Assembly: GCF_014279595.1 (NCBI RefSeq)
Contig: NZ_CP047943.1
Coordinates: 186,001 to 250,000, forward strand
Source: Synechococcus sp. RS9909
Lineage (GTDB): Bacteria; Cyanobacteriota; Cyanobacteriia; PCC-6307; Cyanobiaceae
Length of the DNA stretch: 64,000 bases
Direction of reading: 5' to 3'
Part shown: one piece after another, positions 1 to 64,000 of the stretch
Position numbering within the stretch: the stretch's first letter is position 1
Layout of the letters: each line of letters opens with the position of its first letter
Notes under the pieces: model-generated
The model's input: the letters and a program-made list of their open reading frames with translations, nothing else
Told to the model about the DNA's origin: nothing
Databases searched by the model: none
Program-made: the position numbers and the translations under genes

Positions 1-143
1 TGGCCGCCTGCCGGGGAAAGAGCAGGCGGCAGCAGCGTTCTATTGCCGATCAGCCAGGCCCAGGCGACCAGGCCCAGCAGGCTTAGCAGTGCTGAGACGA
101 TTGCCAGGCCCAGCCAATAGCGCTTGAACTGCTGCAGCGTCAT
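1..143 (-). CDS. Membrane protein, N-terminal fragment cut by window edge
   Basis: Only the first 47 codons are visible, starting with ATG at 143. They begin MTLQQFKRYWLGLA and form one hydrophobic segment followed by WAWLIGNRTLLP. The next gene upstream has WIWLLQNRSLLPDP at the same point after its own first membrane segment, so the two proteins look like tandem paralogues. The gene starts 7 bases after the stop of that neighbour and is probably in the same leftward transcript. The function is unknown; it may be a polytopic GT-C-like glycosyltransferase like its neighbour. Confidence 0.6.
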   Translation of the reverse strand, partial: MTLQQFKRYWLGLAIVSALLSLLGLVAWAWLIGNRTLLPPALSPAGG

Positions 144-150
144 CGCCTTG

Positions 151-3537
<3,387 letters not shown>

Positions 3538-3538
<1 letters not shown>

Positions 3539-4365
3539 TGGGCATGCAACCCTCCATCCAACGCACCGTCGTGGCCGTGCCGGCCCGGCTGCAGTCGTCT
3601 CGCCTGCCGGGCAAGGTGCTGGCGGAGATCGGCGGCAAGCCCATGCTCCAGCGGGTGCTGGAGCAGTGCGCCAAGGCGACGGGGCCGGCTGCGGTGGTGC
3701 TCTGCACCGACAGCCCGCAGCTCAAGCAACTGGCCGAAGGCTGGGGCTTTCCCGTGCTGATGACCTCGCCGCACTGCAGTTCCGGCAGTGAGCGGATCGC
3801 CTCGGTGGCTGAGCTGCTGGTGGCCCTGGCCTGGGATGTGCCAGCTGCCGACGGGGACGACGCCAGCCGTCAGCAGCGGCTGGCGAGCACGGCGGTGATC
3901 AATGTGCAAGGCGATCAGCCCTTTCTGGATCCGGCGGTGGTGACGGCGATGGACGCGGAATTCCGTCGCCGTGACCCAGTGCCGGCGGTTGTGACGCCGG
4001 TGTATCGGCTCCAGCCGGACACCATCCACAACCCGGCGGTGGTCAAGACCCTGCTGGCCCACGACGGCCGCGCCCTTTATTTCTCCCGCTCGGCGATCCC
4101 CCATGTGCGCGATGTGGATCCGGCTGATTGGCATCACCACAGTCCCTACTGGGGCCATGTGGGCCTCTACGGCTTCCGCGGTGATGTGCTGGCGGCCTGG
4201 CACCTGCTGCCGATGTCACCGCTGGAGGATCTGGAGCGGCTGGAGCAGTTGCGCCTGATCGAAGCGGGCCACACGATCAGCACCTTCCCGGTGGAGGGCA
4301 CCTCCCTCTCGGTCGACACGCCCGAGCAGCTGGAGCAGGCGCGGCAGCTGGCGGCTCAGGGCTGA
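3538..4365 (+). CDS. kdsB: CMP-Kdo synthetase (3-deoxy-manno-octulosonate cytidylyltransferase)
   Basis: This enzyme activates Kdo with CTP to CMP-Kdo, the donor for Kdo transferases. The 275-residue protein has the N-terminal nucleotide-binding signature VPARLQSSRLPGKVL, then CTDS, the SGSERIA segment, INVQGDQPF, and FSRSAIPH with a late GLYGFR segment, all in family order. Length is slightly above the usual 250, partly from an insert near residues 95-120 (PAADGDDASRQQ). It overlaps the preceding glycosyltransferase stop. It converges with the sulfotransferase gene, whose stop lies 5 bases beyond its own. Confidence 0.95.
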
Positions 4366-4369
4366 GGCC

Positions 4370-5236
4370 TCAGCTGTTGCACCAACGGCTGGTAGTGGGC
4401 CACAGCTGTTGGAGATCAAGGTTGGGTAGCGCCTGCTGTGCCCGCTTGAGATCGTCGGCGTGTTGGCGACCCATCTCCGCCAGCAGGTCATCGGGAATCA
4501 CCGTCTTGGTCGCACTCACGTTCACCTTCTCGCCCCAGGCGGGTTCCTGGAAAGGGATGCCCAGGAAGTGGCAGAGCTCTGAGTAGGTGGGTGTTGTGAA
4601 CAGGGTTTCGAACAGGCCAACAAAGCAGTGCTCCAAGCCAAAGGCCTGATCGAGAGCATCGAGGGTCTGGCCGTAGTCGCTGCGCAGCCCCCGCCCTTTG
4701 GCGACCCGTTGGCGCAGGGCGGCCACTTCCGATGCCGCATCGCGGCGCCCCTGCTTGCGCAGTTTCATGCGTTGGCTGGAGATCAGCCGCTCGATCGGAT
4801 CGCGCATCAGAAACACGGGCCGCACCGGAATGCCTCGCTGCGCGAAGGCGGCGCGGATCTCGCCCAGGGTGGCGGCGCTGAGCAGGGCATAGGCGGGGGT
4901 GATGTCGCCGGTGAGCCGCACCGGACCGCTGCGCAGGCGGGGGCGTTGCAGCAGCCAGCTGAAGTAGTCGACGTAGCGCTGCGGCTTGCGGATGAACCAC
5001 TGGCGCAGCCAGCTGCGGGGCTGAATCCAGCTGCCGGGGCGGCGGATGTCGACGTCGAGGCGTCGGAAGCGGGCCAGTTCGGGCACCGTGCGCGCGTCAT
5101 ACACGTGGTATTCCTTCAGCACGCCGAAATCGGCGTCGGGGCGGCTGTGCAGCTGCTGATGCAGCCAGGAGGTGCCCGCCTTCTGGGCGCCGACGCCGAG
5201 CAGGAACACGCCCGGATGGGCGCTGTTGTCAGTCAT
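4370..5236 (-). CDS. Sulfotransferase family protein
   Basis: A predicted PAPS-dependent sulfotransferase of 288 residues. The N-terminus has the 5-prime-phosphosulfate loop GVGAQKAGTSWLHQQL, and the 3-prime-phosphate region appears as FLMRDPIERLISSQRM near residue 140. These features define the family; the acceptor is not known, but the surrounding genes point to a surface glycan. ATG at 5236 is chosen because the P-loop follows at residue 16; a longer frame upstream lies within kdsC. It overlaps the 3-prime end of kdsC by 8 bases and so is in the kdsD-kdsC transcript. It is a paralogue of the sulfotransferase at 17183-18061. Confidence 0.85.
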   Translation of the reverse strand: MTDNSAHPGVFLLGVGAQKAGTSWLHQQLHSRPDADFGVLKEYHVYDARTVPELARFRRLDVDIRRPGSWIQPRSWLRQWFIRKPQRYVDYFSWLLQRPRLRSGPVRLTGDITPAYALLSAATLGEIRAAFAQRGIPVRPVFLMRDPIERLISSQRMKLRKQGRRDAASEVAALRQRVAKGRGLRSDYGQTLDALDQAFGLEHCFVGLFETLFTTPTYSELCHFLGIPFQEPAWGEKVNVSATKTVIPDDLLAEMGRQHADDLKRAQQALPNLDLQQLWPTTSRWCNS

Positions 5237-5792
5237 TGCGATCTCTCCAGCCGTGGCGTTGCAGGCTCTGCCACGCGCCGCGGGCCTGCAGGATCCGCTC
5301 CGCCAGCTCCCGCACGGCGCCGTGGCCGCCGCGGCGGTGAAGCACGGCATCGGCCTGGCGGCGCAGGGGCCGGGCCGCATCCACCGGTGCCAGCAGCAGG
5401 CGCACCTGCTGGCGCACGGCCAGGTCGTTGAGGTCATCGCCGAGGAAGGCGGTGGTGGCGCTGGTCACGCCGAGCTGCTGTTGCAGCTGCGCCAGGGCCA
5501 CGGGCTTGTCCTTGATGCCCACCAGGCAATGGGTGATGCCCAGTTGGCGGGCCCGCATCTCGGTGGCGCCGCCCTTGCCGCCGCTGAGGAAGGCCAGCTG
5601 TAGGCCCGCCTGCTGCAGCAGGCGGATGCCGAGGCCATCGCGCACGTCAAAGCGCTTCTGCAGCTGCCCTGCCGGATCGAACCAGAGGCCGCCGTCGGTG
5701 AGCACGCCATCCACATCGAGCACCAACAGCTCCAGGGCCGCCAGGGCCGGCCGTTGCTGGCGCCATTGCCATTCGCGCAGGAGGCGTCGCAT
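5229..5792 (-). CDS. kdsC: Kdo-8-phosphate phosphatase, HAD family
   Basis: The enzyme removes phosphate from Kdo 8-P before CMP activation. The 187-residue protein has the HAD nucleophile motif LDVDGVLTDGG near residue 25, the substrate segment FDVRDGLGIRLLQ, LSGG(K) as the second motif, and GDDLNDL as the metal-binding acidic motif, all as in the KdsC/YrbI family. ATG at 5792 overlaps the stop of kdsD by one base. A serine-glycine-glycine-lysine string stands where many members have SGR. It is co-oriented with kdsD and the sulfotransferase. Confidence 0.93.
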   Translation of the reverse strand: MRRLLREWQWRQQRPALAALELLVLDVDGVLTDGGLWFDPAGQLQKRFDVRDGLGIRLLQQAGLQLAFLSGGKGGATEMRARQLGITHCLVGIKDKPVALAQLQQQLGVTSATTAFLGDDLNDLAVRQQVRLLLAPVDAARPLRRQADAVLHRRGGHGAVRELAERILQARGAWQSLQRHGWRDRND

Positions 5793-6838
5793 CAGGCCAG
5801 CCCCGCCTGCACCAGATCGTGCAGCCGCAGCAGCCCCTGCAGCCGGTCGCTGGTATCCACCACCGGCAGCACCCCGATCGGTTTGCGCCGGTTGTGTTCC
5901 ATGCGCTGCAGCGCCTCCACCGCCAGCAGATCGGCGGCCACGGTGATCGGATCGGCGGTCATCAGGTCGGCGGCGGTGAGGCTGGCCCAGCGCTCGCTGC
6001 CGTGGTTGCGCAGGGCGCGACGCAGGTCGCCGTCGGTGATCAGGCCGATCAATCGGCCCGCCTGCTGGGGATCCTCCACCCAGCCGCTGCCGATCGCCCC
6101 CTGGGTGAGGCGGCCAATCACCTCGGGCAGAGGGGTGGTGGGCCGGAGAGGAGCCAGTTGGGCTGCGGGCACCATCAGGTCGGCCACGGTCATGGTGAGC
6201 TGTTTGCCCAGGGAGCCGGCCGGGTGGTTGAGGGCGAAATCGGCGGGGGAGATGCCGCGCCGCTCCATCCACACCGCCGCCAGGGCATCACCGATCGCCA
6301 TCGCCACCGCCGTGCTGGCGGTGGGGGCGAGGTTGAGGGGGCACACTTCCCGATCCACCGAGGCCTCCAGCACCACGTCGCTGCCGCGGGCGAGGGAGGA
6401 CTCAGCCCGACCCACCAGGGCGATGCGGGCGGTGCCGCGCCGCTTCAGGTGGGGCAGCACCTCCAGCAGTTCGCTGGTTTCGCCGCTGTTGGAGAGCAGC
6501 AGGCAGACGTCGTCGGGGGCCACCACCCCTAGATCGCCGTGCAGGGCATCGAGGGGGTTGAGGTAGAGGGCCATCAGGCCGATCGAGGAGAAGGTGGCGG
6601 CGATCTTGCGCGCCACGATGCCGCTCTTGCCCACGCCGGTGATCACCAACTTGGCCTTGCGGTCGGCGCAGCGTTCGAGCAGGGCAAGGGCCCCTTCCAC
6701 CTGCTCACCGCTCAGGCGTTCAGCGGCGGCGGCGATGGCGGCCGCCTCTTCCTGCAGACAACGGGTGAGGGCAGACAAGGCGGTGCCGGTAAGGTCGAAC
6801 CGATTCTGCGGCTTGAACCGGCCCGGACACCATGGCAC
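5792..6838 (-). CDS. kdsD: Arabinose-5-phosphate isomerase (SIS plus two CBS domains)
   Basis: Converts ribulose 5-phosphate to arabinose 5-phosphate, the first step to Kdo. The 348 residues show a SIS domain at about 40-190 (GVGKSGIVARKIAATFSSIG, LHGDLG, SNSGETSELL, NLAPTASTAVAMA, NHPAGSLGKQL) and two CBS domains after about residue 215 (VADLM, GLITDGDLRRAL, ADLMT). This is the KpsF/GutQ layout. The start is a GTG at 6838 that slightly overlaps the divergent gene at 6832; a TTG about 20 codons in is an alternative. kdsC follows with a one-base overlap. Confidence 0.93.
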   Translation of the reverse strand: MPWCPGRFKPQNRFDLTGTALSALTRCLQEEAAAIAAAAERLSGEQVEGALALLERCADRKAKLVITGVGKSGIVARKIAATFSSIGLMALYLNPLDALHGDLGVVAPDDVCLLLSNSGETSELLEVLPHLKRRGTARIALVGRAESSLARGSDVVLEASVDREVCPLNLAPTASTAVAMAIGDALAAVWMERRGISPADFALNHPAGSLGKQLTMTVADLMVPAAQLAPLRPTTPLPEVIGRLTQGAIGSGWVEDPQQAGRLIGLITDGDLRRALRNHGSERWASLTAADLMTADPITVAADLLAVEALQRMEHNRRKPIGVLPVVDTSDRLQGLLRLHDLVQAGLA

Positions 6839-7911
6839 TGCGGGGCGCGGGATTGATGCGAGAGCGTTGGCGCCGCGTTCTCGGTGGCTTGCTGCCCGGC
6901 GTTGAGCGCCAGCCCACGCTTGCGTTGGATTCGTCGGGTCCGCGGCGCCTGGTGGGTTATCTCGGCGACAAGGACTGGAGCTTGAGCTTCATCTGGAAGG
7001 ACCTGATTGCAACCCAGGCGATGGAGGGGCTGGATTGCCTGCAAGCGTTGGATCCAGAGCAACTCAAGGACGCTTGCCGGGGTGCTGATGCCCATGTGCT
7101 GGTGCTGTCGCACGGCCATCTGAAGACGGTGCTGCAGGCGGGTGTGCCGCCGGAGCGGGTGCTGCTGTATTTCGACCACGTGCGCCTTGGCAAGCGGCTG
7201 CGCGGTTTGCAGGGGCTCGGCGCGGTGCTCGCCCAGAACTGGTTTGAGCTGGAGCTGCTGGCGATCGCTGGCGCCCAACCGGAGACGCTGCATCACTTCC
7301 CGGTGGGTGTGGATCGGCGACTCTTTTATCCCCCTGAAGCCCAGGGCGACACCTCTGTCGTTCCGCCTCGCTCGCTTGATGTGGTGTTTCTCGGCCAATA
7401 CGTGCCAGAACGGGTGGCGAGTTACCACCGGCGCAAGCGGATCGCCTTGGAAGCCGACCTGGCCTCGGCCTTGGTGGAGGCTGGGCTGAGGGTGGCGATT
7501 CTCGGTCCGGGCTGGGAGGGCGCGGAGCATCGTTTGCATCCCGATGTGCAGTGCCTGGATCTCCCCCATGCCGACTTCGGGGCGCTGTTGCGCTCCGCCC
7601 GGTTGGTCTGTTCGGTGTCGGCGCAGGAGGGCGGGCCGCTGTCGTTTCTGGAGGGTCTGGCCTGCGGTTGCCTGATGGTGTCCACGATGACGGGGTTTGC
7701 CCTCGATTTCCCCTCAGGAACCGATGGCGTCTGGCACGTGCCCCTGCGAGCTCCGCTGCAGGCGTGGCTGGAGCGCATTCAGACGGTTCTGGCCGAGGCG
7801 CAACCGCAGCTCGCTCCGCTCAGTGCGGGTCGGGAGCAGTTGCTGCAGGAGGCCGACTTTGAGGTGCTGGCGGCCAAGCTCGTGGGCCTGTGCTGGGGGG
7901 AGGTTCGCTGA
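6832..7911 (+). CDS. Glycosyltransferase, GT-B fold, GT4-like
   Basis: A 359-residue protein with a C-terminal Rossmann-like half typical of GT-B enzymes: LDVVFLGQYVPERV, VAILGPGWEG, and the donor-binding EGGPLSFLEGLACGC (about residue 265), which corresponds to the E-x7-E type motif. The N-terminal half contains LSHGHLKTVL and HHFPVGVDRRLFYP, the latter like the linker phrase P-x-GVD before the second domain. ATG at 6832 is used; ATG at 6856 is a second candidate. The stop overlaps the next gene by TGATG. The sugar transferred is unknown. Confidence 0.75.
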   Translation: MALRGAGLMRERWRRVLGGLLPGVERQPTLALDSSGPRRLVGYLGDKDWSLSFIWKDLIATQAMEGLDCLQALDPEQLKDACRGADAHVLVLSHGHLKTVLQAGVPPERVLLYFDHVRLGKRLRGLQGLGAVLAQNWFELELLAIAGAQPETLHHFPVGVDRRLFYPPEAQGDTSVVPPRSLDVVFLGQYVPERVASYHRRKRIALEADLASALVEAGLRVAILGPGWEGAEHRLHPDVQCLDLPHADFGALLRSARLVCSVSAQEGGPLSFLEGLACGCLMVSTMTGFALDFPSGTDGVWHVPLRAPLQAWLERIQTVLAEAQPQLAPLSAGREQLLQEADFEVLAAKLVGLCWGEVR

Positions 7912-9203
7912 TGGATAAGGCCATGGCGGTGCTGAGGCGTGCCACGACGCTGGTGGAGCGGATGGCGGGGCCGCGCACCACGCAGCGGTTGCTGTTGGTG
8001 ACGGTGCGTGGCACCTCCTTCTGGCCTCAAGGTGCGCTGCTCGGGGCCCGTCTCTGCGCCAAGAACAATTGGTTCAGCACCTCGATCGCCATCGGCTCCC
8101 TTGGCCTGAAGCGACGACCGATGTGGCCCGAGTTGCGTCTGGTGGTGGCCGATTCCTGCCTCGCCGCCGGCGAGCCGGCGTTGGCGCTGGAGCACGCCCA
8201 GGCCCTGATCGGGGTGGACCCCGATGGCTTTGACGGCTATCACATCGCCAGTGAGAGCCTGCTGTTGCTGGGGCGGGCGCAGGAATCGATCGCCCTCTTG
8301 GAGCAGGGGCTGCAGCGCTGCGCTGATTCAACGCAAGGTGGACGCTCTCGCCACGTGCAGCGCCATCTGCAGGCCTATGCCCGGCGCGCGTGGTGTCCCT
8401 TGTATGACCTTTGGACACAGTCGGTATTGGTGGAGGCGTCCCCGGAGATCGAGCTGGCCAAGCCTCTGGGCGCGCCGCTGCGCTGGCGACCCCAGGCCAT
8501 CCAGTACTGGAGTCAGGGGCAGCCGCCGGCGGATGTGGCGGCCTACACCGAGCGCTGGAATCGGGTGCTGGCCGGCCTTGGGTTGGATCCAGTCGACGTG
8601 TTTGACCGCTCGGCGGCCCGGTCATGGATGGCCAGCCATTGCAACGACTTTCTGGTCTCGTTTGACTCGGCACCCCATTACGCCGCCGAATCGGATGTGT
8701 TCCGCCTGGCCTATGCCTCGGTGGCCGACTGCCTCTGGCTCGACAGCGATCTGCTCCCGGCCGAGAGTGCAGCTGCCGTCTTGGAGCGGGCCCTGGGCGA
8801 GGAGGCCAGCCTGCTGTTTCTCAAGCGCAAGGTGCCCTATCTGCAGAGCAGCGTGTTCATGGCCAGGCGGGGCTGTCCTTTCTTTGCGGCGATGGCCCGA
8901 AGCCTGCAGGGTTTCAACTACGCCAGCCCCGAGTTCGCCGGTGTCAGCCGTCTGCATCTGATCCACGACCTCTCTTTCGGTCCGGCCCGCTATGCCGACA
9001 CACTGATGCAGCTCTGCGAGCAGCATCAACCGGTGCAGGCTTGTCATGACCAGCTGCCTTGGCTGCAACAAATGCGCTTTCCGCAGTTTTCCCTGTCCTT
9101 CTTCAGTGGACCGCTGCTCGTGGCGGGAGGTGGCCATCGTTTGGCGTACAAAACCACGGCAAGCCACTGGAAGGTGTGGGCGCGGCAGCAGGAGGGCCCG
9201 TAG
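7911..9203 (+). CDS. GT32-like glycosyltransferase with N-terminal helical repeat region
   Basis: A 430-residue protein. Residues about 60-150 look like tetratricopeptide-type helices (SCLAAGEPALALEHAQALI). The catalytic half has AESDVFRLAYASVADCLWLDSDLLP around residue 255, matching the family pattern in which a SD-x-xR-x-x-L segment precedes a D-x-D motif; this places it near capsule-type GT32 enzymes. ATG at 7911 overlaps the stop of the previous gene; an upstream ATG at 7890 is less likely. It is followed two bases later by cca. Substrate unknown. Confidence 0.65.
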   Translation: MDKAMAVLRRATTLVERMAGPRTTQRLLLVTVRGTSFWPQGALLGARLCAKNNWFSTSIAIGSLGLKRRPMWPELRLVVADSCLAAGEPALALEHAQALIGVDPDGFDGYHIASESLLLLGRAQESIALLEQGLQRCADSTQGGRSRHVQRHLQAYARRAWCPLYDLWTQSVLVEASPEIELAKPLGAPLRWRPQAIQYWSQGQPPADVAAYTERWNRVLAGLGLDPVDVFDRSAARSWMASHCNDFLVSFDSAPHYAAESDVFRLAYASVADCLWLDSDLLPAESAAAVLERALGEEASLLFLKRKVPYLQSSVFMARRGCPFFAAMARSLQGFNYASPEFAGVSRLHLIHDLSFGPARYADTLMQLCEQHQPVQACHDQLPWLQQMRFPQFSLSFFSGPLLVAGGGHRLAYKTTASHWKVWARQQEGP

Positions 9204-9205
9204 GA

Positions 9206-10447
9206 ATGCCCACTCCGGCTGCCATCAGCCTTCCGGGCATTCCAGCGTCGTTGCTGCAGGTCCTGCAGGCGGAGGCGCAGCGGCAGGGGCTGGGCGTGCT
9301 GGCGTTGGTAGGGGGCGCGGTGCGGGATGCCCTGCTCCATCACGAGCATCGCGATCCCTGGCGTGGCCTGCCCGATCTCGATCTGGTGGTGGAGGGATCC
9401 AGTGAGCGTCTGGCCCATGGCTTGCGGCAGCAGCTGGGGCCAGAGCGGGTGAGCGAGCTGCGGGTGCATGGACGCTTCGGCACGGTGGAGATGGTGGTGG
9501 ATGGCGTGCTGCTCGACCTGGCGCAGGCGCGGCAGGAGCGCTATCCGGCGCCAGGTGAGAACCCCGTGGTGGAGCCCGGGCCACTGCCGCAGGATCTGGC
9601 GCGCCGGGATTTCAGCGTCAATGCGATGGCGCTGCTGCTCAGCGACGGGTCCCTGCTCGATCCCCATGGCGGCCGCCAGCATTTGGCGCAGCGCCAGTTG
9701 GCCTTTCTGCACCCCAGCAGCGTGGCCGACGACCCCACCCGGGTGATCCGGGCGGCCCGCTACGCCGCCCGCCTCGGCTTCAGCCTCGCCCCGCAGGCGC
9801 TTGATCAGCTGCAACGCACCCTTCAGGCCTGGCCCTGGCGCTGGCGCCTTGGCGACGATCCTGCCAGCGCCCCACCGGCGCTCGCCACCCGCTTGCGCAT
9901 GGAGCTCGAGCTGCTGTTGGAGCGGGAGGCCTGGGCGGCGGCCCTCAGCCAGCTGCAGGCCTGGGGCGCCCTGGTGCTGCTGGATCCGGCGCTGCAGCAG
10001 CACCCCCGGGCGCTGCAGCGGCGCCTGCGTTGGGCTGCGCGCTTGCAGCTCCCTCTGCTTTGCGCCCTCGTGGCCGCCGCCGACGCACCGCTGGAATTGG
10101 CCGCGCGTCTCCAGTTGCCGCAGCAGCAGCAACGCTGGCTTGAGGAGCTTGGCGCCTTTCAGGCTTGGCTCATGGAGCAGGTGCTGCCTGAGGCCTGGCA
10201 GGGCTGGAGCCCTGCCCGTTGGTGTGAGGCCCTGGAGGCACGGCCCTGGCCTTCTGAGGTCGTGGCGCTGGCGGTGAGCCAGCAAGGGCCGTGTTGGCGG
10301 CCCCTGCTGCGCTGGTGGGGCCGCTGGCGTCACGTGACGCCACCTCGCTCGGCCCGGGAGCTGATGGCCACCGGGCTGCAGCCCGGGCCTGCATTGGGGG
10401 AGGCGTTGCGCCGGTTGCGCCTGCAGCGGCTGGAGGCGATGCGATGA
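9206..10447 (+). CDS. cca: CCA tRNA nucleotidyltransferase / poly(A) polymerase family
   Basis: Class II nucleotidyltransferase that adds or repairs CCA on tRNA ends. The 413 residues show LVGGAVRDALL, the metal-binding DLDLV (about residue 60), the RRDFSVNAMALLL segment, and DDPTRVIRAARYAARLGF, in family order. ATG at 9206, two bases after the preceding stop, puts the GGAVRD motif at the expected distance; an upstream in-frame ATG at 9059 lies inside the glycosyltransferase gene. The stop overlaps the next start by ATGA. In cyanobacteria related enzymes can be A-adding only; that cannot be told here. Confidence 0.9.
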   Translation: MPTPAAISLPGIPASLLQVLQAEAQRQGLGVLALVGGAVRDALLHHEHRDPWRGLPDLDLVVEGSSERLAHGLRQQLGPERVSELRVHGRFGTVEMVVDGVLLDLAQARQERYPAPGENPVVEPGPLPQDLARRDFSVNAMALLLSDGSLLDPHGGRQHLAQRQLAFLHPSSVADDPTRVIRAARYAARLGFSLAPQALDQLQRTLQAWPWRWRLGDDPASAPPALATRLRMELELLLEREAWAAALSQLQAWGALVLLDPALQQHPRALQRRLRWAARLQLPLLCALVAAADAPLELAARLQLPQQQQRWLEELGAFQAWLMEQVLPEAWQGWSPARWCEALEARPWPSEVVALAVSQQGPCWRPLLRWWGRWRHVTPPRSARELMATGLQPGPALGEALRRLRLQRLEAMR

Positions 10448-11892
10448 CGCGGCAACCGCTGATCCTGCTGGTGTGTGCCGCCTTTGCCCTGCGCGCCCTG
10501 AGCCTGATCGAGGCCACCGGGCTCTGGAGCGATGAGCTCTACACGGTGGGCAAGAGCTTTCAGCCGAGCCTGGCGGCGATGTTGGCGATGCTCCGGCAGG
10601 ACACCCACCCGCCGCTGTATTACGGCCTGCTCTGGGGCTGGGGGCAGCTGCTGCCTCCATCGGGCCTGACGCTGCGCCTGTTCTCCTGGCTGGCCTATCT
10701 GGCCGGCGGGGTGTTGATCACGGCCCAGTCGCGGGCGCTGGCACGGGATCAGGCGGTTGGTGGGGCCCGGCCAAGCGTTGCGATGGCCTTGGCCGCCCTG
10801 TTGGCGTTCTGTTCGCCCTATCCGGTGCGCTTCGCGATCGAGGGCAAGGGCTATGCCCTGCTGGTGCTGTTGGTGGCCCTGGCCTGGTGGTGGCGTCGGG
10901 CCGGTCGCCCTGGCTTGTATGGCCTGGCGGTGGCGCTGGCCGCCTGCACCCACTACTACGGCCTCTTTCTCTTCGCGGCCGCGGCCGTCTGGGATGGCTG
11001 GCAGCGGCGCTGGCGCCTGGCTTGGGCCGCGGCGCTGGCGTTGTTGCCAGCGCTGGGGTGGATCGCATTGGCGTCGGCCTATCTGATGCGCAGTGGCACG
11101 GGGGCCTGGATCGGGCGCCCTGATTTCGCCCTGTTGGAAGACACCCTGGCGCGGGGGCTGGGGCTCTGGCCCCTGCCGAAACTGGCTCTGCTTGGGCTGG
11201 CGTTCTGGGCGATCCGGCGCTGGGGGGTGGCCCATGACGGGGCCGGCCAGCGCTGGCAACAGCCGGCTCTGGCGGATCGCAGCGGCCTGATGCCGTCGCT
11301 GTGGATGGTGCTGGCGGTGGTGTTGGTGTCGTTCTGGAAGCCGCTGGCCTTCAGCCGTTACTTCGTGGTACTGATCCCGGCCCTGATCCCCTGGCTGGCG
11401 GTGCAGGTGGCGGCCTGGCGCCTGAACCGGCGCGGCGCCGTGGTCGGCGCGGCGGCGTTGGTAGGGCTGCTGCTGAGCTGGTGGTGGCACAGCTTTCAGG
11501 AGCTCGATCCCGCGGTGAATGGCCATGGCACCCGGGAGAGCGATGACTTTCAGCTGCTCAGCCAGCGCCTGGGGGATGCGCCGGATCGCTTCTCCCGCCG
11601 TGAGCGCCTGCTCAATCTCAGCGACCGGATCGAGGTGGCGGCGGGGCGGATGCCAGCGCCAAGCCAGCCCTGGCGGGATGCGGCCAGCCTCAATGTCCTC
11701 CTGGAGCGAGACAACAGACCAAGGGAGCTCTGGCTGGCCGACAGCGGCAACCGTGCCGGTGTGGCCCCACGCCTCAAACCCTTGAAGCGCCGCGCTGAAG
11801 CGGCGGGATACCACTGCGAGCGGCTGGAGCTGGCCAGTCCCTATGCCCAGGCCCTGCGCTGCACACTGGATCCAGGCTCTGCCCAGCCATGA
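10444..11892 (+). CDS. GT39-like membrane glycosyltransferase
   Basis: A 482-residue protein with about nine membrane segments and a soluble C-terminal tail from about residue 355. The first loop carries TGLWSDELYTV and DTHPPLYYGLLW, the paired acidic/DTHPPLYY signature seen in the ArnT/PMT-like GT-C superfamily, which transfers sugars from polyprenyl phosphate on the periplasmic side. ATG at 10444 overlaps cca. It is co-directional with the next gene, a sulfotransferase, again by ATGA. The acceptor (lipid A, glycan or protein) is not evident. Confidence 0.75.
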   Translation: MTRQPLILLVCAAFALRALSLIEATGLWSDELYTVGKSFQPSLAAMLAMLRQDTHPPLYYGLLWGWGQLLPPSGLTLRLFSWLAYLAGGVLITAQSRALARDQAVGGARPSVAMALAALLAFCSPYPVRFAIEGKGYALLVLLVALAWWWRRAGRPGLYGLAVALAACTHYYGLFLFAAAAVWDGWQRRWRLAWAAALALLPALGWIALASAYLMRSGTGAWIGRPDFALLEDTLARGLGLWPLPKLALLGLAFWAIRRWGVAHDGAGQRWQQPALADRSGLMPSLWMVLAVVLVSFWKPLAFSRYFVVLIPALIPWLAVQVAAWRLNRRGAVVGAAALVGLLLSWWWHSFQELDPAVNGHGTRESDDFQLLSQRLGDAPDRFSRRERLLNLSDRIEVAAGRMPAPSQPWRDAASLNVLLERDNRPRELWLADSGNRAGVAPRLKPLKRRAEAAGYHCERLELASPYAQALRCTLDPGSAQP

Positions 11893-12761
11893 CGCAACCA
11901 CGCCTGCCCCGGGTGGCGTACATCACAAGCCGCGGCCACAGCGGCTCCACCCTGTTGTCGCTGCTGCTCAGCGGTCACAGTCGGGTGGTGAGCGCCGGTG
12001 AACTGAAGATGCTGGTGCAGCCCGACCCCCAGCGGCGCCTCTGCAGCTGCCATCGCCTGGTGGCCGATGCCTGCCCGTTCTGGAGTGCGGTGCAGGAGCG
12101 GGTGATTGCGGCGTTGGGAGTGCCCTTGGCCCAGTTGGCGCTCACCGATCAGGGCGATGCCGCCATGTTTGCGCGCCACAACGGGGCGCTGTACGCCGCG
12201 ATTGCGGCGGAGAGCGGCTGCGAGGTGATCGTGGACTCGTCGAAGTCGTTGCCGCGTCTGCTGCGGCTCCTGGAGGTATGCCAGAGCGGCACGGAATCCG
12301 GTTTCGAGCTGCTGCCGATTCACCTGCATCGGGGGCCGTTCGGTTCGATGAACAGCGCCCGCAAGCGGGGGGAGGAACTGCGTCGCGCTGCCTTCAACTA
12401 CACCAGGATGTTTTTTCTCACCCGGGACGGGTTGCGGCGCCAGCACGCCCTGCGGGTGTATTACGAACGCTTGGCAGCGGATCCGCGCGCCGAGATGGCC
12501 CGGGTGATGCGTTGGCTGGGCTTGCCCCTGGAGGAAGCGCAGTTTCAGTGGCGGGAGGGCGTGCGGCGCGATATTCACGGCAACGCCATGCGTTTTGGTA
12601 GCTCGGCGGAGATCCGGCTGGATCAGAGCTGGCGCCAGCAGCTGAGTTGGCGCCAGAAGCTGGGCGTACTGGCTTGGACCCTGCCGGTGCGGCTGCGTTC
12701 GCATTGGTTGTTTCAGCGCACGCGCCGCCTGATTGAACCGGGCCTGCGTCCTTTTGCCTGA
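11889..12761 (+). CDS. Sulfotransferase family protein
   Basis: A 290-residue protein that starts with a phosphosulfate-binding loop, ITSRGHSGSTLLSLLLSGH, preceded by a short strand, and has VDSSKSLPRL and HLHRGPFGSMNSARKRG further on, the latter equivalent to the R-x-PxxxxxS 3-prime-phosphate region. This resembles sulfotransferases that act on carbohydrates. It differs from the sulfotransferases at 4370 and 17183 and is probably a separate subfamily. Translationally coupled to the GT39-like gene. The substrate is inferred to be a surface glycan. Confidence 0.75.
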   Translation: MTQPRLPRVAYITSRGHSGSTLLSLLLSGHSRVVSAGELKMLVQPDPQRRLCSCHRLVADACPFWSAVQERVIAALGVPLAQLALTDQGDAAMFARHNGALYAAIAAESGCEVIVDSSKSLPRLLRLLEVCQSGTESGFELLPIHLHRGPFGSMNSARKRGEELRRAAFNYTRMFFLTRDGLRRQHALRVYYERLAADPRAEMARVMRWLGLPLEEAQFQWREGVRRDIHGNAMRFGSSAEIRLDQSWRQQLSWRQKLGVLAWTLPVRLRSHWLFQRTRRLIEPGLRPFA

Positions 12762-12805
12762 GGGATGGTTGTTCCCTTGGTGAAAGCGGGCGATAGCCTC
12801 AGCCC

Positions 12806-15196
12806 ATGAGCTTTCTGGCCGGCCTGAACGACGCCCAACGGCGGGCGGTGGATCACCACGAAGGGCCGCTGCTAGTGGTGGCGGGTGCGGGCAGCGGCAA
12901 GACCCGGGCCCTCACCCACAGGATTGCCCATCTGATCGGCGAGCACGGCGCTGATCCGGCCCAGATCCTGGCGGTGACCTTCACCAACAAGGCGGCCCGG
13001 GAGATGAAGGAGCGGCTGGAACTGCTGTTGGCGCAGCGGTTGGCCCAGAGCCAGTTCGGCCAGCCCTGGAGCACCCTGCCGCCGGTGGAGCAGCGGCAGC
13101 TGCGTTCCCGCATCTATCGGGAGGTGACCAAGGACCTGTGGATCGGCACCTTCCATGCTCTGTTCGCGCGGATGCTGCGCTTTGACATCGACAAGTTCAA
13201 GGATGCGGAAGGCCTGAGCTGGACCAAGCAGTTTTCGATCTACGACGAGACCGACGCCCAAAGTCTGGTGAAGGAGATCGTCACCCAGGAGCTGCAGCTG
13301 GATCCCAAGCGCTTTGATCCGAAGAAGACGCGCTGGGCGATCAGCAACGCCAAGAACCAGGGCTGGCTGCCGGATGACCTGGAGGCGAATGCGGAAGGGC
13401 AGCGGGGCAAGCTCACCGCCGATGTGTATCGCCGTTACCGCAAGGCCCTGGCGGCCAACAACGCTCTTGATTTCGACGATCTGCTGCTGCTGCCCGTGCA
13501 GTTGCTGCAGCAGAACGAGCAGGTGCGCGCCTACTGGCACCGCCGCTTCCGCCATGTGCTGGTGGATGAGTATCAAGACACCAACCGCACCCAATACGAG
13601 CTGATCAAGCTGCTGGTGACCGACGGCAAGGATCCGCAGGTGTACGACAACTGGAGCGGCCGCTCCGTGTTCGTGGTGGGCGACGCCGACCAGAGCATCT
13701 ACAGCTTTCGCGCCGCCGATTTCACGATCCTGATGGGTTTTCAGGACGACTTCGGCGACAAGGCTCCCGACGACAGCACCCGCACGATGGTGAAGCTGGA
13801 GGAGAACTACCGCTCCACCGCCACGATCCTGGAGGCGGCCAATGCCCTGATCGCCCACAACAGCGAGCGGATCGACAAGGTGCTCAGGCCCACCCGCGGC
13901 GAGGGGGAGCTGATTTCGCTCACCCGCTGCGACGACGAGATCGCCGAAGCCGAAGCGGTGGTGCACCGGCTGCGCATGATGGAGGCGGCCAACCCGGAGC
14001 TGGGTTGGGGCGACATGGCGGTGCTCTACCGCACCAATGCCCAGTCGCGGGCGATCGAGGAATCGCTGGTGCGCTGGCGCATTCCCTACGTGGTGGTGGG
14101 TGGTCTGCGTTTCTACGACCGGCGCGAGATCAAGGATCTGCTCGCCTACCTCCGCCTGCTGGTGAATCCGGCCGACACCGTGAGCCTGCTGCGGGTGATC
14201 AATGTGCCGCGGCGCGGCATCGGCAAAACCACGATCCAGCGGCTCACCGATGCGGCCAATCAGCTCGGCATTCCGCTCTGGGATGTGGTGAGCGATCCGG
14301 AGGCGGTGCGTTCCCTCGGGGGCCGTTCCGCCAAGGGGTTGCTGCAGTTCTGCGAGCTGATCGGTGGCCTCAAGGAACGGATCCATGACGCCGCTCCGTC
14401 GGAGCTGATCCAGACGGTGATGGAGCAGAGCGGCTATGTGAGTGAGCTGATCGCCGACGCCACCGATGAGGCGGAGGAGCGGCGCCGCAACCTGCAGGAA
14501 CTGGTGAATGCGGCGCTGCAATACCAGGAGGAGAACGACGAGGGCGATCTCGAGGGCTTCCTGGCCTCGGCGGCCCTCGCGAGTGACGCCGACAGCAAGG
14601 ACACGGCCGCCGATCGCGTCACCCTGATGACCTTGCACAGCAGCAAGGGGCTGGAGTTTCCGGTGGTGTGTCTGGTGGGGTTGGAGCAGGGGCTGTTCCC
14701 CAGTTACCGCTCCCTCGATGATCCGGCCTCGCTGGAGGAGGAGCGGCGGCTCTGCTACGTGGGCATCACCCGCGCCAAGGAGCGCCTGTTTCTCTCTCAC
14801 GCCAGTGAGCGCCGGCTCTGGGGCGGCATGCGCGAGGCGGCGGTGCCGAGTGTGTTCCTCTCCGAGCTGCCGGAGGCCCTGGTGCAGGGCGATGTGCCCC
14901 GCAGCGGTGGTGCGGCGCTGCGGCGGGAGCAACGGCTGGAGCGGCTCACCCGGGTGGATCGGGACGATGCGCGCCGGGCGGCCCCCGCCAATGCGGTGCG
15001 TCGGCGTCAGGCGGGCCCGGCACCGGGCAAGAGCTGGAGCGTGGGCGATCGGGTGCTGCACAGCAGCTTTGGCGAGGGGGAGATCACCCACACCTTCGGC
15101 AGCGGCGAGAAGGTGTCGATCGCGGTGAAATTCGCCGGCATGGGCCCGAAGATCCTCGATCCGCGCCTGGCGCCGATTCAGCCGCTGCGTGAGTAG
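12806..15196 (+). CDS. pcrA: ATP-dependent DNA helicase, UvrD/PcrA/Rep family
   Basis: Superfamily 1 3-to-5 helicase for excision repair and clearing of replication forks. The 796 residues carry motif Q (LNDAQRRAV), Walker A AGAGSGKT, FTNKAAREMKER (Ia), LVDEYQDTN (II), GDADQSIYSFRAAD (III), NYRS (IV), LMTLHSSKGLEFP (V) and YVGITRAKERL (VI). The C-terminal end has the small barrel VGDRVLHSSFGEGEITH typical of PcrA. Length is normal. It stands alone in the cluster as a housekeeping gene, 44 bases after the sulfotransferase. Naming as uvrD or pcrA is a matter of convention. Confidence 0.95.
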   Translation: MSFLAGLNDAQRRAVDHHEGPLLVVAGAGSGKTRALTHRIAHLIGEHGADPAQILAVTFTNKAAREMKERLELLLAQRLAQSQFGQPWSTLPPVEQRQLRSRIYREVTKDLWIGTFHALFARMLRFDIDKFKDAEGLSWTKQFSIYDETDAQSLVKEIVTQELQLDPKRFDPKKTRWAISNAKNQGWLPDDLEANAEGQRGKLTADVYRRYRKALAANNALDFDDLLLLPVQLLQQNEQVRAYWHRRFRHVLVDEYQDTNRTQYELIKLLVTDGKDPQVYDNWSGRSVFVVGDADQSIYSFRAADFTILMGFQDDFGDKAPDDSTRTMVKLEENYRSTATILEAANALIAHNSERIDKVLRPTRGEGELISLTRCDDEIAEAEAVVHRLRMMEAANPELGWGDMAVLYRTNAQSRAIEESLVRWRIPYVVVGGLRFYDRREIKDLLAYLRLLVNPADTVSLLRVINVPRRGIGKTTIQRLTDAANQLGIPLWDVVSDPEAVRSLGGRSAKGLLQFCELIGGLKERIHDAAPSELIQTVMEQSGYVSELIADATDEAEERRRNLQELVNAALQYQEENDEGDLEGFLASAALASDADSKDTAADRVTLMTLHSSKGLEFPVVCLVGLEQGLFPSYRSLDDPASLEEERRLCYVGITRAKERLFLSHASERRLWGGMREAAVPSVFLSELPEALVQGDVPRSGGAALRREQRLERLTRVDRDDARRAAPANAVRRRQAGPAPGKSWSVGDRVLHSSFGEGEITHTFGSGEKVSIAVKFAGMGPKILDPRLAPIQPLRE

Positions 15197-15231
15197 GGGC
15201 AGTACTGTCAACGCCTTGCTGCATCGGCCGC

Positions 15232-16089
15232 ATGGGTCCACGCCGGGAGCTGGTTTCGGTCTCCGCTGAAACCCATTGCTATGTGTCGGGCTACTGGTCG
15301 ATCCGTGGCAATCAGAAGCGTTCCGGGGAGCACTACAACACTCTGCTGCCGCACAGCCTCGATCTGATTCGGGGGCAGTCACTGGTGTTCTTCACCAGTG
15401 GCGATGCGGTTTCGCAGTGGGTGAGTGATCTCTGCGCCGCCCGTTCGATTCAGCTGCAGTTGAAGGAACGACAGATCGAGCAGCTTCCGGCCTGGACCAT
15501 GGCGGAGCAGCTGGTGGAGTGTTGCCGCCGCATGCAGCTGGATGCCTGGAGTCGCCCCGATCGTTTCGGCGGCGAGAAGGGCGTGATTCACTACTGGCGC
15601 GATCTCAAGGGTTCAGGAGCGGAGACGTTTCATCGCATGCATGCCATCTGGCTGAGTAAACCCGCCCTGGCTGCCGAATGTGCTCTGGAGGCCAGTGAGA
15701 ATCGCGTGGTGTGGATTGATGCCACCGTGTCGCGGTTCAATCGCAGCCGCAGCAACTGGCGCTTCTGGTTGACAGCGAATTGCCCTGGAAGGCTCTCCCA
15801 TTACGGCAGTCAGATGCGCCGGCTTGGACGCCAGCTTCCCCTCAATGCCTCTTACCTTTCGGCGCCGCGCACTCTCTGGCCTCAGGTGCGGGATCTCTTC
15901 ACCACCGTTGCTGAAGCCGCTTATGCGATGCCCTACGGCAATGATGCGGAGACTTTGTTTTCGGAATGCCTGCAACGACATCCAGAGTGGTTTCACTGCA
16001 TCGGCATGCCCTACTCCCGCTTGAAGGGCCGCTCGGCTTTGAAAGCACGTTTTCAGGACGGCTGGCGTGGTGTGTTGAATTTTCGATGA
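15232..16089 (+). CDS. Hypothetical protein, possible HtrL/YibB-type glycosyltransferase
   Basis: A 285-residue soluble protein. The beginning (SAETHCYVSGYWSIRGNQKRS, then LVFFTSGD) recalls proteins of the HtrL/YibB group, which read a start-of-domain tyrosine-rich segment followed by a strand and acidic residue. WIDATVSRFNRSRSNWRFW in the middle may be the metal-binding strand. No signal peptide or membrane segment. It overlaps the start of the next gene (ATG at 16086). Assignment is tentative; the neighbourhood supports a glycan role. Confidence 0.5.
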   Translation: MGPRRELVSVSAETHCYVSGYWSIRGNQKRSGEHYNTLLPHSLDLIRGQSLVFFTSGDAVSQWVSDLCAARSIQLQLKERQIEQLPAWTMAEQLVECCRRMQLDAWSRPDRFGGEKGVIHYWRDLKGSGAETFHRMHAIWLSKPALAAECALEASENRVVWIDATVSRFNRSRSNWRFWLTANCPGRLSHYGSQMRRLGRQLPLNASYLSAPRTLWPQVRDLFTTVAEAAYAMPYGNDAETLFSECLQRHPEWFHCIGMPYSRLKGRSALKARFQDGWRGVLNFR

Positions 16090-17201
16090 TGCGTTCTTTG
16101 CTGCAGCGGCTGAAGGGCAAGACCGTCAAAACGTCGAAGACGACCTCCCAGCCTCGGGATGGCGATTTGAGCAACGGATTTGGTGCCAAGCGGCTGCTGC
16201 GTTCGCTGACGCCCTGCTCCGGAGGGGTGCAGCCGCTGGAGCGCTCTGAGGTGCTCGTGGATGTGCAGGTGCTCACCCGTTATTGCGCGATTGAGCGGCC
16301 TTACTGGACCTGCTTTTTGGAGCACTATCACGGTCTCGGCGTGCGCCGACTCCAGGTCTGCGTGCAGAGCGAAGCCGAGGCCGAGGAGCTGCTTGCCATG
16401 GGTGCGCCTGAAGCATTGGACCTCTGCGTGCACCGGTTGCCGGCGGATCGGGATCCGAGTGCTGCTTTGCACAGCCTTCCCTTTGCATCCCTCGCCGAGC
16501 AGGCGCCCTTCACCCTGATGGTCGACTGCGATGAATACCTGCAACCGCTCCGGCCAGATCTGAGCGTGGTCCAACTGGCAGCGGTGTTTCCCCAGACAGC
16601 GCAGTGGTTTTTCCCCTGGTTGATGCGTCCCTGCCTGGAACCGGCTGATCAGCAGCTGGGGGGCTTCTGGGGGCACGTGGGCAAACCGTTGATTCGCTCC
16701 GAACGGATGGCTGGGGTGGCTCACGACCATGCCTTTCGCCTGCATCCCTCATCTCAGGATTCCGTCCCTGGTCCTGCTTCGGCGCCGGCGGGGATTTTCG
16801 GCTTTGCACTGGTGCATTACTGGTCGCGTAGTTTTCGTGACGCTCTGCTGAAAACCTTCAACAATCGCTTCCGCGATGCCAAGAGTGCGGATCTTGATCA
16901 GGCGTTAACGCTCATCCACGCAGGCGATTTACCTGTTCGCCTTCGGCTGCTGGCCTATCTCTGGGTGCAGAACGGCTACCTTCAGGCCCCGAATCATCCG
17001 CTTGAGACGCTCGATCTTGAGCTCGAGCAACACATGCTGCGTCGTTGTCTGTCTGAGGCTGAAGAGGAGATTTGTCGCGACAGTTTTGACCGTTACTGCG
17101 AGCAATTACGTGCTGAGAGCCACACCTTGCCGCTCTATCCGGCGATTCCGCTGCATGCCCTGGCGGAGCGGTTGCCCCTGCCTCACACCAGACGCGCGTA
17201 G
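16086..17201 (+). CDS. Glycosyltransferase family 92 / GT2-like protein
   Basis: A 371-residue protein. After a basic N-terminus it has VQVLTRYCAIERPYWTCFLEHYHGLGVRRLQV, a pattern (write as R-x5-W-x3-H-x-x-LGV) common to the GT92-like and Glyco_tranf_2_4 families that begin with a call such as 'in a body of water, go back to the start'; the DxD-like motif is MVDCDEYLQP about residue 152. A histidine in FALVHYWSRS follows, as expected for the family. The start ATG ATG at 16086 overlaps the stop of the preceding gene. The gene converges with and overlaps the sulfotransferase at 17183 by 19 bases. Substrate unknown. Confidence 0.65.
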   Translation: MMRSLLQRLKGKTVKTSKTTSQPRDGDLSNGFGAKRLLRSLTPCSGGVQPLERSEVLVDVQVLTRYCAIERPYWTCFLEHYHGLGVRRLQVCVQSEAEAEELLAMGAPEALDLCVHRLPADRDPSAALHSLPFASLAEQAPFTLMVDCDEYLQPLRPDLSVVQLAAVFPQTAQWFFPWLMRPCLEPADQQLGGFWGHVGKPLIRSERMAGVAHDHAFRLHPSSQDSVPGPASAPAGIFGFALVHYWSRSFRDALLKTFNNRFRDAKSADLDQALTLIHAGDLPVRLRLLAYLWVQNGYLQAPNHPLETLDLELEQHMLRRCLSEAEEEICRDSFDRYCEQLRAESHTLPLYPAIPLHALAERLPLPHTRRA

Positions 17202-18061
17202 GGCCAGAGCTGCTCGACCTGATCGCCGAAGCGCTCTCGGCAGGCGGTGTAGGTGGGGGCGTAATGATGCGCGATGGCTCTCAACAAGTTGGTGTCGCGG
17301 AACTGGGGGCCTGGCGCGGCATTGATTTTTTTCGTGAGCTCGGGCGGCGGCAGTTTGAGATTGAGGAACCGGGCGAGCCTGGTGTGACTGTGCTGCTGGA
17401 AGAGGCGCTCGTGGAACTCCACCAGCACATCGTTGGCAGGGAACGCGGCCTCGATCGCCGCCAATGTGTGTTCGTAGCGACTATGGCGCTCACAGCGCGC
17501 CGACCGATAGTGCACGGCCAAAGCCCGATCCGGATCAGCGATCCGGCTGAGTTCCGGCACATGCCCCTCGCGCCGAATCAAACGCAGCTGCGACTGAATC
17601 CGATCGACTGGATCGCGCAACAAAAAAATCAGCTTCACCGTGAAACCACGGCGGCGCAGCTGACGGCGGATGTGGCGCAGCCTGTCGGCATGGAGTTGGG
17701 CGTAGTAAGGCGAGATATCGCCGGTGGCGTGAATGGTGGGGTTGTCCGCCACTAAGTGATCGAAATAGTCGAGATAGTGGTGATGGCGCACCCGCATGAG
17801 GAGTTGTTTCTGCTCGGTGGGCAGAGCCAGAAACTCCTCATGGCTGAAGCGGCGCGCCGAGCCGAAGCTGGCGTTCAGTTGTTCCTGGCGACGGCGATGG
17901 CGACGCCATTGGCCGCGCAGGCTGGCTTTGGGATTGACGAGGGCGTTGTATTCCTTCGTGAAGCCCATGTCGACGGCATCGCAGCGGTTCAGCTGCTGGT
18001 GCAGCCAGGTGGTGCCGGCTCTCTGGGCCCCCAGTCCGAGAATGAACAGCTTTTCGGTCAC
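17183..18061 (-). CDS. Sulfotransferase family protein (paralogue of 4370-5236)
   Basis: A 292-residue predicted PAPS-dependent sulfotransferase. The P-loop-like segment LGLGAQRAGTTWLHQQLN lies directly at the N-terminus and FLLRDPVDRIQSQLRL gives the 3-prime-phosphate site. It is clearly related to the protein at 4370-5236 (GVGAQKAGTSWLHQQLH). A GTG at 18061 forms a GTGA overlap with the stop of selD and is my preferred start; ATG at 18085 would add eight residues. It is the last gene of the leftward series that begins at 25768. Acceptor unknown. Confidence 0.8.
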   Translation of the reverse strand: MTEKLFILGLGAQRAGTTWLHQQLNRCDAVDMGFTKEYNALVNPKASLRGQWRRHRRRQEQLNASFGSARRFSHEEFLALPTEQKQLLMRVRHHHYLDYFDHLVADNPTIHATGDISPYYAQLHADRLRHIRRQLRRRGFTVKLIFLLRDPVDRIQSQLRLIRREGHVPELSRIADPDRALAVHYRSARCERHSRYEHTLAAIEAAFPANDVLVEFHERLFQQHSHTRLARFLNLKLPPPELTKKINAAPGPQFRDTNLLRAIAHHYAPTYTACRERFGDQVEQLWPYARLV

Positions 18062-20232
18062 AACACCGATCCGATCGGCCGCCAACCTGGATTGGTGTGC
18101 CGGATCCGGTCGTTGAAGCTGCGGGTGCAGGCGATCAGCAGTGGGCCGCAGGTCTGGGGATCCACCAACAGTTCCAGCAGGGCCTGGTGAGCGCTGCTGC
18201 CTGCCGTCATCGCCCCCAGCTGGAGCGTGACGGCGGCTGGTTGATCGCCGTCCGGCTCGAGCGCTCGCCAGGCCAGGCGGTTGGCGGGGGCGAGGCTGCT
18301 GGCGATCCCGTCAGTGAGCAGGCCAAGGGCACCGGGGAGGGCCGGGATCGTTTCGGCGTGGAGCTGGAGGCGGCGTGAGCGATCCGGCGGCAGCATTTCC
18401 AAGAGGTGACCCAGAAGTCCGAAGCCGGTGATGTCGGTGGCGGCATGGATGGCGCCGGGATCATGGCGTTGCAGGCCTTGGAGTGCCTCCACCAGCTCGT
18501 GTTGGCTTTGGTTCATCTGCTGCTGTGCCCGCTCCAGGTCGGCGGCTGTGGCGACACCGGCCATGGCGGCAGCAAAGAGCACGCCGGTGCCGAGCGGACG
18601 GCTCAACCAGAGTTGATCGCCGGCCTGCAGGCCGCGCTTGGGCCAGAAGCGCTCGGGTGTAATGGCACCCTGCACGCTGAGGCTGATCTGCAACCCCAAG
18701 CTGATTGGGCTCGGAGTGGCTTCTGGGCCACTGTTGCGTGCTTCCAGGGTGTGGCCGCCGATCAGCTCGGCGCCCTGTTCGCTGAGGGCGTCGCGGATGC
18801 CAGCGAGGCTCTGGCCGAGCAGATGCTGTTGCAGGCCCTCAGCCACGGCCGGCAGGGTCACCACCGCCTGGGCCGAGCGGGGCAGGGCTCCGCAGGCCCA
18901 GAGGTCGGAGCAGGCATGGAGAGCGGTGAGGCGGCCATTGCGCCAGGGATCGCTGAGCAGGGCGGGAAAGCCATCCACGCTCTGCAACAGCAGCTGGCCT
19001 TGATCGTCATGGCCCAGGGACTGGGCATCCTCCGGCAGGCGGCCAAGGCGATCGAGGCCGGCGTTGGTCAGTGCCCGTTGCAGGGGCTGGGCTGGCAGCT
19101 TGGCGGCGCAACCGCGGCAGAGCATGGCGGCTTGCTCCGCACCCTCTGCAGCACCGGTCATGGCTGAGTGCGGCTGCAGGCGCGCCATGAAGCGCCGGTC
19201 GATCCGTTGTTTCCAGCGCCAGAGCCAGCGCTGCGGGCCGAACCAGAGCGGCCCCCAGAGGGCCCAGGCCTGGGGGCGATTCCCCAGCAGTTGCAGGGCG
19301 CGGCGCTGGGGGTACCAGGGGGGTGGTGTCCGGCCAGCCGCCAGCGATTCCAGGGACCGGGCCAAAGGCCGGGCAGCGCGCACGGCCCAGACGCCCGAGG
19401 GCGGCCGGGGCGCCGCGTCGATCACGGCGCAATCACCTGCGGCGAGGATCTCGGGATGGCCGAGCACCTGCAGGCTGGTGTTGGTGCGCAGGCGCCCTCG
19501 GCCATCGCAGGGCAGGCCGCTGGCGGCGAGCCAGGCGGGAGCACGGCTGCCGCTGCAGTTCAAGACGGGGCCGCGACCTGCTGGCTCGGCAGCCAGCAGC
19601 TGGATTCGGGCGTTCTTCAAGGCGGTGCGTAGGGAGGCCGGCAGGTGATCGAGGTTGCGGGCTTGCAGTTGCAGGCGGCGTTGGGGCCAGCGCTGGCGCA
19701 GGGCGAGCACCACCTCCAGTGCCGCCAGACCACTGCCCACCACCGTGAAGGGTGATGCCGGAGTCTCGCGATCACCAGCAGCCCCGTCCTCAGCATCCTG
19801 GCTGTCCAGCCAGGCCAGGGCCGGCTCCAGGGGCTTGATCGCCTGGCTGCCTTCCAGTGCCGGGGTAATGCAGCCGAGGTTGCAGCTGAGGCGCTCGTAG
19901 TGAAGGGCGGGGCGGTCCTGCAGCCGCAGCTGCTGGCTGTGGGGATCGATCCCGGTGATCTCCGCCTGCACGAAGGCGACGCCGGCTCGATCGGCCAGGG
20001 CGGCGAGATCGAGGCTCACGTCGCCTGGCTGGTAATCGCCGGCAATCAGGCCCGGGATCATGCCGGAATAGAGGCTGGTGCGGCTGCGGCTCACGAGGGT
20101 GATCAACCCCGGCGGCCGGCGTTGCGGTTGCATCGCCCAGCGGCGCAGCAGCAGGGCGTGGCTGTGGCCACCGCCGGCGAGCAGCAGATGTTCAGAAGCC
20201 GACGCTGGCACGAAAGACCCAGGTGAGTGCAT
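18058..20232 (-). CDS. selD: NAD(P)H dehydrogenase-like / selenide, water dikinase fusion
   Basis: A 724-residue two-domain protein. Residues 1-370 are a pyridine nucleotide-disulfide oxidoreductase related to NDH-2 (LLLAGGGHSHALLLRRW, SGMIPGLIAGDY, VVGSGLAALEVVLAL, LAAGDCAVID). Residues about 385-724 are SelD, which makes selenophosphate from selenide and ATP; the active-site region is CRGCAAKLP with a cysteine (not selenocysteine), followed by a GHDDQGQLLLQSVDGFP segment, and TDITGFGLLGHL. This fusion is characteristic of cyanobacteria, where selenophosphate probably serves tRNA 2-selenouridine. The start at 20232 overlaps the upstream gene by 41 bases; GTG at 20211 is an alternative. Confidence 0.92.
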   Translation of the reverse strand: MHSPGSFVPASASEHLLLAGGGHSHALLLRRWAMQPQRRPPGLITLVSRSRTSLYSGMIPGLIAGDYQPGDVSLDLAALADRAGVAFVQAEITGIDPHSQQLRLQDRPALHYERLSCNLGCITPALEGSQAIKPLEPALAWLDSQDAEDGAAGDRETPASPFTVVGSGLAALEVVLALRQRWPQRRLQLQARNLDHLPASLRTALKNARIQLLAAEPAGRGPVLNCSGSRAPAWLAASGLPCDGRGRLRTNTSLQVLGHPEILAAGDCAVIDAAPRPPSGVWAVRAARPLARSLESLAAGRTPPPWYPQRRALQLLGNRPQAWALWGPLWFGPQRWLWRWKQRIDRRFMARLQPHSAMTGAAEGAEQAAMLCRGCAAKLPAQPLQRALTNAGLDRLGRLPEDAQSLGHDDQGQLLLQSVDGFPALLSDPWRNGRLTALHACSDLWACGALPRSAQAVVTLPAVAEGLQQHLLGQSLAGIRDALSEQGAELIGGHTLEARNSGPEATPSPISLGLQISLSVQGAITPERFWPKRGLQAGDQLWLSRPLGTGVLFAAAMAGVATAADLERAQQQMNQSQHELVEALQGLQRHDPGAIHAATDITGFGLLGHLLEMLPPDRSRRLQLHAETIPALPGALGLLTDGIASSLAPANRLAWRALEPDGDQPAAVTLQLGAMTAGSSAHQALLELLVDPQTCGPLLIACTRSFNDRIRHTNPGWRPIGSVL

Positions 20233-21637
20233 CCCAATCCTGAACCTCGTTCTTTTCGGCGAAATTCACACCCCAGGTGAGACGAAAGGGAATGCCGCCG
20301 GTGAGATTGATTGAGGCGGCTGCCTGAGCAGTGCCGCTGCGGTATTCCACAAACATCCCCCACCACTCGTTCACCACGAGGCTGAGGGTGCCGATCGGAC
20401 TCCAGCAGAGATCGTTGTCGACCGCGAACGACCCCGTGCGGTCTTCCACGCCATCAATACAGGCAAAGCGCAGCGGGTTTTCCCAGCTGTTGACACTCTG
20501 GTTGGCAAAACGTCCCGTGCCGAAACCACCATTGGCAATCAACAGGGGGTAATCCTTGCCGCCGCTGCCGAGCCACCAGCCCTTGGAGGCCATCAAATAC
20601 AGGTTGCGGCCGGTGTCGGTGTTGTCATCCCACTGGATCACCTGTTCACCACCGAAGGCGATGCCGCCAGTGTCGCCGATGGCTGTGGCGATGCGGAAGC
20701 CACTGGCCACACCTTCACCCACCTGGGTGGTGCCACCGGCGGCGTTGTCTCCCTGGTAGACGCTGCGGAAGGAGGTGTTGAGGCCAACGCTCCAGCTGCC
20801 CGCCTGCAGCACATTCACGTTGAGAATGGCGGTGGCATCGCCGTTGTTCCAGGCGAAGAAGGATTCATCCTTGGCGCGACGACTGTTGCCCAGCACAGCC
20901 ACATCACCGAACCAACGCTGGCTCCAGCGGAAGCCATTGGGAACGAACCAGCCAATGTCAGGACCCACCAGCCCGTCTGAGAAGGCAATGGAGCGATCCA
21001 GCGCCTGCAGCTTCGGCGGCGGCGGCAGTTCGGGCACGCGGCTGGGTTGGTCCTGCTCGATCGCCAGCGCCTCGGGCGGCGGTGCTTCCTTCTCTTCCAC
21101 CACCACGGTGGTGGAGTCTTCAGCGGTGATGGTTTCAGTGCTTCCGTCGCCCTCAGTCACTTGGATCTGGACCTCTGTTCTCTCTTCAACCTCGGCGATC
21201 GCATCGGTGCTGGGCACCGGTTCCCACACCACCTCAGTGGTGATGGTGGTGGGTTCGCCGGCGAGGGTTTCGCTGTCGCTGCTGGGCACCGGCTCCCAGA
21301 CCACCGCTTGGGGCATGGCTGGCGCCGCGGGTTGGGGCCCGCTCCCGCGAGCGTCGCGGTTGGGCTCTTCCACCGGCTCCCAGACGATCGGCGAAGCGTT
21401 CTCCTGGCTGCCGTCAGGGGCTTTCGCTGGCCCGCCACCATCCACGGCCGGCACCAGGATCTGTGACTCCTCCGCCTGCTTGGGGGTCACCGGTTCCCAC
21501 ACCACCTGAGCGCGCAGGGGGGCACTTGCAACAGCTCCCGCTCCCGCCCCCAGCAGGGCCCCGGCCCCCACCAGAGCGAGCCAGCGCTGGCGGCGCCCTG
21601 CGCGGCGCCTCACCAACCGCACCCCACCTGTCGCCAT
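20192..21637 (-). CDS. Secreted/outer-membrane protein with VVWEPV repeats
   Basis: A 481-residue protein of unknown function. It has an arginine-rich N-terminus followed by a hydrophobic signal-like stretch (LALVGAGALLGAGAGAVA) and a likely cleavage after ASAPLRA. Residues about 45-160 hold four copies of VVWEPV (one IVWEPV) spaced 35-60 residues apart in acidic, proline-rich sequence. The C-terminal 260 residues alternate hydrophobic and polar residues, end in phenylalanine (RASVGF) and look like an outer-membrane beta-barrel. ATG at 21637 overlaps the galE stop. Being between wza/wzz/galE and selD suggests, but does not prove, a role in the envelope or export. Confidence 0.7.
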   Translation of the reverse strand: MATGGVRLVRRRAGRRQRWLALVGAGALLGAGAGAVASAPLRAQVVWEPVTPKQAEESQILVPAVDGGGPAKAPDGSQENASPIVWEPVEEPNRDARGSGPQPAAPAMPQAVVWEPVPSSDSETLAGEPTTITTEVVWEPVPSTDAIAEVEERTEVQIQVTEGDGSTETITAEDSTTVVVEEKEAPPPEALAIEQDQPSRVPELPPPPKLQALDRSIAFSDGLVGPDIGWFVPNGFRWSQRWFGDVAVLGNSRRAKDESFFAWNNGDATAILNVNVLQAGSWSVGLNTSFRSVYQGDNAAGGTTQVGEGVASGFRIATAIGDTGGIAFGGEQVIQWDDNTDTGRNLYLMASKGWWLGSGGKDYPLLIANGGFGTGRFANQSVNSWENPLRFACIDGVEDRTGSFAVDNDLCWSPIGTLSLVVNEWWGMFVEYRSGTAQAAASINLTGGIPFRLTWGVNFAEKNEVQDWDALTWVFRASVGF

Positions 21638-22692
21638 CAAGTCGCCCCCCGGTAGCCCTGGGGGTTGGCCGATTGCCAGGCCCAGCCATCGCGGCACATG
21701 TCGGCGAGGGAGCGCTGCGCTTTCCAGCCGAGCACGGCTTCCGCCTGCTTGGGGCAGGCTTCCAGTTTGGGCACATCACCGGGGCGGCGTCCTACCACTT
21801 CGTAGGGGATGGTGATGCCTGTGGCGGTTTCAAAGCCATGCACCACATCCAGCACACTGAGCCCTTGCCCCGTGCCCAGGTTGAGGGTGAGGGAGGTGGG
21901 GGCATTGGCCTGAAGCAGGTGCTCAACAGCAGCGCTATGGGCCTCCGCCAGATCCATCACGTGCAGGTAATCGCGGATGCCGGTGCCATCGGGGGTGGGG
22001 TAGTCGTTGCCGAACACCTTGAGTTGCTTCAGCCGTCCAGCGGCGATCTGCGTGATGAAGGGGAAGAGATTGTTGGGGATCCCCAGCGGGTCTTCGCCGA
22101 TGCGTCCCGAGGGGTGGGCGCCCACGGGATTGAAATAACGCAGGGCAGCAACCCGCCAGGGGCCTGAAACAGACAGTGCGTGTAGCATCTGCTCCACGGC
22201 CAGCTTGGTTTGGGCGTAAGGGTGAATGGGGTTGGTGGGGGTGGTTTCGGTGAGAGGGAAAACCTCTGGCTCGCCGTACACCGTGCTCGTGCTGCTGAAC
22301 ACCAGCACCCGGCAGCCATGGGCGTCCATGGCGCTCAACAGGGCGCGGGAGCCGCCCACGTTCACGTCCCAGTAGCGCAGGGGTTGGGCGACGGATTCAC
22401 CGACGGCCTTGAGACCGGCGAAGTGGATCACCGCCTCGATCGGGGAGCCGGCGGCCGCGGCGCCGGAGAACATCCGCTCGAGCAGGGCCGCATCGCGCAG
22501 ATCGCCGCGCACCAGCTCGAGCCGATCCGTCACGAGCGGCACACCCGCCAGCTCCTGAACGCGCTCCAGGGCGATGGGGGAGCTGTTGGAGAAATCGTCG
22601 AGCACCACCAGGTCGTGGCCAGCCTCGAGCAACACCAGGCAGGTGTGGCTGCCAATGAAGCCGGCACCACCGGTGATGAGCAAACGGGCCAT
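21637..22692 (-). CDS. galE: UDP-glucose 4-epimerase
   Basis: Interconverts UDP-glucose and UDP-galactose (possibly also the N-acetyl forms). The 351 residues contain the Rossmann motif TGGAGFIGSHTC, VIHFAGLKAVGES, the SSTSTVYG strand with the catalytic serine/threonine, YAQTKLAVEQ with the tyrosine-lysine pair, and RYFNPVGAHPSG. Length is normal. It ends with a one-base overlap to the VVWEPV gene and follows the chain-length gene by 8 bases, so it belongs to the export operon and would supply galactose for the polysaccharide. Confidence 0.93.
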   Translation of the reverse strand: MARLLITGGAGFIGSHTCLVLLEAGHDLVVLDDFSNSSPIALERVQELAGVPLVTDRLELVRGDLRDAALLERMFSGAAAAGSPIEAVIHFAGLKAVGESVAQPLRYWDVNVGGSRALLSAMDAHGCRVLVFSSTSTVYGEPEVFPLTETTPTNPIHPYAQTKLAVEQMLHALSVSGPWRVAALRYFNPVGAHPSGRIGEDPLGIPNNLFPFITQIAAGRLKQLKVFGNDYPTPDGTGIRDYLHVMDLAEAHSAAVEHLLQANAPTSLTLNLGTGQGLSVLDVVHGFETATGITIPYEVVGRRPGDVPKLEACPKQAEAVLGWKAQRSLADMCRDGWAWQSANPQGYRGAT

Positions 22693-22700
22693 GGCGGAGC

Positions 22701-24506
22701 TCAGGCCTCGCCTTCGGCGTTGAACCCGGATGCGAGCCCTGTGTCGAGCAACACCCAGCCGGCCACCGGGCTGCCCTGGAGGGCGAGCTGCTCGCGCAGC
22801 TGACGCAGCTGCTCCCGCTTGGCGGCGCCGGGGGCGGTGAGCAGCAGCTGGGTGCTGCAGGCGCGGGTGGCGAGCAGATCGCGGCTCACCACCAGCTCGC
22901 GGCTGCTGCCGAGGGCGCGGCGCAGCTCAGCGCTGAAGGCCTCCAGGGCGGCGGGATCGAGGTTGCCCACGGGGATCAGGGCCACCGCACCACGTTCTCC
23001 ACCGCTGCCGAGCCCTGAAGCGGCGAGGGGTCCATCGGCGAGCAGCTGGATCGGGCCACTCCAGGCCTGCGGTGCGAGCTCGCCCTGGCAGGGCAGGCGC
23101 TCGAGCAGGGGACCGGGCAGGTCGCGAGACAGTTCGTCGCTGCTGAAGACGCGGCCGCTGCGGCGGTCGCTCACCAGGGCACCACCGCTGCCCAGCACCA
23201 GACCGGCGAGCAGGCCGAGGGCGAGGGTGCGGCCCTTGCGGGGGCTCACGGGTTTGTCGAGCAGGGTGGGGGTGGAGATCAGCTCCCAGGGGCTGGTGGC
23301 GCGGGCCTGCTCCAGCTCGAACTGCTTGAGCTGGTTCTGCAGGGTCACCAGGGTGGCTTCATCGCGCAGGGCCTGTTGGGTGAGTTCGCGGTGGCGGCTC
23401 ACCACATCCTTGGGGCGATCGAGGGCCTGGAGGTTGGCCTTGGCCAGATCGAGCTCCCCCTTGAGCAGGGCGATCGTCTGCTGATTGATGTAACGCACCA
23501 GGGTGTTGCGTTCGCGCTGGAGCTTCTGCACCAGGGGGTCGCTGTCTTTGAAACGGGAGCGCAGCTCGGCCAGGCGGGTTTCCACCGAGGTGAGCTGGTC
23601 GAAGGTCGACGACTTGTCGGTGAGAGACGCGAGCTGGGAGGCGAAGTAGAGCGAACCGGCACCGGCCTTGGTGGCTTCCTGGATCTGCACCTCGAGCGCC
23701 TTCACCTTCTGCTGGGCGGCGGTGCGGGCCGCCTCAACGCTGCCGCCGCTGCCTCCCACCGATGCGCCAGAGCCAACGCCATCTTTCGACACACCGGCAC
23801 CGGCCACGTTGCCGGCGAGGGGCAGGCCGTCGAGCAGGCCGAGACCGTTGGCGTAGCCATAATCGAGGGCGGCGCGGCTGCTGGCCTCAGCCTGGGGCTT
23901 GATCTGGGCGATCTGGGCCTGGAGGTAGGCGATCACGTTGCTGAGCTCGCGGGAACGGCCGCGGTTGGAATAGCTCTGGTAGGCCTGGGAGATCATGCGC
24001 GTGATCGGCAGCACCAGCTGTTCGTTGGTGTCGCGGAATTCCACGTTGAGCACGGAGGTGCCCTTCTCCTCTTCGGCGGTGATCGCCGATTTGGCCCAGT
24101 CCTGGAAGCGCATTGCTTTTGCCACTTCAGGTGGTTTGCGCGCCTTGACGGCATCAAACACGGGCAGCAGCACCGAGGGGCTGTTGAGGATCTGCACCTC
24201 GGTGGCGATCGAATCGTTGCCGCCGGCACCACCAAGGCCGGCGATGGCTGCCAGTGCAGGGTTCTGGGACAGCAGGGATGCTGCCCCACCAGCCTTCTCT
24301 CCGGACAGCACGATCTGGAACTCGCCCTGATACACCGGCTTTGTGCGAGCGAGTTGAATCCCTGCGATCAAGAGGCCGAGAGCACCTCCTCCCACAATCC
24401 AGGTCCAGCGGCGCCCCAGGGCACCGGCCACCTGGCGCAAGTCAATCTCATCATCGGCGCCGGGCTGGGCGAGCAGGGGCTGTTCAGCGGGGGCGGTGGT
24501 TGTCAT
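22701..24506 (-). CDS. Wzz/Wzc-type chain-length determinant, no kinase motif
   Basis: An inner-membrane polysaccharide co-polymerase of 601 residues. It has a Wzz domain with membrane segment at about residues 34-50 (WIVGGGALGLLIAGIQLA), a long coiled-coil periplasmic part (residues about 180-400, rich in Gln and Ala), and a second membrane segment near residue 430 (LALGLLAGLVLGSGGALVSD) preceded by the proline-rich P-x2-P-x4 segment LLDKPVSPRKGR. The C-terminal cytoplasmic part has no Walker A or tyrosine tail that I can see, so it is a kinase-less or degenerate Wzc relative. It overlaps the wza-like stop by ATGA. Probably sets polymer length for the export system. Confidence 0.85.
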   Translation of the reverse strand: MTTTAPAEQPLLAQPGADDEIDLRQVAGALGRRWTWIVGGGALGLLIAGIQLARTKPVYQGEFQIVLSGEKAGGAASLLSQNPALAAIAGLGGAGGNDSIATEVQILNSPSVLLPVFDAVKARKPPEVAKAMRFQDWAKSAITAEEEKGTSVLNVEFRDTNEQLVLPITRMISQAYQSYSNRGRSRELSNVIAYLQAQIAQIKPQAEASSRAALDYGYANGLGLLDGLPLAGNVAGAGVSKDGVGSGASVGGSGGSVEAARTAAQQKVKALEVQIQEATKAGAGSLYFASQLASLTDKSSTFDQLTSVETRLAELRSRFKDSDPLVQKLQRERNTLVRYINQQTIALLKGELDLAKANLQALDRPKDVVSRHRELTQQALRDEATLVTLQNQLKQFELEQARATSPWELISTPTLLDKPVSPRKGRTLALGLLAGLVLGSGGALVSDRRSGRVFSSDELSRDLPGPLLERLPCQGELAPQAWSGPIQLLADGPLAASGLGSGGERGAVALIPVGNLDPAALEAFSAELRRALGSSRELVVSRDLLATRACSTQLLLTAPGAAKREQLRQLREQLALQGSPVAGWVLLDTGLASGFNAEGEA

Positions 24507-25768
24507 TCCTTGAAGAGGCTGTACACCGAATAGATCCCCACGGCCGGGCCGGTGAGCTCATTGAGCACGGTGACGGTGGCGGAGAGGGGCGAGTCGTTGA
24601 CGCGCACCACATCGCCGGCCATCAGGATCGGGTTCTTGAAGGAGCCGGCGGGGGAGGGCCCGCCCACGAAGAATTTGCGCTTGTCGGTGCTGCCGTCGCG
24701 GTTGAAGCGGATGAACTCCACCTGGCCGCGCAGCAGCTTTTGGCCGCCGGCGGCGGCGAGGGCCTGATCGAGCGAGGCGCCCTGGGGCAGCACCTTGGAG
24801 CCGGGGTCACGCACGCGCCCGGTGACGAACACCTGCACGAAATCGGGGCTGAGGTTGGTCTGGCCGGCCTTGATGATCTGCTCGCGCAGCTCCACCGGCG
24901 AACGGGCCACCACCACGGTGTCGCCATCGAAGAGGCGGATGTTCTGGGTTTCGTTGCCGTCGGTGATCAGCTCGAGGAAATTGAGCTGGGTGCGCATCTT
25001 GCCGCCGCCGCTGCTGAGGGGGCGCTTGCGGGTGACGGACACCTCGCTCAGCTTGGAGAAGGGGGTGACGCCACCGGCGGTGCGCAGGGCATCGAAAACG
25101 GTGGGAAGGCGCAGGCCACGGTTGATCTCCACTCCCTCGATCCGGGGCCCCACCTGGGCGGCAGGGTTGACTGTGCCTGTGCCTGTGCCTGTGCCGATTT
25201 GGCCGGTGGCCAGGTTGATCGAGCCGGATTGAGCGACAGAACCGGCCTGTTCAGCTCCCACCACCCCCTGCTGGCCGGAGAGGTAGTAATAACCCGGGCG
25301 TTGCACCTCACCGCCGATGTAAACGCGGATCGGCCGGTAGGCGGCCGGGCTCACGAACACCTGGGGATCGCGTACGTAGGCGCTGAACTGCTGGGTGAGG
25401 AAGTAGCGCAGCTCCTCCACCGTGAGCCCTTCCACGTAAAGGGAGCGCAGGCGGGGGAGATAAAGGGTGCCGTCGGGGCCGATCGAGAACACGCCGGAGT
25501 ATTCGGGCACATCGAGCAGCTCCACCACCACCGCATCACCGGGGCCGAGGATGTAGGCGTCCTGGATCGGGGCGGTGGGGATCGGCCGCGGCGCTGGGGC
25601 CTGGCCTGGGGCGCTGATCGTGATCGTTTCGCTCACCGATTCGCGCAGCTGCAGGGTCTCTTGCAACTGCTGCTGCGCCATGGCCGCCGGCAGTCCGAAA
25701 CTGCTGGCCAGCACAGCGGTTCCCAGCCAACCGACCGTACGACGTCGTTGATGGATCAACGTATTCAT
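24503..25768 (-). CDS. Polysaccharide export outer-membrane protein, Wza family
   Basis: Forms the outer-membrane export channel. The 421 residues begin with a signal peptide (LGTAVLASSFGLPAAMAQ), then the PES domain YILGPGDAVVVELLDVPEYSG with DGTLYLPRL, followed by SLBB segments (VYIGGEVQRPGYYYLSG, VFVTGRVRDPGSK) and GDVVRVNDSP. ATG at 25768 is the only start placing a signal peptide first; it lacks a clear Shine-Dalgarno. It is the first gene of the leftward operon wza-wzz-galE-VVWEPV-selD-sulfotransferase. A run of Gly-Thr repeats near residue 195 comes from a DNA hexamer repeat. Confidence 0.9.
   Translation of the reverse strand: MNTLIHQRRRTVGWLGTAVLASSFGLPAAMAQQQLQETLQLRESVSETITISAPGQAPAPRPIPTAPIQDAYILGPGDAVVVELLDVPEYSGVFSIGPDGTLYLPRLRSLYVEGLTVEELRYFLTQQFSAYVRDPQVFVSPAAYRPIRVYIGGEVQRPGYYYLSGQQGVVGAEQAGSVAQSGSINLATGQIGTGTGTGTVNPAAQVGPRIEGVEINRGLRLPTVFDALRTAGGVTPFSKLSEVSVTRKRPLSSGGGKMRTQLNFLELITDGNETQNIRLFDGDTVVVARSPVELREQIIKAGQTNLSPDFVQVFVTGRVRDPGSKVLPQGASLDQALAAAGGQKLLRGQVEFIRFNRDGSTDKRKFFVGGPSPAGSFKNPILMAGDVVRVNDSPLSATVTVLNELTGPAVGIYSVYSLFKE
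25171..25194. repeat. Hexanucleotide tandem repeat inside the wza-like gene
   Basis: Four perfect copies of CTGTGC in a row. On the coding strand they give alternating Gly-Thr residues. Since the unit is 6 bases, changes in copy number would keep the frame and only alter the length of the Gly-Thr run. Confidence 0.85.
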
Positions 25769-25900
25769 GCAGGAGAACGTACGCGACACCCCGGTGCCGG
25801 GTGCAGCGCTGGGGTCGGGTGCACAGCCGTCTGCGCCTGCTGAGCTGCCCTGCTGCGATGCCCTGCTTTGGATTGGTGCCGAAGCCGTGGCACACTCGCC

Positions 25901-25914
25901 CCACGACGTCGTGG
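25901..25914. promoter_or_regulatory. 14-bp perfect palindrome upstream of the wza-like gene
   Basis: CCACGACGTCGTGG reads the same on both strands and lies about 130 bases before the start of the export operon. It could be an operator half-site pair or simply chance in GC-rich DNA. No nearby -35/-10 pair is clear. Confidence 0.3.
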
Positions 25915-25985
25915 CCGAGACAGTTGAGCCCTGCTCCTGTCCGCTGCGACCGCAGGCAGAGGTGATGTGCCTGCACGATGACCTG

Positions 25986-26287
25986 AACGTTGTGTATGGC
26001 ATCAAACAGCGCGCCTCCTCGTTCAATACCAGCCGGATCCGGCGTCCACCGCCAACAGCGATGCGCTGGGCACGCTGCGGATCCTGGTGCAGGAGATCCC
26101 GCAGAAGGAGAGCTACGGGATGCTTGCCTGCAACGGGGTGCTGTTCAACCACGAGAGCCCGCGGCGGGGTGAAACGTTTGTGACGCGCAAGATCACGCGG
26201 GGCCTGGCGCGGGTGGATGCCGGACTCGACGACTGCCTCTACATGGGCAATCTCGACTCACTGCGCGACTGGGGCCACGCCCGCGAC
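25986..26287 (+). pseudogene. gmd: GDP-mannose 4,6-dehydratase pseudogene (fragments)
   Basis: Two frames carry pieces of GMD in the correct order. 25986-26039 gives [18 protein letters not shown], equivalent to residues about 27-45 of GMD. 26042-26287 in another frame gives [14 protein letters not shown], then [19 protein letters not shown] and [13 protein letters not shown]. Roughly 60 residues between the first two parts, about 45 residues before QKESYG, and everything after RDWGHARD are missing. The intact gmd at 44738 has matching segments ([28 protein letters not shown]). This copy is GC-rich like the host genome, so it is probably the original resident gene. Confidence 0.85.
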
Positions 26288-26436
26288 AGGAGCTCTGCTG
26301 GGCTTCACCAGGAGTGCCCGGCCTTCTGTGCGGTCTGTACAGAACTGGAAAACAGTCGGTGGACTGACTTGGCCCGTCTCTGCCTCGCACGCATGCAGGA
26401 TGCAGTTAGAGTGCATGCAACGCCTGCATTCGCCTC
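26288..26436 (+). promoter_or_regulatory. vapB-like upstream region with clustered TGCA motifs
   Basis: Between 26392 and 26430 there are five TGCA tetramers (26394, 26401, 26412, 26416, 26425), including ATGCAG and its inverted form CTGCAT. Ribbon-helix-helix antitoxins often bind short repeated palindromes next to their own promoter, so this is a candidate autoregulatory operator for the toxin-antitoxin pair that starts at 26437. The rest of this gap shows nothing recognisable. Confidence 0.35.
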
Positions 26437-26682
26437 ATGGCCACCCTTCAAATCCGCGACTTGCCAGACCCGCTGCATCAACTCCTGCAGCTGCGGGCAC
26501 GGCGCTCTCACCGCAGTTTGAGCCAGCAAGCCCTGATGGATTTGCAGGAGGCCAGTGGTGGCGATCCGCGTGAGCGGCGTCGGCAGGCTCTTGCCGATCT
26601 GGCCGCTTTGGCGGAAGAGCGTGGTGGAGCTGCATTTGAGCCATCTCCAGAAGCGCTGATCCGCCAGGACAGGGAGCGTTGA
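26437..26682 (+). CDS. Antitoxin, FitA-like ribbon-helix-helix
   Basis: An 81-residue protein. The N-terminus [21 protein letters not shown] followed by [12 protein letters not shown] is the ribbon-helix-helix pattern of FitA/VapB antitoxins (strand with alternating residues, then two helices). The C-terminal half is charged and would wrap the toxin. The stop is one base before the GTG start of the PIN-domain toxin, as expected for a co-translated pair. Probably autoregulates through the TGCA cluster upstream. Confidence 0.8.
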
Positions 26683-26683
26683 G

Positions 26684-27088
26684 GTGGCTTCGCTGAAATC
26701 ACGCAGCCTCGTATTGGATGCTTCGGCGGTGGTGCGGATCATTGAGGGATCTCCTCAGGCAGTTGCCTTTCAGCAAGCGGTTGTCGACGCTGAATTGGTT
26801 CTGGCGCCTGAGCTGATGCTCACTGAAGTGTCCAATGCTCTCTGGCGGCTACAGAGAGCTGGTCAGCTGCAGGTCGAAGGCTTGCAGCAGTGCCTCAGCC
26901 GGGGTGCTGCGCTTGTGGATCACATCGAACCCGACCGTCACCTTCAGGTGGAAGCACTGGCACTGGCGTGTCATCTGGATCACCCGGTTTACGATTGCCT
27001 TTATCTGGCTTTGGCGCGCCGAGAAGCGGCCGTGCTGCTTACGGCTGATCAAAAACTCATGGCTCTTGCCACGCAGGTCTTGCCGTAG
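26684..27088 (+). CDS. VapC-type toxin, PIN domain ribonuclease
   Basis: A 134-residue PIN-domain protein that would cleave RNA unless held by the antitoxin. Acidic active-site residues are visible: LVLDASAVVR near residue 12, LMLTEVSNALW near residue 48, and YDCLYLALARR near residue 104, with LLTADQKL after it. The start is a GTG at 26684. A partial second copy of its middle (QCLSRAAALVDHIEPDRHL) is found at 28673-28790, so the region has duplicated. Function is inferred from family. Confidence 0.85.
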   Translation: MASLKSRSLVLDASAVVRIIEGSPQAVAFQQAVVDAELVLAPELMLTEVSNALWRLQRAGQLQVEGLQQCLSRGAALVDHIEPDRHLQVEALALACHLDHPVYDCLYLALARREAAVLLTADQKLMALATQVLP

Positions 27089-27149
27089 CCGCTCCCTATC
27101 TGTTGGCTCAGCCAGTGCCACGCTCCGTTTGAACAGCGATCGCGTGGAC

Positions 27150-27780
27150 TTACCGCGTTTTTCAGAGCGCTCCAGACCTGATTCGCTCCCTGCTGCCGAA
27201 TCGAGGCGATAGCGCCTCGATGGTGTGCTCTGGCCCGGTGGTGCTGCTGGAGGTGATGGTGATCACACCCCACCAACGGCACAAGCTGGGTCCCGCTCGG
27301 CTACCGTGACAGCTCCAGGTGTTTCTGGCCGAGGTGCACTGGATCAGCCTGGAAGCGCTGAGCCGGCAGCAGGATCTTGATCCACTGCTCAACCTGCTCA
27401 CCCTGCCCGTGCGGCCCGAGGCCGAGCTGCCCGCGGGCAGTCAACAGACTGCTGGTGCAACGGTTTCCCCAGCTCACTGAGGCAGAAATCATGGAGATCG
27501 CCGGTATCCCTCGAGAAGAAATCCGTCACACCCGGCGGTACAGGACTGGCTAGCCGAAGGCCGGCAGGAGGGCCGCGAGGAAGGCCGCGAGCAAGGCCGC
27601 CAACAGGAAGCCGCCAGCGTCACTCTCCGCCAGCTGGCCCGCCGCTGCGGCCCCCTGAGCGAGGCCACCACCGCCCGCATCCAGTCCTTCCCCCTGGAGC
27701 AGCTCGAGGCCCTGGCTGAAGCCCTGCTCGATTTCCAGGGCGCCGACGACCTCACCGCCTGGCTGTCCACCAACAGCTGA
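27150..27780 (+). pseudogene. DUF2887/DUF4351 (Rpn-like) pseudogene
   Basis: Pieces of a YdaD/Rpn-type nuclease-like gene spread over two frames with stop codons. About 27163-27205 reads FQSAPDLIRSLLP, typical of the DUF2887 N-terminus. About 27450-27540 reads RFPQLTEAEIMEIAGI. From about 27540 to 27780 it reads QDWLAEGRQEGREEGREQG, then a DUF4351 tail TLRQLARRCGPLSEATT, ending GADDLTAWLSTNS. The tail is close to that of the intact gene at 28843-29694. At least two frameshifts and a stop at 27307 break it. Confidence 0.75.
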
Positions 27781-27888
27781 ATCGCTTCCAGCTGGTGCTC
27801 TAAGACTTGGGCGAATGCCCTGGTGATGCGCTATTCGGTGTCACTCCATCCGACTTGTCGAGTAGCCCAAGCCCGAGTGAACTTGGCC

Positions 27889-28024
27889 CAGGACTGGCTC
27901 GCCGAAGGCCACCATCGCCCGCATCCAGTCCCTTCCCCTGGAGCAGCTCGAGGCCCTGGCCGGCGCCCTGCTCGACTTCACAGGCCCCGACGACCTGCCA
28001 GCCCGTGGCGCTCTGTCCAGCTAG
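27889..28024 (+). pseudogene. Second, shortened DUF4351 tail fragment
   Basis: A short frame reads QDWLAEG and then, after a jump, ARIQSLPLEQLEALAGALLDF and a stop at 28022-28024. Compared with the copy ending at 27780, about 95 bases between LAEGR and the TTARIQS segment are gone. It looks like the remnant of a duplicated Rpn-like gene. Confidence 0.7.
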
Positions 28025-28050
28025 CGTCAATAGGGCACCGGCCAGCGGCG

Positions 28051-28668
28051 ATGACCCTCACCACCAGCCCACATCCGGATCTCCTGCAGCTGAGATTCCC
28101 TACAGATCTGCGGCTCACCCCCGACCAGTTCGAACTGCTGTGCGCTGAAAACCGTGAGGCAGTGCTTGAGTTGGCCGCGGATGGCCATGTCATTACGATG
28201 ACGCCAACAGGTGGCGAAACCGGAGCCCGCAACGGAGAGCTCTTCTTTCAGCTCAAGCTGTACGCCAACCGCACAGCGCAGTGGAAAGCCTTCGATAGCT
28301 CCACTGGTTTCCAACTGCCAGACGGTTCTGTTCTGAGCCCTGATGCGTCCTTGGTCTGTCTGGAGCGCTGGCAGGCTTTGCGTGCGGAAGAGCGTCGACG
28401 CTTTGCACCTCTCTGCCCCGACTTGGTGGTGGAACTGTCCAGCCCCAGCGACGAGGGGCCGCGGGGGGTGACTGCCTTGCGCCAGAAAATGGCTTCTTAT
28501 CAGGCCAATGGCGCCCGGCTGGGTTGGCTGCTGCTGCCTGATCAGCAGGCCGTGGAGGTGTGGCCCGCCAGCGGCGCCTCGCAACGCCTGGAGCAGATTG
28601 ACGTGCTGGAGGCCACGCCTGAGTTCCCCGGGCTGCAGTTGCAGCTGGCTGAGATCTGGGCGGGTTAA
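28051..28668 (+). CDS. Uma2 family (DUF820) restriction-fold protein
   Basis: A 205-residue protein of the Uma2 family, which has the PD-(D/E)XK nuclease fold and is abundant in cyanobacteria. Features: LRLTPDQFELLCAENRE at the start, VITMTPTGGETGARNGELFFQL (family signature), STGFQLPDGSVLSPDASLV with the catalytic-type aspartate, and PDLVVELSSPSDEG with the glutamate, then KMASYQANGARLGWLL. ATG at 28051 is used; a longer frame extends to 27823 over the DUF4351 fragment. The in vivo role of Uma2 proteins is not established. Confidence 0.85.
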   Translation: MTLTTSPHPDLLQLRFPTDLRLTPDQFELLCAENREAVLELAADGHVITMTPTGGETGARNGELFFQLKLYANRTAQWKAFDSSTGFQLPDGSVLSPDASLVCLERWQALRAEERRRFAPLCPDLVVELSSPSDEGPRGVTALRQKMASYQANGARLGWLLLPDQQAVEVWPASGASQRLEQIDVLEATPEFPGLQLQLAEIWAG

Positions 28669-28672
28669 GTGG

Positions 28673-28790
28673 CGCGCTTGGCAGCAGTGCCTTAGTCGGG
28701 CCGCTGCGCTCGTGGATCACATCGAACCCGATCGTCACCTTCAGCTGGAAGCCCTGGCACTAGGCGGCCTGGCTGACGACCAGCGTCTGA
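28673..28790 (+). pseudogene. vapC fragment
   Basis: Reads WQQCLSRAAALVDHIEPDR then HLQLEALAL, nearly the same as the middle of the PIN toxin at 26684-27088 (LQQCLSRGAALVDHIEPDR). Both ends of the toxin are absent. It directly follows the Uma2 stop. A leftover from duplication or recombination of the toxin gene. Confidence 0.8.
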
Positions 28791-28842
28791 ACCCTCCAAG
28801 CTGCAGCTCCAGCGGCGCTCGCCAGAATGGCGGCGGTGTGAG

Positions 28843-29694
28843 GTGGCAGTGCTCTCCGACAAGCTCTTTTTCTGGCTGTTCCAGAACCAGCCCGATCGCA
28901 TCGTCAGCCTGTGCGGTGAACTGCCGGTGGACGCCGAGGGCTACAGCTTCACGGCACCGGTTCTGAAAGAACGGGAATACCGGCTGGATGGTTTGTTTCG
29001 TCCGGCGGCGGATCGTCCAGACCTTCCGGCTCTGATCCTGGAGGCGCAGATGGCACCGGATCCGGGCTTTCTGCGGCGTCTGTACGCCGAATCAGCGCGT
29101 CTGCTCCAGCAAGAGCCAACCATCCACCACTGGCAGGTGGTGGTGATCACGCCCTCGCGGCTGCTGAATTTCGGTGCGCCACAGCCGGTAGCCGAATTTC
29201 TGGAACACCGGGTGCGCTGGGTGGAGCTTCAACGCGAACGCTGGCAGGAGCCGGTGCCGCTGCTGCAGCGTTTGCTGGCACTGCTGCTGGAGCCCGAGAG
29301 GGAGCTTCCTTCGAGCAGCGAAGAGTTGCGCCAGGCCGCCACGGGTTCAGCCCTGGAGAGTGATCTCGATGATGTGATCGCCGCTATCTTGATTACACGC
29401 TTTCCAAGTCGTTCCATCCCTGAGGTCTGTGCCATGGGCGGAATCACCGTTGAAGACTTCACCCACAGCCGGATCTACCAGGAGATCGCCGGCATCGGCC
29501 GCCAGGAAGGCCGCCAACAAGGCGAAGCTGCCGTCACCCTGCGCCAGCTCAGCCGCCGCTGCGGCCCCCTGAGCGAAGCCACCACCGCTCGCATCCAGTC
29601 CCTGCCGCTGGAGCAGCTGGAGACCCTGGCGGAAGCCCTGCTCGATTTCCAGGGCGCCGACGACCTCGCCGCCTGGTTGTCCTCCAACAGCTGA
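28843..29694 (+). CDS. DUF2887/DUF4351 Rpn-like putative nuclease
   Basis: A 283-residue protein. The N-terminal part (SDKLFFWLFQNQPDRIVSL, FTAPVLKEREYRLDGLF, LPALILEAQM) is the PD-(D/E)XK-type DUF2887 domain also called YdaD or Rpn family, related to recombination-promoting nucleases. RIYQEIAGIGRQEGRQQG links to a C-terminal DUF4351 (TLRQLSRRCGPLSEATTAR to AAWLSSNS). Start GTG at 28843; GTG at 28849 is equally possible. It appears intact, while two other copies just upstream are broken. The IS5 element sits 20 bases after the stop. Function unproven. Confidence 0.75.
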   Translation: MAVLSDKLFFWLFQNQPDRIVSLCGELPVDAEGYSFTAPVLKEREYRLDGLFRPAADRPDLPALILEAQMAPDPGFLRRLYAESARLLQQEPTIHHWQVVVITPSRLLNFGAPQPVAEFLEHRVRWVELQRERWQEPVPLLQRLLALLLEPERELPSSSEELRQAATGSALESDLDDVIAAILITRFPSRSIPEVCAMGGITVEDFTHSRIYQEIAGIGRQEGRQQGEAAVTLRQLSRRCGPLSEATTARIQSLPLEQLETLAEALLDFQGADDLAAWLSSNS

Positions 29695-29714
29695 ATCGCT
29701 TCCAGCTGGTGCCC

Positions 29715-31118
29715 TAAGAGTTTGCTGAAAAACCCCGTCGTCTCTGCGAAAATGGGCCAACTGCCCAGCTGAGATGCGAGGTCAGCGAGAGCGCAGCGGC
29801 TCCCTGTTTTCCTACGTGTCGATTGAGGAGAGGATTCCGGCCAGCCATCCGCTGCGGCGGATCCGGAAACTGGCCGATCAGGCTCTCGACCGGCTCAATC
29901 CAACCTTCTGCGCGCTGTATGCCGCAGAAGGCCGGCCCTCAGTGCCACCCGAGCAGCTGCTGCTGGCCTCGTTGCTGCAGGCGTTTTACGGCATTCGCTC
30001 GGAGCGGTTGTTGCTCGAGCAACTCAACTACAACCTCCTGTTTCGCTGGTTTGTGGGGCTGAGCCCTGATGATCCGATCTGGCACCCCACCACATTCACC
30101 AAAAACCGTGAGCGGCTGCTCAATGACCAGGTGATGGGGAAGTTCCTGGAGAAGCTGATGGGTGCACCAGAAGTCAAACCGCTGCTCAGCGATGAGCACT
30201 TCTCAGTGGATGGCACGCTGCTGCAGGCCTGGGCCTCCCATGCCTCGCTGGAGCGGATCGACGGTCAGGACGATCCCCCGCCGCCGCCATCAGGACCTGG
30301 CGAGGGCTTTGGTCAGCCCAAAGAGGGCAAGAAGCGTGCCAAGGTTGATTTCCGTGGCATCAAGCTCAGCAACCAGACCCACCGCTCCAGCACCGATCCC
30401 GAGGCCTTGCTGGCCCGGAAATCCAACGCTCACCCGGCCCAACCGAGCTATCGGGGCCATGTGCTGATGGACAACCGCCATGCCCTGATCGTGGATTGCA
30501 AAGTCACGCAGGCCACGGGCACCGGAGAACGGGATGCCGCCAAAGCGATGGCTGCAGATCGTCCCGGTGCCCACCAGAAAACTCTTGGCGCCGACAAGAA
30601 TTACGACACCCGGGGCTTTGTCGCCGAGATGCGCCGCATCGGTGTGACGCCCCATGTGGCGCAGAACACAGCTCGCCCTGGTGGATCAGCGATCGATGGC
30701 CGCACTGCCCGCCACGAGGGCTACGCCAAGTCGATCCATGCCCGCCGCGGCATCGAGAAGGTGTTTGGCTGGATCAAGCAGTGGGGCGGACTGCGCCAAT
30801 TCAAGCTGCGCGGCACTGAGAAAGTGAGCGCCGTGTTTGGCCTGCATGTGATCGCCTACAACCTGATTCGCATGGGCAACCTGCTCAAGGCGAAGCCTTC
30901 TCCGAGGGAGTGGCCGGCGATGGCAGCGGCATGACCATGAACAGATGGTTGCCCAGAGGTGTGTGCAGGTGCCAGCGATCAGGCAGCCCCAGCGGGGCCA
31001 AACGCCTGAAATCTTGTGTTCTGAGCCGCTGAATCGCTGAACTCCAGCCCGAACGGAGCGCGGTCAGCGTTCAGGAGGGAAAACGCGGCCAGCAAGGCAG
31101 TTTTTCTGCAAACTCTTA
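29715..31118. mobile_element. IS5-family insertion sequence with TA target duplication
   Basis: Terminal inverted repeats: left AGAGTTTGCTGAAAAAC from 29717, right the complement of GTTTTTCTGCAAACTCT ending at 31116, with one mismatch. TA dinucleotides flank both ends (29715-29716 and 31117-31118), as in IS5 subgroups that duplicate TA. The element is about 1.4 kb with one transposase gene and about 180 bases of non-coding sequence after it. The related sequence at 27799-27812 looks like an unoccupied copy of the left flank. Confidence 0.85.
29774..30934 (+). CDS. IS5-family transposase (DDE)
   Basis: A 386-residue DDE transposase. Residues about 15-110 form the N-terminal domain found before many DDE_Tnp_1 proteins (IPASHPLRRIRKLADQAL, PSVPPEQLLLASLLQAFYGIRS). 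Catalytic residues are visible in FSVDGTLLQAW (D), LGADKNYDTRGF (D) and RRGIEKVFGWIKQWGG (E), in the expected order and spacing. A glycine/proline insert (DDPPPPPSGPGEG) lies between them. ATG at 29774 follows the left terminal repeat by 40 bases. The gene looks intact, so the element may be active. Confidence 0.9.
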   Translation: MRGQRERSGSLFSYVSIEERIPASHPLRRIRKLADQALDRLNPTFCALYAAEGRPSVPPEQLLLASLLQAFYGIRSERLLLEQLNYNLLFRWFVGLSPDDPIWHPTTFTKNRERLLNDQVMGKFLEKLMGAPEVKPLLSDEHFSVDGTLLQAWASHASLERIDGQDDPPPPPSGPGEGFGQPKEGKKRAKVDFRGIKLSNQTHRSSTDPEALLARKSNAHPAQPSYRGHVLMDNRHALIVDCKVTQATGTGERDAAKAMAADRPGAHQKTLGADKNYDTRGFVAEMRRIGVTPHVAQNTARPGGSAIDGRTARHEGYAKSIHARRGIEKVFGWIKQWGGLRQFKLRGTEKVSAVFGLHVIAYNLIRMGNLLKAKPSPREWPAMAAA

Positions 31119-31264
31119 AGCCAGAATGTGATCGGATGCACGGGATGCCTTGGTGGACGGGGCCCACGGCGACTGCGCGGGGTTCTGTGCAGCTCAACCA
31201 TTGATCGATTCAGCAACGCGGCTGCTTCCCCTGCTGCTGAGCCCACCCCATTCCTGCTGCCCTG
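30935..31264. other. Non-coding 3-prime part of IS and gap before the flippase gene
   Basis: 30935-31116 is the untranslated tail of the IS element. 31119-31264 lies upstream of the ABC transporter gene and must contain its ribosome-binding site and possibly its promoter, unless transcription comes from the IS. I see no hairpin, tRNA or clear promoter in it. Confidence 0.4.
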
Positions 31265-33076
31265 ATGCCGGCACCCGCAATCACCACCCCAACCACCAGC
31301 CCGCCCCAATCCACCTGCACCCTGCTGCTGGGCATCTGGGGCCACCTCAGCCGCCGGCGGCGGATCCAGCTGGGGCTGCTGTTGGTGGTGATGCTGGCCA
31401 GTGGCGGGGCGGAGCTGGTGTCGCTGGGGGCGGTGCTGCCGTTTCTGGCGGTGCTGAGCGACCCGGAGCGGCTGTGGCAGCAACCGCTGGTGCAGGTGCT
31501 GGCGGCGCGGGTGGGCTTCACGGAAGCGAGCGAGCTGTTGTTGCCGGCGACGCTGGCGTTTGCGGTGGCGGCGGTGCTGGCGGCGGTGGTGCGGCTGGCG
31601 AACCTATGGCTGAACGGCCGGCTGGCGGCAGCGGTGGGGTCTGACCTGAGCTGTGAGGCCTACCGGCGCACGCTGTATCAGCCCTATGGGGTACATGTGC
31701 AGCGCAACAGCGCCGCGGTGATCACGGGCACCACCACCCAGATCAATCTCACGGTGGTGGCTCTGAATGCTCTGCTGCAGCTGATCACCTCTGCTGTGGT
31801 GGCCGCCGGCCTGCTCACGGGGTTGCTGGTGATTGATGCACCGGTGGCTGTGGCTGCTGCGGCCCTGTTTGGCAGTGCCTACGGAGTTTTGGCGATGACT
31901 GCGCGGCGGGAGTTGCGTCGCAATGGCCAAAGGATCGCTGAGGCTTCCAGCCAGCAGCTCAAAGCGCTACAGGAAGGGCTTGGTGCCATTCGCGATGTGT
32001 TGCTCGATGGCAGCCAATCCACCTATCTGCAGATCTACCGCCAAGCCGATCGCCCCCAACGCCAGCTTCAGGCGAAAAATATTTTCTTAGGCGCTTTTCC
32101 CCGCTACGCACTCGAAGCCTTGGGCATGGTGGCGATTGCCCTGCTCGGTGGGTTGCTGGTGTGGCAGCGAGGCAGCGGCGCTGCTGTGATTCCTCTCCTG
32201 GGTGCCCTGGCCTTGGGGGCGCAACGCTTGTTGCCCGCCTTGCAGCAGATCTACAGCGGTTGGGCGGCGTTGAAGGGCTACAACGCTGCAATTCAGGCTG
32301 TATTGGCGATGCTCAACCAGCCGCTGCCGCCGCTGGTGCAGGTGGCCGAACCGCTGCCCCTGCGCGAGGGCATCCGCCTGGCGGCGGTGCACTTCCGCTA
32401 TGGGCCGGAGCAGACGGAAGTACTGCGGGGGCTGGAGGTGGAGATCCGCCGCGGCGAGCGCATTGGCTTGATCGGCAGCACCGGCAGCGGCAAAAGCACC
32501 ACAGTGGATCTGCTGATGGGTCTGCTGGCGCCCAGCGCCGGGCGGGTGCTGGTGGATGGGATGGATCTGCATGATCCGGCGCATCCGGAGCGGCTGGCGG
32601 CCTGGCGGGCGGCGATTGCTCATGTGCCCCAGAGCATCTACCTGGCCGACAGCTCGATTGCTGAGAACATCGCCTTTGGCGTGCCCCGCGATCAGATCGA
32701 CCTGGCCCGCGTGTGGCAGGCGGCGGCCCAGGCCCAGATCGCCAGCTTCATTGAGGCGAGCCCGGAGGGTTATGGGAGCTTTGTGGGCGAGCGGGGTATC
32801 CGCTTGAGCGGCGGCCAGCGCCAGCGAATTGGCATTGCCCGAGCGCTCTATAAGAACGCGCAGGTGCTGGTGTTGGATGAGGCCACCAGCGCGCTGGATA
32901 CTGCCACGGAGCAGGCGTTGATGGACGCGGTGAATGCGTTGAGCCAGGAGCTCACGATCGTGATGATTGCCCACCGGCTGAGCACGGTGGAGCGCTGTGA
33001 TCGGGTGATTTGCCTTGCTCAAGGCACTGTTGCAGCTGATGGACCTCCTCAGCTTGTTTTGGCCGCTCAAGCCTGA
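31265..33076 (+). CDS. ABC transporter, PglK-like lipid-linked oligosaccharide flippase
   Basis: A 603-residue half transporter with six membrane segments in the first 340 residues and a nucleotide-binding domain after that. Walker A is GSTGSGKSTTVDLLMG (about residue 405), signature LSGGQRQRIGIARALY, Walker B VLVLDEATSALD, H-loop IAHRLSTV. The N-terminal part resembles PglK, which flips undecaprenyl-linked oligosaccharide across the inner membrane, more than it does lipid A flippases. pseB starts 22 bases downstream. With the pgl genes at 55.5-59.9 kb this suggests a lipid-linked glycan route. Substrate specificity is inferred. Confidence 0.8.
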   Translation: MPAPAITTPTTSPPQSTCTLLLGIWGHLSRRRRIQLGLLLVVMLASGGAELVSLGAVLPFLAVLSDPERLWQQPLVQVLAARVGFTEASELLLPATLAFAVAAVLAAVVRLANLWLNGRLAAAVGSDLSCEAYRRTLYQPYGVHVQRNSAAVITGTTTQINLTVVALNALLQLITSAVVAAGLLTGLLVIDAPVAVAAAALFGSAYGVLAMTARRELRRNGQRIAEASSQQLKALQEGLGAIRDVLLDGSQSTYLQIYRQADRPQRQLQAKNIFLGAFPRYALEALGMVAIALLGGLLVWQRGSGAAVIPLLGALALGAQRLLPALQQIYSGWAALKGYNAAIQAVLAMLNQPLPPLVQVAEPLPLREGIRLAAVHFRYGPEQTEVLRGLEVEIRRGERIGLIGSTGSGKSTTVDLLMGLLAPSAGRVLVDGMDLHDPAHPERLAAWRAAIAHVPQSIYLADSSIAENIAFGVPRDQIDLARVWQAAAQAQIASFIEASPEGYGSFVGERGIRLSGGQRQRIGIARALYKNAQVLVLDEATSALDTATEQALMDAVNALSQELTIVMIAHRLSTVERCDRVICLAQGTVAADGPPQLVLAAQA

Positions 33077-33098
33077 TTGTTAATCCTCGTGTTTTTCT

Positions 33099-34118
33099 AT
33101 GCTATTCAACTCAGGCTCCCGCATCCTCATCACCGGCGGCACCGGCAGCTTCGGCAAGGCGTTCATCGCCGAAACCCTAAAGCGTTTCCCCGACATCAAG
33201 CGGCTGGTGGTTTATAGCCGCGATGAGCTCAAGCAGTGGGAGCTGCAGCAGCTCTATCCAGAGAGTCAATATCCCCAGCTGCGCTTTTTTCTTGGCGATG
33301 TGCGCGATCAAAATCGCTTACGTCGAGCCCTAGAGAGGGTCGACACGGTGGTGCATGCAGCAGCGCTCAAGCAGGTGCCAGCGGCGGAGTACAACCCGAT
33401 CGAGTTCATCAACACCAACGTGCTCGGCGCTGAGAACGTGGTGCAGGCCTGCCTCGACACCGATGTGAAGCGGGTGGTGGCCCTGAGTACTGATAAGGCC
33501 GCCGCCCCGATCAATCTCTACGGCGCCACCAAGCTCTGCTCCGACAAGCTGTTCATCGCCGCCAACAACATCAAGGGCAGCCGCAATCTGTGCTTTTCCG
33601 TGGTGCGCTACGGCAATGTGATGGGCTCGCGCGGCTCGGTGATTCCCTTCTTTCTGGAAAAGGCGAAAACCGGCGTGCTGCCGATCACTGATCCGGCGAT
33701 GACCCGCTTCAACATCTCGCTCAGCGAGGGTGTGGCGATGGTGCAGTGGACACTCGAGCATGCCTTGGGCGGCGAGCTGTTCGTGCCCAAGATCCCCAGC
33801 TACCGCATCACCGATGTGGCCGAGGCGATCGGGCCGAGCTGCGAGAAGCCGATCACTGGCATCCGGCCCGGCGAGAAGATCCACGAGGAGATGATCACGG
33901 CGTCGGACAGCTTCACCACGATCGACCTGGGTGCCTACTACGCCATCCTGCCCAGCGATGGCCGCGTGCAGCAGCGCTATCAGGAGGCGGGCATCACCAG
34001 CACCGCCGTGCCACCGGGTTTCGCCTACAACTCCGGCTCCAACCCAGACTTCCTCACGGTGGAGCAGCTGCGGGCGTTGATCCGCGAGCACGTGGACCCT
34101 GCCTTTGTGCCGGCATGA
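33099..34118 (+). CDS. pseB: UDP-N-acetylglucosamine 4,6-dehydratase (inverting), PseB
   Basis: First enzyme of pseudaminic acid synthesis: dehydrates UDP-GlcNAc and inverts C5. The 339 residues have TGGTGSFGKAFIAETL, the characteristic VYSRDELKQWE, ALKQVPAAEYNPIEFINTN, LSTDKAAAPINLYGATK with the D-K and Y-x3-K residues used by inverting dehydratases, and IRPGEKIHEEMI. Length is normal. The stop overlaps the pseC start by ATGA. It is GC-rich, like the flippase and pseC and unlike the genes that follow. Confidence 0.93.
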   Translation: MLFNSGSRILITGGTGSFGKAFIAETLKRFPDIKRLVVYSRDELKQWELQQLYPESQYPQLRFFLGDVRDQNRLRRALERVDTVVHAAALKQVPAAEYNPIEFINTNVLGAENVVQACLDTDVKRVVALSTDKAAAPINLYGATKLCSDKLFIAANNIKGSRNLCFSVVRYGNVMGSRGSVIPFFLEKAKTGVLPITDPAMTRFNISLSEGVAMVQWTLEHALGGELFVPKIPSYRITDVAEAIGPSCEKPITGIRPGEKIHEEMITASDSFTTIDLGAYYAILPSDGRVQQRYQEAGITSTAVPPGFAYNSGSNPDFLTVEQLRALIREHVDPAFVPA

Positions 34119-35017
34119 GCAGCGAGCCCAGGCCCTTCCTCCCCTACGGCCGCCAGACCATCACCGAAGCCGACATCGCCGTGGTGGTGGAGGTGTTGCG
34201 CAGCCCCTTCCTCACCCAGGGGCCAGCGGTGCCTGCCTTTGAGCAGGCGGTGGCCGCCAAGGTGGGTGCTCGCCATGGGGTGGCGGTGAACAGCGCCACC
34301 AGCGCTCTGCACATCGCCTGCCTGGCCCTGGGGCTGGGGCCAGGCGATCGACTCTGGACCTCGCCGATCACCTTTGTGGCCTCGGCCAACTGCGGCCGCT
34401 ACTGCGGTGCGGAGGTCGATTTTGTCGACATCGACCCTGCCACCGGACTGATGAGCGTGGCCGCACTCCAAAACAAGCTGGAGCAGGCCGAACGCACCGG
34501 TTCCCTGCCGAAGGTGTTGGTGCCGGTGCATTTCACCGGCAGCAGCTGCGACATGGCGGCGATCGGGGCCTTGGCTGGGCGCTATGGCTTTGCGGTGCTG
34601 GAGGACGCCAGCCATGCGATTGGAGGCCGATACCAGGGCGAGCCGGTGGGCAACTGCCGCCACAGCGCCATCACGGTGTTCAGCTTCCACCCGGTGAAGA
34701 TCATCACCACCGGCGAAGGCGGTCTGGCGACCACCAATGATCCGCTGCTGGCCCAGCGCATGGCGGAGTTGCGCAGCCACGGCATCGTGCGCGAGAGCGA
34801 GCGCTTTGAGCGACCAGCGGCTGGGCCCTGGGTGTATGAGCAGCAGCAGCTGGGCTTCAATTACCGGATCACCGACATCCAGGCGGCGCTGGGCCTGAGC
34901 CAGTTGCAGCGGCTTGATTCAATCGTGGCGGAGCGCAACCGAAAACCGCAGCGCTACCGAGAGTTGCTGGCGGATCTGCCGGTGCGATTGCTGGAGGTGC
35001 CTGAGGTTGCAGCATGA
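34115..35017 (+). CDS. pseC: PseC-type aminotransferase, C-terminally truncated
   Basis: PLP-dependent enzyme that would aminate C4 of the PseB product. Visible: PFLPYGRQTITEADI, FLTQGPAVPAFEQAVA, NSATSALHIACLALGLG, LEDASHAIGG and the PLP-lysine segment FSFHPVKIITTGEGG, then LGFNYRITDIQAALG. The protein ends at 300 residues, whereas PseC proteins are about 375-390 long, so the C-terminal small domain after RLLEVPEVAA is missing. The TGA forms an ATGA overlap with pseF, exactly where base composition falls. Activity is doubtful; the aminotransferase at 56814 could in principle compensate. Confidence 0.85.
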   Translation: MSSEPRPFLPYGRQTITEADIAVVVEVLRSPFLTQGPAVPAFEQAVAAKVGARHGVAVNSATSALHIACLALGLGPGDRLWTSPITFVASANCGRYCGAEVDFVDIDPATGLMSVAALQNKLEQAERTGSLPKVLVPVHFTGSSCDMAAIGALAGRYGFAVLEDASHAIGGRYQGEPVGNCRHSAITVFSFHPVKIITTGEGGLATTNDPLLAQRMAELRSHGIVRESERFERPAAGPWVYEQQQLGFNYRITDIQAALGLSQLQRLDSIVAERNRKPQRYRELLADLPVRLLEVPEVAA

Positions 35018-35697
35018 AAATCTGCGTAATTCCCGCTCGGGGTGGCAGCAAGCGCATACCTCGCAAAAATATTCGTAATTTTTGTGGCAAGCCAATGATT
35101 GCATGGGCAATTGACTCTGCCCTTCAGTCAGGATTGTTCGATAAAATCATTGTATCCACTGATGATGAAGATATTGCTAATGTGGCACAGGCCGCCGGGG
35201 CAGAGATACCGTTTATCAGGCCGGCTGATCTTGCTGACGATTTAACGCCGACGGTACCTGTCATCGCTCATGCGGTCGAGACTTGTCAGGAGATTGGCTG
35301 GTGCATCGAGTACGCCTGCTGCATCTATCCTTGCGTCCCTTTCCTCAAAACATCTGACCTAACTGCTGCGTTTGGGCTGCTGCAAACATATGACTCCTCT
35401 TTTGTCTACCCCGTAACTGAATACTCTCACCCAATCCAGCGTGCGATGCGTCGTCTTCCAACTGGCCAAATGCAATTACTTCAGCCAGAGCATGAATTAA
35501 CCAGAACCCAAGACTTAGAGAAAACGTATCATGATACTGGGCAGTTTTATTGGGGAAGAGCAAGTTCTTGGACCGCATATGCAATGATGCATTCGGCTGG
35601 CATAGGCTTGATAGTGCCCAGCTGGCGCGTCGTCGACATCGACACTGACGACGATTGGAAGCGAGCCGAAATATTGCACAGATTCATCAACAATTAA
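35014..35697 (+). CDS. pseF: Pseudaminic acid cytidylyltransferase
   Basis: Activates the nonulosonic acid as its CMP derivative. The 227 residues begin IPARGGSKRIPRKNIRNFCGKP, the nucleotide-binding signature of the NeuA/PseF group, with STDDEDIANVA, a late YHDTGQFYWG and VVDIDTDDDWKRAE. The last phrases favour PseF over NeuA or LegF. First gene of the lower-GC block; its start overlaps the truncated pseC. It is followed by pseI after 22 bases. Confidence 0.88.
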   Translation: MKICVIPARGGSKRIPRKNIRNFCGKPMIAWAIDSALQSGLFDKIIVSTDDEDIANVAQAAGAEIPFIRPADLADDLTPTVPVIAHAVETCQEIGWCIEYACCIYPCVPFLKTSDLTAAFGLLQTYDSSFVYPVTEYSHPIQRAMRRLPTGQMQLLQPEHELTRTQDLEKTYHDTGQFYWGRASSWTAYAMMHSAGIGLIVPSWRVVDIDTDDDWKRAEILHRFINN

Positions 35698-35719
35698 ATT
35701 CAGTAAATAACCAGCTCTC

Positions 35720-36811
35720 ATGAACATCATCATGCCTTCACCGCTGCCAATCCTTGAGGTCCAAGGTAGAAAAATCGGAACTCACTACCCCGCTTATTTT
35801 ATCGCCGATATTGCTGCCAATCATGATGGAGACCTTGAACGTGCAAAAGACTTAATTTATTTAGCGGCAGAAGCTGGTGCAGATGCGGCTAAGTTCCAGC
35901 ACTTTCAAGCAGAAACCATCGTTAGCGATCATGGCTTCAAGAGCCTAAAAGAGCAAAACAGTCATCAAGCAAAGTGGAAAGAATCGGTTTTCAATGTATA
36001 CAAAGCAGCCAGTGTCAATCTGGATTGGACATCAACGCTGAAGGAGACATGTGATGATGCTGGGATTCCTTTCTTCACTACACCGTATGCGTTGGACGTA
36101 GTCGACTACATGGATGCCTATGTACCTGCTTATAAGATCGGCTCGGGTGATATCACTTGGATGCAAATGATTGAGTCCGTTGCCAGTAAGCAAAAACCAT
36201 ACTTCTTGGCGACGGGAGCATCAACGACAGATGAAGTGCATCGAGCAGTATGCGCCGCATTGGCCATCAATCCTCAACTCGCTCTGATGCAATGCAATAC
36301 TAACTACACAGCTAGATTAGAAAACTTTCAGTACATTCAACTCAATGTACTGAAGACCTACCGTGCCATGTATCCAGATATGGTTTTGGGCCTCTCTGAT
36401 CATACGCCGGGCCATGCCACCGTGCTGGGAGCAGTGGCCCTAGGTGCTCGAATGATCGAAAAACACTTCACCGATGACGTCAACAGGGTAGGCCCTGACC
36501 ATGCATTCTCGATGGATCCATGCACCTGGCGTGAGATGGTCGATCGCACTCGCGAACTCGAAAATGCGCTTGGCGATGGCGTTAAAAAAGTAGAGGACAA
36601 TGAAAAGGAAACAGTTGTGGTGCAGCGGCGTTCGCTGCGCGCAAGTGCAGACCTACCAAAATCTTATGCGATTAAGGAAGGTGATTTTATCGCCTTGCGT
36701 CCTTGCCCAACTGATGCCTTGTCTCCTGTCAAAATTCAAGCAATTGTTGGTCGAACTCTAAGACGCGATATTGCTGCAGGCGACTATCTACGAGCCTCGG
36801 ACCTGGAGTAG
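35720..36811 (+). CDS. pseI: Pseudaminic acid synthase (NeuB family)
   Basis: Condenses a 6-deoxy-diacetamido-hexose with phosphoenolpyruvate. Of 363 residues, 1-285 form the NeuB barrel: YFIADIAANHDGDLERAK, GADAAKFQHFQAETIVS, FFTTPYALDVVDYMD, YKIGSGDITW, GLSDHTPGHATVLGAVALGA and IEKHFTDD. Residues after about 300 form an SAF/antifreeze-like domain (RRSLRASADL to LRASDLE). The FQAETIVS phrase and the pseB/pseF context favour pseudaminic acid over legionaminic or sialic acid. ATG at 35720 or at 35732. Confidence 0.88.
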   Translation: MNIIMPSPLPILEVQGRKIGTHYPAYFIADIAANHDGDLERAKDLIYLAAEAGADAAKFQHFQAETIVSDHGFKSLKEQNSHQAKWKESVFNVYKAASVNLDWTSTLKETCDDAGIPFFTTPYALDVVDYMDAYVPAYKIGSGDITWMQMIESVASKQKPYFLATGASTTDEVHRAVCAALAINPQLALMQCNTNYTARLENFQYIQLNVLKTYRAMYPDMVLGLSDHTPGHATVLGAVALGARMIEKHFTDDVNRVGPDHAFSMDPCTWREMVDRTRELENALGDGVKKVEDNEKETVVVQRRSLRASADLPKSYAIKEGDFIALRPCPTDALSPVKIQAIVGRTLRRDIAAGDYLRASDLE

Positions 36812-36817
36812 AGTAGA

Positions 36818-37558
36818 ATGGATGTTTCAATTGTCATTACGGCATATAACTATGATCGGTTTATTGATGAGTGTTTAGATTCATGCCTTGGGCAGCAAAG
36901 CACGTCACTCAATCATGAGGTAATCGTGGTCGATGACGGTAGCACTGACAATACATCAGCTCTGTTGGCTCAGCGCAGTGACCCTCGCTTACGTGTGATA
37001 AGGATTAAGAATAGCGGCATTGAGTTTGCGTCTAATTTGGGATTTGCTGCTGCAAGTGGTCGCTTTATTGTTCGAGTTGATGCCGACGATTCTTTGGCAC
37101 CCAATTATTTGGCTCGAATGGAGCCGATGCTTGGGAAGGATTTTGGGTTTTACTATACTAATTATAGTATTATTAATGCCAGCAGTGAAACATTGGCTGA
37201 AGTTCGCTTGCCGGAGTTTGACGTGGCTGAGATTATGACGCGTGGCGATTTTCTCGCCACAGGCACCTTGTATCGAGCTGCGCTTCTGCACTCTCTCGGT
37301 GGCTATGCCACCCAAACCCGAAATAGTGGCTTGGAAAACTACGAGTTGATTCTTAGGCTAATTGATTTGGGTGTCAAAGGTGTTCATTTGGCAGAGTCTC
37401 TCTTTCAATACCGCCGCCACAGTACCAACATATCAGCCAGTCGTAAGAAAAGAATTATAGAGTATGGTCGTGCACTTTTTGAACGTAATGGATTAGGCGT
37501 CTTCTGCACCAATCAGTACCATCCTTATAAGCTAGACTTGTCTAAAGATCTATCATGA
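36818..37558 (+). CDS. Glycosyltransferase family 2
   Basis: A 246-residue GT-A enzyme. It opens VSIVITAYNYDRFIDECL, then VVDDGSTDNTSALL and RVDADDSLAPNYL, the nucleotide-sugar and DxD-type motifs of GT2. FSFTG-type acceptor motifs are not recognisable; the C-terminal part is short. It overlaps the deacetylase by ATGA and is six bases after pseI, so it may add a sugar next to the nonulosonic acid. Donor not known. Low GC like its neighbours. Confidence 0.85.
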   Translation: MDVSIVITAYNYDRFIDECLDSCLGQQSTSLNHEVIVVDDGSTDNTSALLAQRSDPRLRVIRIKNSGIEFASNLGFAAASGRFIVRVDADDSLAPNYLARMEPMLGKDFGFYYTNYSIINASSETLAEVRLPEFDVAEIMTRGDFLATGTLYRAALLHSLGGYATQTRNSGLENYELILRLIDLGVKGVHLAESLFQYRRHSTNISASRKKRIIEYGRALFERNGLGVFCTNQYHPYKLDLSKDLS

Positions 37559-38238
37559 AGCGTGTGTTGATCATTGCAGCTCATCCTGATGACGAAGTGC
37601 TCGGTTGTGGCGCAACAATTGCTAAGTATTCACGCATTGGCGCTGAGTTCATGGTGCTATTTATTGCTGAAGGTTCATCCTGCCGCTTCGTCAATCCGTC
37701 CTGTTCAGCAAGCATCGATGCGATCGCGGATCGCACTCGAATGGCCACAGATGCACTATCGAGGCTGGGTGTAAAACACTATTGCTTTAATGACCTGCCA
37801 TGCGGACGTCTTGACCAAGAGCCGATTATCAATATTAACAAGATGATTGAAAGAGCTATCCATAAGTTCGAGCCGGATACGGTTCTTACACATTCGGCTC
37901 TCGATGCTAATAATGACCACAGGATTGTGTTTCGTGCCACCATAATGGCGACTCGACCTAATTCTTTTTATGGGGTAGAGCGTCTACTTTCCTACGAAGT
38001 ATTGTCATCGAGCGAGTGGTCTTTTGGCGAGGCTTTTTCACCGACCGTCTTCGAACAGATTGATGAGCTGGACTTGGTCCTCAAATGGAGAGCTCTGGCT
38101 GCTTATGAGACGGAAGTAAAAACTTTCCCCTTTCCTCGTTCCGAAGAGGGGATTCGTGCAACTGCGATGAGCCGCGGAATGCAAGCCGGTGTTCCATTGG
38201 CAGAGGCTTTTTGCCTAATTAGGGAATTTAGACCATGA
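37555..38238 (+). CDS. PIG-L/LmbE family deacetylase
   Basis: A 227-residue zinc-dependent N-deacetylase of the LmbE/PIG-L family. The zinc motif is IAAHPDDEVLGCGATIAKY at the N-terminus, and the third ligand is in HSALDANNDHRIV near residue 120. Family members remove acetyl groups from amino sugars. Here it is translationally coupled (ATGA) both to the upstream GT2 and to the downstream formyltransferase-like gene. I infer that it removes an N-acetyl group from a sugar of this glycan, so another acyl group can replace it. Confidence 0.85.
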   Translation: MKRVLIIAAHPDDEVLGCGATIAKYSRIGAEFMVLFIAEGSSCRFVNPSCSASIDAIADRTRMATDALSRLGVKHYCFNDLPCGRLDQEPIININKMIERAIHKFEPDTVLTHSALDANNDHRIVFRATIMATRPNSFYGVERLLSYEVLSSSEWSFGEAFSPTVFEQIDELDLVLKWRALAAYETEVKTFPFPRSEEGIRATAMSRGMQAGVPLAEAFCLIREFRP

Positions 38239-38891
38239 GAATTGCTTGCGTTGGCTACCGTAATTGGGCCCTAAATATTTATGACAGACTGGCTGCAAGC
38301 ACAGACCATACTTTCTTGATATTTCGCTCTAAAGCGCAGTTTAATAAAGAGGCATTATCAGATTTTAAACCAGACTTGGTTTTATTCTATGGTTGGAGCT
38401 GGCTTGTGCCAACTGATCTATTGGAGCGCCATACTTGCTTGATGCTTCATCCATCACCATTGCCGCGCTATCGAGGCGGTAGCCCCATTCAAAATCAAAT
38501 TATTGCAGGCGAAACTTATTCAAAAGTTACACTCTTTATCATGACAGATGCGCTCGACGCGGGTGACATAGTGGGTCAGAGCGATCTTAGTTTGATTGGC
38601 ACGATAGATGAAATATTTAAACGCATAGAAGATGAAGGCGTTAAGCTGACTCGACACATCCTTGAGGATGGATTGCAGCGCGAACAGCAAGATCATTCAG
38701 CAGCAACTTTCTGCAAGCGGCGCAAGCCCAGCGAAAGCGAAATAACGGCTGAGGAGCTCGCGACAAAGCCAGCCGAGTATTTGTACAATAAAATCCGAAT
38801 GTTGGCGGATCCTTATCCAAATGCATATATTATTGCCGCTGATGGCAAAAAACTCATAATCACAGCAGCGCATATCGAGAGAGTCATTTAA
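38235..38891 (+). CDS. Formyltransferase-fold protein, catalytic Asn replaced
   Basis: A 218-residue protein of the formyltransferase (Fmt/PurN-like) fold. The core reads LMLHPSPLPRYRGGSPIQ, AGETYSKVTLFIMTDALDAGD. The histidine and the aspartate of the usual Asn-His-Asp triad are present, but the position two residues before the histidine, normally Asn, is Met. Similar sugar N-formyltransferases use N10-formyltetrahydrofolate. The C-terminal short domain (LADPYPNAYIIAADGKKLII) resembles the Fmt C-terminal region. Directly coupled to the deacetylase. Likely a sugar N-acyl-modifying enzyme; the missing Asn makes ordinary formyl transfer uncertain. Confidence 0.75.
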   Translation: MRIACVGYRNWALNIYDRLAASTDHTFLIFRSKAQFNKEALSDFKPDLVLFYGWSWLVPTDLLERHTCLMLHPSPLPRYRGGSPIQNQIIAGETYSKVTLFIMTDALDAGDIVGQSDLSLIGTIDEIFKRIEDEGVKLTRHILEDGLQREQQDHSAATFCKRRKPSESEITAEELATKPAEYLYNKIRMLADPYPNAYIIAADGKKLIITAAHIERVI

Positions 38892-38903
38892 AATTTGGCT
38901 TTT

Positions 38904-39773
38904 ATGATCAAAGTTTTAGTCACCGGTGCAACTGGCTTGCTAGGTTGTTCATTGGTGCCGTTTCTGCAAGAATGTGGTCATCAAGTTATACGCATGGGTA
39001 ATACACGTGCTAGTGACCTGAATATCGACCTTGTAAGTTATGAGCAGACTGCGCGAGCGCTCGACAATACCAAGCCAGACGTCATCATTAACTTGGCTGC
39101 CTTAACTAATGTCGACCGCTGTGAAACTCACCCGCAGGAAGCTTATTTGCTTAATGTAAAGGCTGTTGAAAATCTTTGTGCATGGATTAAGACAGCGGGT
39201 CAAGTTTGCCACCTGATCCAGATTTCTACGGACCAAGTGTATGACGGGCCTGGACCCCATTCAGAAGGCGAGCTCACTATCTGCAATTTCTATGCAATGT
39301 CTAAGCTGGCTGGCGAAATTATTGCGGGAACAGTATCCAGCACTATCCTAAGAACCAATTTTGTAGGCCGCAGCCTATGCGGCGGGCGTGCCAGTCTGAC
39401 AGACTGGCTACATTGTGCATTGATTGATCAAACTGCGGTTAATGTGTTTGAGGATGTGATGTTCAGCCCTCTGGCAATCAGCACGCTTTGTGATTGCATA
39501 GAGCATTGCATCGTTGAAAGGCCACCTGGTGTTTTTAACCTTGGCTCTCGTGAGGGCATGAGTAAAGCGGATTTTGCTTTCGCCTTTGCCGCTGCCCGAG
39601 GTCTCGAAACCACCAACCTTAAGCGTGTTAATTCCAAATCTATCACTACACTAGTTGCACGCCGTCCAACCGATATGTGTATGAATAGTGGCCGCTTTGA
39701 GGAATGCATGGATATAAAGTTACCATTATTAGTTGACGAGGTTTATCGAATAGCAGATCAGTATCATCGATAG
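38904..39773 (+). CDS. RmlD-like NAD(P)-dependent sugar reductase
   Basis: A 289-residue extended SDR enzyme with VTGATGLLGCSLVPFL, INLAALTNVDRCE, QISTDQVYDG and YAMSKLAGEIIAG (the tyrosine-lysine pair), like RmlD or related reductases. ATG at 38904 is used, with TTG at 38895 possible. It is last in the lower-GC series and not part of the rml operon at the right end, which has its own rmlD. Substrate unknown; it may reduce a keto sugar linked to the same glycan. Confidence 0.8.
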   Translation: MIKVLVTGATGLLGCSLVPFLQECGHQVIRMGNTRASDLNIDLVSYEQTARALDNTKPDVIINLAALTNVDRCETHPQEAYLLNVKAVENLCAWIKTAGQVCHLIQISTDQVYDGPGPHSEGELTICNFYAMSKLAGEIIAGTVSSTILRTNFVGRSLCGGRASLTDWLHCALIDQTAVNVFEDVMFSPLAISTLCDCIEHCIVERPPGVFNLGSREGMSKADFAFAFAAARGLETTNLKRVNSKSITTLVARRPTDMCMNSGRFEECMDIKLPLLVDEVYRIADQYHR

Positions 39774-39938
39774 AATTGCCTTTATTGGTATTTGTTCTTC
39801 GCTGTATTGTCGTCGTCTTTGATTGATCATTTCCTGTGCTTTACGGGGGTGCTGCCCAGGGTTGATTCAAAGTGTGTCCCAGGCTCTCTGGCCGGGGCTG
39901 CGAGCATGGGTTGAGGTCGATGGGATTGCCCCCTCTCA

Positions 39939-40570
39939 GTGCCCCAAAGCGTTTCTGCCGCAACCGATCTCGATCTGATCAGCCACCTCAAGGCGATCCC
40001 TGATGCCCGGATGCGTCGAGGGGTTCGTATCCCGGCCTGGTACCTGTTGCTGGTGGCGGTGCTCGGCATCCTGAGCAAGTGCGAGAGCCTGCGGGATCTG
40101 GAGCGTTTTGCCCGGCGTCATCACTCTGTGCTCACGGAGTCGCTCGGGATCGAACTCAAACGCCCGCCGTCGGATTCCGCCTTCCGCTACTTTTTCCTGC
40201 AGGTGGATGTGGCTGCTATCTGCGGCGCCATCCGTGATTGGACATTGGCTCAGATCCCAGGCGGTGCAGGCGATCTCGATCAGTTGATCTGTGACGGCAA
40301 GACCCTGCGCGGTTCGATTGAGCCCACCAGCGGAGGCGGTGCAGCCTTCATCGCCCAGGTGACGCTTTACTCCGCTGCTTTGGGTGTGGCGATCGCTCAG
40401 GCCTGCTACGCCACAGGCGAGGATCACGAACGTGCTGTGCTCCAAAAGCTGCTTGGCGAGCTGGATCTCGAGGGTGTGCTCATCCAGGCGGATGCACTCC
40501 ACACGCAGCAAGCGTTTTTCGGCAGCTCACAGAGCAGGGGGCCGACTTCCTCCTGACGGTTAAGGCCAAC
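39939..40570 (+). pseudogene. ISAs1-family transposase, 5-prime part
   Basis: Reads from GTG at 39939: LISHLKAIPDARMRRGVRIP, LGILSKCESLRDLERFAR, RPPSDSAFRYFF, LICDGKTLRGS (first D) and IQADALHTQQAFF. At about 40520 one base appears missing, so that the frame changes; the next frame continues RQLTEQGADFLLTVKAN up to the IS3 insertion at 40570. So the gene was broken twice, by frameshift and by insertion. Confidence 0.85.
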
Positions 40571-40610
40571 CCGGTGACTTTCAGGAAAGGTGTCACTGCT
40601 GGGCTGCCGT

Positions 40611-41735
40611 TCAGGCGGCCTGCATCAATGGTAGCTGCCCTGGTTCATTGAGTTCATCCGTCGGCTGATTGATCCAGACCACCTCCGGTTGACGCCAGCA
40701 CCTGGTTGACCTTGTCCATCGCCTTGGATGGCGCTGGCGGGCTCGTTCGTAGACGACACCGCGGTGACGGCTGATCTCCACGGCCTGGCCATCGTGACGT
40801 TGCTGGGGCGTCACGAATTTGATACCGCTGTGGCGGTGCCGGTGGTTGTACCAGTCGACGAACTCGGCGACCCACTGACAAGCCCGCTCTTTCGAGGCAA
40901 AGGGCTTGCGGGGGTAATCAGGCCGGTACTTCACTGTCCGGAACAGGGATTCGGAGTACGGGTTGTCGTTGGAGACCCGTGGCCGAGAGAAGGATCTGAG
41001 GACGCCCAGTTCTTCCAAGCGGCTTTCCAGCGTGGCTGCCCGCATGGCGTTGCCGTTATCGGCATGGAGGATCAGCGGCTGCTGCCGGCCCTTGCTGATC
41101 CGCTCGCGGAGGCAGGCCCGGCTGACCAGATCGGCTGCAATGGCTGGATCTTCTCGCTCAGCAACATCCCAGGCCACCACCTTGCGGCTCCAGATGTCGA
41201 TCACCAGGTAGAGATAGAGCCAGATCCCACGCACGGTGGTGGGCAAATAGGAGATGTCCCAGCTCCACACCTGGTTCGGGCCTGTGGCCCGCAGCCGTGG
41301 AACCCGTCTGGGCTCCTGTGGTGGCCTTGCACGACCGCGACGGTGCACCTGGTCATGGTCGTGGAGCACCCGGTAGAAGCTACTCTCTGAACCGATAAAA
41401 ATCCCCTGGTCAGCCAGATCAGGCACGATCTGACTCGGTGGCAGAGCGGCGTACTGCGGTTGATTGCAGGTGAGCAGGATCCTCTGGCGCTCCTCGGCCG
41501 TGAGGCGATGGGGAATATGGCGGGGGCTGCCTTGCCGGCGATCCTCACCGTCCCCATCACCAAGAAGGCGTTGGCGCCATCGCTTGAGGGTGCGCAGGCA
41601 GATGCCGATCTCGCCGCAGGCGCTGACCAGGCCTGCACCAGCGGTATGGGCCTCGCTGATCAGCTCGATGGCCTTCTTCCTGTGAGCGGCGCTGGTCAGC
41701 CTTCCGCGTCCTCCGAGCAGAAGGCCTCCCACTTT
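40611..41735 (-). CDS. IS3-family transposase OrfB (DDE integrase domain)
   Basis: Integrase-type catalytic part, reached by frameshift from orfA. It has a helix-turn-helix region (SACGEIGICLRTLKRW), then WSWDISYLPTT (first D), LILHADNGNAMRA (second D) and NDNPYSESLFRTVKYRPDYP (E), with WVAEFVDWYNHRHRHSGI near the end, which is the IS3 family pattern. The frame is open from about 41735, where the -1 slippage site lies, to 40611; an independent start is not clear. The C-terminus is long and basic. Probably still functional with orfA. Confidence 0.88.
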   Translation of the reverse strand, partial: KVGGLLLGGRGRLTSAAHRKKAIELISEAHTAGAGLVSACGEIGICLRTLKRWRQRLLGDGDGEDRRQGSPRHIPHRLTAEERQRILLTCNQPQYAALPPSQIVPDLADQGIFIGSESSFYRVLHDHDQVHRRGRARPPQEPRRVPRLRATGPNQVWSWDISYLPTTVRGIWLYLYLVIDIWSRKVVAWDVAEREDPAIAADLVSRACLRERISKGRQQPLILHADNGNAMRAATLESRLEELGVLRSFSRPRVSNDNPYSESLFRTVKYRPDYPRKPFASKERACQWVAEFVDWYNHRHRHSGIKFVTPQQRHDGQAVEISRHRGVVYERARQRHPRRWTRSTRCWRQPEVVWINQPTDELNEPGQLPLMQAA

Positions 41736-42202
41736 TTTCGCAGCACCAGCAAGGCCGCCATCTCCGCCATGGCCTTCTCCTTGCGTTGCAGCTCCTTCTT
41801 GAGGGCCTTGATCTCCTTCTGGTCCTGGGCACGGAGCTTCTCCAGCTCCTTCTGCTCTTTCAAGGTGAGCACTGGCTTCTCGTTGGCATCCTGGGCGGCC
41901 TGCCGCCAACGATCCACCTGCTCCGGGTACAGCCCGCGCTCACGACAGTAGGCACTGAGTTCAGTGGCGTTCAAGCCAGCGGTCTCGAGCACCACCGTGA
42001 ACTTGTCGGCAGCACTCCAACCGTCAGGGTCCTTATCGGATGCCGGCACCACCTCTCCTTGCAACCGCCAGGTCTTCCTCCAGTTGTAGAGGGTGACGAT
42101 GTGAATGCCCAGCTCAGCAGAAATCTGCGCCACGCTCTGTCTGTGAGGCGGGCTCATCCGCCTCCTCACATCAGCTTTAACGGCCTCGCTGTAACGACGC
42201 AT
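41696..42202 (-). CDS. IS3-family OrfA (helix-turn-helix DNA-binding part)
   Basis: A 168-residue protein. The N-terminus (YSEAVKADVRRRM, SVAQISAELGIHIVTLYNWRK) is a helix-turn-helix of the transposase family 8 type. The C-terminal half (KEQKELEKLRAQDQKEIKALKKELQRKEKA) is a leucine-rich coiled coil used for dimer formation. It overlaps orfB in the -1 frame, and the frameshift signal is A-AAA-AAG at 41738-41732. Start ATG at 42202. Confidence 0.88.
   Translation of the reverse strand: MRRYSEAVKADVRRRMSPPHRQSVAQISAELGIHIVTLYNWRKTWRLQGEVVPASDKDPDGWSAADKFTVVLETAGLNATELSAYCRERGLYPEQVDRWRQAAQDANEKPVLTLKEQKELEKLRAQDQKEIKALKKELQRKEKAMAEMAALLVLRKKWEAFCSEDAEG
41732..41738 (-). promoter_or_regulatory. 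Programmed -1 frameshift heptamer (A AAA AAG)
   Basis: On the minus strand orfA reads CGA AAA AAG TGG here. A slip of one base back gives AAA AAA GTG, exactly the orfB frame (Lys-Lys-Val). This is the standard slippery sequence of IS3 elements, which make the OrfAB fusion transposase. Confidence 0.8.
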
Positions 42203-42269
42203 TGGTCATGTCCTCAAGCCCCCGGGTGTACTGAAAACAGGGGTGACAACTTTCCTGAAACCGGGGGAC

Positions 42270-42776
42270 CAGAAGACGCTCTACCGGCAGATCGCCGATC
42301 AGCTGCTTGGAAAACGCCACATCCCCTTGATGGCAACCGATCACGAGATCGGCCATGGCCGTGACATCCTCTGGACTTTGAGGGCGAAAGAAGCGCCGCA
42401 GCACATCAAGGCCAATTGGCATGGCACCAGCTGGATCGCGGAAGTGATCGCGACAGGCACCCGTGATCGCAAGCCGTTCAAGGCTACGCACCGCTTTATC
42501 ACCAGCCTGCGCACCACCCCAGATGCGTTGCTGCGCCTCGTGAGAGAGCGCTGGAGCGTTGAGAGCTGGCACTGGATTCGTGACACCCAGCTCCACGAGG
42601 ACGACCACCGCTACCGCGGCAACGGTGCCGGCGTGATGGCAGCCCTACGCACCGCAGCGATGAATCTCTTGCGCCTGACTGGATTTGGCTCAATCCGGGA
42701 GGGCCTGCAAGCGGTGATGCATGACATCACGGCACTGCTGGCGATGGCGCGACGACAGCCAGAGCCCGAGCCATGA
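42270..42776 (+). pseudogene. ISAs1-family transposase, 3-prime part
   Basis: Continues the gene interrupted at 40570: QKTLYRQIADQLLGKRHIP, then IAEVIATGTRDRKP, ALLRLVRERWSVESWHWIRDTQLHEDDHRYRG with the catalytic glutamate, and RTAAMNLLRL, to a stop at 42774-42776. The C-terminal DDE residue and the helix rich in tryptophan fit the ISAs1 family. It can no longer be expressed together with its 5-prime part. Confidence 0.85.
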
Positions 42777-42807
42777 CCAGACTTTGAATCAGCCCTGGGG
42801 TGCTGCC

Positions 42808-43550
42808 CTGCAGCATCCGCCGGATCGCGTTGTTGAGGCCCTTGTGGGCATCGCTGATCACGAGCTTGACCCCGCTGAGGCCGCGCTCCTTGAGCGAACC
42901 GATGAACTCGCTCCAGAAGCCCTCGCTTTCGCTGTCGCCGATCTTGAGGCCGAGCAGCTCGTGCCGGCCATCGGCGTTACGCCCATGGCGACGACGACGG
43001 CACTGGAGCAGACCTGCATCGCCCGGCCCAGGCGGCCATGCAGGTAGGTGGCGTCGAGATAGAGGTAGGCGTAACCCTGGCCCTCCAGCGGCCGGTTCAG
43101 GAACGCCTGCACCTGGAGATCGATCTCAGCGCAGATGCGGCTCACCTGTGATTTGGAGATCCCGCTCTGGCTGCCCAGAGCCGCCACCAGGGCATCAACC
43201 TTGCGTGTGGAGACGCCGGCGACATAGGCCTCCATCACCACGGCGTAGAGGGCTTGATCCACCCGCCGGCGCGGTTCGAGGATCGAGGGCAGAAAGCTGC
43301 CTGAGCGCAGCTTGGGGATCTGGAGATCGATGTCGCCCACCTGGGTGGTGAGCACGCGAGGCCGGTAGCCGTTGCGGTGGCCAAGGCGCTCCTCGCTGCG
43401 CTCGTAGCGCTCAGCACCGAGCACGGCGGCGACCTCCAGCTCGATCAGCTGCTGCAGGCCGTGGCGCACCAGTTCAGGGATCAGCTCTCCGGCAGTGTTG
43501 CCATCGAGTAGCGGCGCCAGTTCAGAGGCGGCACTATGGGTCTTGGGCAT
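42808..43550 (-). pseudogene. IS256-family (mutator) transposase, truncated and frameshifted
   Basis: From ATG at 43550 the minus strand reads LIPELVRHGLQQLIELEVAA, LGHRNGYRPRVLTTQVGDI, DLQIPKLRSGSFLPSI, VAGVSTRKVDALVAALG and LYLDATYLHGRLGR (first catalytic D). Near 42977 one base is missing relative to the expected GVNADGRHELLGLK, after which the other frame reads LKERGLSGVKLVISDAHKGL (second D) up to MLQG at the ISAs1 insertion. The last third, with the catalytic glutamate, is absent. Beyond the ISAs1 element, the flank does not resume the gene, so it was already truncated when ISAs1 arrived. Confidence 0.85.
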
Positions 43551-44090
43551 GGTTCGTCTGGTTGAGGTGGTTCTCAAACCAGGGTCACGGGCCTGCCCAC
43601 CCCTTGCAGCGACAGCCACTGAGCCGGGTGCCTGAGCTGCGCGTAACCCCGGCTACACCGGGGTTGATGTCCCAAGGGAATTACACCAATCCCTGGGACG
43701 CGGGCATCAGCTTTGTGGCGCCTCGCCATTGTTCAAGCAGTGAAGCCCTGATAGAATTCAAAAATGTGCTTCCATTTATGAATAAGCACATCAGACAAAC
43801 TCCGGATTGATGCATGAGCTTCTTCCGTGAACTCCAGATGGTCTGGTTATTACTCCACTACTGGAGGCTAGATCTGAATACAGCTACCTTGTTAAAGGCT
43901 CATTGAATATCGGCAAGGGCACTTCTTTTCATGGAATCGACCGTGTCACTCTGTCGTGATCAATCCAAGAGTTCTCTCCCCTGTATAATGAATTGTCACG
44001 AGCATGATCCAATGATTTGCATCTATATTTTCCTTCCACCGAGATTTCACTGAACCTAAGTTATTGTTAATTAAATTTATTTAACCGAGC
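43551..44090. other. Composition boundary: IS256 end and start of AT-rich island
   Basis: About 540 bases without a gene. 43646-43664 is a hairpin (ACCCCGG stem, 5-base loop), and 43669-43709 has GTCCCA/TGGGAC inverted sequences; these may be the end of the IS256 element. From about 43730 the sequence becomes AT-rich. A frame at about 43840-43960 (VITPLLEARSEYSYLVKGS) may be a gene remnant that I cannot identify. Any promoter for 44091 and the island must lie here. Confidence 0.4.
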
Positions 44091-44732
44091 ATGAGTTACC
44101 CTGATGTTGCTAGAACTGAGATACTAGATCTTTTGCCTTCTTCAAAAGTATATCAGAATTGTTTAGATATTGGCTGCGGAACAGGAGCTACCTCTTATCT
44201 CATGCTTAAAAAAGGAATTATTGATAAATCCTTTGGCGTCGATTCTGATCCCGATATTGCAAAAATTGCGAGAAAACGTTTAACTTATTTTAAAAGCTCC
44301 CATGCAGAAGATGTCATAGGCCTAGTACGTGATTACTCACCAGATTTAGTTTTGATGCTAGATGTTCTAGAACATATGAGCGATCCTAAGATCTCCTTGC
44401 AAGAGATTGCTCAAAACACTACTGATAGCTGTGTTTATGTTGTAAGTTTGCCCAACGTATCCCATTACACAGTACTAATGCCTCTTCTTCTTAAAGATCA
44501 TTTTTACTATGATCCAATGGGTGGAATATTGGATTCAACCCATTTGCGTTTTTTCACTTACAGCTCTATGCTGGATTTATTTAATGAATGCAACTTATCG
44601 GTGGCAAACTATTCATTTAATTCATTAATCCCCCGGATCTTAATGCCTATTTCTCCAGTTATTTCGCGCTTGCCACAATTTATAAGACGATTTTTTGTTA
44701 CACAGTACATCTTCTTGCTTCGCAAAAACTAA
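44091..44732 (+). CDS. SAM-dependent methyltransferase, class I
   Basis: A 213-residue methyltransferase. Motif I is [29 protein letters not shown] gives the acidic residue that binds the ribose; [14 protein letters not shown] is a typical motif IV with the EH pair common in sugar and small-molecule methyltransferases. The C-terminal part ([13 protein letters not shown], then a hydrophobic segment) fits the Methyltransf_11/12 group. It is the first gene of the AT-rich island, five bases upstream of gmd. Acceptor unknown. Confidence 0.8.
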
Positions 44733-44737
44733 GCACC

Positions 44738-45808
44738 ATGAAAACAGCTTTGGTTACAGGCGTAACAGGCCAAGATGGTAGTTATCTTGTTGAATTATTG
44801 CTCAGCAAGGGATATATAGTTCATGGCATTAAGCGACGATCGAGTCTGTCCAATACATCGCGAATTGACAGCCTATCGCTGGATTCTGGCATTTACAAGA
44901 AAAGGTTTGATTTGCATTATGCTGACCTTACCGATTCCGCCAGTATCATAAATGTAATTGCCAAAACAGAACCTGATGAAATTTATAATTTAGGCGCTCA
45001 AAGCCATGTTGCTGTAAGTTTTAACCAGCCCGAGTATACTGCTGACTCTAATGCACTTGGAACCCTGCGCATCTTGGAAGCAGTAAGAGCTTTGAATATG
45101 TCATCTAAAGTTAGAATATATCAAGCAAGTACTAGTGAATTATTTGGCAAAGTACAAGAAGTTCCACAGAGAGAAACTACCCCTTTTTACCCAAGAAGCC
45201 CATATGCCGTTGCTAAACTTTACGCATATTGGATTACAATTAACTATAGAGAATCATACGGTATTTATGCCTGCAATGGGATACTTTTCAACCATGAAAG
45301 TCCACGAAGAGGGCTAAACTTTGTTACTAGAAAAATTACTCTTACACTTAGTAGAATAAATGAATTTGGGCATGGATGCCTCATGTTAGGTAACTTGGAT
45401 TCTTTGCGAGATTGGGGTCATGCCAAAGATTATGTTGAAATGCAATGGTTAATGTTGCAGCAAGACAAACCCCAAGATTATGTGATTGCCACCGGTATTC
45501 AAGCTTCTGTTCGTCAATTTGTTGATTATTCAGCAGAGGCCTTGGGTTGGGGGCCTTTACGTTGGGATGGCCACGGCCTCGATGAAGTTGGGATCCGCCG
45601 TGATACAAATGAAATTGTCGTTAGAGTTGATTCACATTATTTTAGGCCATCTGAAGTTGCCTCTCTTCTTGGTGATTCTTTTCTTGCCAATAAGAACCTA
45701 GGCTGGAAGCCAACTTATTCTTTAAAAGAACTTGTTCATGACATGATACAAAGCGATAGCCTGATTGCGAAAAATGAAAATATTACAAACTCTATTCTTG
45801 CGACATAA
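44738..45808 (+). CDS. gmd: GDP-mannose 4,6-dehydratase
   Basis: Makes GDP-4-keto-6-deoxymannose, the precursor of GDP-rhamnose, GDP-fucose and related sugars. The 356 residues have [48 protein letters not shown] (Thr and Glu of the catalytic set), [20 protein letters not shown] (Tyr, Lys) and [31 protein letters not shown]. All catalytic residues are present. This copy is AT-rich; a broken GC-rich copy lies at 25986. It overlaps the next gene by one base (TAATG). Confidence 0.93.
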
Positions 45809-47634
45809 TGCCACTCGACCAGCCCGACACTATATGCTTAGTAACATCTATCCAGGATGTTCCATTAGATTTAATTCGTGCAGAAAGTACCCTAGTTGTA
45901 ACAATTGGTTTTGAAGCTTATGCTTATGTTATTCGCCAAGGTGTTGAAGCTATTGATCTAGAGTCCACTATTTTCCCTTCTAAAATTGAAGAGTCAAAGG
46001 TTTTAAGCTTTGAAGCTGCAGCCGCTTTTGCCTCGGAATTTTTACAGAATCGAAATTTACCTATCCATGATCAAGACAATTTATTTTCTCTGCCAATTAT
46101 TTATGAGCTTGCATATACCTATGAATCTTCATTCAATTTAATAAAGGGATTAGGGATTCTTCTTCAAAAACATAAAACAATTACCAAAATTTATCTTTCC
46201 TCTCAACCAAAGGTGCCTTGCTTTCGTGCAGGACCCTATCCAACATCAAGTGCACTTTCAAGCTTTTCTTACCATGTATTAATTCCTTATTTGCTCGATA
46301 AGAACATTCATTTTTTATATTTCCCAATACAAGAGAAACCATTTCTTCGCTCTGCCCGACAATTCCTCTCTTTGCATATTAAGAATTACCTCAAAAATTC
46401 AATTGGAATTATCTCTGCGTTTGTTTCTTTTATTGGCCTCCTTCGTCTTGCTATTTGTCGGAAAAAATGTTCATTTATTGTCGACAAATCAACTATTAGA
46501 TTTCATGACTATTGCTTGATCGAAGAGGTTAATAAATGTTGTGATTCTGATGACATTATTTCGTTAAACTCAAGCAACTATTTATTATCCTTACTTGCCG
46601 ATATTTGTTATTTCTTTAGACGCTCTACGTATGAGACCGAGATCCTTCATGCTTTGCGTGAATGTAGCTCAAAGTCCAATACTAACAGTTGTTATAAATA
46701 CATATTTTCTGAATTTACAAGTTATCAGTATACTCCTTATTATCGCGAGTATATTAAATCAAAATTGTTTTCATGGTTTATTCTTGTATTAGTAAGATTT
46801 TTACATGCATCAACTTTCATTACTGGTCATTGTTTGTTCACCCGCGAGGCATTTAGTGCTTTGATTCTAAGGTCAAGGCATATATTAACATATTGTTTCC
46901 GTGAGGGCGGTATTCATACTGAACTCACGCAAAAATTTGCGGTCCCGGATGTAGTTAATGTCAGTTTTGTCTGGGATGATGTCCAAAAGCCTTCTCAAAA
47001 TGCTTTTGCTAATTGTGATAATCCTACGCAATATATATCAATTGGTATCCCTGACATATTCAAAACTGCCAAGACTTCAACCTCCCAAAAGCCCAAATAT
47101 TTTACTAGTAAGAAAAAAGTTCTAATTCTTACATCTAACTTTTCAACTTTTCTTACGTCAGTAAACAATAAATCGATAAATCATTATTCTCAATGGTTAG
47201 ATGTTTTAACTTTTGTCGAGATGCATCCAGAGGTTGATTTTGTAATAAGACCTCATCCTTCATTTGATTATTTATCTTTCTATTTAACTGGACTGCCTAG
47301 CTTTAGCAATTTACTTATTAGTAGAAATAATACCCTGCTTGAGGATTATATAGATACATGTCTGGTTATTCTCTTGTCCTATCCAACTACAGCATCTATG
47401 CCTTCTATCTTGACAGGTTTACCGTGTTTGTTATATACAAAAGATTTTAATCCATTGCATTCTTTACATAACTATTCTTTTTTCCCGACCTCGTGTGTTG
47501 TTAGTAGCAGAAAAGATTTTATTTTGGCTGCTGATCGCTTCCTAAGCACAAATGTAAAGTTCAATTATTCAGTTTACTCAAATTTCAACTTAAGGCAAGA
47601 GTGTGTTTCGCTCATTCCTTTCTTTCAGCTCTGA
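45808..47634 (+). CDS. Large putative GT-B glycosyltransferase
   Basis: A 608-residue AT-rich gene product. The first 190 residues are mixed and of unknown fold; a membrane-like segment lies near residue 195-215 and a second near 315-330. The last 190 residues have a GT-B look: KKVLILTSNFSTFL, EMHPEVDFVIRPHPSFDYLS (the RPHP phrase of capsule and CDP-glycerol-type transferases) and YPTTASMPSILTGLPCLLY. So a transferase is likely, but neither sugar nor family is certain. Start ATG overlaps the gmd stop. Confidence 0.55.
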   Translation: MPLDQPDTICLVTSIQDVPLDLIRAESTLVVTIGFEAYAYVIRQGVEAIDLESTIFPSKIEESKVLSFEAAAAFASEFLQNRNLPIHDQDNLFSLPIIYELAYTYESSFNLIKGLGILLQKHKTITKIYLSSQPKVPCFRAGPYPTSSALSSFSYHVLIPYLLDKNIHFLYFPIQEKPFLRSARQFLSLHIKNYLKNSIGIISAFVSFIGLLRLAICRKKCSFIVDKSTIRFHDYCLIEEVNKCCDSDDIISLNSSNYLLSLLADICYFFRRSTYETEILHALRECSSKSNTNSCYKYIFSEFTSYQYTPYYREYIKSKLFSWFILVLVRFLHASTFITGHCLFTREAFSALILRSRHILTYCFREGGIHTELTQKFAVPDVVNVSFVWDDVQKPSQNAFANCDNPTQYISIGIPDIFKTAKTSTSQKPKYFTSKKKVLILTSNFSTFLTSVNNKSINHYSQWLDVLTFVEMHPEVDFVIRPHPSFDYLSFYLTGLPSFSNLLISRNNTLLEDYIDTCLVILLSYPTTASMPSILTGLPCLLYTKDFNPLHSLHNYSFFPTSCVVSSRKDFILAADRFLSTNVKFNYSVYSNFNLRQECVSLIPFFQL

Positions 47635-47732
47635 AATATGTTGTATTGTTTCTAGATGTTTGGCGTTACCTGAAAATATTTGAAGCATGACTCCCTTTAT
47701 ACGCATTTTCTAAGCCCAAACATTTAATTATT

Positions 47733-48701
47733 ATGAATCATATGCTAGACATAGTCATTATTAATTATAATTCTGATAAATTAACTACGGCACTTTGCGA
47801 TAAGATCTTTTCTTTCCAATTGCCTTTTTTGGATAAAATAATAATCATTGATAATGATAGTGATTTGTCCCGTGACTTCAGCTTTTCATTTCAGAATAAA
47901 AATATCGTTGTCAAGCACCTTTGCTCAAATATTGGCTTTGCCAGAGCCTGTAATTACGCCTTCTCAAGCATAGTAACTAGTTTTTATTGTCTTCTTCTAA
48001 ATCCTGACATAGAGATTACAAAAAAATCACTTGCTTCTTGTTATCAAACACTTGAGGCTAATCCTGCATTAGCCGCTATCTCACCTCTTATCCTTAATTC
48101 TGACCATTCAATACAACATCCTCCTTATTATTCCTTTCCCTCTGTATTCACTGAGATTAAGGCGTCGCTACTAGGTCGCAGAAAAGCTTACTTCAACAAC
48201 TATTCTTTTAATAAAACAAATCCAATATTAGATGTTAAGCATATCTGCGGATGTTTTATGATGTTGAATACTTCTTTCATTAAGGGTAAATTATTCAATC
48301 ATAATTTGCCTTTTTCCTATGAGGATTTAGATCTATGTAAACGCTTATCATTTTCACCAGGCCATGTAGCTCTCCTTGCAAGCACCTCTGTTATTCACCA
48401 TGGAGGATTAAGTTCTGGTACTAGCCCCAATAAGAAGGTTATATGGGGAATTATTCACAGTAGATTAATGTATTATTCAATGCACTCCTCAAGAGTGGAG
48501 TACTGCATCTTAATCCTGTATTACATTTTATTTTATTTTCTTAAGCTAGGTATTCTATGTATGCAATTCTGTATTCAATTAGCTGCTTTCTCTTTCATTA
48601 ATTCCACTTTTCCTCCCAAAAAACATATTTCTGCAACTTTCTTGCAATTGCAGGGGCTAGTCATGTATTTATCAGGTTCATCTATTGACTTTTTTAAATG
48701 A
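47733..48701 (+). CDS. Glycosyltransferase family 2, rhamnosyltransferase-like
   Basis: A 322-residue GT2 enzyme. LDIVIINYNSDKLTTALC, IIIDNDSDLSRDF, LCSNIGFARACNYAF and LLLNPDIEITKKSL are the conserved motifs of WbbL-type rhamnosyltransferases; YEDLDLCKRL is the ED-x-DLC acceptor motif. A C-terminal hydrophobic segment (about residues 255-285) may anchor it. ATG at 47733 or at 47742. A 98-base gap separates it from the previous gene. With rml genes in the window, dTDP-rhamnose as donor is possible. Confidence 0.85.
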   Translation: MNHMLDIVIINYNSDKLTTALCDKIFSFQLPFLDKIIIIDNDSDLSRDFSFSFQNKNIVVKHLCSNIGFARACNYAFSSIVTSFYCLLLNPDIEITKKSLASCYQTLEANPALAAISPLILNSDHSIQHPPYYSFPSVFTEIKASLLGRRKAYFNNYSFNKTNPILDVKHICGCFMMLNTSFIKGKLFNHNLPFSYEDLDLCKRLSFSPGHVALLASTSVIHHGGLSSGTSPNKKVIWGIIHSRLMYYSMHSSRVEYCILILYYILFYFLKLGILCMQFCIQLAAFSFINSTFPPKKHISATFLQLQGLVMYLSGSSIDFFK

Positions 48702-49795
48702 TCATAGCTGACTTTTGTTCAACAGGCATTTCCCATAGGGAGTTTAATACGGCCTTTGTTTATTATTTGCACAAAACTCATTCTATCCGTACATGCTTTT
48801 TAGAAAGTACTCACATTTCTCAAATCCTTCGTGATCCGTTATATCAATCGTCACCATTCAAGGTGATATCATTTTCCCAAAACCCTTCATTAGCTAGTCA
48901 ATTTTTGAATGTTCTACGAGTTTTCTTTCATGCTCGTAATGTCGCCTCTCCTGTCTATATTCTCAACATTTCCCCATTTTTACTTCCTTTTTGCCGCCTT
49001 CTTGCTAGTTTTTTTTTATTGGAAGTATCTTTTCTGGCACATTCTCTTTACGACGACCTAGCTAAACTGTCGTCCAATAATTTCAACCTTAGAGATATTA
49101 CATACAAGTCTATACTATTCTTGATACCATACAAACATTTTAAAGTTATTTTTATTGGTATTCATACAAGCCAAAATATTCCCCAATTGAAGCTACCTTC
49201 TAATTCTTGGCAAGTCTTGCCTTTCCCTTTTGCTGATTATAGTTCACGTATACCTACTCTTTTTGTTTCTAAGCATAGTTCCTTTGATCGCGTACCATTC
49301 TTAGTAGGATGTCCTGGTTTTAATTCTTCTGCTTATTTAAACAATCGCAAATTTATTGTTAATTCAATCTCTACTTCTTCTAAAGTCCTTGCTGATAATT
49401 GCATTATTATTCCATTTGGAGGCTATAACTTAAAACATCCTACGACAAAGTCCGCATCAATTAATTCTCTCCTAGAGAGCCTTCCTTCTGATTATCACGA
49501 ATTATTTAATTCTTGCCAACTAATACTTTTTCCTTCTAGAATTAGTCATCAATACACTTATAGTTTTAGCGCTTCCTTTGCAGATGCAATTGCGCACGGT
49601 AAGCCTTTGATACTCAAACCTAATATTTTGACTAATTATTACGAAGAAAGATTTGGTCCCTTTTATATTAGTTTATCTGATATTTCAGGCAAGATATCAT
49701 CCTTTTCGCTACCTTCAGTCTCAAAATTAGATTTAATGAAGTCTAATATTCTTGATTTAAAATCATACCTTATTTCTCAATCATCTCCCAAGTGA
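48698..49795 (+). CDS. Putative GT-B glycosyltransferase, divergent
   Basis: A 365-residue AT-rich gene product. The C-terminal half has LFPSRISHQYTYSFSASFADAIAHGKPLILKP, a donor-binding region in GT-B style (acidic residues replaced, then a small residue and IAHGKPLI). The N-terminal half has several strands and a hydrophobic stretch FCRLLASFFLLEVSFLA. I cannot assign a family. It overlaps its neighbours on both sides (ATGA and GTGA), so the genes are co-translated. Confidence 0.5.
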   Translation: MIIADFCSTGISHREFNTAFVYYLHKTHSIRTCFLESTHISQILRDPLYQSSPFKVISFSQNPSLASQFLNVLRVFFHARNVASPVYILNISPFLLPFCRLLASFFLLEVSFLAHSLYDDLAKLSSNNFNLRDITYKSILFLIPYKHFKVIFIGIHTSQNIPQLKLPSNSWQVLPFPFADYSSRIPTLFVSKHSSFDRVPFLVGCPGFNSSAYLNNRKFIVNSISTSSKVLADNCIIIPFGGYNLKHPTTKSASINSLLESLPSDYHELFNSCQLILFPSRISHQYTYSFSASFADAIAHGKPLILKPNILTNYYEERFGPFYISLSDISGKISSFSLPSVSKLDLMKSNILDLKSYLISQSSPK

Positions 49796-50766
49796 TTCCA
49801 CCTAAATCAGCCCTGATTACTGGCTTTAGAGGTCAAGATTCGACAATCATAATATCCACTTTACTTCAATCTGGTTATAACATAACCGCTCTATCTCGTT
49901 CCCCATCCACTGATCCCATCCACTCCAATATTTCCCTGAAGGTCATTAACCCCTTAGCTGAAAATTTTCGATCAGATCTTGAGAGTCTTTTTCAATCTCA
50001 TTCTTATGATCTAATATTGCATCTTGCATCTGCCAACCACTCTTCAGAGCAACCTTCAGATGCGATTTCTGTTTTATATCACTCTAATATCTTATACACA
50101 GAATATATTCTTGAGTTTGCGTTCAAATATAGCCCAAATTCTAAAGTATTTATTGCTGGTTCCCTCCACCAGTTTACTAATAATACCGAAGAAGTTATTT
50201 ATATAACAACAACATCAAAAGATTCACCCAGAAACCCCTACGGTTTGACTAAATGTTTTAATAGAGTTCAAGCCCATCATTATCGTCACTTAGGTCTTGA
50301 TGTCTTTTTTGGTATACTATTTAATCATGAAAGTATTTTTCATTCTTCGTCTTTTTTACTTCCCAAGCTTTGCAAGCATGCTGCTTCAATAAATTTCTAT
50401 AATGAAAACCCAGAGAGTGTTCAATGCCCGCCGAATTTGACAATTCGTGATATCCATGCGTGTGTCGATTGGTCTGATGCTCAAGATATTTGTAGCGATA
50501 TCTTAAGTGTATTGCTAGAAGAAATGCCCGGAGAGTATATTTTTGCCAGTAGTTATTTACATTCTGTATCTAATATTGTCAATTTACTAACAGAACGATA
50601 CTGCTTCAACTTTTCTGACTATATTATGTTAGCCGAGCCTGGTGCTTTCCCTTCTGGAGGCCCAATTACATGCACTTCCAGTCAATTGTTCATTACTAGG
50701 CCTGATCCTATTCCAGGTCTTATTGATACTCTTTACCGTCACTATCGTTCGTCTTTCATCCTCTAA
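49792..50766 (+). CDS. GMD/RMD-like SDR lacking the dehydratase glutamate
   Basis: A 324-residue nucleotide-sugar SDR. It starts ALITGFRGQDSTIIISTLL, the G-x2-GQD motif of GMD, and has NPYGLTKCFNRVQAHHYR (Tyr, Lys) and [10 protein letters not shown]. Where GMD has ASTSELFG this protein has AGSLHQF: threonine becomes serine and the catalytic glutamate becomes histidine. Without it, dehydration is unlikely, and the enzyme may instead reduce or epimerise the GMD product, as RMD does to form GDP-D-rhamnose. Start is GTG at 49792, overlapping the previous gene. Confidence 0.7.
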   Translation: MIPPKSALITGFRGQDSTIIISTLLQSGYNITALSRSPSTDPIHSNISLKVINPLAENFRSDLESLFQSHSYDLILHLASANHSSEQPSDAISVLYHSNILYTEYILEFAFKYSPNSKVFIAGSLHQFTNNTEEVIYITTTSKDSPRNPYGLTKCFNRVQAHHYRHLGLDVFFGILFNHESIFHSSSFLLPKLCKHAASINFYNENPESVQCPPNLTIRDIHACVDWSDAQDICSDILSVLLEEMPGEYIFASSYLHSVSNIVNLLTERYCFNFSDYIMLAEPGAFPSGGPITCTSSQLFITRPDPIPGLIDTLYRHYRSSFIL

Positions 50767-50768
50767 CT

Positions 50769-52008
50769 ATGGCTTCATTCTCTACACCTCTAACTTCTTG
50801 CCGTATTCCAGGTGACACTAATCTTCATAAAATTCTTGACCCTTGGTAATCAGCATATGTCGGGATATTTTCCTCATAATGTAGATGATTATGTACACTC
50901 TGGGCCACTTCAACTTGTTTGGTCAGAGACTAGTGGACTTTGTCAACTAGGTCATTCTTTTTCAAGCGATTATATGTATGGAGATAATTATGGTTATCGC
51001 TCTGGGCTAAATGCTTCTATGGTCCAACATTTACAAGATATAGCTCGTTCCCTTGAAGCTCTTTCTGATTTGCAGAATGGTGACTATGTTTTAGATATCG
51101 GCAGAAATGATGCGACATTTCTGAATTCTTTCTCTGTTCTTAATCTTAACAAGTTTGGAATTGATCCCAGCGCTAGGAAGTTCCAATCCTTTTATAAAGC
51201 TGATCCAATCCTTTGTGATTGCTTCTTTTCCGCTGATCAATATTTCGCCGTTGCGTCAAAGCCTTCTAAACTTATTACATCGATTGCGATGTTTTACGAC
51301 TTAAATGATCCAATTGAATTTGCCAAAGATATCAAAAAAATGCTTGCACATAAACGGCATTTGGCATTTCGAGCAATCTTACTTGCCTGCCATGCTCAAA
51401 ATGAACTCATATGATACTATTTGTCATGAGCACTATGAATATTACACTCTCCACGATATCATTTATATTTTAGAGTCAGCAGGTCTTCAAGTTATTGATG
51501 TTTCATTTAATAATATCAATGGTGGTAGCTTTGCCGTTTCAGCTACTCACGAGGATAATGCACATTTCAAAACTTCTAAGTCTGTCTCTGATACTCTGTG
51601 TTTGAGAAAAAGAATCTCTTTACATCTATAGATCCACTTTTAGCTTTTGCTGAGCGCACAAGCAATCTGAAGGAATCATTAATCTCTACCTTGCAGTGTT
51701 TGAAGTCTGAGGGGGCATTTATTCTTGGTTATGGAGCCTCTACCAAAGTCAATGTTACTCTTCAATATTGTGACATTAATATTTCTGTTTTAGATGCTAT
51801 TGTAGGAGTAAATCCTTTCAAGTTCGGCAAACTTACTCCAGGATCTTTTATTCCCATTGTATCGTCTGATTCTATCGGTGAGTATAATCCTGACTATTTT
51901 TTGCTGCTTCCCTGGCACTTTAAGGATTTCATCTTGGCACGTGAGAAAATGTATCTTGATGGCAAGGTGAAGTTTATCATCCCTTTCCCCGAAGTTCATA
52001 TACTATGA
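50769..52008 (+). pseudogene. Sugar C-methyltransferase-like gene, three frameshifts
   Basis: Three frames carry one protein in order. It begins LTSCRIPGDTNLHKILD (a zinc-binding N-terminus that normally reads C-x2-C; the second Cys is Pro), then after a shift near 50848 reads LGNQHMSGYFP, LQLVWSETSGLCQLGHSF, YVLDIGRNDATFL (SAM motif, normally GxNDG). A second shift near 51345 gives HFEQSYLPAMLKMNSYDTICHEH, and a third near 51600 gives LGYGASTKVNVTLQYC to the stop at 52006. This is the layout of NDP-hexose C-methyltransferases. Sequencing errors in AT-rich runs cannot be excluded. Confidence 0.75.
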
Positions 52009-53141
52009 TCAATTCTCCTCTCTCAGTTGTCTGTAGAACCTCAAATTTGCGCTCTGATTCTCGTGCTCAAAGAATTGTTCTTTCTCAGCTGAGTTCTCAT
52101 CGTGTTACGTATTTTGGTCTTACAAGAGGCCAAGGTGAACATTTTCTGTGGTCACCAGAGAGGCATTTCTCTCACAAACTCACCTATAGACTGCTCAGTT
52201 CTCCCGGACATGGTGGTGGCTACACCATTATATGGCGGCTTCTTTTTCTTCAACTGAATATCTGCTTTTACCTCCTTAAGAATAGGTCACGGTTGGTAAA
52301 TGTTATTTGCTGTGATCTTGACTCAGCATTTCTACCTTCGCTGATTTGCTGTTTTCTTCGAATTAATTTTATATACGATGTTTTCGATTTCACATTTGCC
52401 TCCCGTGTGCCATCTTCACCTCATTTTTTCTCAAAGTTTCTCAAAGGAGTTTTTTCTCTTCTTGAATTATTAGTCTGTTTAGTCTCAAAAAAAATTATAT
52501 TGCCTACATCTTCAAGACTCGAGCAGTTGCCTGGTTTGCACAAATTCAGCCATAAGGTTTCTGTTGTTCCTAATTCACCTTGTGTTGACCAACTCACAAT
52601 TAAAGAACCTGAGGCCTCTAAAATCAATACCTTTTACTTTAGCTTACGACACAAATATAAAATAATCATTACTTATGTTGGCACTTTACAACATCATCGT
52701 AATCTAGATTGGTTGTTAAACGCTGTTGCTTCTTTAGATAACGTTTGTGTCGTGGTAGCGGGAACAGGCCCGCTTTATTCTTTTTTCAGGGATTCTAAAC
52801 AAAAAAATATGTTTTTCCGAGGTCAAGTAATTTATAATCACGCTTTACATATGTATCATCTCTCTGATTTTATGTTTGCTGGATATACTCTAAATGATTC
52901 AAATAATTTTTACGCGGCTCCGAATAAGTTATGGGAGTCTGTTTGTCTGCGTAAAAGGCTACTTCTAAATTCATCTTACATTAAATCAAATATTCCTTAC
53001 GCTGACCATTCCTTGCTCTCTCTCTATTCATCTCAGGATCATCTGAGATGTATCATCTCTAATAGTTCAACCTCGAGTTATTCAAATGTTAATTATGATC
53101 CTCGCTTTGTTTCGGATTCCTATTTTCACAATTACTCTTGA
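52005..53141 (+). CDS. Glycosyltransferase, GT4-like
   Basis: A 378-residue GT-B enzyme. The linker KVSVVPNSPCVDQL precedes a second domain with KIIITYVGTLQHHRNLDWLL, VVVAGTGPLYSFF and NNFYAAPNKLWESVCLRKRLLLNS, in place of the usual E-x7-E motif. The N-terminal domain has VYD-type segment FIYDVFDFTFASR. It starts with ATGA overlapping the broken methyltransferase stop, so its translation may once have depended on that gene. Sugar unknown. Confidence 0.75.
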   Translation: MINSPLSVVCRTSNLRSDSRAQRIVLSQLSSHRVTYFGLTRGQGEHFLWSPERHFSHKLTYRLLSSPGHGGGYTIIWRLLFLQLNICFYLLKNRSRLVNVICCDLDSAFLPSLICCFLRINFIYDVFDFTFASRVPSSPHFFSKFLKGVFSLLELLVCLVSKKIILPTSSRLEQLPGLHKFSHKVSVVPNSPCVDQLTIKEPEASKINTFYFSLRHKYKIIITYVGTLQHHRNLDWLLNAVASLDNVCVVVAGTGPLYSFFRDSKQKNMFFRGQVIYNHALHMYHLSDFMFAGYTLNDSNNFYAAPNKLWESVCLRKRLLLNSSYIKSNIPYADHSLLSLYSSQDHLRCIISNSSTSSYSNVNYDPRFVSDSYFHNYS

Positions 53142-53277
53142 TTGATTTTGCAAAATTACATTTTTTTAATGTAATGTTTCTCCCTGGCTTTTCTTCTTTC
53201 ATTCACTTTTTCTTCTTCCTATTGTTCTTAATCCTTTTTTCAATCGTTCCTTGCTGTGCTGCTGTACATATTAAACA
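53142..53277. other. Gap with a weak AT hairpin
   Basis: 136 bases between the GT4-like gene and the membrane protein. At 53155-53175 ATTACAT and ATGTAAT form a 7-base stem around a T-rich loop. The stem has little GC, so it is a weak terminator candidate at best. Nothing else is visible. Confidence 0.3.
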
Positions 53278-54384
53278 GTGAAAATTAAACCCCTCAATCC
53301 ATCATCTCTATTCATATCTCTTCTTTTTGCCCTTTCTTCTGTATTGTCTGCATATATTGTACTCTCATCAAACTCATTTTTTGCTGTAGCAGCTTCAGAA
53401 TCTGGCAACGATGCTAATTACTACCATCAGCTTGCTACCGGTGCCTCTATTGTTTCCGTCAATTTGTGGGGCGATTTTCTTGTATGGTTAGGTTCTATTG
53501 AGTTTTATAATCGTGGTGTAATTAGTTTCTTTCTACTTCTTCTCTATCTTACGATATCCTTCATCGCGCCACAATTAGCCTTCGTTGGCCTTCTACGTTC
53601 TATCAAGTCTGCCAGAAAAGTCAGACTGTGGAGTGGGATGCTGTCTTTAATTATACTCTTTTACCCTTCCCTCTTCATTTTCTCGTTGGATATATATCGC
53701 GACGTTTTGATGGTTTTCTTGTGCTTGATTATATTTGCTATTGTTTCTTATTTGCTTCAGTCTCCTTTTTCGCTTATTAAGATTTTCTTTCTTTTTAATT
53801 TCTTGTTGCTATCTTTTATCTTGTTTAAGCTCAGGCCTTATCTGGGCTTAGCTTCTATTATCCCATTATTCATTAAATACAGGTTGTTCGGTCATAGACT
53901 TTTTTACTTTTTCGGTTTTCTTGTAATATTTTTGCTTGCTTTTTTCATATCTGGATTTCTCGACCCCATACTTAATTATAGAGGTTCTGAAGGCTTCATT
54001 GTCGGTGGGTCTTCTTTTGGTATAACCCTCTTAAATCTTAACCCATTTTCTTTTTTTGGTTCATTTATTTTGTCATACATCTACCAAGTTTTCGGTCTGT
54101 ACTTTTCGAGCATCTCTTCTGTTTTTGTTTTTGCTGTTGAGACGCTCCCCTTTCTTTTTGCTTTTTCATTTGTTGTAAGGAAGCGCCATCTTTTGGACTC
54201 CTATTCTCTGTATCTTGTTTATTTCTTTGTTATATATACCGTTATTTTTGTATTGGGCAATGACAACTTGGGCACCGCTATCCGTTTGCGGATCCCTTCT
54301 TATCTTGCAGTTTATATAGTTTCATTGCGGCTTTACGCTTTAGACACTTATTTTAATCAATTGCGTTTACAATCTCACTCATAG
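53278..54384 (+). CDS. Polytopic membrane protein, Wzy-like polymerase candidate
   Basis: A 368-residue hydrophobic protein with about ten membrane segments and short loops, as seen in O-antigen polymerases, which are poorly conserved in sequence. It has a long periplasmic-side segment near residues 40-65 (SESGNDANYYHQLATGA) and a conserved-looking LGTAIRLRIPSYLAVYIVSL near the end; a late arginine-rich loop of this kind is common in Wzy. Start GTG at 53278. Position among transferases in the AT-rich island supports this call, but it is by topology only. Confidence 0.55.
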   Translation: MKIKPLNPSSLFISLLFALSSVLSAYIVLSSNSFFAVAASESGNDANYYHQLATGASIVSVNLWGDFLVWLGSIEFYNRGVISFFLLLLYLTISFIAPQLAFVGLLRSIKSARKVRLWSGMLSLIILFYPSLFIFSLDIYRDVLMVFLCLIIFAIVSYLLQSPFSLIKIFFLFNFLLLSFILFKLRPYLGLASIIPLFIKYRLFGHRLFYFFGFLVIFLLAFFISGFLDPILNYRGSEGFIVGGSSFGITLLNLNPFSFFGSFILSYIYQVFGLYFSSISSVFVFAVETLPFLFAFSFVVRKRHLLDSYSLYLVYFFVIYTVIFVLGNDNLGTAIRLRIPSYLAVYIVSLRLYALDTYFNQLRLQSHS

Positions 54385-54393
54385 TTTGACTCC

Positions 54394-55515
54394 ATGGCTT
54401 TAATTGCGGTAATCACTTCCTTCTCTCCCTCTCTGGTTAATTTTCGTCTTGAGTTTCTTTCGCTTCTTGTTTCGAGAGGTCATCAAGTTATTGCAATCGC
54501 ACCTCAAATTGATTCTGATACTCGCTCCAAGCTTGAATTAATTTCAGTTGATTTGGCTCAATTTCCTTTATCAAGAGCTGGTTTTAATCCTTTTGACGAT
54601 ATTCGCTCACTTATATCATTGATCTCGCTTCTACAACGTTTCAAGCCTGATGTCTGCTTGTCATATTTTGTTAAACCTGTCATATATGGTTCAATTGCTG
54701 CAAAGTTTGTTGCCGTTCCCAAAATATTTGCGCTCATTGAAGGCCTAGGAGATGTTTATACTGATTCACCTTTTGCTCATCCGTGGGCTAAGCTTACTAG
54801 AGTTCTGGTGAATTTTCTCTATAAGTTTGCCCTTTTGGATCTCAACCGCGTCATTTTCTTGAACAAGGACGACTCAGAGCAGTTTATTGCTGGCGGCATT
54901 ATTTCACGCCCACAATCTTTTGTCCTTGGCGCTATTGGTGTTGATCTAGATTATTTTAGTCCTCCAGATCTGCCTGTTTCTGCTCCTGTTTTTACGATGA
55001 TTGCTCGTCTTGTTAGAGAGAAAGGAGTTGAAGACTTTTTAAATGCCGCAAGAATTGTTAAGGCTCAATATCCTGATGCTTTCTTTTATCTTTTGGGTGG
55101 GCTTGATGATCAGAAAAAATCTTTTACTAACTATGATTTATGTCGTTGGAAGAGTGAAGGTATAGTATCTTTTCCTGGCCATGTAAATGTTAAGCACTTT
55201 CTTTATCAAACAGGTGTTTTTGTTTTGCCTTCTTATTATCGTGAAGGTGTACCTCGCAGTATTCAGGAGGCTATGGCTGTCGGATTGCCGGTCATTACAA
55301 CAGATGTCCCCGGTTGCCGAGATACCGTTGTTGACGGATTGAATGGATTTTTGGTACCAGCTCACAATCCCGTTTCCTTGGCCCAGGCGATGATCAAATT
55401 TATCATCTCTCCTGAGATGATTGTTAAAATGGGCAGAGAGAGTAGGCGAATTGCAAGTCTTCGCTATAATGTTCATGAGGTCAATCAGCGACTCTGCAGT
55501 TTAATTGATTTGTGA
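54394..55515 (+). CDS. Glycosyltransferase, GT4, PglA-like
   Basis: A 373-residue GT4 enzyme. It reads ITSFSPSLVNFRLEFLSLLVSRGHQV at the start, LSYFVKPVIYGSIAAKF, ALIEGLGDVYTD, then FVLGAIGVDLDYFSPP as the linker, MIARLVREKGVEDFLNAARI and SYYREGVPRSIQEAMAVGLPVITTD with the E-x7-E motif (REGVPRSIQEA). The N-terminal phrases resemble PglA and related N-acetylgalactosaminyl transferases that add the second sugar after a bacillosamine-type primer. The pglC-like gene follows directly, which fits that role. Donor is inferred. Confidence 0.82.
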   Translation: MALIAVITSFSPSLVNFRLEFLSLLVSRGHQVIAIAPQIDSDTRSKLELISVDLAQFPLSRAGFNPFDDIRSLISLISLLQRFKPDVCLSYFVKPVIYGSIAAKFVAVPKIFALIEGLGDVYTDSPFAHPWAKLTRVLVNFLYKFALLDLNRVIFLNKDDSEQFIAGGIISRPQSFVLGAIGVDLDYFSPPDLPVSAPVFTMIARLVREKGVEDFLNAARIVKAQYPDAFFYLLGGLDDQKKSFTNYDLCRWKSEGIVSFPGHVNVKHFLYQTGVFVLPSYYREGVPRSIQEAMAVGLPVITTDVPGCRDTVVDGLNGFLVPAHNPVSLAQAMIKFIISPEMIVKMGRESRRIASLRYNVHEVNQRLCSLIDL

Positions 55516-55522
55516 TCTTGAA

Positions 55523-56143
55523 ATGTATCTCTTGATAAAGACTCTATTCGATTTCTTTTTCGCGTTTCTTGTGCTCTTGTTCCTATCCCCGTTTTTGCTC
55601 ATCATTTCTGTTTTATCGCGATTACTTCTTGGCTCCCCTGTCTTGTTCCGCCAGCAGCGCCCCGGCCTCGGCGAGCAGCCTTTTAATCTGCTTAAGTTCC
55701 GCACGATGACCAACCGGCGCGATACCTCGGGAGTCTTGCTTCCCGATCCCCAGCGTCTTACACCGTTTGGTCGTTGGTTGCGCGCCACCTCTATAGATGA
55801 GCTGCCCGAACTTATCAATATCCTGCGCGGCGAGATGAGTTTTATCGGGCCCCGGCCACTCTTGATGCAATATCTCCCCCTTTATTCTCCTGAACAAGCT
55901 CGCCGTCATGTCGTGAAGCCGGGCCTCAGTGGCTGGGCCCAGATTAATGGCCGTAATGCACTCTCCTGGGAGGAAAAATTTCGTCTTGATGTTTGGTACG
56001 TGGATCACCAAAGCTTCTGGTTGGATTTGCGCATTTTCTTCATCACCATATGGAAAGTTGTCCGTCGCGAAGGCATCAGTGCTGTTGGTGAAGCCACCAT
56101 GGCGCCATTCACAGGATCGGCGCCTGCTTCTGAGACGCGCTGA
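55523..56143 (+). CDS. pglC: Phosphoglycosyl transferase, PglC/WcaJ family
   Basis: A 206-residue monotopic sugar-phosphate transferase that loads the first sugar onto undecaprenyl phosphate. It has a re-entrant membrane helix at residues 1-40, RQQRPGLGEQPFNLLKFRTMT, SIDELPELINILRGEMSFIGPRP, and PGLSGWAQINGRN. The essential D-E pair is in IDELP. ATG at 55523 is preferred; TTG at 55505 would overlap the previous gene. The first 100 bases are AT-rich and the rest GC-rich, so it may be a recombination joint. The UDP-diacetamido-trideoxyhexose made by the next three genes is the likely substrate. Confidence 0.85.
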   Translation: MYLLIKTLFDFFFAFLVLLFLSPFLLIISVLSRLLLGSPVLFRQQRPGLGEQPFNLLKFRTMTNRRDTSGVLLPDPQRLTPFGRWLRATSIDELPELINILRGEMSFIGPRPLLMQYLPLYSPEQARRHVVKPGLSGWAQINGRNALSWEEKFRLDVWYVDHQSFWLDLRIFFITIWKVVRREGISAVGEATMAPFTGSAPASETR

Positions 56144-56787
56144 TGGCGTCTTTGCTGCTACTAGGTGCAGGTGGTCACTCTCGGGTCGTGGCTGAAACCG
56201 CCCTAGCCACAGGCCGTTTTAGCAACATCGCCTTCCTCGACGATCGCTGCAGCGGCCCTGCTCAGGTGCCCGATCAACTGGGCTGGCCCGTGATCGGTCC
56301 CTTTGCCGCGGCGCTCGATCCCCAGATCCGTCGTCAATATCCTGCAGCATTGGTAGCCATCGGTAATGCCGCCGTGCGTCTGCAGTGGTTGTCGCGTCTT
56401 GCCGCTGCTTGCTACGAGCTCCCCGTTGTGATTCATCCCACTTCCTGGATTTCGCCTTCCGCCAAGCTTGGTGCCGGTTCGACGGTGTTCGCTCAGGCAT
56501 CCATCCAGGCTCAGGCCGTGATCGGTAGCGGAGCCATCCTCAACACCGGTTGCTCCGTGGATCACGACGCCCAGCTTGGCAATGCTGTGCACATCTGCCC
56601 TGGTGCTCGTCTCGCGGGCGAAGTGCAGGTGGGTGATCGCAGCTGGATCGGCATCGGCGCCTCAGTGATTCAGCAGATCTGTATCGGCGCCGATGTCACC
56701 GTGGGGGCCGGCGCTGCGGTGGTGCGTGATCTGCCCGATGGCGTCACCGCCGTCGGCGTGCCTGCGCGCGTATTGCCCACCGCCTAA
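56143..56787 (+). CDS. pglD: N-acetyltransferase, PglD/NeuD family
   Basis: A 214-residue left-handed beta-helix acetyltransferase. The N-terminal sugar-binding part is LLLGAGGHSRVVAETAL, followed after residue 95 by hexapeptide turns: HPTSWISPSAKLGAGSTVFA, AVIGSGAILNTGCSVDHDA, with the catalytic histidine in CSVDHDAQLG. PglD acetylates UDP-4-amino-sugar at C4, which fits its place between pglC and pglE. Overlaps pglC stop by one base (TGATG). Confidence 0.85.
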   Translation: MASLLLLGAGGHSRVVAETALATGRFSNIAFLDDRCSGPAQVPDQLGWPVIGPFAAALDPQIRRQYPAALVAIGNAAVRLQWLSRLAAACYELPVVIHPTSWISPSAKLGAGSTVFAQASIQAQAVIGSGAILNTGCSVDHDAQLGNAVHICPGARLAGEVQVGDRSWIGIGASVIQQICIGADVTVGAGAAVVRDLPDGVTAVGVPARVLPTA

Positions 56788-56813
56788 CCCCTCAGCTTTC
56801 ATCTCTTCACCGC

Positions 56814-57980
56814 GTGAACCTCGCCCCCTGGCCCCATTTCGACGCCGAGCAGATCAACGCAGCCACACGCGTGCTCGCCTCCGGCAAGGTGAATACCTGG
56901 TCTGGCCTGGACACCACCGCCTTTGAGCAGGAGTTCGCCCAGTGGTGCGGCACCGCCCACGCCATCGCCATGGCCAATGGCTCCCTAGCCCTCTCGGCGG
57001 CCTACCTGGCCATTGGTCTTGGGGAAGGAGATGAGCTGATCACCACCCCGCGCACGTTCATCGCCACCGCCTCCAGCGCCGTGCTGCTTGGCGCCAAGCC
57101 GGTGTTCGCCGATGTGGATGCCGAGTCAGGTGCGATTACCGCCGCCACGATTGCGCCGCTGATCACCTCCCGCACCAAGGCTTTATCCGTCGTGCATATC
57201 GGCGGTTGGCCTGCCGACATGCCTGAGATCCTCGAGCTGGCCCGCTCCTACGGCATCGCTGTGATCGAAGACTGCGCCCAGGCCCATGGCGCCAGCATCC
57301 ACGGCCAGTCCGTCGGCAGCTTTGGCGATGTAAACGCTTGGAGTTTCTGTCAGGAGAAAATTATTTCCACTGGTGGTGAAGGTGGCATGGTTACCACCAA
57401 CCGCGCCGATCTCTGGGATGCGATGTGGGCCTTCAAAGACCATGGCAAAACCCATGAGGCGGTCTTTGGCCGCGACCATCCCCCCGGCTTCCGCTGGCTG
57501 CACGAGCGCTTCGGCTCCAACTTCCGTCTCACCGAACTGCAGAGCGCCATCGGCCGCATTCAGCTCCAGCGCTTGCCCGAGTGGACCGCCGCCCGCACCC
57601 GCAACGCCCTGCTCCTCGCCGAAGCCCTGGCCGATTGCTCTGCCGTGCGTGTGCCCCTGCCGCCGGAGGGCATCACTCACGCCTGGTACAAGTTCTATGC
57701 CTTCGTGAAGCCCGAGGCCCTGGCCGATGGCTGGAGCCGTGATCGGATCCTCAGCGAGATCGCATCCCTTGGCTATCCCGCCCTCTCTGGGAGCTGCAGT
57801 GAGATCTATCTGGAGAAGGGCTTTCAGGAGGCTGGCCTTGCTCCTGCCGAGCGCTTGCCTGTGGCCCGTGAGCTGGGGGAGACCAGCCTGATGTTCCTGG
57901 TGCATCCCACCATTACCCCTGAGCAGATGGCTGGCTACGCCAAGGCTGTGCGGTCGGTCGTGTTGCGGGCCTGCCGATGA
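56814..57980 (+). CDS. pglE: DegT/DnrJ/EryC1 aminotransferase, PglE-like
   Basis: A 388-residue PLP aminotransferase. NTWSGLDTTAFEQEFAQWCG, ANGSLALSAAYLAIGLGEGD, EDCAQAHGASI, then the lysine segment AWSFCQEKIISTGGEGGMV, and FRLTELQSAIGRIQL. PglE converts UDP-4-keto-sugar to the 4-amino form; the neighbours pglD and pglF support this. Start GTG at 56814, 26 bases after pglD. It might also replace the truncated PseC aminotransferase, but there is no direct evidence. GC-rich. Confidence 0.85.
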   Translation: MNLAPWPHFDAEQINAATRVLASGKVNTWSGLDTTAFEQEFAQWCGTAHAIAMANGSLALSAAYLAIGLGEGDELITTPRTFIATASSAVLLGAKPVFADVDAESGAITAATIAPLITSRTKALSVVHIGGWPADMPEILELARSYGIAVIEDCAQAHGASIHGQSVGSFGDVNAWSFCQEKIISTGGEGGMVTTNRADLWDAMWAFKDHGKTHEAVFGRDHPPGFRWLHERFGSNFRLTELQSAIGRIQLQRLPEWTAARTRNALLLAEALADCSAVRVPLPPEGITHAWYKFYAFVKPEALADGWSRDRILSEIASLGYPALSGSCSEIYLEKGFQEAGLAPAERLPVARELGETSLMFLVHPTITPEQMAGYAKAVRSVVLRACR

Positions 57981-59872
57981 AGCGTTCTCCAGTGCGTCAT
58001 TTCACCGCTCTGCCTCCTCTCACGCGCCGCTTGTTGTTAATCGGCATCGACGCTCTGCTGCTGCCATTGGCGGTGTGGCTCAGCTTCTGGTTGCGGCTGG
58101 CCCATCCGTTCCATCCCACTTTTCAGGCTGCCGGGCTGTGGTTGCTGCCAGCGGTGTTGCTGGTTGGCCTGCCGCTGTACGCCTTCACCGCGCAATACAA
58201 AGGATTGACGCGCTACGTCGGTAGCCGCGCTCTCTACCGTCTCGCTGGCCGTAACGGTCTCTTGGTTCTGCTGTTGGCGGGCCTTGGCGTGATGCTGCGT
58301 CTGCCGATGCCGCCCCGCAGCAGTTGGATCCTGCTCTGGTTGTTGCTCACCGGTTTCACCGGAGCGGTGCGCTTTGCCCTGCGTGATCTGCTCCTCTCAC
58401 TGCGTTCGGTGAGCCATAAGCAGATGGTGCGTGTGGCCATCTATGGCGCCGGTGAGGCCGGCGCCCAGCTCGCCGCCGCTCTGCGCTTAGCCGGCAACCA
58501 TCAGATCATCACCTTTCTCGATGACGCGCCGAGTCTGTGGCGGCGCACGATCAATGGCATTCCGATCCAGCCGCCCCAGGCGCTGAGCCAGATCCAGGCT
58601 CAGCTCGATCAGGTGTTGCTGGCGATCCCCTCGCTGCCCCGCGTTGAACGCCGCCGCATCGTGTCTGAGTTGCAACGCCAGGCGATTCCGGTGTTGCAGA
58701 TCCCCTCGGTGGATGACCTCACCTCCGGCCGGGCCCGCATCGATGCACTCCGCCCCGTCGCCATTGAAGACCTGCTTGGCCGCGATCCCGTGCCGCCTGT
58801 ACCGGAGCTGCTCGGCCCTGGCCTCCGCGATGCGGTGGTGTGTGTCACCGGCGCCGGTGGCTCGATCGGATCGGAGCTCTGCCGCCAGATCCTGCAGCTG
58901 GCCCCCACGGCGTTGATCCTGCTCGAGAGCAGTGAACCGTCGCTCTATGCCCTGGAGCAGGAGCTGCGTCAGCAGCTGCCCGCTTCGGTGGAGCTGGTGC
59001 CGGTGCTCGGCAGCGCCGCCGATCCGGCTCTGATGCAGCGGCTGTTCGCCTGCCATGACGTGCAGACCGTGTTCCATGCCGCCGCTTACAAACACGTGCC
59101 GCTGGTGGAGGCCAACCCGCTGGCGGGCCTTGCGAACAATGTGGGCTCCACTCGGGTGGTTTGTCAGGCCGCCGTGGCGACTGGCGTCAGCGAAGTGGTG
59201 TTGATCTCCACCGATAAGGCGGTGCGACCTACCAATGTGATGGGCGCCAGTAAGCGGCTGGCTGAGCTGGTGCTGCAGGCCTCAGCTGTGGAGTTGTCCA
59301 AGAACGCCAAGCCTGCGGGCCAGCCCCGCACCCGGTTGGCGATGGTGCGTTTTGGCAATGTGTTGGGCTCATCGGGCTCGGTGGTGCCCTTGTTTCGCAA
59401 ACAGATTGCTGCCGGTGGACCAATCACCCTCACCCACCCGGAGATCATCCGCTATTTCATGACCATCCCGGAGGCGGCCCAATTGGTTCTCCAGGCCGCC
59501 ACCCTCGCCCAGGGCGGTGATCTGTTTCTGCTTGATATGGGTGAACCGGTGCGCATCAAAGACCTGGCTGAGCAGATGGTGCGCCTCAGCGGCCTATCGC
59601 TTCGTGATGCCCAGAACCCCAACGGTGAGATCGCCATCACCTGCACCGGCCTGCGCCCCGGCGAGAAGCTCTACGAAGAACTGCTGATCGATGCCGAATC
59701 CGAACCCACCCAACACCCCCTGGTCTTCCGCGCCCAGGAACGAGCGCTACCGCCAGAGTTGCTCTGGCCTCGATTGGATGCGCTTGATGACGTGATCGCC
59801 GCTCAGGATGTGGAAGCTGCGCTGGAGTTGCTGGCGGAACTGGTGCCGGAGTGGCAGCGGGGGACCCCATAG
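57977..59872 (+). CDS. pglF: Membrane UDP-GlcNAc 4,6-dehydratase, PglF/WbpM family
   Basis: A 631-residue protein. About four membrane segments (residues 15-115) are followed by a first Rossmann domain (YGAGEAGAQLAAALRLAG, TFLDDAPSLWRR) and a second catalytic domain from about residue 290 (VTGAGGSIGSELCRQIL, FHAAAYKHVPLVEANPL, STDKAVRPTNVMGASKRLAE, GLRPGEKLYEELL). The Tyr of the SDR triad is Met here (NVMGASK), as normal in the PglF/WbpM retaining dehydratases. It starts by overlapping pglE (ATGA) and provides the keto sugar for it. Confidence 0.88.
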   Translation: MKRSPVRHFTALPPLTRRLLLIGIDALLLPLAVWLSFWLRLAHPFHPTFQAAGLWLLPAVLLVGLPLYAFTAQYKGLTRYVGSRALYRLAGRNGLLVLLLAGLGVMLRLPMPPRSSWILLWLLLTGFTGAVRFALRDLLLSLRSVSHKQMVRVAIYGAGEAGAQLAAALRLAGNHQIITFLDDAPSLWRRTINGIPIQPPQALSQIQAQLDQVLLAIPSLPRVERRRIVSELQRQAIPVLQIPSVDDLTSGRARIDALRPVAIEDLLGRDPVPPVPELLGPGLRDAVVCVTGAGGSIGSELCRQILQLAPTALILLESSEPSLYALEQELRQQLPASVELVPVLGSAADPALMQRLFACHDVQTVFHAAAYKHVPLVEANPLAGLANNVGSTRVVCQAAVATGVSEVVLISTDKAVRPTNVMGASKRLAELVLQASAVELSKNAKPAGQPRTRLAMVRFGNVLGSSGSVVPLFRKQIAAGGPITLTHPEIIRYFMTIPEAAQLVLQAATLAQGGDLFLLDMGEPVRIKDLAEQMVRLSGLSLRDAQNPNGEIAITCTGLRPGEKLYEELLIDAESEPTQHPLVFRAQERALPPELLWPRLDALDDVIAAQDVEAALELLAELVPEWQRGTP

Positions 59873-59910
59873 TCACACTATTTTGTGCCGCAACAATGCG
59901 TTGATGCTCA

Positions 59911-61023
59911 TCAACAGTTAAACGCCTTGTGGCACCTGTCCTGGTGCGTCAGAAACCAGTCCACGGTGTCTGCTAGCCCCACCTCCAGGCTGTGGCGTGG
60001 TTGCCAACCCAGTTCGCTTTGAATGCGGCTGGGATCGATCGCGTAGCGGCGATCGTGACCTGGGCGATCGCTGACGCTTCGGATCAGTTGGCTGTGAGGG
60101 GATCCCTTGGGTTGGGCTTGATCGAGGACGTTGCAGATCAACTCCACGATCTGTCGGTTCGTGCGTTCGCCAAAGCCGCCCACGCAGTAGCTGCTCCCCA
60201 GCTCTCCTCGGCAGGCTGCCAGCAGCAATGCATCCACGTGGTCTTCCACGTGCAGCCAGTCGCGCACATTCAGTCCATCGCCGTAGAGCGGGATTGCTGC
60301 GCCGGCGGCGGCCTTGAGGATCACCACCGGGATCAGCTTCTCGGGGAACTGCCAGGGTCCGTAATTGTTGCTGCAGTTGGTGAGCACCACCGGCAGGCCG
60401 TAGGTGTGATGCCAGGCATTCACCAGGTGATCGCTCGCCGCCTTGCTGGCTGAGTAGGGGCTGCGTGGGTCATAAGGAGTTGTTTCCGAGAAACGGCCCT
60501 CCGGGCCGAGGGAGCCGAACACTTCATCGGTGCTGATGTGATGCATCCGAAAGTTCGCCTGGCGTTCCCCAGCCAGCTGCTCCCAGTGGGCCCGTACCGC
60601 CTGCAGCAGATGCAGGGTGCCGGTTACGTTGCTGCTGATAAACGCCTCGGGCCCGGCGATGGAACGATCCACGTGGCTTTCCGCCGCCAGATGCAACACC
60701 AGATCCGGGTCGGCCAGGCGCACCGCCTCCGCCGTTGCTTGAGCATCGGCCAGATCCACCCGAAGGAGCTGGTGGCGGCACTCTCCCTCTGAAGTGCTGG
60801 CCCGCTCGCCTAGTTGCGCCAGCACCTCCTCAATGCTGGTGCAATCGCTGGCATAGCCCATCTTGTCGAGGTTGAACACCAGCGCGTCGCTCTCATTCAG
60901 CAGCCGCCGCACCACAGCGCCACCGATAAACCCGGCGCCACCGGTCACCAGGATGCGGTGGCGGCCGGCGAGCAGGGCGGGAACGTCCGGTGGGGTGATG
61001 TCAGGCACGGGGCTGCTGGTCAT
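59911..61023 (-). CDS. rmlB: dTDP-glucose 4,6-dehydratase
   Basis: A 370-residue enzyme for dTDP-rhamnose synthesis. TGGAGFIGGAVVRRLLNESD, LHLAAESHVDRSIAG, HISTDEVFGSLG (with catalytic Asp-Glu after Thr), YSASKAASDHLVNAWHHTYGLP and NCSNNYGPWQFPEKLIP all fit RmlB. The C-terminal part ends FLTHQDRCHKAFNC. The order on this strand is rmlA, rmlC, rmlD, rmlB. It converges with pglF across a 38-base gap that contains a small GTTGAT/ATCAAC hairpin, too weak to call a terminator. Confidence 0.93.
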   Translation of the reverse strand: MTSSPVPDITPPDVPALLAGRHRILVTGGAGFIGGAVVRRLLNESDALVFNLDKMGYASDCTSIEEVLAQLGERASTSEGECRHQLLRVDLADAQATAEAVRLADPDLVLHLAAESHVDRSIAGPEAFISSNVTGTLHLLQAVRAHWEQLAGERQANFRMHHISTDEVFGSLGPEGRFSETTPYDPRSPYSASKAASDHLVNAWHHTYGLPVVLTNCSNNYGPWQFPEKLIPVVILKAAAGAAIPLYGDGLNVRDWLHVEDHVDALLLAACRGELGSSYCVGGFGERTNRQIVELICNVLDQAQPKGSPHSQLIRSVSDRPGHDRRYAIDPSRIQSELGWQPRHSLEVGLADTVDWFLTHQDRCHKAFNC

Positions 61024-61027
61024 GGCA

Positions 61028-61945
61028 TCAAGGGCTTGGTATCGCTTGTAGAAGTTGATGGAGAGCCTGCCGCCAGTGCAGCGCAGGCAGGTCCAGCACC
61101 TGGCGCGTCGCTGAACAGTCCAGCAGCGAATAGCTGGGCCGTTGTGCCGGGGTGGGGTACTCGGCCGTGGTGATCGGATTCACGTGGGCGGCGCGCTCCA
61201 GCAGCCCCAGCTCCACACCAAGCTCACCCACCGCCACGGCCACGTCGTACCAACTCGCTGCTCCCGCATCACTCCAGTGCAGCACGGGCGGTAGCCCGTT
61301 CGGTGACTCCGCCACTGCTATCGCCCGCCAACAGGCCGCCGCCAGGGTGGCGGTGCTGGTGGGACAGCCCACCTGATCAGCCACAACAGCGATCTCGGGC
61401 CGCTCGCGGTGCAGCCGCAGCATGGTGAGGGCGAAATTGCGGCCCACCGGCCCCATCACCCAGCTGGTGCGCAGGATCAGGCCCCGGCCGCTGCCGCCCA
61501 ACAGCTGCTCCACGGCTTCTTCACCGGCGGCCTTGGTGCGGCCATACATGCCCAGGGGATTGCGGGGCTGTTCAGGCCGGTAGGGGCTGCCCTGCTGGCC
61601 GTTGAACACAAAATCGGTGCTCACCTGCAAGAGGTGGCCGCCCATGTCTGCCAGGGCCTCGGCAAAGGCGCAGGGCGCCTGGGCATTCACCGCCTGCGCC
61701 AGCTCTGGCTCCATTTCGGCTCGATCCACGGCGGTGTAGGCACCGGCATTGAGTACCCAGTCGGGTTGATGGGCTTCCACGGCCTGGCGGCAGGCCTCGG
61801 CATCGGCCAGATCAAGGCCAAGCATTCCCTGGCCTACGCTGCGCCCCGTGGCGATCAGCTCGATGCCCTCGGGCACAGAGGCCATCAGCGCCTGCCCTAA
61901 CTGGCCAGCGGCGCCGGTGAGTAGCACGCGGATGGTCTGGCCCAT
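61028..61945 (-). CDS. rmlD: dTDP-4-dehydrorhamnose reductase
   Basis: Last step to dTDP-L-rhamnose. The 305 residues have LLTGAAGQLGQALM, NAGAYTAVDRAEMEP, QVSTDFVFNGQQGSPY, and YGRTKAAGEEAVEQLL with the Tyr-Lys pair. ATG at 61945 overlaps the rmlC stop; the longer upstream frame is out of register with the gene. It stops 4 bases before rmlB starts. A different RmlD-like protein lies at 38904-39773. Confidence 0.93.
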   Translation of the reverse strand: MGQTIRVLLTGAAGQLGQALMASVPEGIELIATGRSVGQGMLGLDLADAEACRQAVEAHQPDWVLNAGAYTAVDRAEMEPELAQAVNAQAPCAFAEALADMGGHLLQVSTDFVFNGQQGSPYRPEQPRNPLGMYGRTKAAGEEAVEQLLGGSGRGLILRTSWVMGPVGRNFALTMLRLHRERPEIAVVADQVGCPTSTATLAAACWRAIAVAESPNGLPPVLHWSDAGAASWYDVAVAVGELGVELGLLERAAHVNPITTAEYPTPAQRPSYSLLDCSATRQVLDLPALHWRQALHQLLQAIPSP

Positions 61946-62535
61946 CAGGGAAACACCTCGCCGGCGGCCTGGGCTGCTACCAGGGTGGGAGCCTGGGCGT
62001 CCTTCTCCGACAGGCTCACGGCCGTGCCTTCCAGATTCTCCAGGGGCCAGCTGATCGCCAGTGCCGGGTCGTCCCAGCGGATCGCCCGTTCCTGCTCTCG
62101 GCTCCAGTAGCCACGGGTTTTGTACTGCACTTCCGCCACAGCGCTGAGGGTGAGAAAACCGTGGGCAAATCCCTCCGGCACCCACAGCTGCTGCTGGTTG
62201 TCGGCGCTCAGCTCCACGCCGGCCCATTGCCCGTTGCTTGGCGAGGAGGTGCGCAGATCTACCACCACATCGAAAATCCTGCCGACGCTGGCCCGCACCA
62301 GTTTCGCTTGGGGGGCCGCAGGTAGCTGGTAGTGGAGCCCCCTGAGGACGCCTTGGGAGGAGCGGGAGTGGTTGTCTTGCACGAAGGCCACGTGTTCGCC
62401 CACCGCTGCATCGAAGCGGCGCTGGTTCCAGCTTTCGAAAAACCAGCCGCGATCATCGCCGAAACGCTGCGGTGTGAGCAGGAGCGGGCCGCTCAGCCGT
62501 TGCCCCTGGGGGCTGGTGAGCGGTTCAGCCTGCAT
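61945..62535 (-). CDS. rmlC: dTDP-4-dehydrorhamnose 3,5-epimerase
   Basis: A 196-residue cupin-type epimerase. It has [38 protein letters not shown] (catalytic His), [20 protein letters not shown] and [14 protein letters not shown], all in RmlC order. ATG at 62535 is chosen; it overlaps the rmlA stop by 11 bases. A longer N-terminal frame adds 14 residues without support. Confidence 0.93.
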
Positions 62536-63565
62536 GGGTCGGCCTGCGCAGGCTGCTCTGCAGGGCGGCGTTGTCACTCAGACTGTCGTCCAGCAGTTGG
62601 AGCAGGTAGGTGCCGTAGCCGCTTTTTTTGAGTGGCTGGGCCAGAGCCGTGAGTTGCTCGGCGTTGATCCAGCCCTGGCGCCAGGCCACCTCCTCCGGGC
62701 AGCCCACCTTCAGGCCCTGGCGATGTTCCAGGGTGCGGATGTAGCCGCTGGCGTCGTTGAGCGAATCGCAGGTGCCCGTATCCAGCCAGGCCATGCCGCG
62801 GCCCATCAGTTCCACCTGCAGGAGCCCGTCGTTGAGATACAGCTGATTCAGATCAGTGATCTCCAGCTCTCCCCGGGCGGAGGGCTGCACCTGCTGGGCC
62901 CTCTCCACCACGGAGGCGTCATAGAAGTAGAGACCGGTCACGGCATAGCGGCTCTTGGGCTGTTTGGGTTTCTCCTCGATGCTCAGCACCCGGCCCTGGT
63001 GATCAAATTCCGCCACGCCGTAGCGCTCCGGATCGCTCACGGGATAGGCAAACACGGTGGCGCCTTGCGCCTGGGCGTTGCTGCTGCGCAGCTGGGGCAC
63101 CAGGTCGTGACCGTGGAACAGGTTGTCGCCCAGCACCAGGGCGGCGGGCCGTCCGGCGAGAAAGTCGGCGCCGATCAGAAAGGCCTGGGCCAGGCCATCG
63201 GGGGAGGGCTGAATCGCGTAGTCGATCGCCATCCCCCAGCGGCTCCCATCCCCCAGTAGCCGTTGAAAGGCCGCCTGATCGTGGGGTGTGGTGATGATCA
63301 GCACCTCGCGGATCCCCGCCAGCATCAAGGTGCTGAGCGGGTAATAGATCATCGGTTTGTCATACACCGGCAGCAGCTGCTTGCTCACCGCCTGGGTGAT
63401 CGGATGCAGCCGGGAGCCGCTACCGCCCGCGAGGATGATGCCTTTGCGAGCGCTGGAAGAGCTCAAGGGTTCTGCGTTGCGCAGGCCTATTTCAGCATGG
63501 GTGCTGCGCTGGAGCGCCAACTGGAGGTCAAGCCAGTCGCGAAGAGCCAGATCGAATGCGGCCAT
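62525..63565 (-). CDS. rmlA: Glucose-1-phosphate thymidylyltransferase
   Basis: First enzyme of the rhamnose pathway: makes dTDP-glucose. The core starts [17 protein letters not shown], with [53 protein letters not shown] and [14 protein letters not shown]. The usual protein begins just before this core. Here the only upstream ATG, at 63565, gives about 40 extra residues ([16 protein letters not shown]); TTG at 63466 would give the normal length. The C-terminal 50 residues also exceed many relatives. First gene of the rml operon. Confidence 0.9.
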
Positions 63566-63592
63566 GGCCGAGGGAGGGGTCCAGCCGTCCAA

Positions 63593-63820
63593 TTGATTTT
63601 TTTGTGGGCGTGTTATGCGTTGATGCCGTTAAAAGGGTTTCTACCGCCAGCGCGGCTTTCAGGCCACGGCTACTACAGGTGGATGATTTACTGAGCGGCG
63701 AGGGTCCGGTGTGGCTAGGGATTTGTTGTTCGACCTCCAGGGTTGGTTCACTCTCCTCTTGGGCGGCCTGGTAACGCTGGTGTGGCTGAGGCTAGCGTGA
63801 TGTGAGATGAGTGATGTTTG
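63593..63820. other. Intergenic region upstream of rmlA and of the antitoxin gene
   Basis: About 230 bases between two divergent genes. It should hold the promoter for the rml operon (leftward) and for the antitoxin gene (rightward), but I see no certain hexamers. A 29-codon frame at 63711-63800 (LLFDLQGWFTLLLGG and so on) would give a single membrane helix, with a GTG start and no support. Confidence 0.35.
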
Positions 63821-64000
63821 ATGCGTACCACGCTTCAGTTGGACGACGATGTGCTCGATGCTGCACGCGTTCTCGCCCGCCAGCAGCACCTCAGTGTTGG
63901 TGAGGTGATCAGTGAATTGGCGCGCCAGGCGTTGCGCCGCCCTGCTGGGCTGGAGGAGCCGCCATCGGAGCGGTCCGGGTTGCCCCTCTTGCCGATCAAG
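63821..64000 (+). CDS. CopG/VapB-type antitoxin, cut by window edge
   Basis: The first 60 codons from ATG at 63821. The protein begins MRTTLQLDDDVLDAARVLA, then LSVGEVISELARQALRRPAG, the typical opening of ribbon-helix-helix VapB antitoxins: a strand, a helix with regular hydrophobic residues, and a second helix. It continues past the window. A PIN-domain toxin gene is expected next, outside the window. Confidence 0.75.
   Translation, partial: MRTTLQLDDDVLDAARVLARQQHLSVGEVISELARQALRRPAGLEEPPSERSGLPLLPIK

Follow-up and report, generated by a model that had tools for sequence, protein, structure and literature searches.

By what route could a nonulosonic acid be made from a block of six genes that has pseF and a nonulosonate synthase and neither PseG nor PseH? 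The question is raised by a locus in the window, as we call the 64,000-nt stretch of Synechococcus sp. RS9909 DNA analysed here (contig NZ_CP047943.1, positions 186,001 to 250,000). The six open reading frames that a first-pass annotation had placed at 35014-39773 are genuine: all lie where it put them and were scored to families by profile (Table 1), and the labels pseF and GT2 hold. Its description of the genes as mostly overlapping is correct for the GT2/PIG-L and PIG-L/formyltransferase-fold (FMT-fold) joins, each sharing 4 bases, but not for the other three, which are gaps of 22, 6 and 3 bases. A 4-base overlap is also found between pseC and pseF, and the block as delimited leaves out the resident pseB and a truncated pseC that lie just outside it. 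Transposases of three types lie in the right flank of the block, one seemingly nested in another.

Table 1. Features of the locus, in window coordinates.
Feature	Coordinates	Strand	Evidence
Resident ABC transporter (66% GC), possible glycan flippase	31265..33076	+	L025 and several further loci have a homologue upstream of pseB
pseB, UDP-GlcNAc 4,6-dehydratase (inverting); resident	33099..34118	+	TIGR03589 499 bits, cut-off 408
pseC remnant of 300 aa, lacking the C-terminal quarter	34115..35017	+	82.8% identity to L022 PseC, residues 1-296
pseF-type CMP-nonulosonate cytidylyltransferase	35014..35697	+	TIGR03584 296 bits, cut-off 206
Nonulosonate synthase, separate NeuB clade (NeuB-A)	35720..36811	+	Clade support 100/100; Gly where PseI-type enzymes have Phe
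GT2-fold glycosyltransferase	36818..37558	+	PF00535
PIG-L/LmbE N-deacetylase	37555..38238	+	PF02585 82 bits; H10, D12, D13, H122 invariant
FMT-fold acyltransferase of a 1zgh-like subfamily, usual Asn absent	38235..38891	+	PF00551; 1zgh E=1.2e-25
RmlD-like 4-ketoreductase; TTG at 38895, in-frame ATG at 38904	38895..39773	+	TIGR01214 133 bits, cut-off 224

The GC content of the block is 44-49%, against 62-67% in the three upstream genes, and it drops from 0.67 in pseC to 0.49 in pseF, which is the start of a low-GC cassette. This cassette abuts a resident pseB-pseC pair, and the last quarter of pseC was lost at the junction. The cyanobacterium has acquired genes that probably direct the synthesis of a sialic-acid-like surface sugar, and do so by fewer steps than the routes known so far; bacteria of many phyla share this shorter route. 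Such a history could also have left a non-functional mosaic, the cassette having landed in a pse locus beside insertion sequences and the pathway being dead. The broken pseC and the transposases to the right would fit this, but all six cassette ORFs are open, active-site motifs are conserved in the RmlD-like, FMT-fold and PIG-L proteins, the gene order is that of another locus (L026), and pseB, which the route proposed below requires, is intact. We consider a dead pathway quite improbable.

The genome is a single contig, which our whole-genome searches cover. Its sole pseB match at E<=1e-60 is the resident gene, and an intact PseC was not found in it. The window's pseC stops at 300 residues, after aligned residues 1-296 of the 391-aa L022 PseC, and the missing C-terminal part was not found elsewhere in the genome (the best match, at 32% identity, is another ORF). 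Furthermore, PseG gave no match in the genome at E<=1, the best PseH match was a GNAT with 17.5 bits against a cut-off of 93 bits, and no hydrolysing NeuC was found. The idea of a nonulosonate pathway without PseG and PseH is thereby supported genome-wide. Set against the CMP-pseudaminic acid pathway (PseB-C-H-G-I-F), the locus shares the operon layout, a NeuB-superfamily synthase and the PseB and PseF families, both over their cut-offs, but it is without intact PseC, PseH, PseG and PseI-type synthase, has an RmlD-like reductase, and carries a synthase of another clade.

The synthase had been labelled pseI, which is misleading. It scores 265 bits with the NeuB model and 231 bits with the PseI model (TIGR03586, cut-off 340), both below the models' own cut-offs. 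In a tree, it belongs to one fully supported clade, NeuB-A, separate from both PseI-type and Leg/Neu-type enzymes; in the alignment, 80/80 NeuB-A rows have Gly at nmNeuB position 132, where PseI-type enzymes have Phe. NeuB-A is present in many phyla. Nonulosonic acids are predicted from genomes via Neu, Leg and Pse gene sets, and a synthase clade running without PseC, PseG and PseH in genomes from many phyla would wrongly be taken for "pseudaminic" or "neuraminic", as happened here.

To characterize the neighbourhood of NeuB-A genes, we used the best 80 of at least 526 relatives from a scan. In 54 of the 62 loci from this set with enough flank, NeuB-A has an RmlD-like gene no more than two genes away (L043 and L056 were left out, the synthase ORF not having been picked). 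Of 81 NeuB-A genes, 65 come directly after such a gene, and a GT-fold gene of GT2 or GT4 type directly follows neuB in 66 of 81 loci. The locus count scored the window as lacking pseB, an artefact of the overlap filter, as a longer alternative pseC frame overlaps that gene. At a threshold of at least 60 bits PseG and PseH were found in 0/62 NeuB-A loci, and RmlD in 0/16 Pse/Leg/Neu-type control loci; the same models recover PseG in all three loci annotated with it. A genome-wide test, for which we submitted 50 loci of our own choice and counted 53 NeuB-A genomes, found PseB over its cut-off in 50 genomes, PseC in 7 (the window's truncated copy included), PseG in 5 and PseH in 3. Five NeuB-A loci were counted as having PseC with a score of at least 420 bits; the NeuB-A loci contain six such proteins, and each of them scores far higher, 640-663 bits, with another DegT-type model. 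The YxxxK motif is present in 73 of 75 RmlD-like proteins above 200 bits. The window's RmlD-like protein falls short of the curated RmlD score, and the true RmlD of the genome (281 bits) is encoded elsewhere. Two further loci, L026 and L015, combine pseB with the same kinds of cassette genes as the window. Altogether, the locus stands out by having an RmlD-like reductase, a synthase from a clade of its own and no intact PseC.

Judging from protein families and gene neighbourhoods, we hold it moderately probable that the cassette encodes a nonulosonic acid route that skips amination and leads to a 7-hydroxy-9-deoxy nonulosonate like fusaminic acid, with the PIG-L/FMT-fold pair as an N-formyl add-on. 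By family function, the resident PseB would convert UDP-GlcNAc to UDP-4-keto-6-deoxy-L-AltNAc. The RmlD-like enzyme would reduce the 4-keto group to a hydroxyl, reduction taking the place of amination, so that neither PseC nor PseH would be needed. After UDP release from the UDP sugar, NeuB-A would join PEP to the liberated 6-deoxy-HexNAc, giving a 5-acylamido-3,5,9-trideoxynonulosonate with a 7-OH, from which the PseF-type enzyme, again by family function, would form the CMP sugar. In a separable add-on, the pair would most likely remove the single N-acetyl group (on N5 in the product, on N2 in the precursor) and put a formyl in its place. Surface-glycan assembly and export would fall to the GT2 and the ABC transporter. 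The break at the cassette join, which spared pseB but not pseC, argues for this route. If the route is right, the locus provides a set of candidate genes for making fusaminic-type acids.

FnlA/FnlB and related UDP-deoxy-HexNAc routes likewise start with a PseB-like dehydratase and continue with an RmlD-like 4-ketoreductase, but they have no synthase step and end with a UDP-hexosamine. As for the product, Fusobacterium nucleatum 25586 is reported to have fusaminic acid, its configuration still tentative, next to 6-deoxy-L-AltNAc (PMC13014188). Fusaminic acid is likewise a 3,5,9-trideoxynonulosonate, and the precursor predicted by our route, 6-deoxy-L-AltNAc, is in the same repeat unit; it differs by an acetimidoyl on N5. 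A full-text literature search, with subscription journals mostly outside it, found no biosynthesis paper naming fusaminic acid genes, and no Fusobacterium is among the best 80 of at least 526 loci. Halorubrum sp. PV6 resembles the predicted product in its formyl on nonulosonate N5: it is reported to have 5-N-formyl-legionaminic acid, and a predicted formyltransferase gene is transcribed together with its leg genes (PMC6137143). It differs in using the legionaminic route, with LegC and a NeuC-type LegG, and its formyltransferase is predicted only.

Several observations count against an amination-free route. Six of the 62 NeuB-A loci lack an RmlD-like gene above 200 bits within 6 kb, and four of the 53 genomes have both PseC and PseG over cut-off. 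Under a published rule, Gly at position 132 goes with Neu/Leg-type, not Pse-type, C2 geometry (PMC7371886), whereas PseB should yield the Pse-type; the Gly may be merely permissive. Furthermore, no UDP-release gene is conserved across the 53 NeuB-A genomes, PseG being over cut-off in 5 and NeuC found in 16, so that UDP release is exposed as a concrete gap in the route. NeuC was rejected as the general UDP-releasing enzyme on this count and on its absence from the window's own genome. A bolder version, in which PseB, an RmlD-type reductase and the NeuB clade would form a widespread unrecognised branch, with UDP released by the GT-fold protein after neuB and the window's pair giving an N-formyl, 7-hydroxy, 9-deoxy nonulosonate, we consider improbable.

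We also looked at the pair itself. Sequence matches to solved structures were clear. The PIG-L assignment rests on its Pfam score and on H10, D12, D13 and H122, invariant in 14 aligned sequences; HPDD plus a distal His we take to be the metal-site residues of PIG-L deacetylases. Sugar and Met-tRNA N-formyltransferases have an Asn-His-Asp catalytic triad. In the FMT-fold protein M70 replaces the Asn, while H72 and D108 are invariant, so the triad is incomplete; the absence of the Asn from 13/13 aligned formyltransferase-fold proteins speaks against the N-formyl step of the favoured route. The pair is found with both synthase types. Two loci, the pseudaminate operon L121 and the PseI-type locus L022, contain it together with PseB, PseC, PseG and a PseH-like gene, and the PseI-type loci L021 and L113 contain it with PseG and a PseH-like gene. 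The pair is thus ruled out as a substitute for PseG and PseH, and the link that the first-pass annotation had implied between the two breaks down. Its suggestion that a deacetylase and an acyltransferase swap one N-acyl group is plausible and fares better: an exchange of N5-acetyl for N5-formyl would fit both settings, and the pair in the window probably swaps the sugar's acetyl for formyl. This sets the pair apart as a reusable N-acyl exchange module.

Taken literally, the annotation would have the pair replace PseH and PseG in an ordinary pseudaminate pathway by formylating PseC's 4-amino group. PseB, PseC and PseF families are indeed in or near the block, and N-formyl pseudaminates exist (7-formamido in Pseudoalteromonas distincta, going by a title cited in PMC7281560). 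However, PseC is truncated here and was not found at E<=1e-90 in the genomes of the sister loci L014, L015 (G116) and L026 (G251), the synthase is not PseI-type, the pair coexists elsewhere with PseG and PseH-like genes, and a free amine would need no PIG-L. We regard this reading as very unlikely.

Alternatively, the GT2 and the pair could form an acceptor-side unit, in which the GT2 would attach a HexNAc to the growing glycan for PIG-L to deacetylate and the FMT-fold protein to formylate, while the nonulosonate keeps its N-acetyl. A glycosyltransferase followed by a deacetylase is the order of mycothiol and bacillithiol synthesis. The order GT2-PIG-L-FMT is contiguous in complete NeuB-A loci (the window, L014, L015, L026, L050). 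In L027 a single other GT2 replaces the trio as a block, and in L059 and L068 a GT2 of the window's type occurs with no PIG-L or FMT nearby; both fit a glycan-side rather than a nonulosonate role and so count against the favoured add-on. On the other hand, the PseI-type loci L016, L019, L113 and L121 have the pair beside the synthase without this GT2, and the FMT of L018 and L024 carries a fused domain that L016 and L019 have on the PseH-like GNAT instead. An acceptor-side role is possible, though on the unlikely side.

Finally, we followed the FMT-fold gene across genomes. NeuB is present in 12/12 FMT-positive picocyanobacterial genomes against 128/250 overall (hypergeometric p=2.5e-4 without correction for relatedness). 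The window-type FMT is rare outside cyanobacteria: at E<=1e-22 it was found in 3 of 369 genomes, one being an already known locus and the other two L121 and L120, the latter not a pseudaminate operon with the pair. L020 has the pair and no nonulosonate gene within its 19.5 kb, with NeuB genes elsewhere in its genome. Formyltransferases of Palleronia and Ruegeria plasmids were set aside, as they sit in other sugar loci, and phage PIG-L matches (17 records, at most 31% identity among the matches listed) were uninformative. An amidotransferase-like protein, which we considered as an acetimidoyl maker, is present in 14 NeuB-A loci, inside a separate Gfo/DegT module.

The window is positions 186001-250000 of a single-contig genome of 2.60 Mb whose completeness is listed as 100%, and ORF and family checks of the block bore out the gene content given in the first-pass annotation: pseF, a synthase, GT2, a PIG-L deacetylase, a formyltransferase-fold protein (FMT) and an RmlD-like protein. 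GC falls from 0.67 in the resident pseC to 0.49 in pseF and is 0.44-0.49 across all six block genes, with transposase genes on the right of the block; because of this drop and these transposases, the block is most likely a cassette set behind the resident pseB and pseC. The join is the pseF start codon, with a 4-base overlap. The resident pseC encodes 300 residues versus 391 in the complete family member of L022, a picocyanobacterial locus; it matches the latter at 82.8% identity over residues 1-296 and then ends. Elsewhere in the genome the missing portion did not turn up; what came closest was a match of 32% identity in a different ORF. The stretch 39939-42776 appears to be a mobile element within another mobile element.

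A scan of genome contigs with three window-type synthases as queries yielded at least 526 relatives, of which the best 80 (57-86% identity) were retained. Among these 80 the best matches to the window synthase come from a Ferrovum MAG (86%) and a Comamonadaceae MAG (81%). Another locus, L026, carries the same six gene kinds in identical order behind pseB, and among 250 picocyanobacterial genomes no same-genus genome besides the window's own has FMT. The simplest account would be transfer from a betaproteobacterium-like source into the resident pse locus. In 102 plasmid records the best synthase match reached 56% identity and the next, among the matches listed, 38%.

The label "pseI" given to the synthase in the first-pass annotation does not hold. 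In a tree of 52 synthases, of which 31 are window-type sequences from the 80 retained, the window-type synthases form one group on a long stem (support 100/100; NeuB-A), and the PseI-type group (100/98) and the Leg/Neu types fall apart from it. At nmNeuB position 132, Pse-type enzymes mostly, though not strictly, have Phe and Neu/Leg-type enzymes Gly (PMC7371886); in this column Gly occurs in 80/80 window-type sequences (the best 80 of at least 526) and Phe in all 13 PseI-type sequences of the tree. By record titles, the same 80 come from Pseudomonadota, Cyanobacteriota, Chloroflexota, Gemmatimonadota, Bacillota, Planctomycetota, Verrucomicrobiota, Zixibacteria, Omnitrophota and others, many being MAGs.

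NeuB-A ORFs were obtained in 81 of 83 candidate loci (the window, L014, L015 and L025-L104), and 62 had enough flank (4 kb or more on the upstream side, 2.5 kb or more on the downstream side). An RmlD-like gene (at least 200 bits) lies within two genes of NeuB-A in 54/62 and within 6 kb in 56/62, and PseB within 6 kb in 52/62, a count that wrongly places the window among the misses. Directly upstream of the synthase the gene is RmlD-like in 65/81 loci; directly downstream it has a glycosyltransferase fold in 66/81 (40 + 18 + 8, three types). Neither PseG nor PseH was found in any of the 62 at 60 bits, although weak GNAT scores (35-45 bits) occurred in three NeuB-A loci, and PIG-L and FMT each occur in 5/62. 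RmlD was found in 0/16 control loci, whose synthases are of Pse/Leg/Neu type and whose flanks are in some cases short, while the same models recovered PseG in L108, L109 and L111, the three annotated with it, and in L121. Judged by these comparisons, NeuB-A is a separate synthase clade tied to an RmlD-like gene. Five of the 62 loci gave PseC-like matches at 420 bits; these are members of another DegT type. A recurrent module near NeuB-A (L036, L040, L042, L044, L045 and others) comprises a Gfo/Idh oxidoreductase, a DegT aminotransferase, a GNAT, a 300-aa protein, an amidotransferase-like protein (27% identity to an annotated N-acetyl sugar amidotransferase) and a protein we take to be amidase-like.

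The absence of PseG and PseH, which the first-pass annotation had proposed to check genome-wide, extends to the whole genome: PseG gave no match at E<=1, and PseH only a GNAT at 17.5 bits. NeuC was not found at E<=1e-60, and PseC only as the truncated copy at E<=1e-90, while PseB is present as a single intact copy. A true RmlD (281 bits) is encoded elsewhere, so the housekeeping role does not fall to the RmlD-like protein of the cassette (132 bits). Across 53 NeuB-A genomes (3 picocyanobacteria plus 50 reached through loci that we chose from the 80), matches over the curated cut-offs numbered 50 for PseB, 7 for PseC, 5 for PseG, 3 for PseH and 16 for NeuC. PseC and PseG coincide in four, which may also have a second, ordinary pathway; 34/53 have neither NeuC nor PseG (over cut-off or as a single 130-bit match). 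As many of the 53 are MAGs, single absences weigh little, and it is the contrast with PseB that counts.

RmlD-family enzymes reduce 4-keto groups on 6-deoxy nucleotide sugars. The PseB product is UDP-4-keto-6-deoxy-L-AltNAc (PMC5109656, PMC7439481), which the RmlD-like protein would reduce to a 4-hydroxy precursor, and the nonulosonate formed would bear a 7-OH and a single amide, at C5. We predict this product since PseB and the RmlD-like gene adjoin the synthase without PseC or PseH, and find it rather probable that reduction replaces amination; a broken pseC beside a retained pseB agrees with PseC being dispensable. A known acid of this kind is fusaminic acid (5-acetimidoylamino-3,5,9-trideoxy-gluco-nonulosonic acid, tentatively L-glycero-L-gluco), described together with 6-deoxy-L-AltNAc in the F. 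nucleatum 25586 O-chain (PMC13014188). By our stereochemical reasoning its precursor would have the L-altro configuration, and the two acids, fusaminic and pseudaminic, would differ at C4; as the synthase sets this carbon, a synthase other than PseI would be needed. Homology gave no candidate for the enzyme freeing the sugar from UDP. Of the NeuB-A neighbors without an assigned role, the most constant is the GT-fold gene that follows neuB, and on this basis its product could, more boldly, release UDP.

GT2, PIG-L and FMT are grouped in five NeuB-A loci (the window, L014, L015, L026 and L050); L025 and L033 are interrupted by contig ends. In nine further picocyanobacterial loci selected by their FMT (L016-L024, 19.5 kb each), PIG-L is present in all and a PseI-type synthase within 8 kb in eight; in L017 PIG-L and FMT lie on opposite strands. 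The pair also adjoins a PseI-type synthase on a Synechococcus plasmid (L113) and sits in a gammaproteobacterial operon (L121) with PseB, PseC, PseF, PseG, a PseH-like domain and PseI. FMT (E<=1e-20) occurs in 12/250 picocyanobacterial genomes, all 12 with NeuB versus 128/250 overall (p=2.5e-4, shared ancestry ignored). Since the pair accompanies both synthase kinds, with and without PseH, a shared product feature, the N5 acyl group, explains it best. Halorubrum sp. PV6 makes a 5-N-formyl nonulosonate, and the operon includes a predicted formyltransferase gene (PMC6137143). That the pair would exchange the N5 acetyl for formyl is about an even bet. PIG-L retains H10, D12, D13 and H122 in 14/14 aligned sequences. 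Against the exchange, all 13 aligned FMT-fold proteins lack the usual Asn (H72, D108 and Asn87 are invariant), a single GT2 replaces the GT2/PIG-L/FMT block in L027, and the 19.5 kb of L020 carry the pair with no synthase found. The nearest solved structure, 1zgh (E=1.2e-25), likewise lacks the Asn that 4iqf carries at the equivalent place. Named a Met-tRNA formyltransferase, 1zgh resembles the nonulosonate-associated FMT subfamily, and its name may be wrong.

Coordinates of features in the window and in other loci
Locus	Coordinates	Strand	Feature	Remark
Window	29774-30934		Further DDE transposase	Flanks surface-sugar region
Window	35014-39773		Six-gene block
Window	35720-36811		NeuB-A synthase
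Window	39939-40556		DDE-type transposase gene, first part	Gene apparently split
Window	40611-42202	minus	Inserted two-frame element with integrase-core protein	Between the two DDE parts
Window	42243-42776		DDE-type transposase gene, second part	Slightly below Pfam cut-off
Window	42858-43619		Mutator-family transposase fragment	Flanks surface-sugar region
Window	44001-56000		Second low-GC island (32-46% GC): methyltransferase, GDP-mannose 4,6-dehydratase family gene, GT2	Probably another acquired glycan module
L018	9539-10672		FMT fused to ~130-aa domain
L024	9061-10194		FMT fused to ~130-aa domain
L016	10370-11248		PseH-like GNAT fused to same domain
L019	8628-9494		PseH-like GNAT fused to same domain
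L017	9994-10416		Same domain, freestanding
L023	7654-8085		Same domain, freestanding
L022	6816-9104		One 762-aa protein: PseG, PseH-like GNAT and other-kind formyltransferase-fold domain	Formyltransferase-fold domain: HESALPQGQGWSP
L121	6140-7360		PseH-like GNAT fused to other-kind formyltransferase-fold domain only	PseG not in the fusion

The ~130-aa domain gave no Pfam match over cut-off; in the pairs found, its copies on FMT and on the PseH-like GNAT are 33-49% identical, with E-values of at most 2e-19.
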